Assembly (NCBI GenBank): GCA_947491305.1
Contig: CANLIL010000015.1
Span: forward strand, 1-50,351
Reading direction: 5' to 3'
Length of the DNA stretch: 50,351 nucleotides
DNA from: Flavobacteriales bacterium
Lineage (GTDB): Bacteria; Bacteroidota; Bacteroidia; Flavobacteriales_D; Crocinitomicaceae
Shown here: in pieces, positions 1 through 50,351 of the stretch
How positions within the stretch are numbered: the stretch's first letter is position 1
Layout: each line of letters opens with the position of its first letter
Notes under the pieces: generated by a model
What the model was told of the DNA's origin: nothing
Databases searched by the model: none
The model's input: the letters and a program-made list of their open reading frames with translations, nothing else
Translations under genes and position numbers: made by a program

Positions 1-12
1 AACGCTTCAACT

Positions 13-1377
13 ATGGCTACTGAAACAACTAAAGGAACAAAAAAACAGCTTTCTTTTTGGCAAATTTGGAACATGAGTTTTGGATTCTTAGGAATTCAGA
101 TGGGGTTTGCCTTGCAAAATGGGAATGCAAGTAGAATATTAACGGATCTGGGTGCAAACGTAGAAAGCTTATCGTGGTTTTGGTTAGTAGCTCCTTTAAC
201 AGGTTTGATTGTTCAACCAATTATTGGCTATTGGAGCGATCGAACATGGTCGAAAAGATTTGGTAGAAGAAAACCGTTCTTTTTTGTAGGTGCATTGTTT
301 GCTTGTTTAGCATTAATCTTATTGCCAAATGCAGATAATTTCACGGCTTATTTCCCAGCGTTGCTAATTGGAGCAGGATTTTTAATGTTGATGGATGCTT
401 CTTTTAACGTTTCAATGGAACCATTTAGAGCACTGGTAGCAGACAATTTGCCGGATAATCAAAACACAAAAGGATTTTCTATTCAAACTGCATTGATTGG
501 TATTGGAGCGGTAGTCGGTTCGTTTATGCCTTGGATTTTAAACAATGTTTTCAATGTTCCAAACAATATTTCTGGTGTCAAAGTGCAACCAAATGTGATT
601 TATTCTTTCTACATCGGCGCAGCAATTTTTATGGGTGCTATCGTGTGGACAATCTTTAAAACGAAAGAATATTCACCTGAAGAACGCATTGAAATGGGCA
701 TTGTCAGTGAAGAAAAAACCAAAGAAAAATTTAAGATTCCAGCAACAATGTGGAAATTGGGATTGGTTCAGTTTTTCTCCTGGTTTGGTTTGTTTTGTAT
801 GTGGGTGTATACGACAACTGCTTTAAGAGAACACACCTATCTTTTGCCTACAATGGAAACTATTAAAGCAGGTTTAGCTTTAAATCCCTCAGATATTACC
901 TTGAAAAGCCAATTGAAGTTAAGCGAAGATTTGGGTGACTGGGTCGGTATTTTATTTGGAATTTACAATGGTGTCTCTGCTATTTTTGCGTTTTTTATTC
1001 CAATGATTGCACGAAAATTTGGAAGATCTAAAACACACGCTTTAGCACTTTTAATGGGTGGATTTGGTCTGGTTTTAATGTTCTTTATGCCAAATAAAAC
1101 GGCTATGATTTTTCCTATGCTGTTTATTGGGATTGCTTGGGCAAGTATTTTGGCAATGCCTTATGCAATGTTGGCGGGAGTAATTCCATCTGAAAGAATG
1201 GGTGTTTTTATGGGAATCTTCAACTTTTTCATCACCTTGCCACAAATTTTTAGCGCACTATTTTCAGGGCCAATCGTGAAACACCTGTTTGGCGGAAATG
1301 CTGCTTATGCACTAGTTATGGGCGGAATTTTTATGTTGTTTGCCTGTATTTTTACTTTAAGAATTAAAATTAAATAA
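13..1377 (+). CDS. MFS sugar transporter, GPH/SLC45-like, probable maltose importer
   Basis: Polytopic inner-membrane protein of 454 residues with about 12 hydrophobic segments. The loop after the second segment carries an SDR...FGRRKPF signature (residues ~75-89), typical of GPH/SLC45-type sugar symporters. The gap between the two six-helix halves lies around residues 215-240, and there is a longer charged loop at ~275-310. The substrate is inferred from context: the stop codon overlaps the start of beta-phosphoglucomutase by one base (TAATG), and maltose phosphorylase follows, so maltose or short maltodextrins are the likely cargo. Only 12 bases precede the ATG, so the promoter and any upstream operon members are outside the window. 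Family assignment is solid; substrate specificity is inference. Confidence 0.85.
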   Translation: MATETTKGTKKQLSFWQIWNMSFGFLGIQMGFALQNGNASRILTDLGANVESLSWFWLVAPLTGLIVQPIIGYWSDRTWSKRFGRRKPFFFVGALFACLALILLPNADNFTAYFPALLIGAGFLMLMDASFNVSMEPFRALVADNLPDNQNTKGFSIQTALIGIGAVVGSFMPWILNNVFNVPNNISGVKVQPNVIYSFYIGAAIFMGAIVWTIFKTKEYSPEERIEMGIVSEEKTKEKFKIPATMWKLGLVQFFSWFGLFCMWVYTTTALREHTYLLPTMETIKAGLALNPSDITLKSQLKLSEDLGDWVGILFGIYNGVSAIFAFFIPMIARKFGRSKTHALALLMGGFGLVLMFFMPNKTAMIFPMLFIGIAWASILAMPYAMLAGVIPSERMGVFMGIFNFFITLPQIFSALFSGPIVKHLFGGNAAYALVMGGIFMLFACIFTLRIKIK

Positions 1378-2018
1378 TGACAATCAAAGGATTAATTTTT
1401 GATTTAGATGGTGTTATTGTAAACACTGAACACAATCATTTTCTGTCGTGGAAAGCCATTGCAGATAAACTATCAATTTCATTTACAGAGAGAGAAAATG
1501 AACAATTAAAAGGTATTTCAAGAATCGATTCATTGAAAGTGCTTTTGAAAATGGGTAAAGTAGAAATTTCAACGAATGATTTCGACGCGCTTATCTTAGA
1601 AAAAAATGAACATTATTTAGCTTCGATTGCTGATTTGTCTGAAAAAGACATTTTACCGGGTGTAAAGGTTTTATTAGAAGATGCACAATCCAAAGGAATT
1701 AAAATGGCTATTGGATCTTCTAGTAAAAACGCACGTTTTATACTGAATCAACTAGGTTTAACAGATTATTTTGAAGCGATTATTGATGGCAATGGTGTTG
1801 CACATCCGAAACCACATCCCGAAGTATTTTTAAATGCAGCAAATGAGTTAGGACTTGAAATAGCAAATTGCATCGTATTTGAAGATGCAGAAAGTGGAAT
1901 AGAAGCTGCTTTGAAAGGTGGTTTTTATGTTGTTGCAGTTGGGAACCCTCATGTTGCTGACCAAGCGTCAGAATTTATTCCATCGATGTTAGATTTTAAT
2001 GTAGAAGATTATGCTTAA
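1377..2018 (+). CDS. pgmB: Beta-phosphoglucomutase (HAD superfamily)
   Basis: Cytoplasmic HAD-fold phosphomutase of 213 residues, converting beta-glucose-1-phosphate to glucose-6-phosphate. Motif I is FDLDGVIVNTEH, with D9 as predicted nucleophile and D11 as acid/base. The GSSSKNARF segment (~115-123) is motif II, HPKPHPEVF supplies the motif III lysine, and EDAESGIEA supplies the acidic motif IV. The SSSKN stretch and the helical cap (~15-90) fit the beta-PGM subgroup better than generic phosphatases. Its start overlaps the transporter stop by one base and its 3' end overlaps the maltose phosphorylase gene by eight bases, so it is translationally coupled on both sides. It would consume the phosphorylase product. 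Confidence 0.93.
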   Translation: MTIKGLIFDLDGVIVNTEHNHFLSWKAIADKLSISFTERENEQLKGISRIDSLKVLLKMGKVEISTNDFDALILEKNEHYLASIADLSEKDILPGVKVLLEDAQSKGIKMAIGSSSKNARFILNQLGLTDYFEAIIDGNGVAHPKPHPEVFLNAANELGLEIANCIVFEDAESGIEAALKGGFYVVAVGNPHVADQASEFIPSMLDFNVEDYA

Positions 2019-4287
2019 TTTATTTGAAATAGACGAATGGAAATTAATCGAAAATAGTTTCGATCCTGCAAAACAAGAACAAGCAGAAAGCATATTTTCA
2101 ATTGGGAATGGATCTTTTGGTCAACGTGCTAATTTTGAAGAAGCGTATTCTGGAAAATCGCTGCAAGGAAGTTATGTTGGGGGCGTTTATTATCCAGATA
2201 AAACACGTGTTGGTTGGTGGAAAAATGGCTATCCAGAGTATTTCGCGAAAGTACTAAATGCAACAAATTGGATCGGAATATTCATCGAAATTGATGGCGT
2301 AAAATTGGATTTGGCAACGTGTCAAATAAAATCTTTTTACCGTGAATTGGACATGAAAACTAGTACGTTAACGCGTAAATTCAGAGTTCAATTATCGAAT
2401 AATAAAGAAATTGAAGTGGTTTCTGTTCGTTTCTGTTCGATGCATAACCAAGAAATTGCAGCGATACGTTATTCGATTACACCTTTAAATTTCTCTGGGA
2501 ATGTTTCCTTTACGCCTTATTTAGACGGCAATGTAACAAATGCAGATTCAAATTATGATGAAGTATTTTGGGAAGCGGATGCACATAGAGTAGGCGATCG
2601 CAAAGGCGTTGTAAGCGCTCGAACGAAAAAAACAAATTTCTTGACAGCAACTGCCATGCGTTTTTCTTTTTGGGAAAATGACCAATTAGTGGAAATTCAC
2701 CCCAATACAAAGGCTGAAACCTTATATGTTGATAATCATTTTGAACATTTTTTAAAGCAAGGCTCAACGTATACGTTGAAAAAATATGTAGCAGTTACAT
2801 CTACGATTAATCATTCGGAGTTTAATACTGTTGCTGCTGCAATCAATGAAGTAACAGATGCTTATCGCGCTGGATTCGATGCGATTTATGCAGATCATGT
2901 AAAAGCATGGGATGAAATATGGAAAAATGCAGATGTTAAAATTGAAGGTGACAAATCAGCGCAACAAGCAATCCGCTTTAATATTTTCCATTTGTACCAA
3001 ACGTACACAGGAAATAACGCCAAATTAAACATTGGACCAAAAGGGTTTACTGGTGAAAAATATGGTGGCGCAACTTATTGGGATACGGAAGCTTATTGCA
3101 TTCCTTTCTTCTTGAAAACAGCCCCACAAGCAGTATCCCGTCAGTTATTGAAATACCGTTACAATCAATTGGATAAAGCGATTGAAAATGCAGCTAAATT
3201 AGGATTTAAAGATGGCGCTGCTTTGTATCCAATGGTAACGATGAACGGCGAAGAATGTCACAACGAATGGGAAATTACTTTTGAAGAAATTCACCGTAAT
3301 GGCGCTATTGCTTTTGCCATTTACAATTACATTCGTCATACGGATGATTGGGAATATGTTGCTGATTTTGGCCGACATGTTTTAGTAGGAATTGCACGTT
3401 TTTGGGCGCAACGTTTCAACTGGTCAGGGGCCAAACAGCAATTTGTAATGTTAGGAGTTACGGGTCCAAATGAATACGAAAACAATGTTAACAATAACTG
3501 GTATACCAACTATTTAGCAAAATGGTGCTTGACTTTTACGCTGGAAGTGGAAGAGAAATTGAATCACAAATCACCTTTATTACGAAAAGGAGAACGTGAA
3601 GAATGGCTCAACATTATTGATAAAATCTATCTGCCAAAATTAGAAAACACGAATATCTTCTTGCAACAAGATAATTTCATGGATAAAGTGTTGATGAATG
3701 CGGATGAATTACCTGAAAACGAGCGTCCGATTAACCAACATTGGTCTTGGGATCGTATTTTGCGTTCAGTTTTTATCAAACAAGCGGATGTTTTACAAGG
3801 CGTTTACTTGTTTGAAGAGCAATTTTCAATGGATGAAATCAAGGATAATTTTAATTTCTATGAACCGAAAACAGTTCATGAATCGTCCCTTTCTCCTTGT
3901 ATTCATTCCATTTTAGCTGCAAAAATTGGCGATAAAGAACGCGCCTATAAATTGTATTTAAGAACTTCCCGCTTGGATCTAGATGATTACAACCGCGAAG
4001 TAGCAGAAGGTTTGCATATCACAAGTATGGCAGGAACTTGGATGAGTATTGTGGAAGGAATGGCAGGAATTCGTGTGACGGAAAGTGGTTTAGAAATGAA
4101 CCCAATTATCCCAACGCAATGGAAATCATATACGTTTAATATTTTCTATAAAAACCAACCATTAACCATTTCAATTGGAAGTGAGATAACAATTGAAAAT
4201 AAAGGAGATAAAGCGATTACGCTAGATGTTTATAAACAAAGCATTAATTTTAATATTGGGGAGAAAAAAGTAATTGAGATGAGGTAA
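2011..4287 (+). CDS. GH65 family glycoside phosphorylase, probable maltose phosphorylase
   Basis: Cytoplasmic enzyme of 758 residues, the usual size for GH65 phosphorylases. It has an N-terminal super-sandwich (~1-290), an (alpha/alpha)6 catalytic barrel and a small C-terminal beta domain. The block NGEECHNEWEITFEEIHRNG (~412-431) contains the general-acid glutamate. GPNEYENNVNNNWYTN and the GLHITSMAGTW segment near residue 670 are further family signatures. The expected reaction is maltose plus phosphate giving glucose plus beta-glucose-1-phosphate, which pgmB, overlapping by eight bases, would use next. Relatives with kojibiose or trehalose specificity share this fold; the amylase neighbours favour maltose. 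No signal peptide is visible, consistent with intracellular phosphorolysis. Confidence 0.9.
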   Translation: MLNLFEIDEWKLIENSFDPAKQEQAESIFSIGNGSFGQRANFEEAYSGKSLQGSYVGGVYYPDKTRVGWWKNGYPEYFAKVLNATNWIGIFIEIDGVKLDLATCQIKSFYRELDMKTSTLTRKFRVQLSNNKEIEVVSVRFCSMHNQEIAAIRYSITPLNFSGNVSFTPYLDGNVTNADSNYDEVFWEADAHRVGDRKGVVSARTKKTNFLTATAMRFSFWENDQLVEIHPNTKAETLYVDNHFEHFLKQGSTYTLKKYVAVTSTINHSEFNTVAAAINEVTDAYRAGFDAIYADHVKAWDEIWKNADVKIEGDKSAQQAIRFNIFHLYQTYTGNNAKLNIGPKGFTGEKYGGATYWDTEAYCIPFFLKTAPQAVSRQLLKYRYNQLDKAIENAAKLGFKDGAALYPMVTMNGEECHNEWEITFEEIHRNGAIAFAIYNYIRHTDDWEYVADFGRHVLVGIARFWAQRFNWSGAKQQFVMLGVTGPNEYENNVNNNWYTNYLAKWCLTFTLEVEEKLNHKSPLLRKGEREEWLNIIDKIYLPKLENTNIFLQQDNFMDKVLMNADELPENERPINQHWSWDRILRSVFIKQADVLQGVYLFEEQFSMDEIKDNFNFYEPKTVHESSLSPCIHSILAAKIGDKERAYKLYLRTSRLDLDDYNREVAEGLHITSMAGTWMSIVEGMAGIRVTESGLEMNPIIPTQWKSYTFNIFYKNQPLTISIGSEITIENKGDKAITLDVYKQSINFNIGEKKVIEMR

Positions 4288-4304
4288 AATTTAATTTTCT
4301 GATT

Positions 4305-6632
4305 ATGAGATTAAAACTAGCTATTATACTGTTGTTTTTTATAGTTGCTCTTGCAAACAATGAAAACTTAGCACAGATAAATAATCCAAAAAAACAAGTT
4401 GTTCTTGAAGGTTTTTGGTGGGATTATTGGAATTCAAATTATCCGAACAAGTGGGCAAATTATTTAGTTGAGCTAGCTCCTAGATTAAAGCAACTTGGAA
4501 TTGATGCTGTCTGGATTCCTCCTACTATCAAAAATAGTGGAACAAATAGTGTGGGTTATTCTCCTTTTGATCAGTATGATTTAGGAGATAAGTTCCAGAA
4601 AAATTCTTTACCAACAAGAGTTGGGGATAAAGATGAATTACTTCGTTTAATTGCTGTTTTAAAAGCAAATGGCATTGATGTTATACAAGACATTGTTCTA
4701 AATCACGTTTCAAATGCTGGAAGTGCTACAGGTCAGGGTGGGGTTGATCTAACAGCTATTGATGATGGTGCTACTGCAAAATATAAAAATTTCAGGTATG
4801 CATGTTATAAAACTCCTGCTCAAAACGAATCCGCGCTAAATTATTTGGCACGTCAAGGTCGTTTTCCAAAGAATTGGCAAAATTTTTATCCGAATAATAA
4901 CAATGTTTGTTGTTCAAACGACATCAATTCACCTTTTTGGGGCCCAGACATTTCATACGAAAGCACTGCTTTTGGATTGAGTAGTAATGCAACTTTTAAT
5001 CCTGCTCAATCAGCTGATTACATGCGAAATGGCATTCGAAATTGGATGATTTGGTATAAAAAACAAGTAGGTTTCGACGGTGTAAGAATGGACGCTGTAA
5101 AACATTTTCCTGCTTATGTTTCTGAAGATGTTCTGTGGAACTTACAATTTGGCTCATTGTGGGCGAGTGGAGGCAATGACATGTATGCAGTTGGTGAATG
5201 GGTTGGTGGAGCTAATGAATTAGATAATTGGGCAAATGCAGTTCAAAATAGAGCAGGAACTTTTGATTTTTCTCTAAGAAATGCTTTAACAGGAATAATA
5301 TCAGGCAATGGAAATTATAATTTAGGGAATGTTCCAGCTGCACAACAATCTAATAGAGAACGAACGGTCCCGTTTGTTAACAATCATGACACCTACAGAC
5401 CAATATTAAGCGCAAGTGGTAATTATACTGGTTGGAATTCAGGTTCTCAATTAGGAACTCAAATAGAACCGAATGACCCAAGAAGTAGTGTTGTACATGC
5501 CATTGCTTTTGCAGTAGATGGCGCTCCTCAACTATTCTTCGAAGATTTATTTAACATTGGATACAATGGAAACAGGTTCAATCATCACCCATCTAATCCG
5601 CAAGAATTACCAACCTTTAGTGATGTTGAAAATATTGTTTGGTGTCATCAAAATTTACATTTCAAAGATGGAAGCTACCTTGTAAGATGGCAAGCAAATG
5701 ATGCATTGGTAATTGAACGTTCATCAAAAGCAATCATAGCAGTAACAGATAATTATTCAGTTTGGCAAAATTTAACGGGCGTTCAAACAAGCTGGTCGGA
5801 TGGAACGGTTTTAAAAGATTATTCTGGCGCGCATGGTAACGCATCGGTGATAGTCTATGGCGGTGGAAAAATAGACATTTCAATACCTCCATGTAATGGA
5901 ACAGCTCAAGAGGGCAGAAAAGGCTATTGTATTTACGCGCCAGATGGTATGCAAACAAATTACTTAAGACCATCAAAAACTACGGTTCAAGAATGGGAAA
6001 TGTCTGATGATTTAGGGGATTCTCATACAAACTCTTTACAGCAAGGCGGCGCTTTGCCTTCAAATAGTTTAGATTGTAGAGTTGTTGGGAGGGTTTATGC
6101 GCAACAAGGTGAACAAATAAAAGTAGAAGTTTATCCAGAGTCTTCATTAAATGGCGTTGTATTATCATTTGTAGATAAAGCGTGTGATTTAATTGATTCG
6201 TCTTTTTCCATTGGAAATTTTTCCGATTCTATTGTAGCAAGTTATACAGGATGGTATACCATAAAAATTAAAAATTTAACAGCGACGCAAGCAACTCAAA
6301 AATGTTGGATTAAAGCCATTTATAAAGCCCCTGCAAGTGTTACTGAAAATGGGGTGAAAAATAAATGTGCGTGTTCAAAATCTTCAACAGCTTCCTTAAT
6401 TGAAACATCAAATAGCTTGTTTAAAATTTACCCAAATCCTGTATTGAATCAATTGTATGTTGATATAGACGAAATATTAATTGGCCAGCCTTGGGAAATT
6501 TATAGCATCGAAGGTAAGTTGATACATAATGGAGTTTTTGATGCATCTTCAACGCGTATTGATCTGGTAAATCTAAACAAGGGTTCTTATTTCATTAAAA
6601 TCAATCAATCTATAATTTTGTTTGTTAAATAA
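4305..6632 (+). CDS. Secreted GH13 alpha-amylase with T9SS sorting domain
   Basis: Exported amylase of 775 residues. A signal peptide ends near residue 24 (LAQ), followed by a GH13 barrel. All four conserved regions are intact: DIVLNH (129-134), GVRMDAVKH with nucleophile D263, GEW with acid/base E298, and NNHD with D362. A C-terminal sheet domain (~to 510), an uncharacterised beta-rich region (~530-690) and a T9SS type A sorting domain (IYPNP near residue 708, running to the LFVK end) follow. It should be secreted through the outer membrane and bound to the surface or released, cutting starch to maltodextrins. It lies 17 bases after the maltose phosphorylase gene, so it is likely in the same transcript. 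Three cysteines near the barrel insertion (~200) may pair. Confidence 0.93.
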   Translation: MRLKLAIILLFFIVALANNENLAQINNPKKQVVLEGFWWDYWNSNYPNKWANYLVELAPRLKQLGIDAVWIPPTIKNSGTNSVGYSPFDQYDLGDKFQKNSLPTRVGDKDELLRLIAVLKANGIDVIQDIVLNHVSNAGSATGQGGVDLTAIDDGATAKYKNFRYACYKTPAQNESALNYLARQGRFPKNWQNFYPNNNNVCCSNDINSPFWGPDISYESTAFGLSSNATFNPAQSADYMRNGIRNWMIWYKKQVGFDGVRMDAVKHFPAYVSEDVLWNLQFGSLWASGGNDMYAVGEWVGGANELDNWANAVQNRAGTFDFSLRNALTGIISGNGNYNLGNVPAAQQSNRERTVPFVNNHDTYRPILSASGNYTGWNSGSQLGTQIEPNDPRSSVVHAIAFAVDGAPQLFFEDLFNIGYNGNRFNHHPSNPQELPTFSDVENIVWCHQNLHFKDGSYLVRWQANDALVIERSSKAIIAVTDNYSVWQNLTGVQTSWSDGTVLKDYSGAHGNASVIVYGGGKIDISIPPCNGTAQEGRKGYCIYAPDGMQTNYLRPSKTTVQEWEMSDDLGDSHTNSLQQGGALPSNSLDCRVVGRVYAQQGEQIKVEVYPESSLNGVVLSFVDKACDLIDSSFSIGNFSDSIVASYTGWYTIKIKNLTATQATQKCWIKAIYKAPASVTENGVKNKCACSKSSTASLIETSNSLFKIYPNPVLNQLYVDIDEILIGQPWEIYSIEGKLIHNGVFDASSTRIDLVNLNKGSYFIKINQSIILFVK

Positions 6633-6676
6633 TAATTTTTAATTTTATATACTACTTTTTAAAAAAATTATTTGTT

Positions 6677-9436
6677 ATGAAAAAATTATTTTTTTTATCT
6701 CTGATATGTTATTTTAATGGCTTCTACTCTCAAAATGCACTAGTTGGAACAGGCTTCGCTGCTGGTTGGGGTTGGGGTTGTAATCAAAACCATCAATTTT
6801 CCTATTTCGGATCTTCAGCAGGAACAAGTTTTATTTTAACTAAAAACGGGAATGGAACGGGTGATCAATACTTTAGATTAGGAATAGATTTTTCTGGCAC
6901 AGTCGCTCAAAACACCATAAATGTTGGTAGTGATGTACAACTAAGTTTAGGAACGGAATATAATTTAAATAGTACGTGTACTACAAGTGGCGCGATGTTT
7001 CTTAACGTGAGCAGTACAGCCCATAATTATGTGTTTAAAACTGAAAACGCGGGCACTAATCCAAGTCGTAAACTAATCGTTTTTTGTGTACAAGGAGCGG
7101 TTGCAACAATCAATAGTGTTTCAAGAAATTTTAATGCTGTAGCAGCAAGTCAATCACCAACAATATCTGCAACAATATCTGCCCCATTAAACACTGGGCA
7201 AGGAATCTATTTGAGATACACAACCGATAATTTTGCAACTTCTACAATCGTTCAAATGACGGGTGCGGCCTCAACATACAGTGCTTCTATCCCATCTTTC
7301 GCTTCAGGCACGAATGTTAAATATTATGTTTTTTCTTCTGGAAATGGATTAACAATCAACCATAGTAAAGCAGATTGGTACACCATTAATTTAAATAGTA
7401 ATAGTGGATCAAATTATTCATATACAGTAAGTCCAACGCAATACCAAGCTGTTAATTCAGGGAATTGGTCTAGCTTATCAAATTGGCAATCAGGTAACGG
7501 AACAGACTGGAGTGCTGCAGCTTCGTTACCAACAAATACAAGTGGTTCAATAAAAGTTAATTCGGGTGTAACCATTAGTTTAGACAATTCAATTACGTTA
7601 AATTCGCTCGAAAATAACGGGGTTTTAAATGCAAATGATAAAACAATTACAATAGCTAACAACGGGAGTTTTACCAATAATGGAACGTTTAATGCAGGAA
7701 CTGGTTCACTAATATTTTCAGGAAATAATTCGGTAAGTGGTACAGTAAGCTTTAATACCGTTCAAGTTAACGGAAATTTAGCATTACCAAATTCTATTAC
7801 CATTAATGGGGAATTAATTTTAAATACTTCCGCATACCTTTCAGGTTTCGCCCCTTTTTATGGCGCTTCGTCTAAACTAAAATATAATTCAGGTGGAAAT
7901 TATGGCAGAAATCTTGAATGGTCAGCTGCGTCTGGTGCGGGGTTCCCAAATGATGTCCAAATTTCAAACAACACGTCACTCGATTTGCCGAATTCATCAT
8001 TAAATGTTAGTTCATCCTATAGTATTTCTAGAGATCTAATAATTGATGCAAATTCAGCATTGTATATGGATTTTGGCGCAGGCAGTAATTCTGGCAGTTT
8101 AATAATTGGAAGAAATCTATCCATTGCTGGCAATCTTTCTTTTGGAGATGGTGTAGGTGGAGATGTAATTTTAAAAGGAAACTGGCTGCATTCTACAGGA
8201 ACGATTAATTTTAACAATAGGGCGCTTTTATTGACAGGGACAACAAATCAAACAATTGGAAATCCATCAACGGAAACATTCCAATTTTTATTTGTTAATA
8301 AATCAAATGGACTTGTTCAATTGAATACGAATGTAATCGTTAATTCTAAATTAACATTAACGGCTGGAAATATTGAATTGAATAGTTCAAATTTGACAAT
8401 TGGTCAAAGTGCTATTATTGAAGGATATTCTGCATCTAGTTATATATCAACTAATTCAACTGGAAAATTAATTCAAAATGGAATTACTTCGGGTTCTACA
8501 GCTGGTAAAACTTTTTTCCCAATTGGCCATGGATCTACTTATTCACCGTGTATTATAAATAATTCGGGAACCATGGATGATTTTTCAGTGAGTGTTAATA
8601 ACACCTTATTATCAAATGGAACAAGTGGAACTTCATTGAGTGCTAACAATGTAAATAAAACGTGGTTTATAGATGAAGCAATCATTGGGAATTCTTACGT
8701 TAATTTGACAGTTTTTTGGAATGTTTTAGACGAAGCAAGTTCGTTTTCAAATCAATCAGCATATATTTCACACTATCAATCTGGTAGTTGGGATAATTTT
8801 TCTAATGCTGTTGCAACCAATTCAAATGGATTATATCAACTAAGCAGAGCTGGGATTGTTTCATTCTCTCCTTTTGGCGTATTTGGCTCATCTAATTTAC
8901 CTGTAGAGCTTATTGAATTTAAAGCTACGTGTACGGATGAAGAATCAGTCGAGGTAAATTGGTCTACAGCTAGTGAATTTAATGCGAGTCATTTCATTCT
9001 AAAACATTCACGAGATGCTTTGTATTGGACTGATTTGAATCAACAACAAGCAGCTGGAAACTCAACAGAAACACAATTTTATAAGTATACTGAAAATGGT
9101 ATCGATAATGAAATTAATTACTATTTACTAGAGCAACACGATGTAAATGGGCAAGTGAAAAAATATGGACCTATTAGTTTAATGTGTTCGTTGACGGATA
9201 ATGAAATTGGTTTTTACCCAAACCCAACGAATGGAAATTTGTGCATTAAGAATTTGAATGATTTAACTACAAATTTTTCTGTTTACGATTTAAATGGAAT
9301 TCGTTTATACACTAATTTCTTAGCACCTAATTCGGTAAATAACCTTGAATTAGGAATTAAAGATGGCACATACGTAATAGAGTTTATTGGTGAAAACGGG
9401 GAAAAAACCTCGAAAATTTTACAGATTATTCAATAA
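6677..9436 (+). CDS. Large secreted T9SS cargo protein of unknown function in the glucan locus
   Basis: Protein of 919 residues with a signal peptide ending at YSQ (~19). The N-terminal ~130 residues are rich in Trp, Gly and Asn and look like a binding domain. A second beta-sandwich-like unit (~155-245) has aromatic residues and TTDNF and WYTINL motifs, reminiscent of carbohydrate-binding modules. Residues ~260-680 are a long run of Asn/Gly/Ser/Thr-rich short repeats (such as NNGSFTNNGTFNAGTG) suggesting a beta-helix or adhesin stalk. The LPVELIEFKA segment (~750) starts a domain common just before T9SS tails, and the end (FYPNPTNGN onward) is a type A sorting domain. It lies 44 bases after the amylase gene. 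The predicted role is glucan binding or adhesion at the surface; I recognise no catalytic motif. Confidence 0.75.
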   Translation: MKKLFFLSLICYFNGFYSQNALVGTGFAAGWGWGCNQNHQFSYFGSSAGTSFILTKNGNGTGDQYFRLGIDFSGTVAQNTINVGSDVQLSLGTEYNLNSTCTTSGAMFLNVSSTAHNYVFKTENAGTNPSRKLIVFCVQGAVATINSVSRNFNAVAASQSPTISATISAPLNTGQGIYLRYTTDNFATSTIVQMTGAASTYSASIPSFASGTNVKYYVFSSGNGLTINHSKADWYTINLNSNSGSNYSYTVSPTQYQAVNSGNWSSLSNWQSGNGTDWSAAASLPTNTSGSIKVNSGVTISLDNSITLNSLENNGVLNANDKTITIANNGSFTNNGTFNAGTGSLIFSGNNSVSGTVSFNTVQVNGNLALPNSITINGELILNTSAYLSGFAPFYGASSKLKYNSGGNYGRNLEWSAASGAGFPNDVQISNNTSLDLPNSSLNVSSSYSISRDLIIDANSALYMDFGAGSNSGSLIIGRNLSIAGNLSFGDGVGGDVILKGNWLHSTGTINFNNRALLLTGTTNQTIGNPSTETFQFLFVNKSNGLVQLNTNVIVNSKLTLTAGNIELNSSNLTIGQSAIIEGYSASSYISTNSTGKLIQNGITSGSTAGKTFFPIGHGSTYSPCIINNSGTMDDFSVSVNNTLLSNGTSGTSLSANNVNKTWFIDEAIIGNSYVNLTVFWNVLDEASSFSNQSAYISHYQSGSWDNFSNAVATNSNGLYQLSRAGIVSFSPFGVFGSSNLPVELIEFKATCTDEESVEVNWSTASEFNASHFILKHSRDALYWTDLNQQQAAGNSTETQFYKYTENGIDNEINYYLLEQHDVNGQVKKYGPISLMCSLTDNEIGFYPNPTNGNLCIKNLNDLTTNFSVYDLNGIRLYTNFLAPNSVNNLELGIKDGTYVIEFIGENGEKTSKILQIIQ

Positions 9437-12188
9437 TAATTTCTTTACTTGAAAAGCCTCTTTCAGTTTCAATTAATACGATATACGTTCCTTTTTGCAT
9501 ACCAGAAACAGAAATTGTTTCCTTGAAATTACTTACATTTTTGTAATTCATTTCGCGCGCTATTTTCCCTGAAAGATCTATTATTTTAATGGATAATCGA
9601 TCTAATTCTTCAGAAGGAATTGCAATGGTTAATTGATCGGATGCTGGAACAGGGTAAACAGAGAATTTAAATGCATTTGCTGTAAGTTCTTCGTAACCAA
9701 CGGTATTGATAATCGTTGGTTTTTGTTGTTTAACAGAGGTGTAAATGCGGTATTCTGCAGGCTTGAAAGTCAACGATGCTGAAGACTGTGTTAATGTAAT
9801 ACTATCTCCTGTGAAATATTCATACCATGTTCCTGTAGATGGAAATGCAACTGTTGAAGTTGTGTTTTGGACAGAGAAATTTCCGGCTATTACAACATTC
9901 ATCGAAGTATGTAAATAGGTCATTTTTTTCAAAGTTCCTGACAAAGAATATTGAAAAGTTCCATTTTTAAATACTTCATTATTTAAACGTAAGTCTAAAG
10001 TTGCTTTGTAAACATCGTATAATTGTCTTCTGTTATTGTCTAAATAATAATTCCATAAAATTGGTTTGTTACAAACGCGACAACCTAAATTAATACTTTT
10101 GTCGTAGCCTAATTCTCCAAATTGCCAAATCATTTTTGGCCCTGGTGTTGTCAGCATTATGACAGCTGCTGCTTGCGCTCGTAACAGTGCAACCGGTAAG
10201 TAGCGAACATTGTGAGCAGGGTTAGTTTGAACGCCAAAAGTCAAAGATTCATACATTCCTCGTTCTTCATCGTGGCTTTCAATATAAGTAACTAAATGAT
10301 TTTTTGTCCATGAACGAGAAGCGGCAACACCATTGGAAAAATTACTGCTATTCCCCTTCATCGCTCGGAGGTATTCATAATTTAAATTCCCCCATAATAA
10401 CATGCCATATTCAGCTAATATCTTTTCTTCGGCATTGTCTGCCCAATGCTCTAAAATGATATAAGTGGAGGGATTTACAGCCCATAAGGTATCTGCAATT
10501 CGTTTTAAAATATTAATTCGTGTAGTACTGTTGCCGGAAGCTGAATTAACAAATCCTTTGGTGTAATCCAAACGGTACCCATCAATATGGAATTCATCCA
10601 TCCAATAAAGCAATACACGATCTACATAGTCTTTAGTCGCTTGTACTTGGTGATTCAAATCATAGCCCCAACAATATGGTTCGTGTGGACAAATAGCATT
10701 AAACCATGGACTATTTGCTGCGGGTCTGTTATTTGTTGCGTCCCAATACATATTAACCATTGGGTTTTGCCCAAATGCATGATTTAATGCAATATCATTA
10801 ATGACGGCAATTCCTCGAGCATGACACGCATCAACAAATGCTTTAAAATGTTCTGGTGTTCCGTAATATTTATCTAAAGCCATATGGAAACTTGGATTGT
10901 ATCCCCAGCTTTCATTGTTCTCAAATTCATTGATTGGCATCAATTCAATGGCATTAATCCCTAAACTATCTAAATAATCTAAGGTATCAATCATTGTTAA
11001 ATAATCGTGTTTTGCGACAAAATCACGGGGCAATAATTCATAGATCATTAACTCTGTTTTGTCAGGTTTGGTGTAATTGTCATTTTGCCAAGAAAAATTA
11101 GTAGGATTTGTTTCAAATAAACTAATAAAGCCCGATGTTTTTCCCGATGGATAAGTATAAGGATTCGGATAAGTAGTAGCGCTAATGTTGTTATCGTTAT
11201 TAGGATCTGCAATTAAATAACTCAAAGGATCCGCAACTTTTAAATTATTATCCATCAAAAATTGGTATCCATAACGCGTCGATGGCGTTAAGTTGGAAAC
11301 GGTAATCCACCATGTAGTAGAATCTAACGAAAGATGCATGTGATAATTTAAGGATGGTAAAAAATCATTGAAATCACCTAATAAGTATACGTGTTGTTTG
11401 TGTGGTGCAAATAACCTAATCGTTACGGTTGAATCATTTACATAGTTTAATCCGTTTTTGGTATTTGCCGGAGGATTTACAAAATTTACTGGAGGATTCA
11501 CAATGTAATTAATACTGTCAATAATTGTTTGAGTTCCGTTATTTACAACAAATTCTAGAAGGTGTTGCCCAGCTGTTGCAACGGTTAAATTATGTGCTAA
11601 TTGTGTGTTGTTAGTTACTGAAGCGATGGTAACTCCATTGTCTTTGATGCTTAGTTGAGCTGCTTGATTTGATTTTCCGAGTAATGGTAATTGATCACCA
11701 ATATTTACTAATTGAGCGCTTGTCGGGGCAAAGAATTTTCCTAACAAACCACTATTTGATGGATATACATCGTAGTAGATATCGCTTCCATCTGCGTTTC
11801 TTCCAACAATTGTTCCGGCTGCATTTCTAAATACAAAGGCTAATTTTTGAACGATTGTTCCAGCTGGATAACCATAAAATGTTCCTAAATTAATGGTGAT
11901 TTGGTGTAAATTATTCCCCAAACTCGTCATTAAAACAGTTGCATCTGCTGTTCCCCAAGCGCCTTTTACAAATTTCCAATCTGAAGCGGATGTACTGGCT
12001 GAAGTGATTAACCCAGCATGCATGTAAACAGGTGAAACGCCTGTAAGTGCTCCATTTCCCTCTGTTGCTTTATAAGTTATGGTTACAATATCTGTACTTG
12101 TTGGAAATGCAGGTGAAATATTCAGAATTTGAGCGAATGATTGAACTGAATTTGCAATTAAAAATAAAGTAAAAAGTAACTTTTTCAT
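9426..12188 (-). CDS. Secreted GH13 family enzyme with N-terminal binding modules and T9SS sorting domain
   Basis: Amylolytic enzyme of 920 residues. I start it at the ATG at 12188, which begins a clear signal peptide (MKKLLFTLFLIANSVQSFAQ). The in-frame start at 12227 would add 13 residues and run through a terminator hairpin. The N-terminal module (~20-145) resembles the adjacent 236-residue secreted protein. A CBM48-like early-set domain containing YLLGDFNDF (~270-360) precedes the GH13 barrel. Its four regions are intact: DIALNH (D465), GYRLDY (nucleophile D541), LEHW (acid/base E580) and ESHDE (D640). A type A sorting domain (YPVPASDQ onward) ends the protein. The CBM48-GH13 layout suggests a pullulanase, branching or maltogenic type of activity, but specificity cannot be read here. 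Its 3' end overlaps the convergent 919-residue gene by 11 bases. Confidence 0.9.
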   Translation of the reverse strand: MKKLLFTLFLIANSVQSFAQILNISPAFPTSTDIVTITYKATEGNGALTGVSPVYMHAGLITSASTSASDWKFVKGAWGTADATVLMTSLGNNLHQITINLGTFYGYPAGTIVQKLAFVFRNAAGTIVGRNADGSDIYYDVYPSNSGLLGKFFAPTSAQLVNIGDQLPLLGKSNQAAQLSIKDNGVTIASVTNNTQLAHNLTVATAGQHLLEFVVNNGTQTIIDSINYIVNPPVNFVNPPANTKNGLNYVNDSTVTIRLFAPHKQHVYLLGDFNDFLPSLNYHMHLSLDSTTWWITVSNLTPSTRYGYQFLMDNNLKVADPLSYLIADPNNDNNISATTYPNPYTYPSGKTSGFISLFETNPTNFSWQNDNYTKPDKTELMIYELLPRDFVAKHDYLTMIDTLDYLDSLGINAIELMPINEFENNESWGYNPSFHMALDKYYGTPEHFKAFVDACHARGIAVINDIALNHAFGQNPMVNMYWDATNNRPAANSPWFNAICPHEPYCWGYDLNHQVQATKDYVDRVLLYWMDEFHIDGYRLDYTKGFVNSASGNSTTRINILKRIADTLWAVNPSTYIILEHWADNAEEKILAEYGMLLWGNLNYEYLRAMKGNSSNFSNGVAASRSWTKNHLVTYIESHDEERGMYESLTFGVQTNPAHNVRYLPVALLRAQAAAVIMLTTPGPKMIWQFGELGYDKSINLGCRVCNKPILWNYYLDNNRRQLYDVYKATLDLRLNNEVFKNGTFQYSLSGTLKKMTYLHTSMNVVIAGNFSVQNTTSTVAFPSTGTWYEYFTGDSITLTQSSASLTFKPAEYRIYTSVKQQKPTIINTVGYEELTANAFKFSVYPVPASDQLTIAIPSEELDRLSIKIIDLSGKIAREMNYKNVSNFKETISVSGMQKGTYIVLIETERGFSSKEIIIE

Positions 12189-12210
12189 GAGCGAATTTTT
12201 TATTGTTGTA

Positions 12211-12240
12211 AAAAAAAGCCTAGACAAATGCCTAGGCTTT
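12211..12240 (-). terminator. Rho-independent terminator after the 236-residue secreted protein gene
   Basis: A perfect nine-base inverted repeat (AAAGCCTAG at 12215-12223, CTAGGCTTT at 12232-12240) is followed, on the minus strand, by a T-run (the A-run at 12211-12217 on plus). It lies between the two minus-strand glucan genes, so the upstream small gene can be transcribed alone, with the GH13 gene reached by read-through or by another promoter. Confidence 0.85.
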
Positions 12241-12259
12241 CCGTATTTTAAATGAAAAA

Positions 12260-12970
12260 TTATTTTTTCATTAATTTTCCTGTAGCTACTTTATCACCTG
12301 AAGCGATAGAGTAGATGTAAGAACCTGAAGTTAAGTTTTCAGTAGCAACTGTTACTTTTTCAACTCCTGTTGTAGTAGAAACTAATTTACCTGACAAGTC
12401 AAATAAAGATACTGTAGCTTCTGTTCCAGCAGCAAATGTGAAGTTTGTAGAAACTTCTGTTGGATTTGGAGCAACTGAAAAGTTCAATGTAGTTTCTTCA
12501 ACACCCAATTCTGCAAAATAAACAACGAAATCTGTACAAGTCGAATCAGCATTAAATCCTTTTCCCTCATTATCCCAAGGTCCTGTTGCACCATTAGCAG
12601 CTGCATTTAATACAAATTTAAATCCTAATAGAGGAGCAGTTACATTGTAGTATGTACTTGGGTTAAATGTACCAGAGAAAATTCCATTTCCATCGTTCGT
12701 TAACTGAATTGCATTCGTACCATTCCAATCAACACCATTAGCCCATCCTCCTGGAGTTAACATAGCGCCTGAATGAAAACCAATTGAAGTCCAAGTTGGA
12801 TCAATCTCTTTTCCTGCTGGTGAACAAATCATAGATACATCAACTGTAATTGTGATATCAGATGTTCCATCAGTTGTAATTGGAGAAATTGTAACTCCAG
12901 GCATGACAGATTGCGAAAACGCAGTAGCACCAAAAATTAATGCTGCACATAAAGTAAAGATTTTTTTCAT
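12260..12970 (-). CDS. Small secreted T9SS cargo protein, putative glucan-binding module
   Basis: Exported protein of 236 residues: signal peptide (to AFS, ~19), one beta-rich domain (~20-155) and a type A sorting domain starting at FSVAPNPTEV and ending KLMKK. The domain resembles the N-terminal module of the GH13 enzyme encoded downstream. Both have an ISP...ITIT opening, a (M/F)H(A/S)G segment, a GxG/GNN turn, a TFY/YYN-type strand, then (F/V)xxNAA-G and a closing D-(F/I)-(V/Y)-Y-(Y/F/D) strand. That likeness and the locus suggest a stand-alone starch-binding protein at the cell surface, but no binding residues can be assigned. It has two cysteines in the mature domain. A strong terminator follows, so its level may exceed that of the downstream enzyme. 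Confidence 0.8.
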   Translation of the reverse strand: MKKIFTLCAALIFGATAFSQSVMPGVTISPITTDGTSDITITVDVSMICSPAGKEIDPTWTSIGFHSGAMLTPGGWANGVDWNGTNAIQLTNDGNGIFSGTFNPSTYYNVTAPLLGFKFVLNAAANGATGPWDNEGKGFNADSTCTDFVVYFAELGVEETTLNFSVAPNPTEVSTNFTFAAGTEATVSLFDLSGKLVSTTTGVEKVTVATENLTSGSYIYSIASGDKVATGKLMKK

Positions 12971-13167
12971 AAAATTGTTTTTTAAAAGTAAATAATTTAG
13001 TTTAACTTAGTGTCAAATTGACGCTTAAAAATAGTTTATTTTTTAATACCAACAAAAATTTACATCATTTTTTTCAACATTTTTTTACTAAAAACCTAAA
13101 AAACCCCTATTTTCAAGGTGTTTCAACTAAATTAAAAGTTGTTAATAAATTAACATTTACTTCATTT

Positions 13168-14895
13168 TTAGCAATGTTCTCTCAAATCTTTGATGTTTAA
13201 CTGGATTGTGGATTTGTTTTTCCAAGTATTTGTTTCTAAAGTAAAAGCCACATCAAATGCCAATCCTTTTGCTGTTAATTCTTCTTTATTTGCTAAATTA
13301 AATCCAATTGCAGGGATTTGAATATCTGTATTAGGTTGCGTAATAACTAGCTTTAAATGATTTTCTCCAAGAATTTTTACATCTGTGGCATAGCAATTTG
13401 TAGCTAAAAATACGGGTTTCATATTTCCAGGACCAAAAGGCTCAAATTGTTCAAGAATACGTTTCAAACGGGGAATTTTCATTCTGTTTTCATGAGCAGT
13501 AAAAAGTTCAGCTAATGAAATTTCAAGATCAATTGATTGCGTTGGTAAGTGGTCTTCGATCGTTAAGTTTTTTTGAACATATTGTTCAAATGTATCTTGA
13601 AATTCAGCCACATTTTCTAGACTTAATGTTAAACCAGCCGCATGCGTATGTCCGCCAAATTGTTCTAGTAAATGACTACAAGAAGCAATGGCTGCATGAA
13701 TATCAAAATCATTTACCGTTCGTGCAGATCCAGTTGCTTTCCCATTGGATGCGGTTAAAACAATCGTTGGACGAAAATGCTGCTCAATTAAACGAGATGC
13801 TACAATACCTACAACACCTTTGTGCCAGTCTTCTTTAAAAACAACTGTCGATTTTTTATTTTTATAATTAGCATCATTTGCTATGATTTCCAATGCTTCA
13901 GAAGTGATTGTTTGATCTACTTTTTTCCGTTCTGAATTATCGGAATTAATGGCTTCTGCGATTGATTCGATGGCATTTACATTATCTGTAATCATTAATT
14001 CTACAGCATGTTTTCCAGAGCGTAATCTCCCTGCAGCATTGATCCTTGGCGCAATAGTAAAAACAACGTCTGTTAAATTTACAGGAAAATCGCGTTTTGC
14101 CAATTTTAACAACGCTTTAAATGCTGGTCGCGGACGTTCATTTAACAAAGCCATCCCATGGTGACATAAAATTCGATTTTCCCCAGTTACAGCAACAATA
14201 TCTGCGCCAATACTAACCGCCAATAAATCTAATAAGTTCATAAGTGGCGCTGTATCCCAATTGTTTTTTGCCGCTAATCCTTGTGCTAATTTGAAGCCAA
14301 CTCCACATCCAGATAATTCTTTAAATGGATAGTTACAATCAGCTTGTTTTGGATCTAAAACAATACAATCGGGAAGAATTTCTCCTGGATTATGGTGGTC
14401 ACAAACAATGAAATCAATCCCTTTTTCTTTTGCATAATTGACTTGATCTACTGACCGAATACCACAATCTAAACTAATTATTAATCCGACGTTGTTTTCA
14501 GCTGCAACATCGATTCCTTTGAAACTTACACCATATCCTTCAGAATAACGATCTGGAATGTAGTACTCAAGTTGTGTTGTGTGTTGACTCAAATACGAAT
14601 AAAGTAGTGCTACAGCAGTTGTTCCATCAACATCGTAATCGCCAAAGAGCAGAATTCTTTCCTTATTTTGGAGTGCTTTTGATAATCGATCAACAGCAAT
14701 TTCCATATTTTTCATTAAGAATGGATCGTGCAAATCGCTGAGTTTTGGCCGAAAGAAATCCTCCGCTTCTTCAAATGAAGTGATGCCCTGTTGGTTTAGT
14801 AGGGAAGCAATTATTCGATCGACTTTTAACGATGTACGAAGTGCTTCCAACTGAGTTGAATTTATTGCTTGTTTAACGAACCATTTTTTTTCCAT
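13168..14895 (-). CDS. recJ: Single-stranded-DNA-specific 5'-3' exonuclease RecJ
   Basis: Cytoplasmic DHH-family nuclease of 575 residues, normal for RecJ. The metal-binding motifs are intact: FGDYDVDG (84-91, with D86, D88 and D90), LDCG (~142-145) and CDHHNPGE (165-172). The DHHA1 region carries GGHTHAAGL, and an OB-fold-like C-terminal region holds FEPFGPGN. It degrades single-stranded DNA 5' to 3' in RecF-pathway recombination and in mismatch and base-excision repair. The RecF-pathway partner recO also occurs in this window, 30 kb away. The start ATG at 14895 is preceded by an A-rich leader. The AIM24-family gene lies 66 bases upstream on the same strand with no terminator between them, so co-transcription is possible. 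Confidence 0.96.
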   Translation of the reverse strand: MEKKWFVKQAINSTQLEALRTSLKVDRIIASLLNQQGITSFEEAEDFFRPKLSDLHDPFLMKNMEIAVDRLSKALQNKERILLFGDYDVDGTTAVALLYSYLSQHTTQLEYYIPDRYSEGYGVSFKGIDVAAENNVGLIISLDCGIRSVDQVNYAKEKGIDFIVCDHHNPGEILPDCIVLDPKQADCNYPFKELSGCGVGFKLAQGLAAKNNWDTAPLMNLLDLLAVSIGADIVAVTGENRILCHHGMALLNERPRPAFKALLKLAKRDFPVNLTDVVFTIAPRINAAGRLRSGKHAVELMITDNVNAIESIAEAINSDNSERKKVDQTITSEALEIIANDANYKNKKSTVVFKEDWHKGVVGIVASRLIEQHFRPTIVLTASNGKATGSARTVNDFDIHAAIASCSHLLEQFGGHTHAAGLTLSLENVAEFQDTFEQYVQKNLTIEDHLPTQSIDLEISLAELFTAHENRMKIPRLKRILEQFEPFGPGNMKPVFLATNCYATDVKILGENHLKLVITQPNTDIQIPAIGFNLANKEELTAKGLAFDVAFTLETNTWKNKSTIQLNIKDLREHC

Positions 14896-14961
14896 AGATG
14901 TGATTTTCTAAATTAAGATACAAAGAAAAATCATATCAAAAGAATTATTTCGAATTTAAAT

Positions 14962-15747
14962 TTAATCACCATTTAAAAAACTGCCTAAAATTCCTCCTTC
15001 TTCTTTTCTTCCACCAACAGATCCATACGATAATATTCGCGATGCTAATCGTGAAATGGGCAATGTTTGTAACCAAACTTCTCCTGGTCCATCTAATGTC
15101 GCATAGAAAAATCCTTCGCCACCAAAAAGTTTATTTTTAATGCCTCCAATAAATTCAATGTTATAGTTGATGGATTGCGTGTAGGCTACAATGCAACCTG
15201 TGTCAACTCTCAATCTTTCTCCAACTTGAAGCGTGCGTTTCATAATATGACCTCCAGCATGACAAAAAGCCATTCCATCGCCTTCTAATTTTTGCATAAT
15301 GAAACCTTCGCCACCAAATAAACCTGTTCCTAGTTTTCGTTGAAATTCAATTCCAACTGAAACACCTTTTGCAGCGCATAAAAAAGCGTCTTTTTGACAA
15401 ATAATTTTACCATTGTATTCCGACAAATCAATTGGAATTATTTTACCTGGATAAGGAGATGCGAAAGCTACTTTTGCTTTGCCAATACCGGTATGCGTGT
15501 AGGCTGTCATGAATAAACTTTCACCGGTCAACAAACGTTTTCCTGCACCCATAATTTTTCCAAAAATACCTGAGGAATTTGATTTATCACTTCCGTCACC
15601 AAAAATTGTTTCCATTTGAATGCCATTTTCCATATACATGAACGACCCTGCTTCTGCGATAGCCGTTTCATTTGGATCCAATTCAATTTCTACCAATTGC
15701 ATTTCTTCACCGTGGATGAAGTAATCGATTTCATGATTTGTTTTCAT
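14962..15747 (-). CDS. AIM24 / TIGR00266 family protein
   Basis: Protein of about 261 residues using the ATG at 15747. A TTG at 15768 would add seven residues (MILKFKK) but is a poorer start because the conserved family sequence begins just after MKTNHEIDYFIHG. The body is an AIM24/DUF124 beta-roll with internally repeated glycine-rich strands: GEEMQLVEIELDPNETAIAEAGSF-type near the N-terminus, LFGGEGFIMQKLEGDG in the middle and LFGGEGFFYATLDGPG near the C-terminus. The repeated LFGGEGF motif suggests a two- or three-fold internal duplication. The family is widespread in bacteria and related to yeast mitochondrial AIM24, but its molecular function is unknown. There is no signal peptide or membrane segment, so it is probably cytoplasmic. 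Confidence 0.85.
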   Translation of the reverse strand: MKTNHEIDYFIHGEEMQLVEIELDPNETAIAEAGSFMYMENGIQMETIFGDGSDKSNSSGIFGKIMGAGKRLLTGESLFMTAYTHTGIGKAKVAFASPYPGKIIPIDLSEYNGKIICQKDAFLCAAKGVSVGIEFQRKLGTGLFGGEGFIMQKLEGDGMAFCHAGGHIMKRTLQVGERLRVDTGCIVAYTQSINYNIEFIGGIKNKLFGGEGFFYATLDGPGEVWLQTLPISRLASRILSYGSVGGRKEEGGILGSFLNGD

Positions 15748-15818
15748 TTTTTTAAATTTTAGAATCAAATTTAGTATTTAATAAATTCTAAAAATCACCC
15801 ATTTTCACAATAAATGAT

Positions 15819-15850
15819 AAAAAAAAGCCACCTGAAAATCAGATGGCTTT
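15819..15850 (-). terminator. Rho-independent terminator downstream of the acyl-CoA dehydrogenase gene
   Basis: A twelve-base stem (AAAGCCACCTGA at 15824-15835 with TCAGATGGCTTT at 15839-15850, containing one G-U wobble on the minus-strand RNA) is followed on the minus strand by a U-run (A-run on plus upstream of 15824). It lies 20 bases past the acyl-CoA dehydrogenase stop and separates that gene from the AIM24/recJ pair. Confidence 0.85.
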
Positions 15851-15869
15851 AAATTTGAACAAGTTAATT

Positions 15870-17075
15870 TTATTTTAAATCAGGCATTTCTCTTGTGAAA
15901 GCTGGGATTCCTGTAATATCCATTCCTGTAATTAACAAGTGAATGTCGTGCGTACCTTCATAGGTAACTACAGATTCTAAATTTGCCATGTGTCGCATGA
16001 TTGAGTATTCACTTGTAATTCCCATTCCACCATGAATTTGACGTGCTTCACGCGCAATGTTTAAAGCGATTTCAACATTGTTGCGTTTTGCCATTGAAAT
16101 TTGTGCAGATGTTGCTTTTCCTTCGTTACGTAATTGACCCAAACGCAATGTTAACAATTGTGCTTTTGTAATTTCGGTAATCATTTCAGCTAATTTCTTT
16201 TGAATTAATTGAAATGCGCCAATCGGAACACCAAATTGTGTGCGTTCTTTAGAATAGCGTAATGCTTGATCGTAACAATCCATTGCAGCACCTAATGCGC
16301 CCCATGCAATTCCAAAACGAGCAGAATCCAAACAGCTTAAAGGCGCTCCTAATCCTGAACGACCTGGTAAAATATGAGATTTAGGAACTTTAACATCTAC
16401 AAAAATTAATTCGCCCGTTGAAGAAGCACGCAACGATAATTTACCGTGCATTTCAGGAGTAGAAAAACCTTCCATTCCACGTTCAACAACAATCCCATAA
16501 ATTCTTCCTGTTTCATCTTTTGCCCAAACTACAGCGATATCAGCAAATGGGGCATTTGAAATCCACATTTTAGCACCATTCAAAATCACATTTTCTCCAT
16601 CACCTGCATCTTTGAAATTGGTTGTCATTCCACCAGGATTTGAACCATGATCAGGCTCTGTTAACCCAAAACAACCCATCATTTCGCCTGTCGCTAATTT
16701 TGGTAAGTATTTTTGTTTTTGCTCTTCAGAACCATATTTCCAAATCGGATACATTACTAATGAAGACTGAACAGAAGCAGTTGAACGCAATCCAGAATCA
16801 CAACGTTCCAATTCTTGCATTATTAAACCATAAGAAATATGATCTAAACCTGGTCCTCCATACTCTTCAGGAATGTATGGACCAAAAGCACCAATTTCTC
16901 CTAAACCACTTAAAAGGTTATTTGGGAACGTTGCTTTTTCATAATGCTCATCGATAATGGGTGACACTTCTTTTTTAACCCAAGCTCGTGCTGAATCTCT
17001 TACCAATTTGTGTTCGTCCGATAAAAGGTCATCCATGTTAAAATAATCTGGATGTGTATATAAATCCGTTCTCAT
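15870..17075 (-). CDS. Acyl-CoA dehydrogenase, glutaryl-CoA dehydrogenase type
   Basis: FAD-dependent cytoplasmic dehydrogenase of 401 residues. The sequence follows glutaryl-CoA dehydrogenase closely. GLRSTASVQSSLVMYP (96-110) carries the arginine (R97) that in this subfamily binds the distal carboxylate of glutaryl-CoA. CFGLTEPDHGSNPGGM (135-150) is the flavin-contact signature. TYEGTHDIH (371-379) supplies the catalytic glutamate E373. The expected reaction is oxidation and decarboxylation of glutaryl-CoA to crotonyl-CoA in lysine/tryptophan breakdown, passing electrons to ETF. It stands as a single gene with its own terminator, divergent from the DUF4271-hemD pair. An isovaleryl- or butyryl-CoA role is less likely given the arginine and the TYEGTHDIH motif. 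Confidence 0.88.
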   Translation of the reverse strand: MRTDLYTHPDYFNMDDLLSDEHKLVRDSARAWVKKEVSPIIDEHYEKATFPNNLLSGLGEIGAFGPYIPEEYGGPGLDHISYGLIMQELERCDSGLRSTASVQSSLVMYPIWKYGSEEQKQKYLPKLATGEMMGCFGLTEPDHGSNPGGMTTNFKDAGDGENVILNGAKMWISNAPFADIAVVWAKDETGRIYGIVVERGMEGFSTPEMHGKLSLRASSTGELIFVDVKVPKSHILPGRSGLGAPLSCLDSARFGIAWGALGAAMDCYDQALRYSKERTQFGVPIGAFQLIQKKLAEMITEITKAQLLTLRLGQLRNEGKATSAQISMAKRNNVEIALNIAREARQIHGGMGITSEYSIMRHMANLESVVTYEGTHDIHLLITGMDITGIPAFTREMPDLK

Positions 17076-17145
17076 ATTGATTTTAAATTTAGGGTGTAAA
17101 ATTAAATATATTTTGTGACTTTATACAATTCTAAGTCGAGGTTAT

Positions 17146-17153
17146 TAACTTTG
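17146..17153 (+). promoter_or_regulatory. Putative -7 element for the DUF4271-hemD transcript
   Basis: TAACTTTG matches the Bacteroidota TAnnTTTG element exactly and ends 32 bases before the TTG start of the DUF4271 gene. No clear TTTG -33 partner is at the usual spacing, so the call rests on the -7 element and position alone. Confidence 0.4.
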
Positions 17154-17185
17154 TATTTTAAATTACAACAATTATTATACAAACT

Positions 17186-17878
17186 TTGTTTTCAATCGTT
17201 CAAAATACCAGCAATTCTATCCCTTCAGCATTGAATTTGAGAGCTGAAAATTATACGTTGTATGTATTACTATTTATTATTGTTTCTATCTTGTTAATTG
17301 CTTTAGCTAAATTGAGTAATTCAAAAACATTTAAAATACTACTTGAAGTTAATACGAAAGGTGCAACAATTGAACAATATTTAAGGGAAAATATGCGAAC
17401 AGGATCCTTGGCATCCATTGCTTTATTAATTAATTATTATGCTGTAATTTTTGTATTATTTTTTCTGACATTAAAAAATGGCTATCACTTAAACCTTTCA
17501 ATTTCATTAACGATTTCAGTGATTGCGCCAATTTCATTGCTTATTTATGACATGATTGGAATAGTCTTTATTGGGTTAATAACAGGCGAATTCAAACGCC
17601 TCAAAAGCATACTTCTTGTAACAATAACTACGAATCAAATTACGGGTATTGTATTGTTTTTACTTGCATTATTCTGGACTTTAAACCCACAATTTGGCGC
17701 GTTATTTTTTAAATTATCTGTAAGTATTTTTTTGATTAAAGTACTGTTTAGGATCATTAAAGGAATATATATAATTTTAAACAACGGCGTTTCGTTGTAT
17801 TATATTATTTTGTATTTTTGCACGCTCGAAATTTTACCCTTAATGGTTTTAAGCTATTTTTTTTGGGGTAATTTATAG
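17186..17878 (+). CDS. DUF4271 family membrane protein
   Basis: Inner-membrane protein of 230 residues with about six hydrophobic segments (roughly 28-44, 74-93, 105-132, 143-164, 170-195, 203-226). It fits the DUF4271 family, which in Bacteroidota is commonly encoded directly upstream of uroporphyrinogen-III synthase, as here. The only reasonable start is a TTG at 17186, or a TTG about 45 bases further in. The first in-frame ATG would remove the first membrane helix. Its function is unknown; the hemD link suggests a role tied to haem metabolism or only shared transcription. It lies 35 bases before hemD. Confidence 0.75.
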   Translation: MFSIVQNTSNSIPSALNLRAENYTLYVLLFIIVSILLIALAKLSNSKTFKILLEVNTKGATIEQYLRENMRTGSLASIALLINYYAVIFVLFFLTLKNGYHLNLSISLTISVIAPISLLIYDMIGIVFIGLITGEFKRLKSILLVTITTNQITGIVLFLLALFWTLNPQFGALFFKLSVSIFLIKVLFRIIKGIYIILNNGVSLYYIILYFCTLEILPLMVLSYFFWGNL

Positions 17879-17913
17879 AGATAGTTAGGATTTTCTAAGT
17901 AATTATTGAAAAG

Positions 17914-18663
17914 TTGGCAATAAAAACAATACTGGTGTCTCAGCCAAAACCTGAAGGGGATAAATCACCTTATTTTGATTTGGCTGAAAAATTCAAATTG
18001 AAAATTGATTTTCGTCCGTTTATTCACGTTGAAGGCATTCCTGCTCAGGAATTTCGTCAACAAAAAGTGAATATTCCAGAACATAATGCAATAATTTTAA
18101 CTTCTAAAACAGCGGTTGATCATTTCTTTAGAATTGCTGAAGAAACACGTTTTGAAGTTCCAGATACAATGAAATATTTTTGTATTTCTGAAGCTGTTGC
18201 GTATTACCTTCAAAAATATGTGACGTATAGAAAACGTAAAATTTTCTTTGGTAAACAAACCATTGAAGACCTTGTTGAAGTGATGAAGAAACACAAAAAC
18301 GATTTGTTTTTGTTGCCTTGTACAGATATTTTACGCGATAAAATTCCAATCACCTTAGACGAGTTTAAGTTTAAATTTACAAAAGCAGTTTTATACCGTA
18401 CTGTTGCATCTGATTTATCTGATTTAGAAGATGTATACTATGACATGTTGGTTTTTTACAGTCCAGGAGGAATTGAATCATTGTTTAAAAACTTTCCAGA
18501 TTTCAAACAAAACGATACAAAAATAGCAGCTTTTGGCCCTACAACAGCCAATGCAGTGGTGAAAAACAACTTGCGTTTAGATTTGCATGCGCCGATGCCT
18601 AACGCCCCTTCAATGACAGGTGCTATTGAGGTGTTCATTAAAGAACAATTGAAAAAAAAGTAA
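17914..18663 (+). CDS. hemD: Uroporphyrinogen-III synthase
   Basis: Cytoplasmic enzyme of 249 residues that cyclises hydroxymethylbilane to uroporphyrinogen III in tetrapyrrole synthesis. HemD proteins are poorly conserved. The call rests on the two-lobed Rossmann-like pattern, the IILTSKTAVDHFF segment (~60-72), the YSPGGIESLF motif (~186-195) and the AFGPTTANAV motif (~208-217), all typical of the Bacteroidota form. It starts at a TTG (17914); the next ATG is deep in the protein and would remove a lobe. It follows the DUF4271 gene by 35 bases, the usual arrangement in the phylum, and is closed by a strong terminator. No other haem gene is in the window. Confidence 0.88.
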   Translation: MAIKTILVSQPKPEGDKSPYFDLAEKFKLKIDFRPFIHVEGIPAQEFRQQKVNIPEHNAIILTSKTAVDHFFRIAEETRFEVPDTMKYFCISEAVAYYLQKYVTYRKRKIFFGKQTIEDLVEVMKKHKNDLFLLPCTDILRDKIPITLDEFKFKFTKAVLYRTVASDLSDLEDVYYDMLVFYSPGGIESLFKNFPDFKQNDTKIAAFGPTTANAVVKNNLRLDLHAPMPNAPSMTGAIEVFIKEQLKKK

Positions 18664-18692
18664 GGTATTAGTTCATTTATATTTTAATTGTT

Positions 18693-18727
18693 AAAAGCCA
18701 ACTAATCTAGATTAGTTGGCTTTTTTA
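18693..18727 (+). terminator. Rho-independent terminator after hemD
   Basis: A perfect 14-base inverted repeat (AAAAGCCAACTAAT / ATTAGTTGGCTTTT around a CTAG loop) is followed by a T-run. It ends the DUF4271-hemD transcript. Confidence 0.92.
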
Positions 18728-18748
18728 ATAATAAATTAATTATTTTTG
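18716..18748 (+). promoter_or_regulatory. Putative promoter for the Omp28-like T9SS cargo gene
   Basis: TATTTTTG (18741-18748) matches the TAnnTTTG -7 element, with TTG at 18716-18718 separated by 22 bases. The -33 part lies inside the hemD terminator arm. The implied leader is about 75 bases, longer than for other genes here. Confidence 0.4.
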
Positions 18749-18828
18749 GGGATATTAATTTTTTTACATTAATTTAGACCACGATTTTAGATTAGTCTTA
18801 AATCAAACATTTAACTAAAAATATTTTT

Positions 18829-20715
18829 ATGAAAAAACTTTTATTCACTGTATCAGCTTTATTGTTAGCAGGACATTCGTTCTCTCAAACAATTATGTCT
18901 GAAAATTTTGATGCGGCTACTACTTTACCAACAGGGTGGACGCAATTAAACATTGATGGTTTAACTCCTGCAACAGGCGTTAGCTTTATGGCAACTAGTG
19001 CTTGGATCGCTCGCCCTAAGGCAACTGGGTCAACTGACAACCAAGCTGTTTCAACTTCATGGTACACGCCAGCAGGAACTTCCAACGATTGGTTAATTTC
19101 TCCTTCAATTGCTGTCCCTGCTACTGGGGTAAACGTCGTTCAGTTTGATGCAATGGCTCCTGATGCAAACTACTTAGATGGATTTAAAGTGTATATTTCT
19201 ACATCTCCAATTACTGCATCTTCATTGCCAACTACAGCAGTTTTAACAGTTCCTGCTGCAGCTAACACATACACTTCTTATTCTGCTTCATTAGCTTCTT
19301 TTGCTGGTCAAAATATCTATGTGGCAATTCAAAATTATTCAAATGATATGTATTTATTATTTGTTGATAATTTTAAAGTAAGAACAGTTGTAAACAATGA
19401 TGCTATTTTGTCTTCAGCTTCTTTGAATCGTTATTCAGCTGTAAGCACAAACAACAATTTAGTATTGGATGTTAAGAATGACGGAGCAAATGCGATTACT
19501 GCTTTAACAGTTAACTGGAATGATGGAACTGATCATATTCAAACTATCACTGGTTTGAACATTGCTTCTGGAGCATCTGCAAATGTTACACACCCAACTG
19601 CTGTTTCTTACGCTACTGTAGTTGAGAAAAACATTAATGTAACGATTACTGCTGTAAACGGAGCTGTTGATGCAACAAATGTTACTGCTGCTAAAAAAAT
19701 TAATACAGTTTCTCAAATTGTTGAAAAAACGGTTGTTATCGAAGAAGGTACTGGTACATGGTGTGTTTGGTGTCCACGTGGCGCTGTAGCAATGGAATAC
19801 ATGTATGACACTTACCCAACTCGTTTCATTGGTGTTGCTGTTCATAATGGAGATCCAATGACTGTTACTGAATACGATAACGGAGCTGATTTATCAGGTT
19901 TCCCTGGTTGTAATGTTGACCGTGCGTTGAAAGATGAGAGTGTTTCTAAAACGTTATTTGAAGGGTATTATAATACACGTAAAGACATCACAATCCCTGC
20001 TGCTATTGCTGCAACTGCAACATGGAATGGTGCTAACGTATCTGTAGCTGTTACTTCTACATTTAAAACAGTTTTCGCAAATGCTAATTACCGTTTGGGT
20101 GTTATCATGATTGAAGATAAAGTAACTGGTACTGGTGCTGCGTATAACCAAGCTAATGCATATGCTGGTGGAACAAATGGTGTTATGGGTGGTTTTGAAT
20201 CATTACCAAATCCTGTTCCAGCTGCTCAAATGGTATATGACCACGTAGGCCGTGCATTGTTAGGTGGATATGATGGCCAAGCTGCTTCAGTTCCTGCTTC
20301 AATCACAAACAATCAAGCAGTTAATTACACATTTAATTATACAGTTCCTGCAACTAGCAAACGTTATTTAATGTCTGCAATTGCTGTATTGATTGACAAC
20401 ACAACAGGTGAAATCATCAACGCTACTAAAGTTGCTTTAACTGCAGCGGGTGTTGAAGAAGTTGCTACAATTGGAATGGAAGTATATCCAAACCCAGCTT
20501 CTGGATCTGTAACTGTTAAATTTGATGCTACAAATGCTGATTATGCAGTTGCAATCACTGACTTATCTGGACGTCAAGTTGCTGCTAGAACAATTACTAA
20601 TGCAAATGGTTCGCAAACAGTTGAAATGCCAATCGAAGGATTAGCAACTGGTAACTACTTAGTTACTGTTTCTTCAAATGGAGCATCATTTACTCAAAAC
20701 TTGATGGTGAAATAA
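18829..20715 (+). CDS. T9SS-exported Omp28-like protein with adhesin-type domain and CxxC thioredoxin motif
   Basis: Exported protein of 628 residues. The signal peptide ends at FSQ (~20). A cleaved-adhesin/choice-of-anchor J beta-sandwich (~22-188) has SENFDAATTLPTGWTQ, NDWLISPSI and LFVDNFKV signatures. A CARDB/Ig-like segment follows (~190-290). An Omp28-related thioredoxin-like domain begins at VVIEEGTGTWCVWCPRG, with a CVWC pair at C312 and C315. A type A sorting domain (VYPNPASGS onward) ends at LMVK. The family is known as outer-membrane or surface proteins of Bacteroidota; function is unresolved. The CxxC suggests thiol chemistry at the cell surface (inference). It stands alone between two terminators, and its frequent GCT, GTT and ACT codons hint at strong expression. 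Confidence 0.87.
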   Translation: MKKLLFTVSALLLAGHSFSQTIMSENFDAATTLPTGWTQLNIDGLTPATGVSFMATSAWIARPKATGSTDNQAVSTSWYTPAGTSNDWLISPSIAVPATGVNVVQFDAMAPDANYLDGFKVYISTSPITASSLPTTAVLTVPAAANTYTSYSASLASFAGQNIYVAIQNYSNDMYLLFVDNFKVRTVVNNDAILSSASLNRYSAVSTNNNLVLDVKNDGANAITALTVNWNDGTDHIQTITGLNIASGASANVTHPTAVSYATVVEKNINVTITAVNGAVDATNVTAAKKINTVSQIVEKTVVIEEGTGTWCVWCPRGAVAMEYMYDTYPTRFIGVAVHNGDPMTVTEYDNGADLSGFPGCNVDRALKDESVSKTLFEGYYNTRKDITIPAAIAATATWNGANVSVAVTSTFKTVFANANYRLGVIMIEDKVTGTGAAYNQANAYAGGTNGVMGGFESLPNPVPAAQMVYDHVGRALLGGYDGQAASVPASITNNQAVNYTFNYTVPATSKRYLMSAIAVLIDNTTGEIINATKVALTAAGVEEVATIGMEVYPNPASGSVTVKFDATNADYAVAITDLSGRQVAARTITNANGSQTVEMPIEGLATGNYLVTVSSNGASFTQNLMVK

Positions 20716-20736
20716 TTTTTACCACTTAAATAATTA

Positions 20737-20769
20737 AAACCCGAGTCTGAAAAGATTCGGGTTTTTTTA
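20737..20769 (+). terminator. Rho-independent terminator after the Omp28-like gene
   Basis: AAACCCGAGTCT (20737-20748) pairs with AGATTCGGGTTT (20753-20764), with one G-U wobble and a GAAA tetraloop, and is followed by a T-run. Confidence 0.92.
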
Positions 20770-20811
20770 CACCTTCTTTTTTCTCTTTTAGCACATATCA
20801 ATCGATTTTCG

Positions 20812-20819
20812 TATCTTCG
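20812..20819 (+). promoter_or_regulatory. Putative -7 element for maeB-ruvA-sprA
   Basis: TATCTTCG differs by one base from TAnnTTTG and ends 19 bases before the maeB ATG. The preceding terminator makes a promoter necessary in this gap. No -33 element is obvious. Confidence 0.35.
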
Positions 20820-20838
20820 TGGGCTTCAAAAGAAATAT

Positions 20839-23103
20839 ATGACAAAGATTAGCAAACAAGACGCATTGGATTACCATTCATCTGGTAAACCTGGAAAAAT
20901 AGAAGTTGTTCCAACAAAACCATATTCATCACAACGTGATTTATCTTTGGCCTATTCTCCTGGTGTTGCAGAGCCATGCTTGAAAATTGCTGAAAATCCT
21001 GACGATGTCTATAAATATACGAGTAAAGCAAATTTAGTGGCTGTAATTTCGAACGGAACGGCTGTTTTAGGTTTAGGAAATATTGGTCCTTTGGCTTCAA
21101 AACCTGTGATGGAAGGAAAAGGCTTGCTATTTAAAATTTTCGCAGATATTGATGTTTTTGACATTGAAGTTGACGCATCTGATCCTGAATTGTTTATTCA
21201 AACGGTGAAAGCAATTGCGCCAACATTTGGCGGTATTAACTTAGAAGATATTAAAGCACCAGAAGCATTTGAAATTGAACGAAGATTGAAAGAAGAATTG
21301 GACATTCCAATTATGCACGATGACCAACATGGAACAGCCATAATCTCATCTGCAGCTTTGATAAATGCTTTAGAACTCGCAAAAAAGAAAATTGATAAAG
21401 TTAAGATTGTCGTTTCTGGAGCTGGAGCTGCAGCAATGTCATGTGTGAAGTTATACTGTGCATTAGGTGCGAAAATTGAAAACATTTGGATGTACGATTC
21501 CAAAGGCTTAATCTGTCAAGAACGATCTGATTTAGACGAAAGTAAAGTTCCTTATTCTACCCATAAAAAGAATGTTTCTTTAGATGAAGCACTTAAAAAA
21601 GCGGATGTTTTTGTTGGCCTGTCAAAAGGTAACATCATGTCTAAGGAAATGGTTGCCTCAATGGCAAAAGACCCAATTGTATTTGCGTTGGCGAATCCAG
21701 AACCTGAAATTTCTTATAAAGATGCAACCTCTGTAAGAAAAGATATTATCATGGCTACTGGTCGTTCTGATCATCCTAATCAAGTGAACAATGTACTTGG
21801 GTTTCCGTATATTTTTAGAGGAGCTTTGGATGTAAGAGCAACCACAATTAACGAAGCAATGAAGTTGGCGGCTGTAAAAGCACTGGCGTCTTTAGCGAAA
21901 GAAACAATACCTGAAGAAGTGATCGAGGCGTATGGTGAAAAAAATATTTCGTTTGGTCGTGAGCAAATTATTCCAAAACCTTTAGATCCTCGCTTGATAT
22001 ATTATGTTGCACCAGCTGTAGCGAAAGCAGCTATGGATTCAGGTGTAGCTAAAAACCCAATTGAAGATTGGGATGCATACGAAATGCAATTAAAAAGCCG
22101 CTTAGGTTTAGATAATAAATTGGTGCGTACGATTACTGAAAAAGCACAAAGTAACCCAAAACGAGTTGTTTTTGCTGAAGCAGATAATATTAAAATATTA
22201 AAAGCCGCTCAAACAGCTTGTGAAGAGGGTGTTGCTTTCCCAATTTTGTTGGGTAAAAAAGATAAAATTGAAAAATTAATTGAAGAATACAGTATTGAAT
22301 TTACTGAAGTTCAAATCATTGACCCTAAATCAGAAGAAGAGGAAGAACGACGTTTAGCTTATGGAAAAGCGTTTTTTGATAAACGAAATCGAAAAGGGTT
22401 TACTGAATTTGAATCCTTACAAATCATGCGTGAACGGAATCACTTTGGTGCGATGATGGTTGAAATGGGTGATGCAGATGCAATGATCTCTGGGGTAACG
22501 AGAAATTACAGAAGTATTGTGCGTCCAGCCATTCAAACGATTGGATTGCAAAAAGATGTGAATATTGTTTCAGGGATGTACATTTTAGTGACTAAGAAAG
22601 GCCCTTTGTTTTTAGCAGATACAACGATAAATTTGGACCCAACAGCAGAAGAAATTGCTGAAATCACGAATAATGTTGCTAAAATGATCCGCAAGTTTAA
22701 AGTTACACCGCGTATCGCTTTATTGAGTTATTCCAATTTTGGGTCATCACCTGGAAAAGATCCAGAGAAAATGGCAAAAGCAGTTGAGATTTTACACGAA
22801 AAATATCCTACATTAGTTGTTGATGGTGAAGTTCAAGCTAATTTTGCGTTGAACAATGAGTTAATGATGGATAAATTTTCATTTTCTCAATTAGCGAATA
22901 AGCAAGTAAACACCTTAATTTTCCCAAATTTATCTGCGGGAAATATTGCCTATAAATTATTGCAAGAAATGACGGAAGCAGAGGCTATTGGTCCTATTTT
23001 AGTTGGCTTAAAAAAATCTATTCACGTGATGCAATTAGGTTCTTCGGTTCGCGAAATAATTAATATGGTAAAAGTGGCGGTTGTTGATGCTCAAAACAAA
23101 TAA
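20839..23103 (+). CDS. maeB: NADP-dependent malic enzyme fused to a phosphotransacetylase-like domain
   Basis: Cytoplasmic enzyme of 754 residues, the standard length for MaeB-type fusions. The N-terminal malic enzyme part (~1-430) has [10 protein letters not shown]-type and HDDQHGTA (160-167) motifs and a Rossmann dinucleotide loop, SGAGAAAM (193-200). The C-terminal ~430-754 resembles phosphate acetyltransferase and is thought to be regulatory rather than catalytic in this family. It oxidatively decarboxylates malate to pyruvate with NADP reduction, supplying NADPH and pyruvate. It is the first gene of a run with ruvA (two bases later) and sprA. The strand, spacing and lack of terminators indicate co-transcription, although the functions are unrelated. 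Confidence 0.95.
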
Positions 23104-23105
23104 AC

Positions 23106-23681
23106 ATGATAGGACATTTAAACGGTAAATTAGTAGAGAAAAACCCAACAGATTTAGTCATCGAATGTGCTGGTGTTGGTTATGAAGTAAAAATTTCATT
23201 GCATACTTTTTCAGCAATTGGTTCTACGGAGTCAATTAAACTATTCACTAAATTGATCGTTCGTGAAGATGCTCAAATTCTATATGGTTTTGCATCAAAA
23301 GAAGAGCGTGAAATGTTTAACCATTTGATTTCCGTCTCAGGAATTGGTCCAAATACAGCAATGATCATGTTATCATCGATGGTTCCTGACGAAATTGCGC
23401 ACGCTATCCAATCTGAAGACGTGAAAACAATTCAAAGTATCAAAGGCATTGGGGTAAAAACAGCACAACGTGTTATCATCGATTTAAAAGACAAAATGTT
23501 AAAAATTGTCTTTTCTACTGAAAATATTTTCAATCAAAGCAATACGAATCGATTTGATGCGTTAACTGCATTGGTTTCGCTCGGTTTTGATAAAAAATCA
23601 GCTGAAAAAGCTATTGATAAAATTTCAACTGGTGAAGAATCGGTTGAAGAAATTATTAAGGGAGCGTTGAAAATTTTGTGA
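23106..23681 (+). CDS. ruvA: Holliday junction branch migration complex subunit RuvA
   Basis: Cytoplasmic protein of 191 residues. It has an N-terminal OB fold (MIGHLNGKLVEK...ECAGVGYEV), two helix-hairpin-helix units (VSGIGPNTAMIML ~75-87 and IKGIGVKTAQRVI ~110-122) and a C-terminal three-helix domain (~145-191) that contacts RuvB. RuvA binds four-way junctions as a tetramer and recruits the RuvB motor. It starts two bases after the maeB stop and ends six bases before sprA. RuvA next to sprA is a recurrent arrangement in Bacteroidota. RuvB and RuvC are not in the window. Confidence 0.97.
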   Translation: MIGHLNGKLVEKNPTDLVIECAGVGYEVKISLHTFSAIGSTESIKLFTKLIVREDAQILYGFASKEEREMFNHLISVSGIGPNTAMIMLSSMVPDEIAHAIQSEDVKTIQSIKGIGVKTAQRVIIDLKDKMLKIVFSTENIFNQSNTNRFDALTALVSLGFDKKSAEKAIDKISTGEESVEEIIKGALKIL

Positions 23682-23687
23682 GAATAA

Positions 23688-26600
23688 ATGAAGAATTTAG
23701 TATATAAGGGGATTACAAATGGCATACTTTTTATTGCATTTTTTAATGTGATAATTGGTAATGTATTTGCTCAAGACACCCTTATATATCCTATTCAAAA
23801 CTCTAATGACCCAACTCAAACACAGCCTCAAAGTTTTGATTTGGGCGATCCAAAATCTGTCAAACAAACCATTGTTTATGACCCGACAACTGGAACATAT
23901 ATCTTTAGAGAAACAATTGGCAACAACTTAGATTTTAGAAATCCTTCAATGATGACGCTTGAAGAATACATAGAATATGAGCGTAAAAAAGCGTTGCGTC
24001 AAAATTGGAAAGATAAAATAAAACAAGAAACAGCAAAAGCACAACCGCTTGAGTTTCCGATTAAAATTGGCAGTAAATTATTTGAGAATTTCTTCGGTTC
24101 CGATCAAATTACGATTCGTCCTCAAGGCTCCATTGAACTTTCTTTTGGGGTCAATTCAAGTCGTTACGACAACCCCATTCTTCCGGTTAAACAAAGAAAT
24201 GTGACACGTTTTGATTTTCAGCAACAAATTCAAATGAGTTTGGTTGGACAAATTGGAACAAAAATGAAATTGGGTCTAACTTACAACACGCAAGCTGCCT
24301 TTGAATTTGACAATGTTACCAAATTAGAATACACGGGTAATGAAGATCAAATAGTTCAGAAAATTGAATTAGGGAATGTCGCATTATCACTGCCAACGAG
24401 TTTAATTCAAGGTTCTCAAACATTATTTGGGGCCAAAACACAACTTAAATTTGGTAATTCAACCATTGATTTGATTGCAGCATCTTCAAAAGGAAAACGT
24501 CAAGAAATCAATATCACAGGGAAAGCACAAACACAGCGCTTCGAATTAGGAGCAGACAATTACGAAGCTAATCGCCATTATTTTGTGAATTTATACCACC
24601 ACGATCATTACGACGAAGCAATGTCAACGGTTCCAATTGTTAATTCTCAAGCTTATATCACTAGAATGGAAGTTTGGTTAACCAACCGAACGAGTAAAAC
24701 AGAAGACACTAGAAATATTATTGCATTTTCTGATTTAGGAGAAGCAAAGGCGCAAAATTGTCAAGGAAATCCTGGCGGCTTTGCAAGTTCTGAAATGCCT
24801 TCAAATGACGCAAATAATTTGTATGAATGGGCATCAAGTCAACCATTAGTCAGAGGGTTTAACAATGCTGTTTCAGTTTTAAGCAATCAAGTTGCAGCAC
24901 CAGGACCATTTCAACAGGCTATTGAATACGAGAAAGTAGAAAACGCTCGTAGGTTAACCGAACAAGAGTATTCTTACAATGCATTATTGGGATATGTTTC
25001 ATTAAACCAACCCTTGAACAATGATGAAGTTTTGGCGGTTTCGTATGAATATACATACCGAGGAGAAACCTATCAAGTGGGGGAGTTTTCCACAGATGGA
25101 ATTGCTGGTCAGCAGGCATTAATTATGAAATTAATTAAACCAACCATAACCAATCCTAAAAATAAAGTTTGGGATCTGATGATGAAAAATGTTTATTCAA
25201 TTGGTGCTTATCAAGTTGATCAAACAGGATTTAGAATTGATTTATTATACAACAATCCAGAAACTTCTTTGGCAGTTCCTTTTTTCCCCGTAACAGGTTT
25301 AGATGACAAACAATTGGTTACAGTCTTAGAAATGGACCGTTTAAATCAAAATAATCAACCATTTTCAGATGGAGTGTTTGATTTTGTTCCAATAGCACTA
25401 AATGGAAATAAAGCAGAAAATGGCGGTACAATAAATACCAAAAATGGCCGTGTTTATTTTTCAACAATCGAACCATTTGGTAAAACATTGCGCAAAAAGT
25501 TAGAAGAGGTGAATATGCCGGCTTTGGTGATTAATCAAGTTGTATTCACTGAATTATATGATTCTACAAAAACAGCAGCTCAACAGATTCCTAGTAAAAA
25601 TCGTTTTATATTTAAAGGAGAATACCAATCTTCAGTAACTTCAGATATTCCATTAAATGCATTGAATGTTCCACAAGGAGCGGTTACTGTAACAGCTGGA
25701 GGTATAAAGTTAACAGAAGGAACAGATTTCACTGTAGATTACAATTTAGGGCGTGTAAAAATATTGAATTCAGGGATTTTAGAATCAAATACACCTATTA
25801 AAATTTCTGTTGAAAGTAATTCCGTCTTTGGTTTTCAAGCGCGTTCATTATTTGGAGCACGCTATAATTACCGTTTCAACCCTAATTTTAATATAGGAGC
25901 AACGTGGGTGTTGATGAATGAACGCCCTGTGACTCAAAAAGTTGACATTGGAAGCGAGCCGTTTAGAAACAATATGATTGGGTTCGATTTGGCTTACAAA
26001 ACAGATGTGCCATTTTTGACCAAATTAGTGGACTTTTTACCTGTTATTTCTACAACAGAAAAATCCACTGTTTCATTTAAAGGTGAGTTTGCACATTTAA
26101 TTCCTGGTCAACCTGCTGCAATTGGAAATTCTGGAACTTCCTACATCGATGATTTTGAAGGCTCTCAAAGTGCAATTGATTTGAAATCGTTCACTTCTTG
26201 GCGTTTAGCTTCTATTCCTCAAGGTCAGCCATCTTTATTTCCTGAAGCAACAAAAAAAGATTTAGTTGCTGGATTTAGAAGAGCTAAAACAGCTTGGTAT
26301 TCAATTGATCCATTATTTTATCAAAATAATTCCTTTACACCTCAACACATTATAGATGATCCTTCTATGTTGTCTGATAGTAGAATGCGCTTGGTGAACC
26401 AAGTGGATATTTTCCCTAATTTGCAACAACAATATGGGTCTATCCCCAACATTACAGTGCTTGATTTAGCGTATTATCCGAAAGAACGTGGGATGTATAA
26501 TTACGACACCACAAATACCTATGATGCAGAAGGAAAATTTATAAATCCTGAAAATCGTTGGGGTGGAATTATGCGCTCTTTAACAACGAACGATTTTGAA

Positions 26601-29600
26601 CAGTCGAATATTGAATTTGTTCAATTTTGGGTATTAGATCCATTCAATCAAGACGCAGAAAATGTAAATCCAAATACGCCCCACAACGGTGGAGATTTGT
26701 ATTTTAATTTTGGTAATATTTCAGAAGATATTTTACCAGATTCACGTAAAAGTTTTGAAAATGGTTTGCCCCCAACAGGAAGTTCTATTACAGATAACAT
26801 CGACACAACTGCCTGGGCAAGAATATCAACACAACAAGTCGTTGTAAATGCATTTGATACAGACCCAAATTCTAGAATAAATCAAGATGTTGGGTTAGAC
26901 GGTTGGAATAATGCACAAGAAAAAACAGCGCATCAAAATTATGTAAATTGGGTTCAGAATAATACAACGTTATCTGCTGACGCTAAAGCGCGAATGATTG
27001 CCGATCCTTCCAACGATGATTACAATTTTTACCGAGATGATACGTACGACGCTTCAAAAGCAACAATCTTAGAACGCTACAAAAAATACAACGGGATGCA
27101 AGGAAATTCTCCTACAACCGAAATGTCTGATACGGCCAATGCTGACGCTTATTCTACGCAAGGTACTAATGTGCCAGATATTGAAGATATTAATCAAGAC
27201 AACAATTTATCGGAGTCTGAAAGCTATTTTCAGTATAAGATAAGTATGCGTCCAAATGACATGCAAGTTGGCAAAAACTACATCACTAATGTTCAAACGT
27301 TCCAAACTGGCAATAAAACTGAAAAATGGTATCAATTCAAAGTTCCTTTAAGCGACTATAATTTAAAAGTCAATGGGATTCAAGATTTTAGATCGATTCG
27401 TTTTATGCGGATGTTCTTAAAAGATTTTGATGAAGAAGTTTTATTGCGCTTTGCACGTTTGGAATTAATAAGAGGTGAATGGAGAAGATTTCTAGAAGAC
27501 TTAACTCAGCCAGGAGAAAGTGTTCAAGGTGATCCAAATTTAACACAATTCAACATTGCAGCAGTTAACGTTGAAGAAAACGATCAGCGTTCGCCTATCA
27601 AGTATGAAATTCCTCCAGGTATCATTCGTGAAGTAGATCCATCTCAAACGTATCAACGCCAGTTGAATGAACAATCATTGGTATTGGATATTTGCAATTT
27701 ACAAGATGGTGATGCACGAGCTGCCTACAAAAATGTGCAGTTTGATGTGCGTACCTACAAGAAATTAAAAATGTTTGTTCACGCAGAAGAAGTTCAACCT
27801 TCAATTCCACTTAAAAATAAAGATTTGACTTTATTTGTTCGAATGGGGACAGATTTTAAGGACAATTATTATGAATATGAATTGCCTTTGAACAGAACAG
27901 AATGGGGTGCAACAGTTGCAGAAGACATTTGGCCAGAAGCCAACAATGTTGAAATTGTATTTGATAACCTTTTGAATTTAAAAAAGAAACGAAATGAGCT
28001 AATCGAAGCTGGAAATGGAACTGTTTCCTATGTCGTTGAATATGCGGCAACTGATCCTGAAAACAGCAATCGAAAAATTAAAGTGAAAGGAAGTCCGAAT
28101 TTACAAGGATTGAAAACAATTATGATCGGTGTTCGAAACCCAAGTAAAAATTCAAATACAACTTGGCCTGATGACGGTGAAGCTGACTGTGCAATTGTTT
28201 GGGTGAATGAATTGCGTCTAACAGACTTTATTTCTGAAGGAGGCTCTGCAGCAACGGCACAAATGCAAGTTCAATTAGCAGATTTTGCGAACGTAAATAT
28301 GTCTGGAAATTATTCAGGTGTCAATTGGGGGAGTGTAGAAAGTAGAGTACAAGATCGCCAAAGAAATCAGAAAATTGGTTTTGATATGAATGCAAGTATG
28401 CAATTAGGTCAATTTTTTGGTAAAAAATCAAGCGTTTCATTACCATTTTTCTATGCTTATTCATTAGGAATAATTAACCCAGAATATGATCCGTTTAATC
28501 CAGATGTTAAATTGGCAGATTATGATGGTGCTACTTATTCAAATCGTGCTAAAGCAGGTCAAGATTTTACAGAACGTAAATCTTATAATTTTTCAAATGT
28601 TCGTAAAGAGTTAAAAGCAGGTGCAACACCTTATTTTTGGAGAATCTCCAATTTTTCCACAACGTATTCTTATGCTGAAACAATGCATAGAGATTTTAAT
28701 ACCAACTATGATCGAACCAAAACGTGGAACAATACATTGAATTATAATTATTCATTCACTGCAAAACCAATCGAGCCGTTTAAAAAATTAAAATTTGTAC
28801 AAAAAAATAAATGGCTGACATTTATCAAAGATTTCAATTTATTTTTAACACCTAAAAACATTTCATTTACAAATGATGTCATTCGTTCTTACAATGAACG
28901 CCAAGTTCGAAACAACTTAGTGCCAGGTTTTGAATTCAATCCTGTTTATGTCAAACGATTTAATTGGAATCGCGTTTATGCTATTGGGTATGATTTAACC
29001 AAAAATTTAAAGGCTACATTTAGCGCAACGAATCGTTCAATTTTTGAAGAAGGTGATGGAAGAGTAGACAAAGATGCGGATCCGCTTTTATACCAAGCAT
29101 TTTTAGATACAATTCGCAAGCAATCCATGACATTAGGTAAAACAATGGATTACACACATAGTTATAATGTAAGTTACAACCTTCCATTGGATAAATTTCC
29201 GATTACAAATTGGATGACTGGGAATATAAAATATGGTGGAACATACAATTGGCAACGCGCTCCTTTGGGTCAAAATCAATTTGGGAATACGATACAAAAC
29301 AATCGAACAGTTGGGTTCACAGGGCAAATGAATTTTATGACTTTGTATAATAAAGTACCCTTATTTAAAAAAGTATTGGCAAGTAATAATAAGCCACAAA
29401 GGGGAAAACCGGATTCAAATGAAGTTGGAGGAAGAAATACGAACGCAAATGCTGAAAAAAACAAACCTAAAGCGAAAGTATTCAATTTAAAACCACCGAA
29501 ACCGATCGAGCAAATGACGGAAGAAGAAAAGGTGAAATGGGAAAAATACTATGCAAAAATGGAACGTCGTTTTGAGCGTAAAAAAAGAAGAGAAGAACGA

Positions 29601-31028
29601 AAAGCTGCCCGTGAAAAGAAAAATGTTAATCCAGTTGTCGGATTTTTAGCACGTGGTGTTATGACCATTCGAAATGTATCAGGAACTTATACCTTAAATG
29701 ATGGAACAATGCTGCCTGGCTATAATCAAGAATCAAGTATTTTAGGAATGAATAGCAGCATGGATGGAGGCTTAACTGGATTTATTTTTGGACAACAACG
29801 CTATGATATCTTTGGAAATCAAACTAATTATAACATTGCCACTTCAGCAGCAAATCGTGGGTGGTTAGTTAAAAATGAGAATTTGAATAAACAGTATACA
29901 ATGACGCACACTGATAATTTAAATTTACGCGCTTCACTAGAACCTATAAAGGATGTTACGATTGAATTAACAGTTACACGTTCATTTGGAAATAATTCAA
30001 GTGAATTTTACCGTTGGAATGAAACAAACCAACGCTATGAAGGTCAGAGCAAAGTTGAAGTAGGAACATTGACATACACAAATGTTTCTTTAAATTCTGC
30101 TTTTGATTTAATAGGGGCTGATTATTCAACGAATTCTTTCAATCGTTTATTAGCTAATAGAGCCGTTATTTCTAAAATGCTAGGCGATAAAAATTCAAAT
30201 TCATCGATCTTGAACTCTGGTTATTATTCAGGATACAGCGGGTCGCAACAAGAAGTTGTTGTAGGTGCGTTTTTAACTGCATATTCCAACCGATCAATAT
30301 CTTCGAGTAATATCAATCCGATTAAGAACGTACCACTACCAAATTGGTCGGTAAATTATAGTGGACTTACAAAATACCCATTTGCAAAGAAATTATTGAA
30401 GAATTTTGTTGTACGTCATGCATACACATCTACAGTAAGTATTGGTGGAATGCAAACAAATTTGAATGCTAAATTTGATGGAAATGGAAATGCGACTGAA
30501 TTAGACATTAACAATAATTACATAGCAAGTATGCAAATACAAAATGTTACCCTGTCAGAACGTTTTTCTCCTTTAATTGGAATTGATGCCACTTGGAACA
30601 TTAAAGGACAAGGACTAATCACCAAATTTGAATATAAAAAGGACAGAAGTTCAACCTTGTCACTTAACAACAATCAAGTTACTGAAGTGAATGGAACAGA
30701 ATTAGTTTTCGGCACGGGTTACAAATTTGCAAAAGTGAAATTACCGTTTAAAAACATACCACCGAGTGCAGTAAATATTCGTTTTGATTTAACAATTCGC
30801 GATAATATTACTGTCATCCGAAAAGTTGTAGAAAACACGAATCAAGCTACCGCTGGGCAACATGTCGTGTCTATTAAAGCATCTGCAGATTATAACATGT
30901 CTGCCAATCTTGTTGTTCAGTTTTACTATGACCAAGTCATTAACACGCCAAAAATCGCAACCTCTTTCCCAACTGGGAATATGAGTTGTGGCTTGCGTTT
31001 ACGTTTTAATTTAGCTGGAGTTCAATAA
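23688..31028 (+). CDS. sprA: SprA/Sov, outer-membrane translocon of the type IX secretion system
   Basis: Giant outer-membrane protein of 2446 residues, within the usual SprA length. The signal peptide ends at VFAQ (~29). The N-terminal region has the SprA-typical stretch of IRPQGSIELSFG, FDFQQQIQMSLVGQIGTKM and YIDDFEGSQSAIDL (around residue 820). The C-terminal half is a long series of alternating amphipathic strands ending FNLAGVQ. In Flavobacterium johnsoniae SprA forms a very large single-chain barrel through which folded T9SS cargo passes; it is also needed for gliding in gliding species. A basic and acidic segment at ~1910-1984 interrupts the barrel. It follows ruvA by six bases. It is the conduit expected to export the six sorting-domain proteins in this window. 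Confidence 0.97.
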   Translation: MKNLVYKGITNGILFIAFFNVIIGNVFAQDTLIYPIQNSNDPTQTQPQSFDLGDPKSVKQTIVYDPTTGTYIFRETIGNNLDFRNPSMMTLEEYIEYERKKALRQNWKDKIKQETAKAQPLEFPIKIGSKLFENFFGSDQITIRPQGSIELSFGVNSSRYDNPILPVKQRNVTRFDFQQQIQMSLVGQIGTKMKLGLTYNTQAAFEFDNVTKLEYTGNEDQIVQKIELGNVALSLPTSLIQGSQTLFGAKTQLKFGNSTIDLIAASSKGKRQEINITGKAQTQRFELGADNYEANRHYFVNLYHHDHYDEAMSTVPIVNSQAYITRMEVWLTNRTSKTEDTRNIIAFSDLGEAKAQNCQGNPGGFASSEMPSNDANNLYEWASSQPLVRGFNNAVSVLSNQVAAPGPFQQAIEYEKVENARRLTEQEYSYNALLGYVSLNQPLNNDEVLAVSYEYTYRGETYQVGEFSTDGIAGQQALIMKLIKPTITNPKNKVWDLMMKNVYSIGAYQVDQTGFRIDLLYNNPETSLAVPFFPVTGLDDKQLVTVLEMDRLNQNNQPFSDGVFDFVPIALNGNKAENGGTINTKNGRVYFSTIEPFGKTLRKKLEEVNMPALVINQVVFTELYDSTKTAAQQIPSKNRFIFKGEYQSSVTSDIPLNALNVPQGAVTVTAGGIKLTEGTDFTVDYNLGRVKILNSGILESNTPIKISVESNSVFGFQARSLFGARYNYRFNPNFNIGATWVLMNERPVTQKVDIGSEPFRNNMIGFDLAYKTDVPFLTKLVDFLPVISTTEKSTVSFKGEFAHLIPGQPAAIGNSGTSYIDDFEGSQSAIDLKSFTSWRLASIPQGQPSLFPEATKKDLVAGFRRAKTAWYSIDPLFYQNNSFTPQHIIDDPSMLSDSRMRLVNQVDIFPNLQQQYGSIPNITVLDLAYYPKERGMYNYDTTNTYDAEGKFINPENRWGGIMRSLTTNDFEQSNIEFVQFWVLDPFNQDAENVNPNTPHNGGDLYFNFGNISEDILPDSRKSFENGLPPTGSSITDNIDTTAWARISTQQVVVNAFDTDPNSRINQDVGLDGWNNAQEKTAHQNYVNWVQNNTTLSADAKARMIADPSNDDYNFYRDDTYDASKATILERYKKYNGMQGNSPTTEMSDTANADAYSTQGTNVPDIEDINQDNNLSESESYFQYKISMRPNDMQVGKNYITNVQTFQTGNKTEKWYQFKVPLSDYNLKVNGIQDFRSIRFMRMFLKDFDEEVLLRFARLELIRGEWRRFLEDLTQPGESVQGDPNLTQFNIAAVNVEENDQRSPIKYEIPPGIIREVDPSQTYQRQLNEQSLVLDICNLQDGDARAAYKNVQFDVRTYKKLKMFVHAEEVQPSIPLKNKDLTLFVRMGTDFKDNYYEYELPLNRTEWGATVAEDIWPEANNVEIVFDNLLNLKKKRNELIEAGNGTVSYVVEYAATDPENSNRKIKVKGSPNLQGLKTIMIGVRNPSKNSNTTWPDDGEADCAIVWVNELRLTDFISEGGSAATAQMQVQLADFANVNMSGNYSGVNWGSVESRVQDRQRNQKIGFDMNASMQLGQFFGKKSSVSLPFFYAYSLGIINPEYDPFNPDVKLADYDGATYSNRAKAGQDFTERKSYNFSNVRKELKAGATPYFWRISNFSTTYSYAETMHRDFNTNYDRTKTWNNTLNYNYSFTAKPIEPFKKLKFVQKNKWLTFIKDFNLFLTPKNISFTNDVIRSYNERQVRNNLVPGFEFNPVYVKRFNWNRVYAIGYDLTKNLKATFSATNRSIFEEGDGRVDKDADPLLYQAFLDTIRKQSMTLGKTMDYTHSYNVSYNLPLDKFPITNWMTGNIKYGGTYNWQRAPLGQNQFGNTIQNNRTVGFTGQMNFMTLYNKVPLFKKVLASNNKPQRGKPDSNEVGGRNTNANAEKNKPKAKVFNLKPPKPIEQMTEEEKVKWEKYYAKMERRFERKKRREERKAAREKKNVNPVVGFLARGVMTIRNVSGTYTLNDGTMLPGYNQESSILGMNSSMDGGLTGFIFGQQRYDIFGNQTNYNIATSAANRGWLVKNENLNKQYTMTHTDNLNLRASLEPIKDVTIELTVTRSFGNNSSEFYRWNETNQRYEGQSKVEVGTLTYTNVSLNSAFDLIGADYSTNSFNRLLANRAVISKMLGDKNSNSSILNSGYYSGYSGSQQEVVVGAFLTAYSNRSISSSNINPIKNVPLPNWSVNYSGLTKYPFAKKLLKNFVVRHAYTSTVSIGGMQTNLNAKFDGNGNATELDINNNYIASMQIQNVTLSERFSPLIGIDATWNIKGQGLITKFEYKKDRSSTLSLNNNQVTEVNGTELVFGTGYKFAKVKLPFKNIPPSAVNIRFDLTIRDNITVIRKVVENTNQATAGQHVVSIKASADYNMSANLVVQFYYDQVINTPKIATSFPTGNMSCGLRLRFNLAGVQ

Positions 31029-31031
31029 GCC

Positions 31032-31472
31032 ATGATTCGCACTGCTCAACCAGGAGATGAATACGCTATAATGCAATTAATTCATGCGCTAGCAGCATAT
31101 GAAAAAGCACCTAATGAGGTTGTAAATACTGCTGAAGCCTTAGCCAAACATTTATTTGAAGAAAAAATATGCACAGCTTTTGTCGCTGAAATTGAGCAAC
31201 AAATCGTAGGCTTTGCCTTGTTTTATACAAATTATTCCACGTGGAAAGGTAAATGTTTGTATTTAGAAGATTTGTTTGTTTTGCCTGAATTTAGAAGATA
31301 TAAAATCGGAGGTCAATTATTTGATGCTGTTGTTGAAGAAGCACTGCTCAGAAAAGTTAAACGCATGGATTGGCAAGTATTGGATTGGAACGAACCAGCC
31401 CTTGAATTTTATAAAGCGAAAAATGCAGTATTAGATCCTGAATGGATCAATGGTCGCTTGTTCTTTGATTAA
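31032..31472 (+). CDS. GNAT N-acetyltransferase, diamine/SSAT-like
   Basis: Cytoplasmic acetyltransferase of 146 residues. CLYLEDLFVLPEF (~76-87) and the LDWNEPALEFYKAKNA segment (~117-132) match the spermidine/spermine N1-acetyltransferase (SSAT)-like branch, whose members acetylate small polyamines or thia-amino acids from acetyl-CoA. The acetyl-CoA loop reads RRYKIG (88-93) where the family normally has RGxGxG, so the first loop glycine is a lysine. Y127 is in the position of the usual general acid. It starts three bases after the sprA stop and is therefore probably the last gene of the maeB-ruvA-sprA transcript. The true substrate cannot be read from sequence. Confidence 0.85.
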   Translation: MIRTAQPGDEYAIMQLIHALAAYEKAPNEVVNTAEALAKHLFEEKICTAFVAEIEQQIVGFALFYTNYSTWKGKCLYLEDLFVLPEFRRYKIGGQLFDAVVEEALLRKVKRMDWQVLDWNEPALEFYKAKNAVLDPEWINGRLFFD

Positions 31473-31511
31473 ACAAATCGTTATTTCACTTGTTCTACAA
31501 ATAAATCCCAG

Positions 31512-32384
31512 ATGGAAACAATTATGATTGCAGGGGGAACTGGTTTAATCGGTCAGGCTCTTGAAAAAAAGTTACTTTCTAAAGGACATGCTGTTCGAAT
31601 TTTAACGCGAAATCCAACTCAAAAAAACCATTATTATTGGAATCCATCTAAAAAAGAAATTGATGAAATAGCCTTGCAAGAGGTTACGGTTTTCATTAAT
31701 TTATCGGGTGCTGGAATAGCAGAAAAACGATGGACATCAGCGCGAAAATTAGAATTAGCAGCATCGCGCATCGGTACAAATACATTTTTAGCTTCCAAAC
31801 TTTCAAAATTCCCGAAGCTGAAGCAATTTATATCTTCTTCAGGGATCAATTGTTACCCGTTAAATGATCCGTCTAAAATTTATACAGAAGAGGATGATTT
31901 TGGGACCGATTATTTATCTCAATTGGTAAAAGATTGGGAAGCAAGTGCAGATTTATTCGAGAAAAAATGTGTTGTAGCAAAAATTAGAACAGCGGTTGTT
32001 CTATCACCAAATGGAGGCGCGCTTTCAAAAATGATTCCCGCAATTAAAATGGGAATTGGTTCACCACTTGGTTCAGGTAATCAAGCAATGGCATGGATTC
32101 ACATAGATGACTTAGTTGATTTGTTTACTTTTGTACTAGAACATCAATTAGCTGGCGCATACAATGCCGTTACAAAATGTACTTCCAATAAAGATTTTAT
32201 GAAATCGCTAGCTCACCATTTCAATAAACCATTTTGGTTTCCCAATGTACCAAGTTTTGTATTAAAATTAATTTTTGGTGAAATGTCAACGGTTTTACTT
32301 GATGGCGTTCATGTATCCAATCAAAAAATCACCGATTTAGGGTTCAAATTTCATAAAAATAACCTTGAAGACGCATTAAATTAA
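31512..32384 (+). CDS. TIGR01777 family epimerase/SDR-like protein
   Basis: Cytoplasmic protein of 290 residues with an N-terminal NAD(P)-binding Rossmann fold (IAGGTGLIG, 6-14). Family segments VFINLSGAGIAEKRWT (~64-79), SSSGINCYP (~107-115), VAKIRTAVVLS (~156-166) and WIHIDDLV (~195-202) identify the TIGR01777 group, which includes E. coli YfcH. The C-terminal DUF1731-like tail contains the VLLDGVHVSNQKITDLGFKF end. Members are presumed oxidoreductases or sugar-nucleotide epimerases, but no substrate is established. The ATG at 31512 is preferred over the internal ATG at 31524 because it keeps the first beta strand. It lies 39 bases after the GNAT gene. Confidence 0.88.
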   Translation: METIMIAGGTGLIGQALEKKLLSKGHAVRILTRNPTQKNHYYWNPSKKEIDEIALQEVTVFINLSGAGIAEKRWTSARKLELAASRIGTNTFLASKLSKFPKLKQFISSSGINCYPLNDPSKIYTEEDDFGTDYLSQLVKDWEASADLFEKKCVVAKIRTAVVLSPNGGALSKMIPAIKMGIGSPLGSGNQAMAWIHIDDLVDLFTFVLEHQLAGAYNAVTKCTSNKDFMKSLAHHFNKPFWFPNVPSFVLKLIFGEMSTVLLDGVHVSNQKITDLGFKFHKNNLEDALN

Positions 32385-32437
32385 TTGAATTAGCCAACTT
32401 TTAATAACTAAAGTACGTCATAGTAAAAAACTAAGCT

Positions 32438-34924
32438 ATGCGTAACTATTTATTTTCCTCCTTTTTAATTGTTCTTGTTAGTTCAATTTCATTCGCTCAA
32501 GGATATGTCTTAACTGGGTTAAATCCAGCATCAAATTCAACTTATTTTGCTTGCGATTCTCTAGTCACAATGAGTTTCTCTGCCCAATCACCTAGCACAA
32601 TGATTAATAATTCTGACGTAAAATATGTTATCTCTGGAACAAATTTTACAGGGTTTCAATTTTACACGATGATTAACTGGGGTGACGGCGCCGTAACTAC
32701 TCATTATGGCGGAACTGGTTCAGCGGGAACTACTATAGCTATGACTCCTCCTGTTAGTCATGTTTATTCTTCAGCTGGTTATTATACAATCTCAACAACT
32801 GTTATTAATTCAGCTAATCAAAGTTCTGTTTCAGATTCAATTCAATATGGAGTTGGTATTTGTCAACAAACATTAATAACACAAGTTGGGGTTGATTGTG
32901 ATAGCAATGGCGTGAATGAAACGACAATTAATTCTGGCGTCCCTCTAATTGTATTTAATTCCTTAAATTCTTATCCTGTCAATTTAGTTAATGGGGTTGT
33001 TAATTTAAGTGGAATACCTAATGGTCAATACAACATAACAATAGCTCCTTCGTGGCTAAATTCAAACAATTATTACATCGGAGCAATGACTCCTTCAATA
33101 TTAAATGTTTCGGCAACAAATCCAATTACTACCTGTTATTTTCAATTACATTGCTTAAGTAGTCAGATTGTACTTTGTGCCAACGGCCAAGTTTTTTGCG
33201 ATGCCAATGGAAATGGTGTTTTTAATTCAGGAGAAATACCTTTAGCAAACGCGCCCATCACGCTTACGAATAATGGAGTAAGTCAGATGGTATATTCATC
33301 TGCTAATGGGTATTATGGATTTGATTATTATGGAACAATTGGTTCGCCAACTCAGATTTCTATCTCATCATCATGGCTTACAGCAAATGGGTATTCAATT
33401 ACAAACGATACACTGAATCTTACAGCCGCTATGTGTAATAGTGGGACAAGTACAATAGCTAATTTCCCGATTAATTGTGGAACTACTCCTGTAAATCCAA
33501 CTTTGTGTTTGAGTGCAAAGGTGTTCTGCGATGCCAACGGAAATGGAGTTTATAATAATGGTGAATCACTATTAGTGAATGCTCCAGTTACCATTTGGTT
33601 GCAAAATCAACAAAATCCAATGTTGTCATCTATTACTTTGTTGAGTGATTCTTCAGGTCTTGTTTACTATTGCGGTCAGCAATTTACTTCTACAATTGTA
33701 ACTGCTTCGATAAGTACCTTTTGGTTGCAATCCAATGGTTATACCATGCAAAACCCATTGTTAACTTTAGTATTAGGAACACCAACCTCTTCATCGACTC
33801 AAGTTGGAAATTTTGCAGTGAATTGTGGCGGAACTACTACGCCGGCTTGTGTGGATTTATGGACAACTGTTACACCCTGGATTGGATACTACCAAGGGGT
33901 AACAAATCATATTAAGTTAAATTGGGGGAATTATGGACCTGGAATTGCTGGCGCGTATCAAGTTACGTTAACTTTTCCAGCAGGAGTTTCTGTTATTACA
34001 AGCTCGATTGCCAATTCGAACTATACCATCAGTGGAAATACCATCACTTGGACCTTGAATAATTCAGCAACTTCATTTAATACGTATGATGTCATAAAAT
34101 TTAATACTCCAACAGGAATTGCAAGTGGCGTTCAGCACAATTTTACGTCAACCATTGTTCCATTAGGAATCATTTCAAATGATTGTAATACAATAAATAA
34201 TGCGGGTAATTTATTGCAAATTGTTGGAAATAGTTATGACCCAAACATCAAAGTTGTAGACAGAGGAATTCAATACAACAATGTTTCATTTGATTCTGAA
34301 TCTATCGAATATTCAACAGATGATTTGTTAACGTATACCATTTGTTTCCAAAATACGGGAACGGCTCCAGCTCAGAATATTTATATTATTGACACGATTA
34401 GTTCTTTGTTAGATCTTTCAACGCTTCGGATTATTGAAGCAACGCATGCTATGCAAGTTGTTCATTTAGGCAATGGAATTTATCGCTTTGAATTTCCTCA
34501 AATTTGGTTAGCAGATAGCACAACGAATGAACCAATGAGTCATGGTCATTTTGTCTATTCAATCAAAGAAAAACCAGGAAATGCTTTAGGATCACAAGTA
34601 AAAAACACGGCTTACATTTATTTTGATTGGAATGCACCAATTATTACCAATACTACTTTGTTGACCAATACTGATTTACAAGGTGTGGATGAAGCTTCAA
34701 TGGAGCAAACGATTATTTATCCAAATCCAACTTCGGATCAACTAACAATTTCTTCTCTTGAAACGATTTCAACTTACAAAATCATTGATAATTTAGGTAG
34801 AATAATCGATCAAGCAGCTTATACAACTCCATCAATCGGGGTAGAGCAATTAGCAAAAGGAAACTACACCTTATTGCTTACAACACCTAAAGGAGTTATT
34901 GCACAACGTTTTATCAGAAATTAA
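32438..34924 (+). CDS. Modular T9SS surface protein with three SdrD-B-like repeats and a DUF7619-like domain
   Basis: Exported protein of 828 residues. The signal peptide ends at SFAQ (~21). A PKD-like domain follows (~30-145; INWGDGAV and VSHVYSSAGYYTIS). Three homologous beta-sandwich modules follow (~150-240, 245-348, 355-463), the last two opening with VFCDANGNGV and NxGE motifs as in SdrD B-like domains. A conserved-repeat adhesin domain (~465-595) precedes a DUF7619-like domain (~600-745; SYDPN, LLTYTICFQNTGTAPAQN, AYIYFDWNAPIITN). It ends with a type A sorting domain (IYPNPTSDQ onward). This build suggests a surface stalk or adhesin; there is no catalytic signature. It is followed by a terminator shared with the convergent ALDH gene. 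Confidence 0.85.
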   Translation: MRNYLFSSFLIVLVSSISFAQGYVLTGLNPASNSTYFACDSLVTMSFSAQSPSTMINNSDVKYVISGTNFTGFQFYTMINWGDGAVTTHYGGTGSAGTTIAMTPPVSHVYSSAGYYTISTTVINSANQSSVSDSIQYGVGICQQTLITQVGVDCDSNGVNETTINSGVPLIVFNSLNSYPVNLVNGVVNLSGIPNGQYNITIAPSWLNSNNYYIGAMTPSILNVSATNPITTCYFQLHCLSSQIVLCANGQVFCDANGNGVFNSGEIPLANAPITLTNNGVSQMVYSSANGYYGFDYYGTIGSPTQISISSSWLTANGYSITNDTLNLTAAMCNSGTSTIANFPINCGTTPVNPTLCLSAKVFCDANGNGVYNNGESLLVNAPVTIWLQNQQNPMLSSITLLSDSSGLVYYCGQQFTSTIVTASISTFWLQSNGYTMQNPLLTLVLGTPTSSSTQVGNFAVNCGGTTTPACVDLWTTVTPWIGYYQGVTNHIKLNWGNYGPGIAGAYQVTLTFPAGVSVITSSIANSNYTISGNTITWTLNNSATSFNTYDVIKFNTPTGIASGVQHNFTSTIVPLGIISNDCNTINNAGNLLQIVGNSYDPNIKVVDRGIQYNNVSFDSESIEYSTDDLLTYTICFQNTGTAPAQNIYIIDTISSLLDLSTLRIIEATHAMQVVHLGNGIYRFEFPQIWLADSTTNEPMSHGHFVYSIKEKPGNALGSQVKNTAYIYFDWNAPIITNTTLLTNTDLQGVDEASMEQTIIYPNPTSDQLTISSLETISTYKIIDNLGRIIDQAAYTTPSIGVEQLAKGNYTLLLTTPKGVIAQRFIRN
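32885..33830 (+). repeat. Three tandem protein-coding modules of about 100-110 residues
   Basis: Modules 2 and 3 share near-identical DNA at their starts (TGCGATGCCAA-GGAAATGG-GTT near 33195 and 33527, about 330 bases apart). All three end in a W-L-(N/T/Q)-(A/S)-N-(G/N)-Y motif followed by a (F/Y)-x-(I/L/V)-x-C strand. Module 1 (DCDSNG) is the most diverged. Confidence 0.75.
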
Positions 34925-34968
34925 CCTCAACAATCATAACCAATCGTTTATTCGATTTGTAATAAACA

Positions 34969-34998
34969 AAAAAAGCCGAGTACTAACTCGGCTTTTTT
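34969..34998. terminator. Bidirectional terminator between the T9SS surface protein and ALDH genes
   Basis: A perfect 13-base inverted repeat, AAAAAAGCCGAGT (34969-34981) and ACTCGGCTTTTTT (34986-34998), sits 45 bases after one stop and 17 bases after the other. A-runs and T-runs flank it, so it works for both converging transcripts. Confidence 0.92.
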
Positions 34999-35014
34999 GT
35001 TGTATTTGATAAGA

Positions 35015-36571
35015 TTACAATTCAAATTTGATTCCTTGTGCTAAAGGTAAACTATCCGAATAATTGATTGTATTGGTTTGTCTTCTCATGTAAACTTTCC
35101 ATGCATCAGAACCTGATTCACGTCCGCCACCTGTTTCTTTTTCACCACCAAAAGCACCACCAATTTCAGCACCGGATGTACCAATGTTCACATTTGCAAT
35201 TCCACAATCAGATCCGCTTGCTGCTAAAAATGCTTCTGCTTCTTTTAAATTGTTTGTCATAATTGCAGAAGACAATCCTTGTGGTACACCATTTTGTAAT
35301 GCAATGGCATTTTCAACACCACCAGCATATTTCATAATGTATAAAATTGGTGCAAACGTTTCGTGTTGTACAATTTGAAAATGATTTTCAGCTTCAACAA
35401 TTGCAGGTTGAACATAACAACCTGATTCGTATCCAGCTCCAGTTAACACGCCGCCTTCAACAATGATCTTTCCGCCTTCTTGAACAGCTTTTACCAATGC
35501 TTCTTCATACATGCGAACAGCATCTTTATCAATCAAAGGTCCAACATGGTTGTTTTGATCTAAAGGATTCCCAATTTTAATTTGTTGGTATGCTTTTGCT
35601 AACGCTTCTTTTACTTTATCGTAAATTTCTTCGTGGATTATTATACGACGTGTTGATGTACATCGTTGTCCAGCTGTTCCAACCGCTCCAAATACTGCAC
35701 CAGGTATTACCATTTTTAAATCAGCTGATGGAGCAATAATGATTGCGTTGTTTCCACCTAATTCAAGTAACGAACGACCCAATCTTCTTCCAACTGCTTC
35801 ACCAACAGAAATACCCATTCGTGTAGAACCAGTTGCAGAAATTAACGGAACGCGTTTATCATTTGCCATTAATTTACCTATTTCTCCATCACCAATGATT
35901 AAACCAGAAACTCCTTCTGGGACATCATTCGCAGCGAAAACTTCTTTTGTAATTTGTTGACAAGCAATTGCAGTTAAAGGTGTTTTTTCAGATGGTTTCC
36001 AAATACATACATCTCCACAAACCCAAGCAAGTGCTGTATTCCAATTCCAAACAGCAACAGGGAAGTTGAATGCTGAAATAATTCCAACAATTCCTAATGG
36101 ATGATATTGTTCGTACATTCTATGTCCTGGACGCTCTGAATGCATCGTTAAACCATATAATTGACGTGATAAACCAACTGCAAAATCACAGATATCAATC
36201 ATTTCTTGTACTTCACCTAAACCTTCTTGCAAAGATTTACCCATTTCATATGAAACTAATTGTCCTAATGGTTCTTTGTAAAAACGAATGCGCTCAGCTA
36301 ATTGACGAACAATTTCACCACGTTTTGGAGCTGGCATCGTTCTCCAAGGGATAAATGCTTCTTGTGCTTTTTTCACGACTGTTTCATAGTCGTTTGTAGT
36401 TGCAGATTTCACCGAAGCGATTAATTTACCGTCTACTGGAGAAAACGATTCAATCATTGAACCTGAAGTTGGAATCCAATTTGCACCTGTTGAAGCACCG
36501 TTATTTACGGCTTCAATTCCAAACTGTTTTAGAATTTCTTCAATGCCTATTGTTGAATGATTAGCTGACAT
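35015..36571 (-). CDS. amaB: Alpha-aminoadipic semialdehyde dehydrogenase-type ALDH (ALDH7 family)
   Basis: Cytoplasmic NAD(P)-dependent aldehyde dehydrogenase of 518 residues. The sequence tracks the antiquitin/ALDH7A1 subfamily in blocks such as PAPKRGEIVRQ (80-90), EVQEMIDICDFAVGLSR (120-136), SAFNFPVAVWNWN (166-178), LLELGGNN (268-275, general base E270) and GTAGQRCTSTRR (298-309, catalytic C304). The C-terminal block SGAEIGGAFGGEKETGGGRE includes subfamily-typical residues. It oxidises 2-aminoadipate 6-semialdehyde (in equilibrium with piperideine-6-carboxylate) to 2-aminoadipate in lysine breakdown. It is a single gene, ending at a shared bidirectional terminator and divergent from the small lipoprotein gene. 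A broader betaine- or aliphatic-aldehyde role is possible, as in other ALDH7 enzymes. Confidence 0.9.
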   Translation of the reverse strand: MSANHSTIGIEEILKQFGIEAVNNGASTGANWIPTSGSMIESFSPVDGKLIASVKSATTNDYETVVKKAQEAFIPWRTMPAPKRGEIVRQLAERIRFYKEPLGQLVSYEMGKSLQEGLGEVQEMIDICDFAVGLSRQLYGLTMHSERPGHRMYEQYHPLGIVGIISAFNFPVAVWNWNTALAWVCGDVCIWKPSEKTPLTAIACQQITKEVFAANDVPEGVSGLIIGDGEIGKLMANDKRVPLISATGSTRMGISVGEAVGRRLGRSLLELGGNNAIIIAPSADLKMVIPGAVFGAVGTAGQRCTSTRRIIIHEEIYDKVKEALAKAYQQIKIGNPLDQNNHVGPLIDKDAVRMYEEALVKAVQEGGKIIVEGGVLTGAGYESGCYVQPAIVEAENHFQIVQHETFAPILYIMKYAGGVENAIALQNGVPQGLSSAIMTNNLKEAEAFLAASGSDCGIANVNIGTSGAEIGGAFGGEKETGGGRESGSDAWKVYMRRQTNTINYSDSLPLAQGIKFEL

Positions 36572-36600
36572 ATTGCTTTGTTTAAATTTTAATTAAAGCA

Positions 36601-36608
36601 CAAAAATA
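36601..36608 (-). promoter_or_regulatory. Putative -7 element for the ALDH gene
   Basis: The minus strand reads TATTTTTG, an exact TAnnTTTG match, 29 bases before the ATG. No TTTG at -33 spacing was found. Confidence 0.38.
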
Positions 36609-36709
36609 AGTTAAATAATTCATCTTTTTGTAGCATGGATTACAGAACATTTTTCACAGCAATAAAATCTGTATTTTTACCATAGATTTTTAAACATAAA
36701 TTTCGTTCG

Positions 36710-37240
36710 ATGAAAAAAATACTTTTTTTTAGTTTGGTTTTTATATGTATTAGTTGTGGGATTTTCACGAAAACATCAGCTAAAAAAAATGCCATTAAAG
36801 TTGAATTCAAGGGCCTTGCATTTATCCCTTATTGTGGAGGAATGGAACCAACAAAAGAACAAGAAAAAGGAACCTATGAAGCCTTAAGTAATGAAAAATA
36901 TGCCTTGTTTACGGTGAATGATTGTCAAATGCGTGTAAAGAAGAAAACGATTTTTACCTTGAATGAAGTAGGGACAGCAACATTTTCCATCGAACCAGGA
37001 ACGTATGCATTGATTTCAACAGATAAATTATTACCACTTGCTGAACTTAAAAAGAAATACCATATCAACGATCAACTGCATTACACCAATGGTTCAGATG
37101 CTTGTTTTGAATTATGGAAAAGTAAAAATGATTTAATTCTTCACATTACAAAAGACACCGTGATTAACTATGTTCAAAAACGAAAATGCTGGACGGGTAA
37201 TAATCCTTGTTTAGAGTATACAGGTCCAGCTGCCCCTTAA
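36710..37240 (+). CDS. Small cysteine-containing lipoprotein of unknown function
   Basis: Protein of 176 residues with a lipoprotein signal peptide (lipobox ending ISC, lipidated C16). No acidic residues follow the cysteine, so the Bacteroidota surface-export signal is absent and it probably faces the periplasm. The mature part has five more cysteines: one in YCGG (~43), NDCQ (~73), DAC (~128) and the CWTGNNPC pair (~160-167). The YCGG...P opening and the YTGPAAP end recall small exported proteins I have seen in Bacteroidota, but I cannot name a family. The stop shares a TTAA with the convergent MDR gene. A TAAATTTC close to a -7 element lies at 36697-36704. Confidence 0.7.
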   Translation: MKKILFFSLVFICISCGIFTKTSAKKNAIKVEFKGLAFIPYCGGMEPTKEQEKGTYEALSNEKYALFTVNDCQMRVKKKTIFTLNEVGTATFSIEPGTYALISTDKLLPLAELKKKYHINDQLHYTNGSDACFELWKSKNDLILHITKDTVINYVQKRKCWTGNNPCLEYTGPAAP

Positions 37241-38271
37241 TCTTCCCAAAAAACACTTAGTTTTCCAGTTGTTTTTCCAGCTTGTAGAAGGGTGTGCGCT
37301 TGTGCAATTTCTTTCACTGAAAAACGTCCGCCAACGTGGGTTTTTAAATCGTTTTTTCGGTATAAATCAATCACAGTTGCAAGGCATTCCGTTAAGCTAT
37401 CCGGACGATTATCCGCAATTTTTAACATATTCACTCCTAAAATTGATTTAGAGCGCATCATTAAACCAATTGGTAAGATGAATCCCATTTTACGAATAAA
37501 ATTGAGGGTGGAAAAAATTCCAAATCTGGTTCCAATTATTTCGGCTCCACCAAATAGAAATAACTTTCCACCAGAACCAAGTAATGCAACGTCTTTTTTG
37601 AACGTTGAGCCTGCAACGGCATTATACGATGCAGACAAGCGATCTGATTTTAATAAACTTTTTAATGTTTCTTCGTAAGCAGTTTTTTTGTAGTTAATGA
37701 CAAAATCTGCTCCCAAGGTTTTAACCAACTCAATTTTAGAATCGTCGCCGATTTTCGCATAAACAATAGCTCCTTTTCGTTTGGCTAATTGAATTAAAAA
37801 AGAACCAACTCCGCCTGCCGCAGCATGAATCAAAACGTGATCACCTTTGTGAATTGGTGCTAAATAATCGGTCATGTAATATGCTGTAACTGCTTGTGTA
37901 CACAAGGCCAAAAGATGAGCGGCATCTTCTTGCTCTTCGATAACAACAATTGCTGTTTCTAATGTATTAACATGTTTTGCATAGCCACCAAAACGACAAA
38001 ATGCCAATACGCGTTTATTAAGAAAGGATTGATCAACTGCTTTCCCAACAGCAACAATTTTCCCAACAACTTCATAACCTAAAACACACGGCATTGGTGG
38101 CGCTTCTTTGTACATACCATTTCTTGCTAAAACATCTGCGTAGTTTAAACCAAATGCTTCCACTTCAATTCGAACTTCGTTGTCATTTAGTTCTTGAAGC
38201 GTAATTGTTCGCTCTTGAAATGCATCAGATGCATTGCCATTTTTAACTAAAACAATTGCTTTTGTTTGCAT
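37237..38271 (-). CDS. MDR-family quinone oxidoreductase-like / VAT1-like protein
   Basis: Cytoplasmic medium-chain dehydrogenase/reductase of 344 residues. It has a GroES-like N-terminal domain (FGLNYADVLARNGMY ~40-54 and PCVLGYEVVGKI ~61-72) and a Rossmann domain with HAAAGGVGSFLIQLAK (~148-163). Catalytic zinc ligands of alcohol dehydrogenases are missing, as expected for the quinone oxidoreductase (QOR)/VAT1 branch. The LADNRPDSL-type C-terminal segment also fits VAT1-like members. It would use NADPH to reduce quinones or enones, but the substrate is unknown. It is the last gene of the helicase-SCO-rsmI-MDR run, 16 bases after rsmI, and its stop shares TTAA with the lipoprotein gene on the other strand. 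Confidence 0.87.
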   Translation of the reverse strand: MQTKAIVLVKNGNASDAFQERTITLQELNDNEVRIEVEAFGLNYADVLARNGMYKEAPPMPCVLGYEVVGKIVAVGKAVDQSFLNKRVLAFCRFGGYAKHVNTLETAIVVIEEQEDAAHLLALCTQAVTAYYMTDYLAPIHKGDHVLIHAAAGGVGSFLIQLAKRKGAIVYAKIGDDSKIELVKTLGADFVINYKKTAYEETLKSLLKSDRLSASYNAVAGSTFKKDVALLGSGGKLFLFGGAEIIGTRFGIFSTLNFIRKMGFILPIGLMMRSKSILGVNMLKIADNRPDSLTECLATVIDLYRKNDLKTHVGGRFSVKEIAQAHTLLQAGKTTGKLSVFWED

Positions 38272-38287
38272 ATCGCTTGATTTTAAA

Positions 38288-38959
38288 TTATTCTTTGCCT
38301 GCTACAAGGATCACAATTTCTCCTTTAGGCGGATTCTTTTCGTAGTAATTTTTCACTTCTAAAGCAGTACCTCTTTTGTATTCTTCGTAAAATTTAGAAA
38401 TCTCTCGCACCACACAAACAGCACGTTCAGCGCCAAAAAACTCTTCAATTTGTCCCAAACATTTCACCAAACGATGTGGAGATTCATACAAAACAATTGT
38501 ACGATCTTCTTCTGCTAATTTCAACAAACGTGTTTGTCTTCCTTTTTTATGGGGCAAAAAACCTTCAAAGACAAATTTATCACAAGGAAATCCACTGGCA
38601 ACTAATGCAGGAACAAAAGCTGTTGGCCCTGGTAGACATTCAATTTCAATTCCTTGATTGACACATTCGCGGGCTAATAAAAACCCTGGATCTGAAATAC
38701 CAGGTGTACCTGCATCAGAAACCAAAACAGTTAATGTATTTGATTTGATACGGTCTATTGAAGCTTGTAAAAATTTATGTTCATTGTGCGCATGAAACGG
38801 AAGAATCGGCTTATTAATCGCTAAATGATTCAGTAATTTTTTTGTTACACGCGTATCTTCTGCAAAAATCACGTCGCATTCGGTTAAGATTCGAATGGCA
38901 CGTAATGTAATATCTTCTAGGTTTCCGATAGGAGTAGGAACAATACAAAGTTTTGCCAT
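38288..38959 (-). CDS. rsmI: 16S rRNA 2'-O-ribose C1402 methyltransferase RsmI
   Basis: Cytoplasmic SAM-dependent methyltransferase of 223 residues with the tetrapyrrole-methylase fold. Diagnostic segments are VPTPIGNLEDITLRA (7-21), FAEDTRVTKKLL (~31-42), VSDAGTPGISDPG (~79-91) and LPGPTAFVPALVASG (~104-118). YESPHR (~153-158) is also present. It methylates the ribose of C1402 in 16S rRNA at the decoding site. It is five bases after the SCO gene and 16 before the MDR gene, so it is part of a tight operon. The length is at the short end because the C-terminal extension of E. coli RsmI (about 286 residues) is missing, which is normal for the Bacteroidota form. Confidence 0.95.
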   Translation of the reverse strand: MAKLCIVPTPIGNLEDITLRAIRILTECDVIFAEDTRVTKKLLNHLAINKPILPFHAHNEHKFLQASIDRIKSNTLTVLVSDAGTPGISDPGFLLARECVNQGIEIECLPGPTAFVPALVASGFPCDKFVFEGFLPHKKGRQTRLLKLAEEDRTIVLYESPHRLVKCLGQIEEFFGAERAVCVVREISKFYEEYKRGTALEVKNYYEKNPPKGEIVILVAGKE

Positions 38960-38964
38960 AGTAA

Positions 38965-39624
38965 TTAATTTAAAAGCACTTGAATGTCTTTGATCAATTG
39001 ATCTACCTCTTTTACTGAGGTTCCGTCATAATATCCGCGAATGCGTCCCGTTTGATCGACTAAGACAAAATTATTCGTATGAATGAAGTCACTCCCCTCG
39101 TCTCCTTGGTTTTCAACCTCTGCAGGTTTTAACACAAAAAAGGAAGTGCGTGCTAAGTGGTATAATTTTTCTTGTTTTCCTGTTAAAAAATGCCATTGTT
39201 GATCGTTTGCTTCATGGTCTAATGCGTAACGTTTCAATTGTTCAACTGTATCTGTTTTAGGGTTTACCGTAAAACTTAGCAAGGCAACTTTTTTTGAATT
39301 TTTATACGCCTGTTGAATACGTTGCATTTGTGCATTCATTTTTGGGCAAATTGTGCCACAAGTAGTGAAAAAATATTCTACAACATATACTTTCCCCTTG
39401 ACTTGTTCTTGTGAAAATATTTTGCCATTTTGATCAAGAAATGAAAAATTGCCTATGGTATGACCGTAACCGATTCGAGCTAATTCTGGATCAACCATTT
39501 CTTCGTTTACATCAATCGGATTGTAAACAGGAAGTATTTTTTCGGTTGAAGGTTTAGAAATAAAGTATGCTGTAAATACACCGACAACAAAAAATATCAT
39601 TAAAAATAACACCCTTTTTTTCAT
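38965..39624 (-). CDS. SCO1/SenC family copper chaperone-like protein
   Basis: Protein of 219 residues, anchored by one N-terminal membrane segment (~5-23), with a periplasmic thioredoxin-like domain. The copper site is complete: TTCGTICPKM gives the CxxxC pair C89/C93, and H182 in IHTNNFVLVD is the third ligand. SCO proteins deliver copper to the CuA site of cytochrome c oxidase or act as thiol reductases. It sits three bases after the helicase gene and five before rsmI. No cytochrome oxidase gene is nearby, so its partner is elsewhere in the genome. Confidence 0.9.
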   Translation of the reverse strand: MKKRVLFLMIFFVVGVFTAYFISKPSTEKILPVYNPIDVNEEMVDPELARIGYGHTIGNFSFLDQNGKIFSQEQVKGKVYVVEYFFTTCGTICPKMNAQMQRIQQAYKNSKKVALLSFTVNPKTDTVEQLKRYALDHEANDQQWHFLTGKQEKLYHLARTSFFVLKPAEVENQGDEGSDFIHTNNFVLVDQTGRIRGYYDGTSVKEVDQLIKDIQVLLN

Positions 39625-39627
39625 GGT

Positions 39628-40833
39628 TTATTTTTTAGTAAAAACTCTTTTTTTAAACGGTCTATTTTTTGATGGTTGCTTTTGCACGCTAAATTCAGGG
39701 CCTTTTCCAAGTTCTTCTGGCAAGTCAATCTGTGGAATTTCAGCCTCAATTAATCGTTGTATCTGTGCCAATTTTCGCATGTCTTTTTCATTCACCAAAG
39801 TGATTGCCTCACCTTTTGTATTCGCACGAGCTGTTCTACCAACACGGTGAACATAATCTTCAGCATCAAATGGTGTATCGTAATTAATCACTAAATTGAT
39901 TTCTTTGATGTCAATTCCGCGACTCATAACATCTGTTGCAACGATGATTCGAATGCGTTTTGAACGAAATCCTCTTAAGATTTCCTCACGTTGTTCTTGG
40001 TCTAAATTAGAAGAAACACCTTGCGATTTGATGCCATTTTTGCGCAAAGCATGAACAATTTCACTGACTTTACTTTTAGAAGATGTGAAAATAATAATGC
40101 TTGTATAATCTACTCGTTCCTTTAGAATGGAAGTAATTAATGGGATTTTCTGTGTGTCAAACGTTAAATACACTTTTTGAGCAACACCAGCAGCAGGTTT
40201 AGATATTGAAAGTGTAATTTCTTCTGGCTCTTTCAATATTCGTTTTGCTAATTCACGAATTTTTGAAGGCATTGTTGCACTAAACAATAAGGTTTGTCGC
40301 TCTTTCGGCAGGTTGGAAATAATCGACAATAAATCATCCGAAAATCCCATGTCCAACATTTTATCCGCTTCATCTAAAACTAAGTGTTGCACTTTTGAAA
40401 AGTCGACATATCCTTGAGCGATGTGTGATAACAATTTACCAGGCGTTGCAACAATAATATCAGTTCCGTCTTTTAATGCTTCTTTTTGTTCGTCCCAACT
40501 TTTTCCATCGCCTCCACCATAAATCGCTTTTGATCCAACAGATACAAAATAAGACAATCCTTGAATCTCTTGATCAATTTGAATGGCTAATTCACGCGTT
40601 GGGACAATGATTAAGGTATTGATTGAACAATCTTCTTTTCCTGTTAATTTATTTAATATTGGGAGAATAAATGCGGCTGTTTTTCCTGTGCCTGTTTGCG
40701 CGCATGCAATCAAATCCTTGTTTTCAAGTATTTTTGGAATGGCAAACTGTTGGATGGGTGTTGCAGTAACAAATCCCATGTGAGAAATCGCTTCTAGCAG
40801 TTGCTCATTCAAATTTAATTCGGTGAATTTCAT
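39628..40833 (-). CDS. DEAD-box ATP-dependent RNA helicase (RhlE-like)
   Basis: Cytoplasmic helicase of 401 residues with a full motif set: Q motif FVTATPIQQ (21-29), Walker A AQTGTGKT (45-52), PTRELA (~78-83), DEAD (154-157), SAT (~185), a strand-separation helicase C domain and HRVGRTAR near residue 337. A short basic tail (KNRPFKKRVFTKK) probably binds RNA. RhlE-like helicases remodel rRNA or mRNA structure, often during ribosome assembly or in the cold. The pairing with the rRNA methyltransferase rsmI two genes later fits ribosome maturation. It is the first gene of the operon, with a possible promoter only six bases before the ATG. Confidence 0.93.
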   Translation of the reverse strand: MKFTELNLNEQLLEAISHMGFVTATPIQQFAIPKILENKDLIACAQTGTGKTAAFILPILNKLTGKEDCSINTLIIVPTRELAIQIDQEIQGLSYFVSVGSKAIYGGGDGKSWDEQKEALKDGTDIIVATPGKLLSHIAQGYVDFSKVQHLVLDEADKMLDMGFSDDLLSIISNLPKERQTLLFSATMPSKIRELAKRILKEPEEITLSISKPAAGVAQKVYLTFDTQKIPLITSILKERVDYTSIIIFTSSKSKVSEIVHALRKNGIKSQGVSSNLDQEQREEILRGFRSKRIRIIVATDVMSRGIDIKEINLVINYDTPFDAEDYVHRVGRTARANTKGEAITLVNEKDMRKLAQIQRLIEAEIPQIDLPEELGKGPEFSVQKQPSKNRPFKKRVFTKK

Positions 40834-40839
40834 ACCCTA

Positions 40840-40847
40840 CAAAATTA
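40840..40847 (-). promoter_or_regulatory. Putative -7 element immediately before the helicase start
   Basis: The minus strand reads TAATTTTG, an exact TAnnTTTG match, with only six bases between it and the ATG. If used, the mRNA would be leaderless or nearly so. A TTTTG lies 15 bases further upstream, slightly closer than usual. Confidence 0.35.
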
Positions 40848-40946
40848 CGTAAAAATCGCATGCAAAAGTTTTGTTGGAGCGGAAAGCTTTATCTCCGATT
40901 TTTTTGAGAACTTTAACCCTTTAAATGATTTTTTCGATTTAACTAA

Positions 40947-41510
40947 ATGACACAACTAGCAATCATAGAATGGGGTGCACTTTTTTTAGGTGTTGTTTAT
41001 GTATTAATTGCGGCATTTGGAAAATTTAGTGCGTGGATTTTTGGAGGATTAAGTGCAGGATTATATGTCTATGTCTGTTGCCAAAATCAATTATACATTG
41101 AAGCAAGCTTGCAATTGTTTTATGTTGTATTAGCAATCATTGGTTATTTAAATTGGCAGAAAAAAACAGGCGATAAACCTTTTAAAACCGAACGTTTAAA
41201 ATGGAAAAGGCACATTAAAATTATTCCTATTATTTTCTTTGTGGGTTTAGTATTAGGTTATTTTGTTTCCGAAAACACAAAACAATTCAATCCCTACTTA
41301 GATGCACAAATTGGCGTTTTTAGTTTGTACGCGACGTACTTAACAACTCAGAAAATACTTGAAAATTGGTTGTTTTGGATTGTAATTGATTTAGTATTAA
41401 TATACTTGTACGTAGCGAGAGGATTGTATCCAACAGCATTTTTATATGGGATTTATTCAATTGTAGCGCTTGTTGGCTATTTCAATTGGAAAAATAAACT
41501 GTTAGTATGA
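40947..41510 (+). CDS. pnuC: Nicotinamide riboside transporter PnuC
   Basis: Inner-membrane protein of 187 residues with about seven hydrophobic segments and the PnuC pattern: GALFLGVVYVLIAAFGK near the start, GYLNWQKK (~66-73), ENWLFWIVIDLVLIYLY (~139-155) and a closing GYFNWK. PnuC lets nicotinamide riboside cross by facilitated diffusion, and uptake is driven by intracellular phosphorylation. The next gene, an NadR-type kinase, overlaps it by four bases (ATGA), which supports nicotinamide riboside rather than thiamine or riboflavin as the substrate. No riboswitch-like fold was recognised upstream. Confidence 0.92.
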   Translation: MTQLAIIEWGALFLGVVYVLIAAFGKFSAWIFGGLSAGLYVYVCCQNQLYIEASLQLFYVVLAIIGYLNWQKKTGDKPFKTERLKWKRHIKIIPIIFFVGLVLGYFVSENTKQFNPYLDAQIGVFSLYATYLTTQKILENWLFWIVIDLVLIYLYVARGLYPTAFLYGIYSIVALVGYFNWKNKLLV

Positions 41511-42010
41511 AAAGAGTCATTTTTACAGGTCCTGAGTCAACAGGTAAATCGACCTTGGCAATTCACCTTGCGCACCATTTTTCTGCAAATTATCAAGCAG
41601 AGTATGCCCGAGAATTTTTAAGTCAAACGAATGGACTTTATCAATTTGAAGATTTAGATCGCATAGCTGCTGAACAAGAAAAGCGTTGGAAGCAAGTTGA
41701 AGAATGTACAATCCAATTGTGTGACACGGATTATCTCGTTTTAAAAATTTGGTCGGAATATAAATTTGGAAAAGTTAGTCCATTCATTGCACAAGGATTT
41801 GCAAACCAACAATGTGCGCATTACTTTTTGTGTTACCCTGATATTCCATGGGAGCCGGATCCGTTGCGTGTAAACGAGTATGAACGCCATGAATTATTTC
41901 AATTGTACCTCGCTGAATTAGAAGCAATTAATTGTTCGTTTACACTAGTTAAAGGTACATTTGAAGAAAGAGTTGAACTGTGTCTCAGCGTAATTGAAGC
42001 AATGCGTTAA
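41507..42010 (+). CDS. NadR-type ribosylnicotinamide kinase (stand-alone)
   Basis: Cytoplasmic P-loop kinase of 167 residues, corresponding to only the C-terminal kinase domain of NadR. Walker A is GPESTGKST (8-16). Family segments are AEYAREFL (~37-44), DTDYLVLKIWSEYKFG (~73-88) and PDIPWEPDPLRVNEYERHELF (~116-136, in part). It should phosphorylate nicotinamide riboside to NMN, trapping what PnuC admits. The NMN adenylyltransferase domain of full NadR is absent, so NMN must be adenylated by another enzyme. It is coupled to pnuC by an ATGA overlap. Its stop shares a TTAA with the convergent MFS gene. Confidence 0.88.
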   Translation: MKRVIFTGPESTGKSTLAIHLAHHFSANYQAEYAREFLSQTNGLYQFEDLDRIAAEQEKRWKQVEECTIQLCDTDYLVLKIWSEYKFGKVSPFIAQGFANQQCAHYFLCYPDIPWEPDPLRVNEYERHELFQLYLAELEAINCSFTLVKGTFEERVELCLSVIEAMR

Positions 42011-43260
42011 TCCAACTGTTCAATATTTAATTTTCTGAGTTTTGGACTAAAGCGTGCGGTTAAAATTACCACAGCAATGGTTAATATTCCACCTAAAACA
42101 ATGGATGGTTTGAGCCCAAATGCTCTTGCTGTAGAACCAGATTCAAACGCGCCAATTTCATTCGAAGAACCAATAAAAATTCCATTCACTGCAGCTACAC
42201 GTCCGCGCATTTCATCTGGTGTTGACAATTGTAAAATCGTATGTCGAATCACTACACTTACGTTGTCAAACGCACCTGTAAGAAAAAGAAAAATTAGCGC
42301 CCAAAAATAAGATGTTGAAAGTCCAAAAAGAATGGTGGACAAGCCAAATGCTGCTACTGAGATAAATAAGTTTCTACCCGCATTTTTTGTCGGAGGTTTA
42401 TAAGCAATTATAAATGCCATGCAAACAGCACCAACAGCAGGCGCAGCTCTTAAAAATCCCAATTCAACTGCACCAGCATGCAGCACTTTATCAGCAAAAG
42501 CAGGAAGCAATGCAACAGCGCCACCAAATAATACTGCAAATAAATCCAACGATAGCGCACCTAAAATCACTTGATTTTTAACTACAAATTTTATTCCGCT
42601 GCGTATGCTTTCAACGATACTTTCTTGCGCTGCCTTTTTAGGAATAGAGTGATTGGAAACAAAAATGAATGAAAAAATAGCTAAAACAATAAATAAGATA
42701 TCTACTGAATATGCCGTTGTGTAATTAATTGCAATGATAAATCCTGCGATTGACGGTCCAACAATCGATGCAATGTGCCATACCGTACTGTTCCATGTTG
42801 CTGCATTTGCATATAGTTTTCGCGGAACTATTTGAGCGATTAAAGACGGATAAGCTGCAGATAAAAATCCACGAATAATTCCAGTTGCTGCAATTGCTAT
42901 AAAAATAGGAAATGTCCCAAAGTGCTTTAAAACATTCGAATCTTCAGAAGAACAGTAAAAAAGAAAACTGGTTACAAACAAGAAAAAGATAGTGGAAATT
43001 ATAATAATTTTTTTTCGACTAAAGGTGTCTGCAACATGTCCAGAAAAAAGTGAAATGAAGATAAAAGGAATGGCTTCTGTTAACCCAATTAATCCTAAAT
43101 CTAAGACATCTTTTGAGTGGGCATAAATTTGCCATCCGACAATTACGCTTTGCATTTGGATTCCCATAGTTAGGAAAAACCGATTAATTAAAAAGAAGTT
43201 AAATTCTCGAATACGAAGAACCGCAAAAGGATCGTGAGAAGTAGTAGTGTTTTTAGTCAA
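42007..43260 (-). CDS. MFS transporter, EntS/MFS_3-like
   Basis: Inner-membrane protein of 417 residues with about 12 hydrophobic segments. The first cytoplasmic loop carries GHVADTFSRKKII (~74-86), an MFS motif A variant. The STPDEMRGRVAAVNGIFIGSSNEIGAFESG block (~345-375) is characteristic of the enterobactin-exporter-like MFS_3 group. The likely role is drug, siderophore or metabolite export by proton antiport; the substrate is unknown. It lies eight bases after gatC and probably shares its transcript. Its 3' end shares a TTAA stop palindrome with the NadR-type kinase gene. Confidence 0.87.
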   Translation of the reverse strand: MTKNTTTSHDPFAVLRIREFNFFLINRFFLTMGIQMQSVIVGWQIYAHSKDVLDLGLIGLTEAIPFIFISLFSGHVADTFSRKKIIIISTIFFLFVTSFLFYCSSEDSNVLKHFGTFPIFIAIAATGIIRGFLSAAYPSLIAQIVPRKLYANAATWNSTVWHIASIVGPSIAGFIIAINYTTAYSVDILFIVLAIFSFIFVSNHSIPKKAAQESIVESIRSGIKFVVKNQVILGALSLDLFAVLFGGAVALLPAFADKVLHAGAVELGFLRAAPAVGAVCMAFIIAYKPPTKNAGRNLFISVAAFGLSTILFGLSTSYFWALIFLFLTGAFDNVSVVIRHTILQLSTPDEMRGRVAAVNGIFIGSSNEIGAFESGSTARAFGLKPSIVLGGILTIAVVILTARFSPKLRKLNIEQLD

Positions 43261-43268
43261 TGAATGGA

Positions 43269-43559
43269 TTATTTATCCAATACTTTTGGAATTCTAAAAT
43301 AATCAGAGTCTTTTTTAGGAGCATTTCTTAAGCCTTCTTCTTGAGAAATTGTTTCAATAGCAATATCTTCTCGTAATTTGTTGACTTCTGTATTCATAAA
43401 GATCAATGGTTCAATTGCTTCCGTATCTACTTCATTCAGTTTTTCCATGAAGGTTAAAATCATTTCCATATCTTGTTGAATCGCTTGTTTTTTATCTCCG
43501 ATAAATTCTAAACGTGCTAAGTGTGCAATATGATCTACGGTTTCTTCTGTAATTTTCAT
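43269..43559 (-). CDS. gatC: Asp-tRNA(Asn)/Glu-tRNA(Gln) amidotransferase subunit C
   Basis: Cytoplasmic protein of 96 residues, the normal GatC size. HIAHLARLEF (~10-19), the MILTFMEKLNEVDT segment (~33-46) and the LRNAPKKDSDYFRIPKVL end (~76-93) are family signatures. GatC wraps GatA and stabilises the GatCAB complex that amidates mischarged Glu-tRNA(Gln) or Asp-tRNA(Asn). GatA and GatB are not in the window. It sits between plsC (60 bases upstream) and the MFS gene (eight bases downstream). Confidence 0.95.
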   Translation of the reverse strand: MKITEETVDHIAHLARLEFIGDKKQAIQQDMEMILTFMEKLNEVDTEAIEPLIFMNTEVNKLREDIAIETISQEEGLRNAPKKDSDYFRIPKVLDK

Positions 43560-43619
43560 TGTTCTGTGTTTGTCGTTGTATGCTGTTATGTTTTACAAAG
43601 TTAAAAATAAACTTAAAAT

Positions 43620-44390
43620 TTATGATTGATTCGTATTTTTTATACTTTGAAGCAGTAAGATTGGTTCATTGATCGTTTTGAAACAATATTCCAGAATTTC
43701 ATTTTCCGACATTTCGTGAATTTTATCTTTTGAAAGTGCTTCGTGTATGAAAACATTTGAAATTCCTGGTCGCGCTGTACCAAAAAAATCTAATGGATCA
43801 GAAAATAACATATAGTTATTCGTAAATGTAACAGGAACAATAGGGATATTCAATTGTTTGGCAAGTTTAAAAGCCCCTTTTTTAAAGGGAATTAGTGTAG
43901 GTTTATTTTCATCTGGTATTCCTCCTTCTGGAAAAATAACGATAGACCAGCCATCACGGACTGCTTTTTTGGCCAAAATAAATGAAATTGCTGCTTTGCG
44001 CTTGTCTTTTCGGTAAACTGGAATATTTAATCCTTTAAAATAAGTTTTAATAATGGGATATGACAGTATTTCATCTTTGCCTAAAAAGAGAAAAGGATGT
44101 TTCGGGAAGATAGAATACATTAAAAAAATGTCTAAATACGAACTGTGATTAGACACAATTATATATGGGCCATCTGGTAAGGGCGCTTGTTTCATCTTTC
44201 GGACAAAATATCCGCAAAATATCCGCATGCACCAACTCCAAAAAAGAAATAACCTAAAACTGATTTTTTTCCATTTGGGATGATACAGTACAATTAAAAA
44301 AAAAGGATAAAGACTTAAAGCAAAAATCACAAAGATAGCTCCCACATAGATTTTCCATAAAAAAGACGCAATTCCTTTGAGTAACTTCAT
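43620..44390 (-). CDS. plsC: 1-acyl-sn-glycerol-3-phosphate acyltransferase
   Basis: Membrane-associated acyltransferase of 256 residues with an N-terminal membrane segment (~14-36). The catalytic motif I HSSYLD gives H82-x4-D87. Motif II lies near NIPVYRKDKRKA, motif III is FPEGG (in place of the commoner FPEGT), and motif IV is IPIVPV. It adds the second acyl chain to lysophosphatidic acid to make phosphatidic acid for phospholipids. A role with other lyso-acceptors such as ornithine lipids cannot be excluded. It is divergent from trpS and followed by gatC. Confidence 0.9.
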   Translation of the reverse strand: MKLLKGIASFLWKIYVGAIFVIFALSLYPFFLIVLYHPKWKKISFRLFLFWSWCMRIFCGYFVRKMKQAPLPDGPYIIVSNHSSYLDIFLMYSIFPKHPFLFLGKDEILSYPIIKTYFKGLNIPVYRKDKRKAAISFILAKKAVRDGWSIVIFPEGGIPDENKPTLIPFKKGAFKLAKQLNIPIVPVTFTNNYMLFSDPLDFFGTARPGISNVFIHEALSKDKIHEMSENEILEYCFKTINEPILLLQSIKNTNQS

Positions 44391-44395
44391 GCCTT

Positions 44396-44403
44396 CAAAG
44401 CTA
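44396..44403 (-). promoter_or_regulatory. Putative -7 element immediately before plsC
   Basis: The minus strand reads TAGCTTTG, an exact TAnnTTTG match, with only five bases between it and the plsC ATG. This again implies a very short or absent leader. Confidence 0.35.
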
Positions 44404-44478
44404 CAAAATTTTCAATTCAATTTAAATCGTTTCACAAGGAATTGTAAAAATACTGAGTTTTCTCCGCTAGAAAATAAC

Positions 44479-44486
44479 TAAATTTG
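44479..44486 (+). promoter_or_regulatory. Putative -7 element for trpS
   Basis: TAAATTTG matches TAnnTTTG exactly and ends 14 bases before the trpS ATG. No good -33 element is visible at the usual spacing. Confidence 0.42.
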
Positions 44487-44500
44487 TAAAAACAATTCAA

Positions 44501-45469
44501 ATGGCACGAATTCTTACAGGTGTTCAAAGTACTGGAACTCCTCATCTTGGTAATTTATTAGGCGCAATTATTCCAGCAATTGAAATGGCGCATCAATCAG
44601 AAAATGATTCGTTTTTATTCATTGCGGATATGCATTCGATGACCCAAATAAAAAATGCAGAGGAATTAAAAGAAAACACCTATAGTACAGCTGCTACTTG
44701 GTTAGCATTTGGTTTGGATACGGAAAAAGTTGTGTTTTACCGACAATCTGATGTGCCACAAACGGCTGAATTATCGTGGTATTTAAGTTGTTTTTTCCCG
44801 TATCAACGTTTGACATTAGCACATTCTTTTAAAGACAAATCAGATCGTTTGGAAGATGTTAACGCAGGTTTATTTACGTATCCGATGTTGATGGCTGCCG
44901 ATATTTTATTGTACGATGCTGATCTTGTTCCAGTTGGAAAAGACCAACTACAACATATTGAAATTACACGTGATGTTGCTAGTCGTTTTAATTTTCAAAT
45001 GGGGGAAACTTTTGTTCTTCCAGATGCACACATTGCAGAAAGTACGATGTATGTTTTGGGAACAGATGGCCATAAAATGAGTAAATCTCGTAATAACTTC
45101 ATCAATATCTTTTTGCCAGAAAAACAATTGCGTAAACAGGTCATGTCAATTGCAACGGATTCTAAACAATTAGAAGATATAAAAGACCCAGAAACGTGTC
45201 ATATTTTTGCTTTGTACCGCTTGTTAGCAAGTGAAGAGGATCAAGCTGAAATGCGTCAAAACTACCTGAATGGCGGTTATGGATATGGTCATGCAAAACA
45301 AGCATTATTTGATTTGATAGTAACAAAATACGCATCCCAACGTGAACGCTATTTTTATTTAATGGACAATAAAGCAGTGTTAGATAATGCCTTGAAAAAA
45401 GGTGCGGAGAAAGCAATGCTAGTTGCAAATGCTGTTTTAACTCGCGTTCGATCAAAAATAGGGTATTGA
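44501..45469 (+). CDS. trpS: Tryptophanyl-tRNA synthetase
   Basis: Cytoplasmic class Ic aminoacyl-tRNA synthetase of 322 residues, a normal bacterial TrpRS length. The HIGH-equivalent is TGTPHLGN (11-18) and the KMSKS loop is intact (192-196, GHKMSKSRNN). FIADMHSMTQ (~45-54) and PVGKDQLQHIEITRDVA (~145-161) are TrpRS-specific segments around the active site. It charges tRNA-Trp. It is a single gene divergent from plsC, with its own likely promoter and no sign of a leader-peptide or T-box control element. Confidence 0.97.
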   Translation: MARILTGVQSTGTPHLGNLLGAIIPAIEMAHQSENDSFLFIADMHSMTQIKNAEELKENTYSTAATWLAFGLDTEKVVFYRQSDVPQTAELSWYLSCFFPYQRLTLAHSFKDKSDRLEDVNAGLFTYPMLMAADILLYDADLVPVGKDQLQHIEITRDVASRFNFQMGETFVLPDAHIAESTMYVLGTDGHKMSKSRNNFINIFLPEKQLRKQVMSIATDSKQLEDIKDPETCHIFALYRLLASEEDQAEMRQNYLNGGYGYGHAKQALFDLIVTKYASQRERYFYLMDNKAVLDNALKKGAEKAMLVANAVLTRVRSKIGY

Positions 45470-45483
45470 TCTTTTTGTACTTG

Positions 45484-45513
45484 TTTGAAAACCGAAAGAT
45501 TTTTATATATTTG
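45484..45513 (+). promoter_or_regulatory. Bacteroidota-type promoter for the solute-binding lipoprotein gene
   Basis: TTTG (45484-45487), an 18-base spacer and TATATTTG (45506-45513) match both halves of the Bacteroidota -33/-7 consensus. It ends 23 bases before the ATG. This is the best promoter match in the window. Confidence 0.62.
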
Positions 45514-45536
45514 TTTCAACACAAATACTTGAAACC

Positions 45537-47231
45537 ATGAAAAATCTGCTTGTTTTTAGCTTAATTGTATTCTTTTTTTGTTTTTCTTGTTCCAACAAAT
45601 CCATTCAAAAGGTTGGAGAAGGAGGAAAAATGTATGGCGGTACGTTTAATTTTATGTCACAGGAAAAAGTGACTAATTTATTTCCGGCTTCTTCTGACGA
45701 TGCTTATTCTCAAAGGGTTTATATCCAGCTGTTTGAAACATTACTCCGTTTAGATTACAAATCGATGGAGGCGATACCTGGAATTGCAGCATCTTATTCA
45801 ATTAGTAAAGATGGAAAAACTTACACGTTTCAAATCAGAAAGGGAATTAAATTTCACGCAGATAAATGTTTGAATGGAAAAACACGTGAATTAATTGCAG
45901 CTGATGTTAAGTTTTCATTAGACTTTACCTGTTCTAGTCATCCACTAAATAAAAGTGCCTATATTTTTGCAAGTAGAATTAAAGGAGCCTCTGAATTTTA
46001 CAAGAAGCCTTACGATATAAATGACAAAAATGGCGTAAAAGGAATTAAAGTTTTAGGAAAACATTCATTATCCATCGAATTAAATGAACCTTTCAGTGGT
46101 TTAGATATCGTTTTGACCCATTCTAATTTATCAATTTTTCCTAAGGAAGCTTTAATTGAATACGGGAATTCTATTCAACAGCATCCTATCGGAACGGGTC
46201 CGTTTCAATTAAATGAAATAGTAGAAAATGGGATTACATTAGTCCGAAATTCTTCGTATTGGCGTAAGGATGAATTTGGCAATCAATTGCCTTTATTGGA
46301 TGGAATCCATGTGAGTTACGTGAAAGAAAAACGCAGTGAATTATTTGCGTTTAGAAACAAGAAAACTGATATTGTACTTCAAATTCCTGTGGAAGAAGTT
46401 GAAAATATATTGGGGTCTTTAGCAGAAGCTCAAGCAGGAAAAAATGTCAAACACCGCGTATTATCTAAATCAAGTTTAAGTATTCAATTTATTGCATTTG
46501 ATTGCCAAAGTAACGAGTTTAAAAATGAAGCTGTAAGAAACGCCTTTAATTGCGCCATTAATCGCAAAGAAATTGTAGATAATTATTTAGCTGGAGAAGG
46601 TTGGGCAACAACAAAAGGTTTTGTACCATTGCTGCCAAATTTTCCTTCTGAAAAAGTGAAAGGTCATGTATTTAATGTTTTACGCGCAAAGCAACTTATG
46701 GCAAAAGCAGGATACAACAAAAAAAATCCCTTTCCTGTACTTGATTTTTATGTCAATGGGAAAAAGGGATCTGAAGTCCATCTAATGTGCCAAGGAATTG
46801 TCGATCAATTGTATAAAAACATAGGCGTGAAGTTAAAGATTAAATTGTGTTCGCTTGAAGAACGGCAAGCTGCCATAAATTCGGGTAAAGCTAAAATCTG
46901 GCGAAGTGGTTGGATAGCTGATTACCCTGCTGCAGAAGATTTTTTAAGTTTGTTTTATTCTGGAAATGTCATCAAATCGAATAATGATTTTGGATTTAAA
47001 AACAGTGCGTTTGATCAAAAATACGAGCAAGCACTGAAAGAAAAGAACGAAAAAATACGCTCCAAATTATTAATTGAATGCGATCAGTTAATTATTCATC
47101 AAGGGGCTGTAATGCCCATATTAACCAATGATTTTATGGTGATGCTGAATGCACGTGTGCGAGATTTTCAATTAAATTCTATGGAAAATTTAGATTTGTC
47201 TTCTGTCTTTATAAAAGAACCACGCAATTAA
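45537..47231 (+). CDS. Family 5 extracellular solute-binding lipoprotein (peptide/oligopeptide type)
   Basis: Lipoprotein of 564 residues: signal peptide with lipobox ending FSC (lipidated C18), then an SBP_bac_5 fold. The N-terminal lobe contains PGIAASYSISKDGKTYTFQIRKG-type sequence (~78-102) and the ADVKFSLD motif (~122-129). The HPIGTGPFQL segment (~220-229) and the C-terminal SGWIADYPAAEDFLSLFYS block (~460-478) are diagnostic. Such proteins capture peptides or similar solutes for ABC importers. No permease or ATPase genes are adjacent, so partners must lie elsewhere or the protein acts alone. The residues after the cysteine (SNKSIQK) are not acidic, which argues against surface export. 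Its stop shares TTAA with recO. Confidence 0.9.
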   Translation: MKNLLVFSLIVFFFCFSCSNKSIQKVGEGGKMYGGTFNFMSQEKVTNLFPASSDDAYSQRVYIQLFETLLRLDYKSMEAIPGIAASYSISKDGKTYTFQIRKGIKFHADKCLNGKTRELIAADVKFSLDFTCSSHPLNKSAYIFASRIKGASEFYKKPYDINDKNGVKGIKVLGKHSLSIELNEPFSGLDIVLTHSNLSIFPKEALIEYGNSIQQHPIGTGPFQLNEIVENGITLVRNSSYWRKDEFGNQLPLLDGIHVSYVKEKRSELFAFRNKKTDIVLQIPVEEVENILGSLAEAQAGKNVKHRVLSKSSLSIQFIAFDCQSNEFKNEAVRNAFNCAINRKEIVDNYLAGEGWATTKGFVPLLPNFPSEKVKGHVFNVLRAKQLMAKAGYNKKNPFPVLDFYVNGKKGSEVHLMCQGIVDQLYKNIGVKLKIKLCSLEERQAAINSGKAKIWRSGWIADYPAAEDFLSLFYSGNVIKSNNDFGFKNSAFDQKYEQALKEKNEKIRSKLLIECDQLIIHQGAVMPILTNDFMVMLNARVRDFQLNSMENLDLSSVFIKEPRN

Positions 47232-47926
47232 GCATAGAGAATGTCGTAAATGATTGCTAGCGAATTTGAAATATTAAACGAGGGAAGGTGTAATTTGTAA
47301 TATGTTAACATGGTTTCAAAGGCTTCTTTTTTAGCTTGTTTTGAATAGTTTTGGGGCTCAGCTTGGTTTAAATAGAGTTCTTGAATCAACTGAACTCCTG
47401 TATGTCCAGCCATTAAATCTCCAGAATTATATACATCTGAAAATTCTCCTTCTTGTAAATAAAAGTACTTTTTTGCTTTTGAAGGAACTAGCGGTTCTAT
47501 CCCTAAATGATGTGTAAAATCAATTAAAAATTGGGTATTAAACACACTTAGTTCATTTGTTTCGGATAACTTTTCAATGCGCTCAGCTAAAAAATCAAAG
47601 AGTTGAATGTCTTTTTGATCGGTCTTTAAGCAGTTTTTTAATACATCCGCTATGAAGAAAGCTAAAGTTGATTTTATGGGATTTGTACTTAACTCATGCA
47701 GCATTAAAAGAGGGGTTGTAGCTGTTAACTTTCCCAATTCACTATCTGGACGGCGATAATACTGAATTTCACTTAATGCCAAAGGAAAAATTCCAACAGA
47801 TTTTTTTTTCCCTCCTTGAAAAATGAACTTTTGAAGACCATTATTTTTTGTGTAGAAGGTGGTGATTAAGCTACTTTCAGAATAATGAATTCGGTGTAAA
47901 AAAATGGCGTGATCGCTTTCTTTCAT
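47228..47926 (-). CDS. recO: DNA repair protein RecO
   Basis: Cytoplasmic protein of 232 residues. The N-terminal OB fold (AIFLHRIHYSESSLITTFYTKNNG-like, ~7-30) and the helical C-terminal domain with FLIDFTHHLGIEP (~133-145) identify RecO. It helps RecR load RecA onto SSB-coated DNA in the RecF pathway, complementing RecJ encoded at 13168-14895. Only one cysteine is present (~98), so the four-cysteine zinc site of some RecO proteins is absent. It starts one base after the porZ stop on the same strand and is thus the downstream gene of a porZ-recO operon. Its own stop shares TTAA with the solute-binding protein gene. Confidence 0.93.
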   Translation of the reverse strand: MKESDHAIFLHRIHYSESSLITTFYTKNNGLQKFIFQGGKKKSVGIFPLALSEIQYYRRPDSELGKLTATTPLLMLHELSTNPIKSTLAFFIADVLKNCLKTDQKDIQLFDFLAERIEKLSETNELSVFNTQFLIDFTHHLGIEPLVPSKAKKYFYLQEGEFSDVYNSGDLMAGHTGVQLIQELYLNQAEPQNYSKQAKKEAFETMLTYYKLHLPSFNISNSLAIIYDILYA

Positions 47927-47927
47927 C

Positions 47928-50249
47928 TTAATTCAAAACAAGCACTTTTCCTACTTTTCGTCCGTCTCCATCGTTGTTAGCTGTCCAGATGAGGTAAACG
48001 CCGGTTGCAACCCGTTCGCCATTCAACGTTTTCCCGTTCCATGTTGCTGTTCCACCATTGGATTGTGTTTTGTACACTAAATTTCCCGCGATATCTGTGA
48101 TTTTTACATCAGAATTATAACGAATCCCTTGAATTGTAATCGGCCCACTGTAGTCTGCTCGAGCTGGGTTTGGGAACACATTTACGGAATTGTATTCAGC
48201 ATCTTCATAGGATGCATCTGCTCTGAAGGAAACCAAACCACGATCTGTAGCAATGAATAATTCTCCGGTTGTTTGGTCAATTACTAAATCCAAAATAACA
48301 TTTGAAATAAGTGGTGAATTATCGGTTGTAAATTGTTGGATAATTTCACTTCCATCAGCACTAATGAGAACAATTCCTCCATTTGCTGTTCCGAACCATT
48401 TTCTATTTCCCCCATCAACTTCTATGTCTGTAATCGCAGTTTTTCCTAAAACATAATTTACAATTCCATTTATGACAACTTTACTTTGTTGAATGTTATA
48501 TTCTCCCGGAGCAGCATCAAAACTGTTATCAGGATTGTAGAGAATTCCAAAACCTTGTTCTGTACCAATCCAAATTTCATTGTCAAAATCTACAGCAATG
48601 GCTGTTACATTCGTTGAAGGAAGGTTACCAGAATATTCGCCTTCATCGAGGATGATTTTTTTATCATCACTTGGATTATTAATCGTTCCATTATCGTTGT
48701 AACCGATTAACCCAACACCACCAACACTGCACCATTTGTTTCCAGAGTAATCAATTTTTAATTTTTTAGTATATCTTTTTGTAGCACTTCCACCTAAGTT
48801 AAATGAATGCCAATTCCCTTCAGCCGTATATACTTTAAGCGGGTTTTCAGCATAGGCATTCAACACCCATAAATTACCACTTTCATCATAATCTAAGGAG
48901 GAGATAAAGCAGTCATTATAATTAATAAATGCTGTTTCTATCGGAGAATTAGCTGGCGTAAAGGTATCTGCTGGAGAAGTTGTGCCTTTTATTATTGTAA
49001 GAGGTACTTCTGAAAAAGTTCCAACTGCAATTTTTGAAGCATCTGTTGGATGAATTGAAACAGCAACGTAATCATAAATGTTGTTATTGTTCCATTCGTT
49101 TATGTTAAATTCATTTCGAGCAGTCCAATTTTCATCTTTGTAAAGATAGAGTCCTGACCTGTTATAACTTCTAACAGCGCCATCAACTCCGCCGCTTACA
49201 ACGGCTAATTGATTGTTTTTGTGGTCCAGTGCAAAAAATGATTTTTTGGGTGGACCTTGAAAATTTATTTGTTCTTTTCCTTGGTAATTGTCGGCTCTAA
49301 TAAGTCCAAATTCGTTGTCGGCAATCCACATAGAACTGTTTGACAAACATGCGGCATTCGAAGTGACATTTCCACCAAACTCATAAAGGTTTACGCTGTA
49401 TTCAATTTCAAAATTCTTATTGTAAACCAATACACCATCGTAAACTGTAACCAATAAAAAATCTGTTTCATTTTTCAACGATTTCATTTCCAACGAAAAC
49501 GGAGAATTGGTCAACAAGCTATGCCCTGAATTGGTCAACATAAAAACGGAATCTTGCGAATACACACTTTTAGAAAAGGTATAAAACAACTGATTGTTAA
49601 ATGTCTCAATTTCTTTGTAGAACGCGCTTCCGTCTAAGGTGTCTAAACGTGTCTCTAATTCCCAAATGGCAGCATTCGCTAAAAAAGAGTTGTTACTTTT
49701 TGCTTTGTAGAGCTTAGAACTTGTTAAGGCATAGACAGAGTCGTTGTTAAAAGCAACATCGATTACAGGGAAATTTTTATTCGTTGGATACCACGTATCT
49801 TTAATTTCAATTTTAATAGGATCGAGTACAACAATAGAAAAGCTTGTTGCTAAGAAAATTAATCCATTGTTTTCAGTGATTTTAAGGACCGTTTTTAAGC
49901 CAGAATATTGGGCGTTTTTTATTGCAGGAACGTTTGTTACTTGTCGGTCTTTCAAAATATCAACGTTACCATTTTCATATCCAATGTATAGAGCTTTTGA
50001 AATTGAACTGTAATAGATACTTGTTACATCAATATCCGATAAACCATTCACAACATTCCAACTCGTAAATTCTTTTGAATCGAGATCATATTCATACACG
50101 CCTTTTTCAAATGCGGTATATATAACATTGTTTCCCGCACACACATCTATTGCCTTACTCGTTGGAACGTGCATTTTCCATTGCCCCATGCCAATTTGAG
50201 CACTGCTATTAAATCCAATTAAAATGCAAAGAAGAGTAAGTAAACGCAT
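47928..50249 (-). CDS. porZ: PorZ, type IX secretion system cell-surface beta-propeller protein
   Basis: Exported protein of 773 residues. The signal peptide ends at SSAQ (~18). Two seven-bladed-propeller-like regions follow (~20-330 and ~330-670), with repeated G(I/L)..Y(D/N) and IWIGTEQGFGIL-type strands as in two-component-regulator propellers. A C-terminal domain (NVFPNPARADYSG through GKVLVLN, ~695-773) carries VKITDIAGNLVYKT and ATWNGKTLNGERVATGVYL segments typical of PorZ. In Porphyromonas gingivalis PorZ is a surface component of the T9SS attachment complex that helps supply anionic lipopolysaccharide for cargo anchoring, and it is itself a T9SS substrate. The link to recO one base downstream is common in Bacteroidota and supports the call. 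Confidence 0.92.
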   Translation of the reverse strand: MRLLTLLCILIGFNSSAQIGMGQWKMHVPTSKAIDVCAGNNVIYTAFEKGVYEYDLDSKEFTSWNVVNGLSDIDVTSIYYSSISKALYIGYENGNVDILKDRQVTNVPAIKNAQYSGLKTVLKITENNGLIFLATSFSIVVLDPIKIEIKDTWYPTNKNFPVIDVAFNNDSVYALTSSKLYKAKSNNSFLANAAIWELETRLDTLDGSAFYKEIETFNNQLFYTFSKSVYSQDSVFMLTNSGHSLLTNSPFSLEMKSLKNETDFLLVTVYDGVLVYNKNFEIEYSVNLYEFGGNVTSNAACLSNSSMWIADNEFGLIRADNYQGKEQINFQGPPKKSFFALDHKNNQLAVVSGGVDGAVRSYNRSGLYLYKDENWTARNEFNINEWNNNNIYDYVAVSIHPTDASKIAVGTFSEVPLTIIKGTTSPADTFTPANSPIETAFINYNDCFISSLDYDESGNLWVLNAYAENPLKVYTAEGNWHSFNLGGSATKRYTKKLKIDYSGNKWCSVGGVGLIGYNDNGTINNPSDDKKIILDEGEYSGNLPSTNVTAIAVDFDNEIWIGTEQGFGILYNPDNSFDAAPGEYNIQQSKVVINGIVNYVLGKTAITDIEVDGGNRKWFGTANGGIVLISADGSEIIQQFTTDNSPLISNVILDLVIDQTTGELFIATDRGLVSFRADASYEDAEYNSVNVFPNPARADYSGPITIQGIRYNSDVKITDIAGNLVYKTQSNGGTATWNGKTLNGERVATGVYLIWTANNDGDGRKVGKVLVLN

Positions 50250-50281
50250 ATTCTATTTTGAAATGTTAAACGATTGTTTGT

Positions 50282-50312
50282 CAAATTTATTTGATATTCC
50301 ATCAATACACAA
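50282..50312 (-). promoter_or_regulatory. Putative promoter for porZ-recO
   Basis: On the minus strand TTG (50312-50310), a 20-base spacer and TAAATTTG (50289-50282) match the Bacteroidota -33/-7 pattern. It ends 32 bases before the porZ ATG. Confidence 0.52.
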
Positions 50313-50351
50313 CTAAATTGCCTAGCAATTTGTAAAAACCCTTGATTTTCT

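Follow-up and report, generated by a model that had tools for sequence, protein, structure and literature searches.

The 236-aa secreted protein encoded beside a GH13 amylase in a Crocinitomicaceae genome contains a core with distant homology to the module at the N-terminus of that enzyme, and in related genomes this core is replaced by SusE/F-like or X25-like domains. The window, i.e., the whole stretch of 50,351 nucleotides that was analyzed, covers positions 1-50,351 of the forward strand of contig CANLIL010000015.1 (Flavobacteriales bacterium, GCA_947491305.1; GTDB lineage Bacteria; Bacteroidota; Bacteroidia; Flavobacteriales_D; Crocinitomicaceae), and both genes lie where an earlier note on this DNA had placed them (Table 1). 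The free core is best described as a diverged stand-alone CBM98-type module, and the neighboring enzyme carries an orthodox CBM98 ahead of its CBM48 and GH13 domains. With a probability of roughly 0.7, the 236-aa protein would be a T9SS-exported, alpha-glucan-capturing protein that stands in for SusE/SusF and whose core is exchangeable. The core would bind starch or glycogen, the tail would place the protein on the cell exterior, and the polymer would thus be held close to the amylases and to SusC/SusD.

Table 1. Features of the window relevant to the 236-aa protein and the adjacent enzyme.
Feature	Position	Strand	Evidence
MFS sugar transporter, HAD protein, GH65	13..4287	+	Pfam
Second alpha-amylase with T9SS tail	4305..6632	+	Domain matches
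920-aa enzyme, CBM98 - CBM48 - GH13 - T9SS tail	9426..12188	-	ORF, Pfam, PDB matches, relatives
T9SS sorting domain of enzyme	9432..9659	-	PF18962 E 6e-13
Region matched by solved amylases (CBM48 + GH13)	9735..11459	-	8xx9 E 8e-149; PF00128 E 1.7e-19
CBM48 of enzyme	11247..11453	-	PF02922 E 6e-8
CBM98 module of enzyme, matching the C-terminal part of Pfam DUF4961	11748..12131	-	PF16328 E 8e-10
Intergenic terminator-like hairpin with T tract	12215..12240	-	Found in relatives' loci too
236-aa secreted protein, free CBM98-like core	12260..12970	-	ORF; homologues at same position in relatives
Type A T9SS sorting domain of 236-aa protein, residues 166-236	12263..12475	-	TIGR04183, PF18962
CBM98-like core of 236-aa protein, residues 21-155	12506..12910	-	Profile, genome-scan, structure matches
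Signal peptide of 236-aa protein, 20 codons	12911..12970	-	Called by eye
SprA, T9SS translocon protein	23688..31028	+	TIGR04189, 2416 bits

The 236-aa protein consists of a signal peptide, a core of ~135 aa and a type A T9SS tail, the latter being its sole family membership in Pfam and NCBIfam scans. Delivery by the T9SS, as proposed in the earlier note, is supported by the tail, which matches TIGR04183 over the cut-off (E 2.9e-14) as well as PF18962 (E 1.5e-8), and by the presence of SprA in the window; with its C-terminal sorting domain and a genome that encodes SprA, the protein classifies as type A T9SS cargo. By eye, the protein has no lipobox cysteine and carries the T9SS tail instead. 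Among the other genes of the window, the HAD protein is presumably beta-phosphoglucomutase-like, and the GH65 protein is taken to be maltose-phosphorylase-like.

The most likely start of the enzyme gene is ATG 12188 (920 aa) rather than TTG 12227 (933 aa), because the closest relatives use the former and because the additional 39 bases enter the terminator-like hairpin. The limits given earlier for its N-terminal module (residues ~20-145) agree with the 920-aa numbering, so that the start codon is the one likely correction. The stem of the hairpin is palindromic and its T tract lies on the minus strand. Similar hairpins occur in 24 of 25 testable loci, against 0.22 expected from shuffles that preserve base but not dinucleotide content (with locus L058 cut to 110 bases). 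The hairpin is likely an attenuator, and it would let the cell produce more of the 236-aa protein than of the enzyme.

The homology of the free core and the enzyme module emerges from profiles, since BLASTP of the 236-aa protein against the GH13 protein yields a best relevant piece, signal peptide included, that is too weak to decide (E 0.72). Profile-profile probabilities between free cores and enzyme modules are 96.5-98%, versus 0.1-16% for unrelated profiles. Specifically, hhalign aligns five free cores with 53 enzyme modules end to end over 115 columns (97.2%), whereas the same five cores score 15.9% with the X25-like core, 3.8% with the SusE/F-like core, 0.7% with the T9SS tail and 0.1% with CBM48. 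A repeat with MAFFT alignments of five cores (A7) and 14 modules (A4) gives 96.5% (E 9e-10), and A7 against the other two core kinds gives 11.0% and 4.7%. In genome scans with free-core profiles, the N-terminal module of the enzyme is the main match. Part of the genome-scan and profile-profile support is boosted by an intermediate core, L062, which, used alone in hhalign, finds no match in the five other free cores (7.5%). In a scan of 149 whole genomes with a profile built without L062, 27 of the 30 non-self matches are the enzyme module or ~280-aa SusD-neighbor proteins, and the module of the window's own enzyme is reached at E 0.0089 only. In the reverse direction, the window's free protein is absent from the matches of the enzyme-module HMM, and Pfam DUF4961 matches one of six free cores, weakly. 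The landmarks listed in the earlier note are aligned between both modules, namely the ISP..ITIT strand, H-(S/A)-G, the NAA turn (here as FV..NAA) and the final D-x-x-Y strand. In the free protein, H66, G68, W76, W82 and Y108 are aligned with H70, G72, W84, W91 and Y118, respectively, in the enzyme (933-aa numbering), and neither alignment shows any variation at these positions. Because the aligner itself set this pairing, the permutation p obtained for them is optimistic.

No named family had been known to the earlier note for this module; the enzyme's copy, however, is assignable to CBM98 within a CBM98-CBM48-GH13 architecture. Its profile matches the N-terminus of BoGH13ASus (8dl1/8dge) at E 4e-6, and its model aligns with BoGH13ASus residues 48-169 (VIA-align Z 9.1), so that by sequence and predicted fold it classifies as a CBM98. 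The whole enzyme matches 8dge (BoGH13ASus, a GH13 subfamily 47 member) at E 4e-104 and scores better with the alpha-amylase 8xx9 (E 8e-149), whose match begins after the N-terminal module. The rough model of the free core likewise aligns with BoGH13ASus (Z 8.8, 110 residues, 3.4 A). Both matches cover residues ~47-170 and the next unrelated rows stand at Z 6.1 and 5.6. Models that have no clear match nevertheless commonly reach a best Z of 7 to 8, so that 8.8 and 9.1 are only moderately higher. Matches below Z 8, among them complement C5 and CBM56, were not used. Foldseek selects the same BoGH13ASus domain as top match for both models out of 350,542 PDB chains, with a probability of 1.00 versus at most 0.60 for others among the matches listed, the models of the free core and the enzyme module being of moderate confidence (pLDDT 67 and 60). 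The fold shared by the two proteins, as the earlier note had suggested, is thus backed by profiles, genome scans and these rough models, and the structural comparison that it called for leads both modules to one CBM domain. The free core is therefore predicted to have the CBM98 fold, and its H, G, W, W and Y coincide with positions conserved in CBM98. When the free-core profile is searched against the sequences in the PDB, nothing credible emerges (BoGH13ASus is absent and the best matches are antibody light chains). Since there is no direct match to the founding module and the link runs solely via the relatives' enzyme modules, the free core is named only "CBM98-like."

Of 28 genomes in families f1, f3 and f8, 27 have a gene with this layout directly upstream of the enzyme, and the exception is one of the two f8 genomes. 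Its core is CBM98-like, SusE/F-like (PF16411), X25-like or tandem, kinds that were assigned by eye and with which HMM matches agree. PDB searches yield nothing significant for the X25-like core profile and a single match, a surface glycan-binding protein (E 0.54), for the SusE/F-like one. Three close relatives with enzymes 91-94% identical each have their own core kind and identical signal peptides; in G016 and G025 all 60 bases of the signal-peptide DNA are the same as in the window. The free module beside the enzyme was correctly recognized earlier, but its exchange between relatives was overlooked. Between the window and G016, DNA identity is 100% in the signal peptide, 95% in the tail and 86% in the enzyme. 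This likeness was rejected as proof of recombination, given that an abundant protein under strong selection could look the same.

G025, a genome of the same genus, has a SusF_SusE domain in the gene at this position, with a match that passes the Pfam cut-off (E 3.9e-7). SusF_SusE exceeds its cut-off in three of 25 genomes, always in this gene, and matches seven of eight SusE/F-like cores. The SusF_SusE and SusE models match neither the 236-aa protein nor anything else in the window's genome. The gene therefore occupies a SusE/F-like place, so that the analogy in role drawn in the earlier note stands as to place, the SusE/SusF domain itself being absent. That the protein works like SusE/F is proposed because of its position and of the SusE/F-like cores in sister genomes. 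All 31 genomes tested have SusD matches, and the window's own genome encodes SusC and SusD as a pair beside a GH31 and a GH13 protein on another contig. The idea of a genome without SusC/SusD was accordingly rejected. Directly after SusD, the 11 f1 loci read (of 21) have no same-strand gene of at least 120 aa.

Several other readings of these data were weighed. That the resemblance links two unrelated beta-sandwiches would fit the low pairwise identity and the scant BLASTP result, but it is already disfavored and very improbable in view of the negative control profiles, the destinations of the L062-free matches and the selection of one and the same PDB domain by both models. It is unlikely, although the least so of these readings, that the differing cores are old duplicates sorted by differential loss with no replacement in place. 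The window and G069, which share core kind A, are as alike in the core (65%) as in the enzyme (62%), as under descent. In contrast, G025 shares 89 and 87% of its core (aa) with G059 and G040, despite 62 and 64% in the enzyme and 80% in the signal peptide. Moreover, among six genomes the signal-peptide pattern has a single occurrence in each of five and none in G017, and tail matches elsewhere than this locus are distant (at most 39% identity), which also leaves within-genome paralogues unsupported as a source of exchange.

Somewhat less probable still, the free module could be a partner that docks to the enzyme or SusC/SusD and aids surface-complex assembly, with no glucan capture of its own. 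Its fixed position beside the enzyme suits this role, but the cores that take its place belong to kinds that bind glucans or accompany amylases (SusE/F, X25), its W and Y residues are conserved, and a docking surface is unlikely to outlast replacement by unrelated domains. Fast core replacement in closely related genomes could also mean that phages or other selective pressures act on a surface protein whose cores are swapped to alter identity and whose relation to the amylase is incidental. This is improbable, as all replacing cores are related to starch-related domains and the gene stays beside the amylase in nearly all f1, f3 and f8 genomes. Glucan capture remains the preferred reading; the core would change because the binder that is favored depends on the glucan or on further pressures at the surface, for example from phages. 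More tentatively, at a little under even odds, the locus may be an exchange slot, i.e., a frame of signal peptide and T9SS tail upstream of the amylase in which glucan-binding-type cores of very unlike kinds are swapped through recombination between species and genera, retuning glucan capture or escaping phages.

A different gene precedes the enzyme in 23 of 23 genomes of families f4, f5 and f9; this and the low sequence identity are among the points against the best explanation.

The closest known counterpart of the module is the CBM98 of BoGH13ASus from Bacteroides ovatus (PDB 8DGE, 8DL1, 8DL2), which is alike in fold and in the conserved H-x-G, W, W and Y, belongs to an alpha-glucan locus and shows the same CBM98-CBM48-GH13 order. 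There, CBM98 is part of a lipid-anchored enzyme; the window differs in having an additional, diverged CBM98-like copy as separate T9SS cargo. SusE and SusF are lipoproteins encoded beside SusD. As non-catalytic starch-locus proteins they resemble the 236-aa protein, whose counterparts in sister genomes carry the SusF_SusE domain, but its core is of another kind, it bears a T9SS tail rather than a lipid anchor, and it is encoded beside an amylase, with SusD on the other contig. DUF4961 and the ~280-aa SusD-neighbor proteins of related families have one or two like modules in similar loci, and in L034, the one such protein tested, no T9SS tail was found; open-licence papers yielded no literature on DUF4961. 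BoCBM98 binds malto-oligosaccharides (PMC11633381). Cytophaga hutchinsonii CHU_1279 is described as an SGBP-B-like, outer-membrane, CBM-like glycan-capturing protein of an atypical PUL, differing in its cellulose substrate and its two CBM-like domains, and "T9SS" does not appear in that text (PMC12016534).

These observations set stand-alone CBM98-like modules beside enzyme-attached ones and suggest a function for DUF4961-type proteins. T9SS cargo is a likely answer to how non-catalytic starch capture is achieved in flavobacterial SusC/SusD loci that have no recognizable SusE/F. Very close relatives that differ in the core provide a natural experiment in which its effect on substrate choice is directly testable. 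If the exchange slot is real, surface capture could be retuned, or phages escaped, while the enzyme and SusC/SusD are left untouched.

The 236-aa free protein and the GH13 enzyme whose N-terminal module it resembles are encoded in a contig that the window covers entirely (G000:C15), from a 2.53-Mb genome, with a gap of 71 bases before the downstream enzyme gene (see table). An enzyme start at TTG 12227 is unlikely relative to ATG 12188, since close relatives use the same ATG and the extra bases sit in the intergenic hairpin. The gene pair is surrounded by a second T9SS-tailed amylase, a GH65, a HAD protein and an MFS transporter. T9SS tail aside, the convergent 919-aa protein gave no family match over cut-off.

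Features of the window discussed here
Feature	Position	Strand	Composition or remark
236-aa protein	12260-12970	-	signal peptide (by eye), core, type A T9SS sorting domain
Terminator-like hairpin	12215-12240		hairpin plus T tract, between the free-module and enzyme genes
920-aa enzyme	9426-12188	-	N-terminal module, further Ig-like stretch (by eye), CBM48, GH13, T9SS domain
919-aa protein	6677-9436		repetitive, T9SS-tailed; convergent with enzyme gene, 11-base overlap at that gene's end
SprA	23688-31028		

The shared module proposed in the earlier note is borne out by family-level profiles, genome scans and structural models, and is not visible when the two window sequences are compared directly. 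In hhalign, five free cores matched 53 enzyme modules with a probability of 97.2% over 115 columns, against 0.1 to 15.9% for four unrelated profiles. A repeat with other alignments (the same five cores, 14 modules) gave 96.5% (E 9e-10, 96 columns), with the other two core kinds at 11.0% and 4.7%. Adding a sixth free core, from locus L062 (genome G120), gave 98.0% (E 3e-13, 85 columns); this core alone reaches 98.5% against the enzyme modules and does not directly match the five others (7.5%), so findings made with it in the profile depend partly on it. On all the profile evidence, homology is secure at the family level; for the window's own pair by itself the evidence is indirect.

The six-core profile matched 106 of 399 whole genomes of the order, and most of the matched open frames have lengths that point to this enzyme, to ~290-aa proteins or to free copies. 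In the window's genome, the second match was the enzyme's module (E 6.5e-10). Without L062, the five-core profile found 35 places in 31 of 149 relatives, five being the query cores and the other 30 comprising 22 enzyme modules, five ~280-aa SusD-neighbour proteins and three something else; the enzyme module was the sole further match in the window's genome (E 0.0089). Among ORFs of the fetched loci, the five-core HMM recovered 19 of the 56 enzyme proteins of the module-HMM set (best E 3.5e-7; window's own enzyme E 0.044). The enzyme-module HMM recovered the free protein of genome G069 (6e-9), and the window's free protein was not among its matches in these ORFs; the latter is matched by an HMM built from four SusD-neighbour proteins (first domain of each; 3e-6).

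The earlier note knew of no named family for the module, which can now be supplied. A profile of 14 enzyme modules matches the N-terminus of BoGH13ASus from Bacteroides ovatus (E 4e-6). The free core (pLDDT 67, pTM 0.66) and enzyme module (pLDDT 60, pTM 0.54) were modelled with AlphaFold from alignments of only two and four sequences, respectively, so the models are rough; for both, the top Foldseek matches were BoGH13ASus chains (probability 1.00; other rows shown at most 0.60). VIA-align placed the free core on BoGH13ASus residues ~47-167 (Z 8.8; next unrelated row 6.1) and the enzyme module on residues ~48-170 (Z 9.1; next unrelated row 5.6), so that the predicted-structure comparison suggested earlier puts both on the same domain. 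Of the two N-terminal modules of that enzyme, CBM98 is described as binding malto-oligosaccharides and CBM48 as not binding them (PMC11633381). Given these matches, the enzyme's copy is a CBM98 and that of the free protein a CBM98-like module. Five residues (H, G, W, W and Y) do not vary among free cores or among enzyme modules, and the BoCBM98 stretch has them too. In Pfam, the enzyme module corresponds to the C-terminal part of DUF4961 (14/14 members), which matched one of six free cores (E 0.064). C49 and C145 of the free protein, invariant in the six free cores and absent from the enzyme modules' invariant columns, possibly form a disulfide that only the free copies have.

The enzyme is present in 51 of 149 relatives, and the upstream gene was read in all 51. 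Its product combines a signal peptide, a core and a T9SS tail in families f1 (21/21), f3 (5/5) and f8 (1/2), and in none of the 23 loci of f4, f5 and f9. Seventeen of these 23 loci (16 by HMM, G131 from the ORF list) encode a ~280-aa protein with modules of CBM98-like kind; in the five of these loci that were read, its gene lies downstream of a SusD-like gene and in the same orientation. The single ~280-aa protein tested has no T9SS tail. By eye, the ~280-aa proteins (L032-L034, L036, L037, L060, L061, L064, L066-L074) carry a type I signal peptide, and many have a cysteine close to the C-terminus. The f4/f9 upstream gene usually encodes a long secreted protein, CotH-like by eye (L065-L067, L069, L072, L073, L075, L079, L081-L083). 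Second, larger proteins (1164-1283 aa) opening with the same N-terminal module occur at L071 (5207-9058), L078 (599-4435) and L080 (1425-4919), with the first enzyme encoded immediately downstream in L071 and L078.

The cores of the 27 upstream proteins are of kind A (CBM98-like, as in the window; 5), L062 kind (1), B (SusE/F-like; 4), C (X25-like; 12), B+C (4) or repeated B (1). PF16411 was matched by 7 of 8 B cores, and the X25 pullulanase domain weakly by 5 of 8 C cores (best E 1.5e-4), a match falling below the Pfam cut-off in proteins scanned whole. Core C also aligns with the enzyme module across 51 columns (hhalign, 89%), and so may itself be related to it, still more distantly.

In a tree built from the 27 enzymes minus their N module, core kind changes eight times (minimum possible 5; shuffled mean 14.0). 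The window and its close relatives G025 and G016 form a clade (support 100/100) containing kinds A, B and C: their enzymes are 91-94% identical in amino acids and all 60 bases of their signal peptides are identical, and their cores, in gap-rich alignments, share 24-34% of the aligned residues. The genomes compared are draft or metagenome assemblies; misassembly is nevertheless an unlikely cause of the core differences, because B and C each recur in several genomes beside the same flanking enzyme. Compared with G059 and G040, of another genus, G025 shows 62 and 64% amino acid identity in the enzyme, 80 and 80% in the signal peptide, 89 and 87% in the core and 90 and 87% in the tail. Core and tail were evidently transferred between genera. 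G084 and G040 share 90% in the enzyme, 96% in the tail and 64% in the core. For core A itself, the figures for the window and G069 (core 65%, enzyme 62%) are those that descent would give, which counts against exchange; the two tails are 44% alike.

SusD matches were found in 31 of 31 genomes tested; in the window's genome, a SusC/SusD pair adjoins GH31 and GH13 proteins on a separate contig (C28). No same-strand gene of at least 120 aa directly follows SusD in the 11 f1 loci read (of 21). At E 0.01, SusF_SusE matched in 8 of 25 genomes, the window's not being one of the eight, and exceeded the cut-off in three, each time in the enzyme's upstream neighbour; of nine matches in all, six lie in that neighbouring gene and three elsewhere. 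Pfam sensitivity is incomplete, as this search missed the B core of G059. SusE PF14292 exceeded the cut-off in 0 of 25. The free protein thus occupies the place expected of a SusE/F function, and the same upstream gene carries a SusE/F-type domain in sister genomes. The earlier interpretation was right in direction (the shared module, a SusE/F-like place, a T9SS tail), and its unnamed module now has a name. What is new here is the stand-alone T9SS form of the module and the exchange of cores; no earlier report of either was found among the open-licence papers searched. A terminator-like hairpin also occurs in the intergenic gaps of 24 of 25 testable loci (0.22 expected; two gaps were too short and were left out). 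This would fit a binding protein made in excess over the enzyme, with the hairpin as a possible attenuator setting the binder:enzyme ratio.
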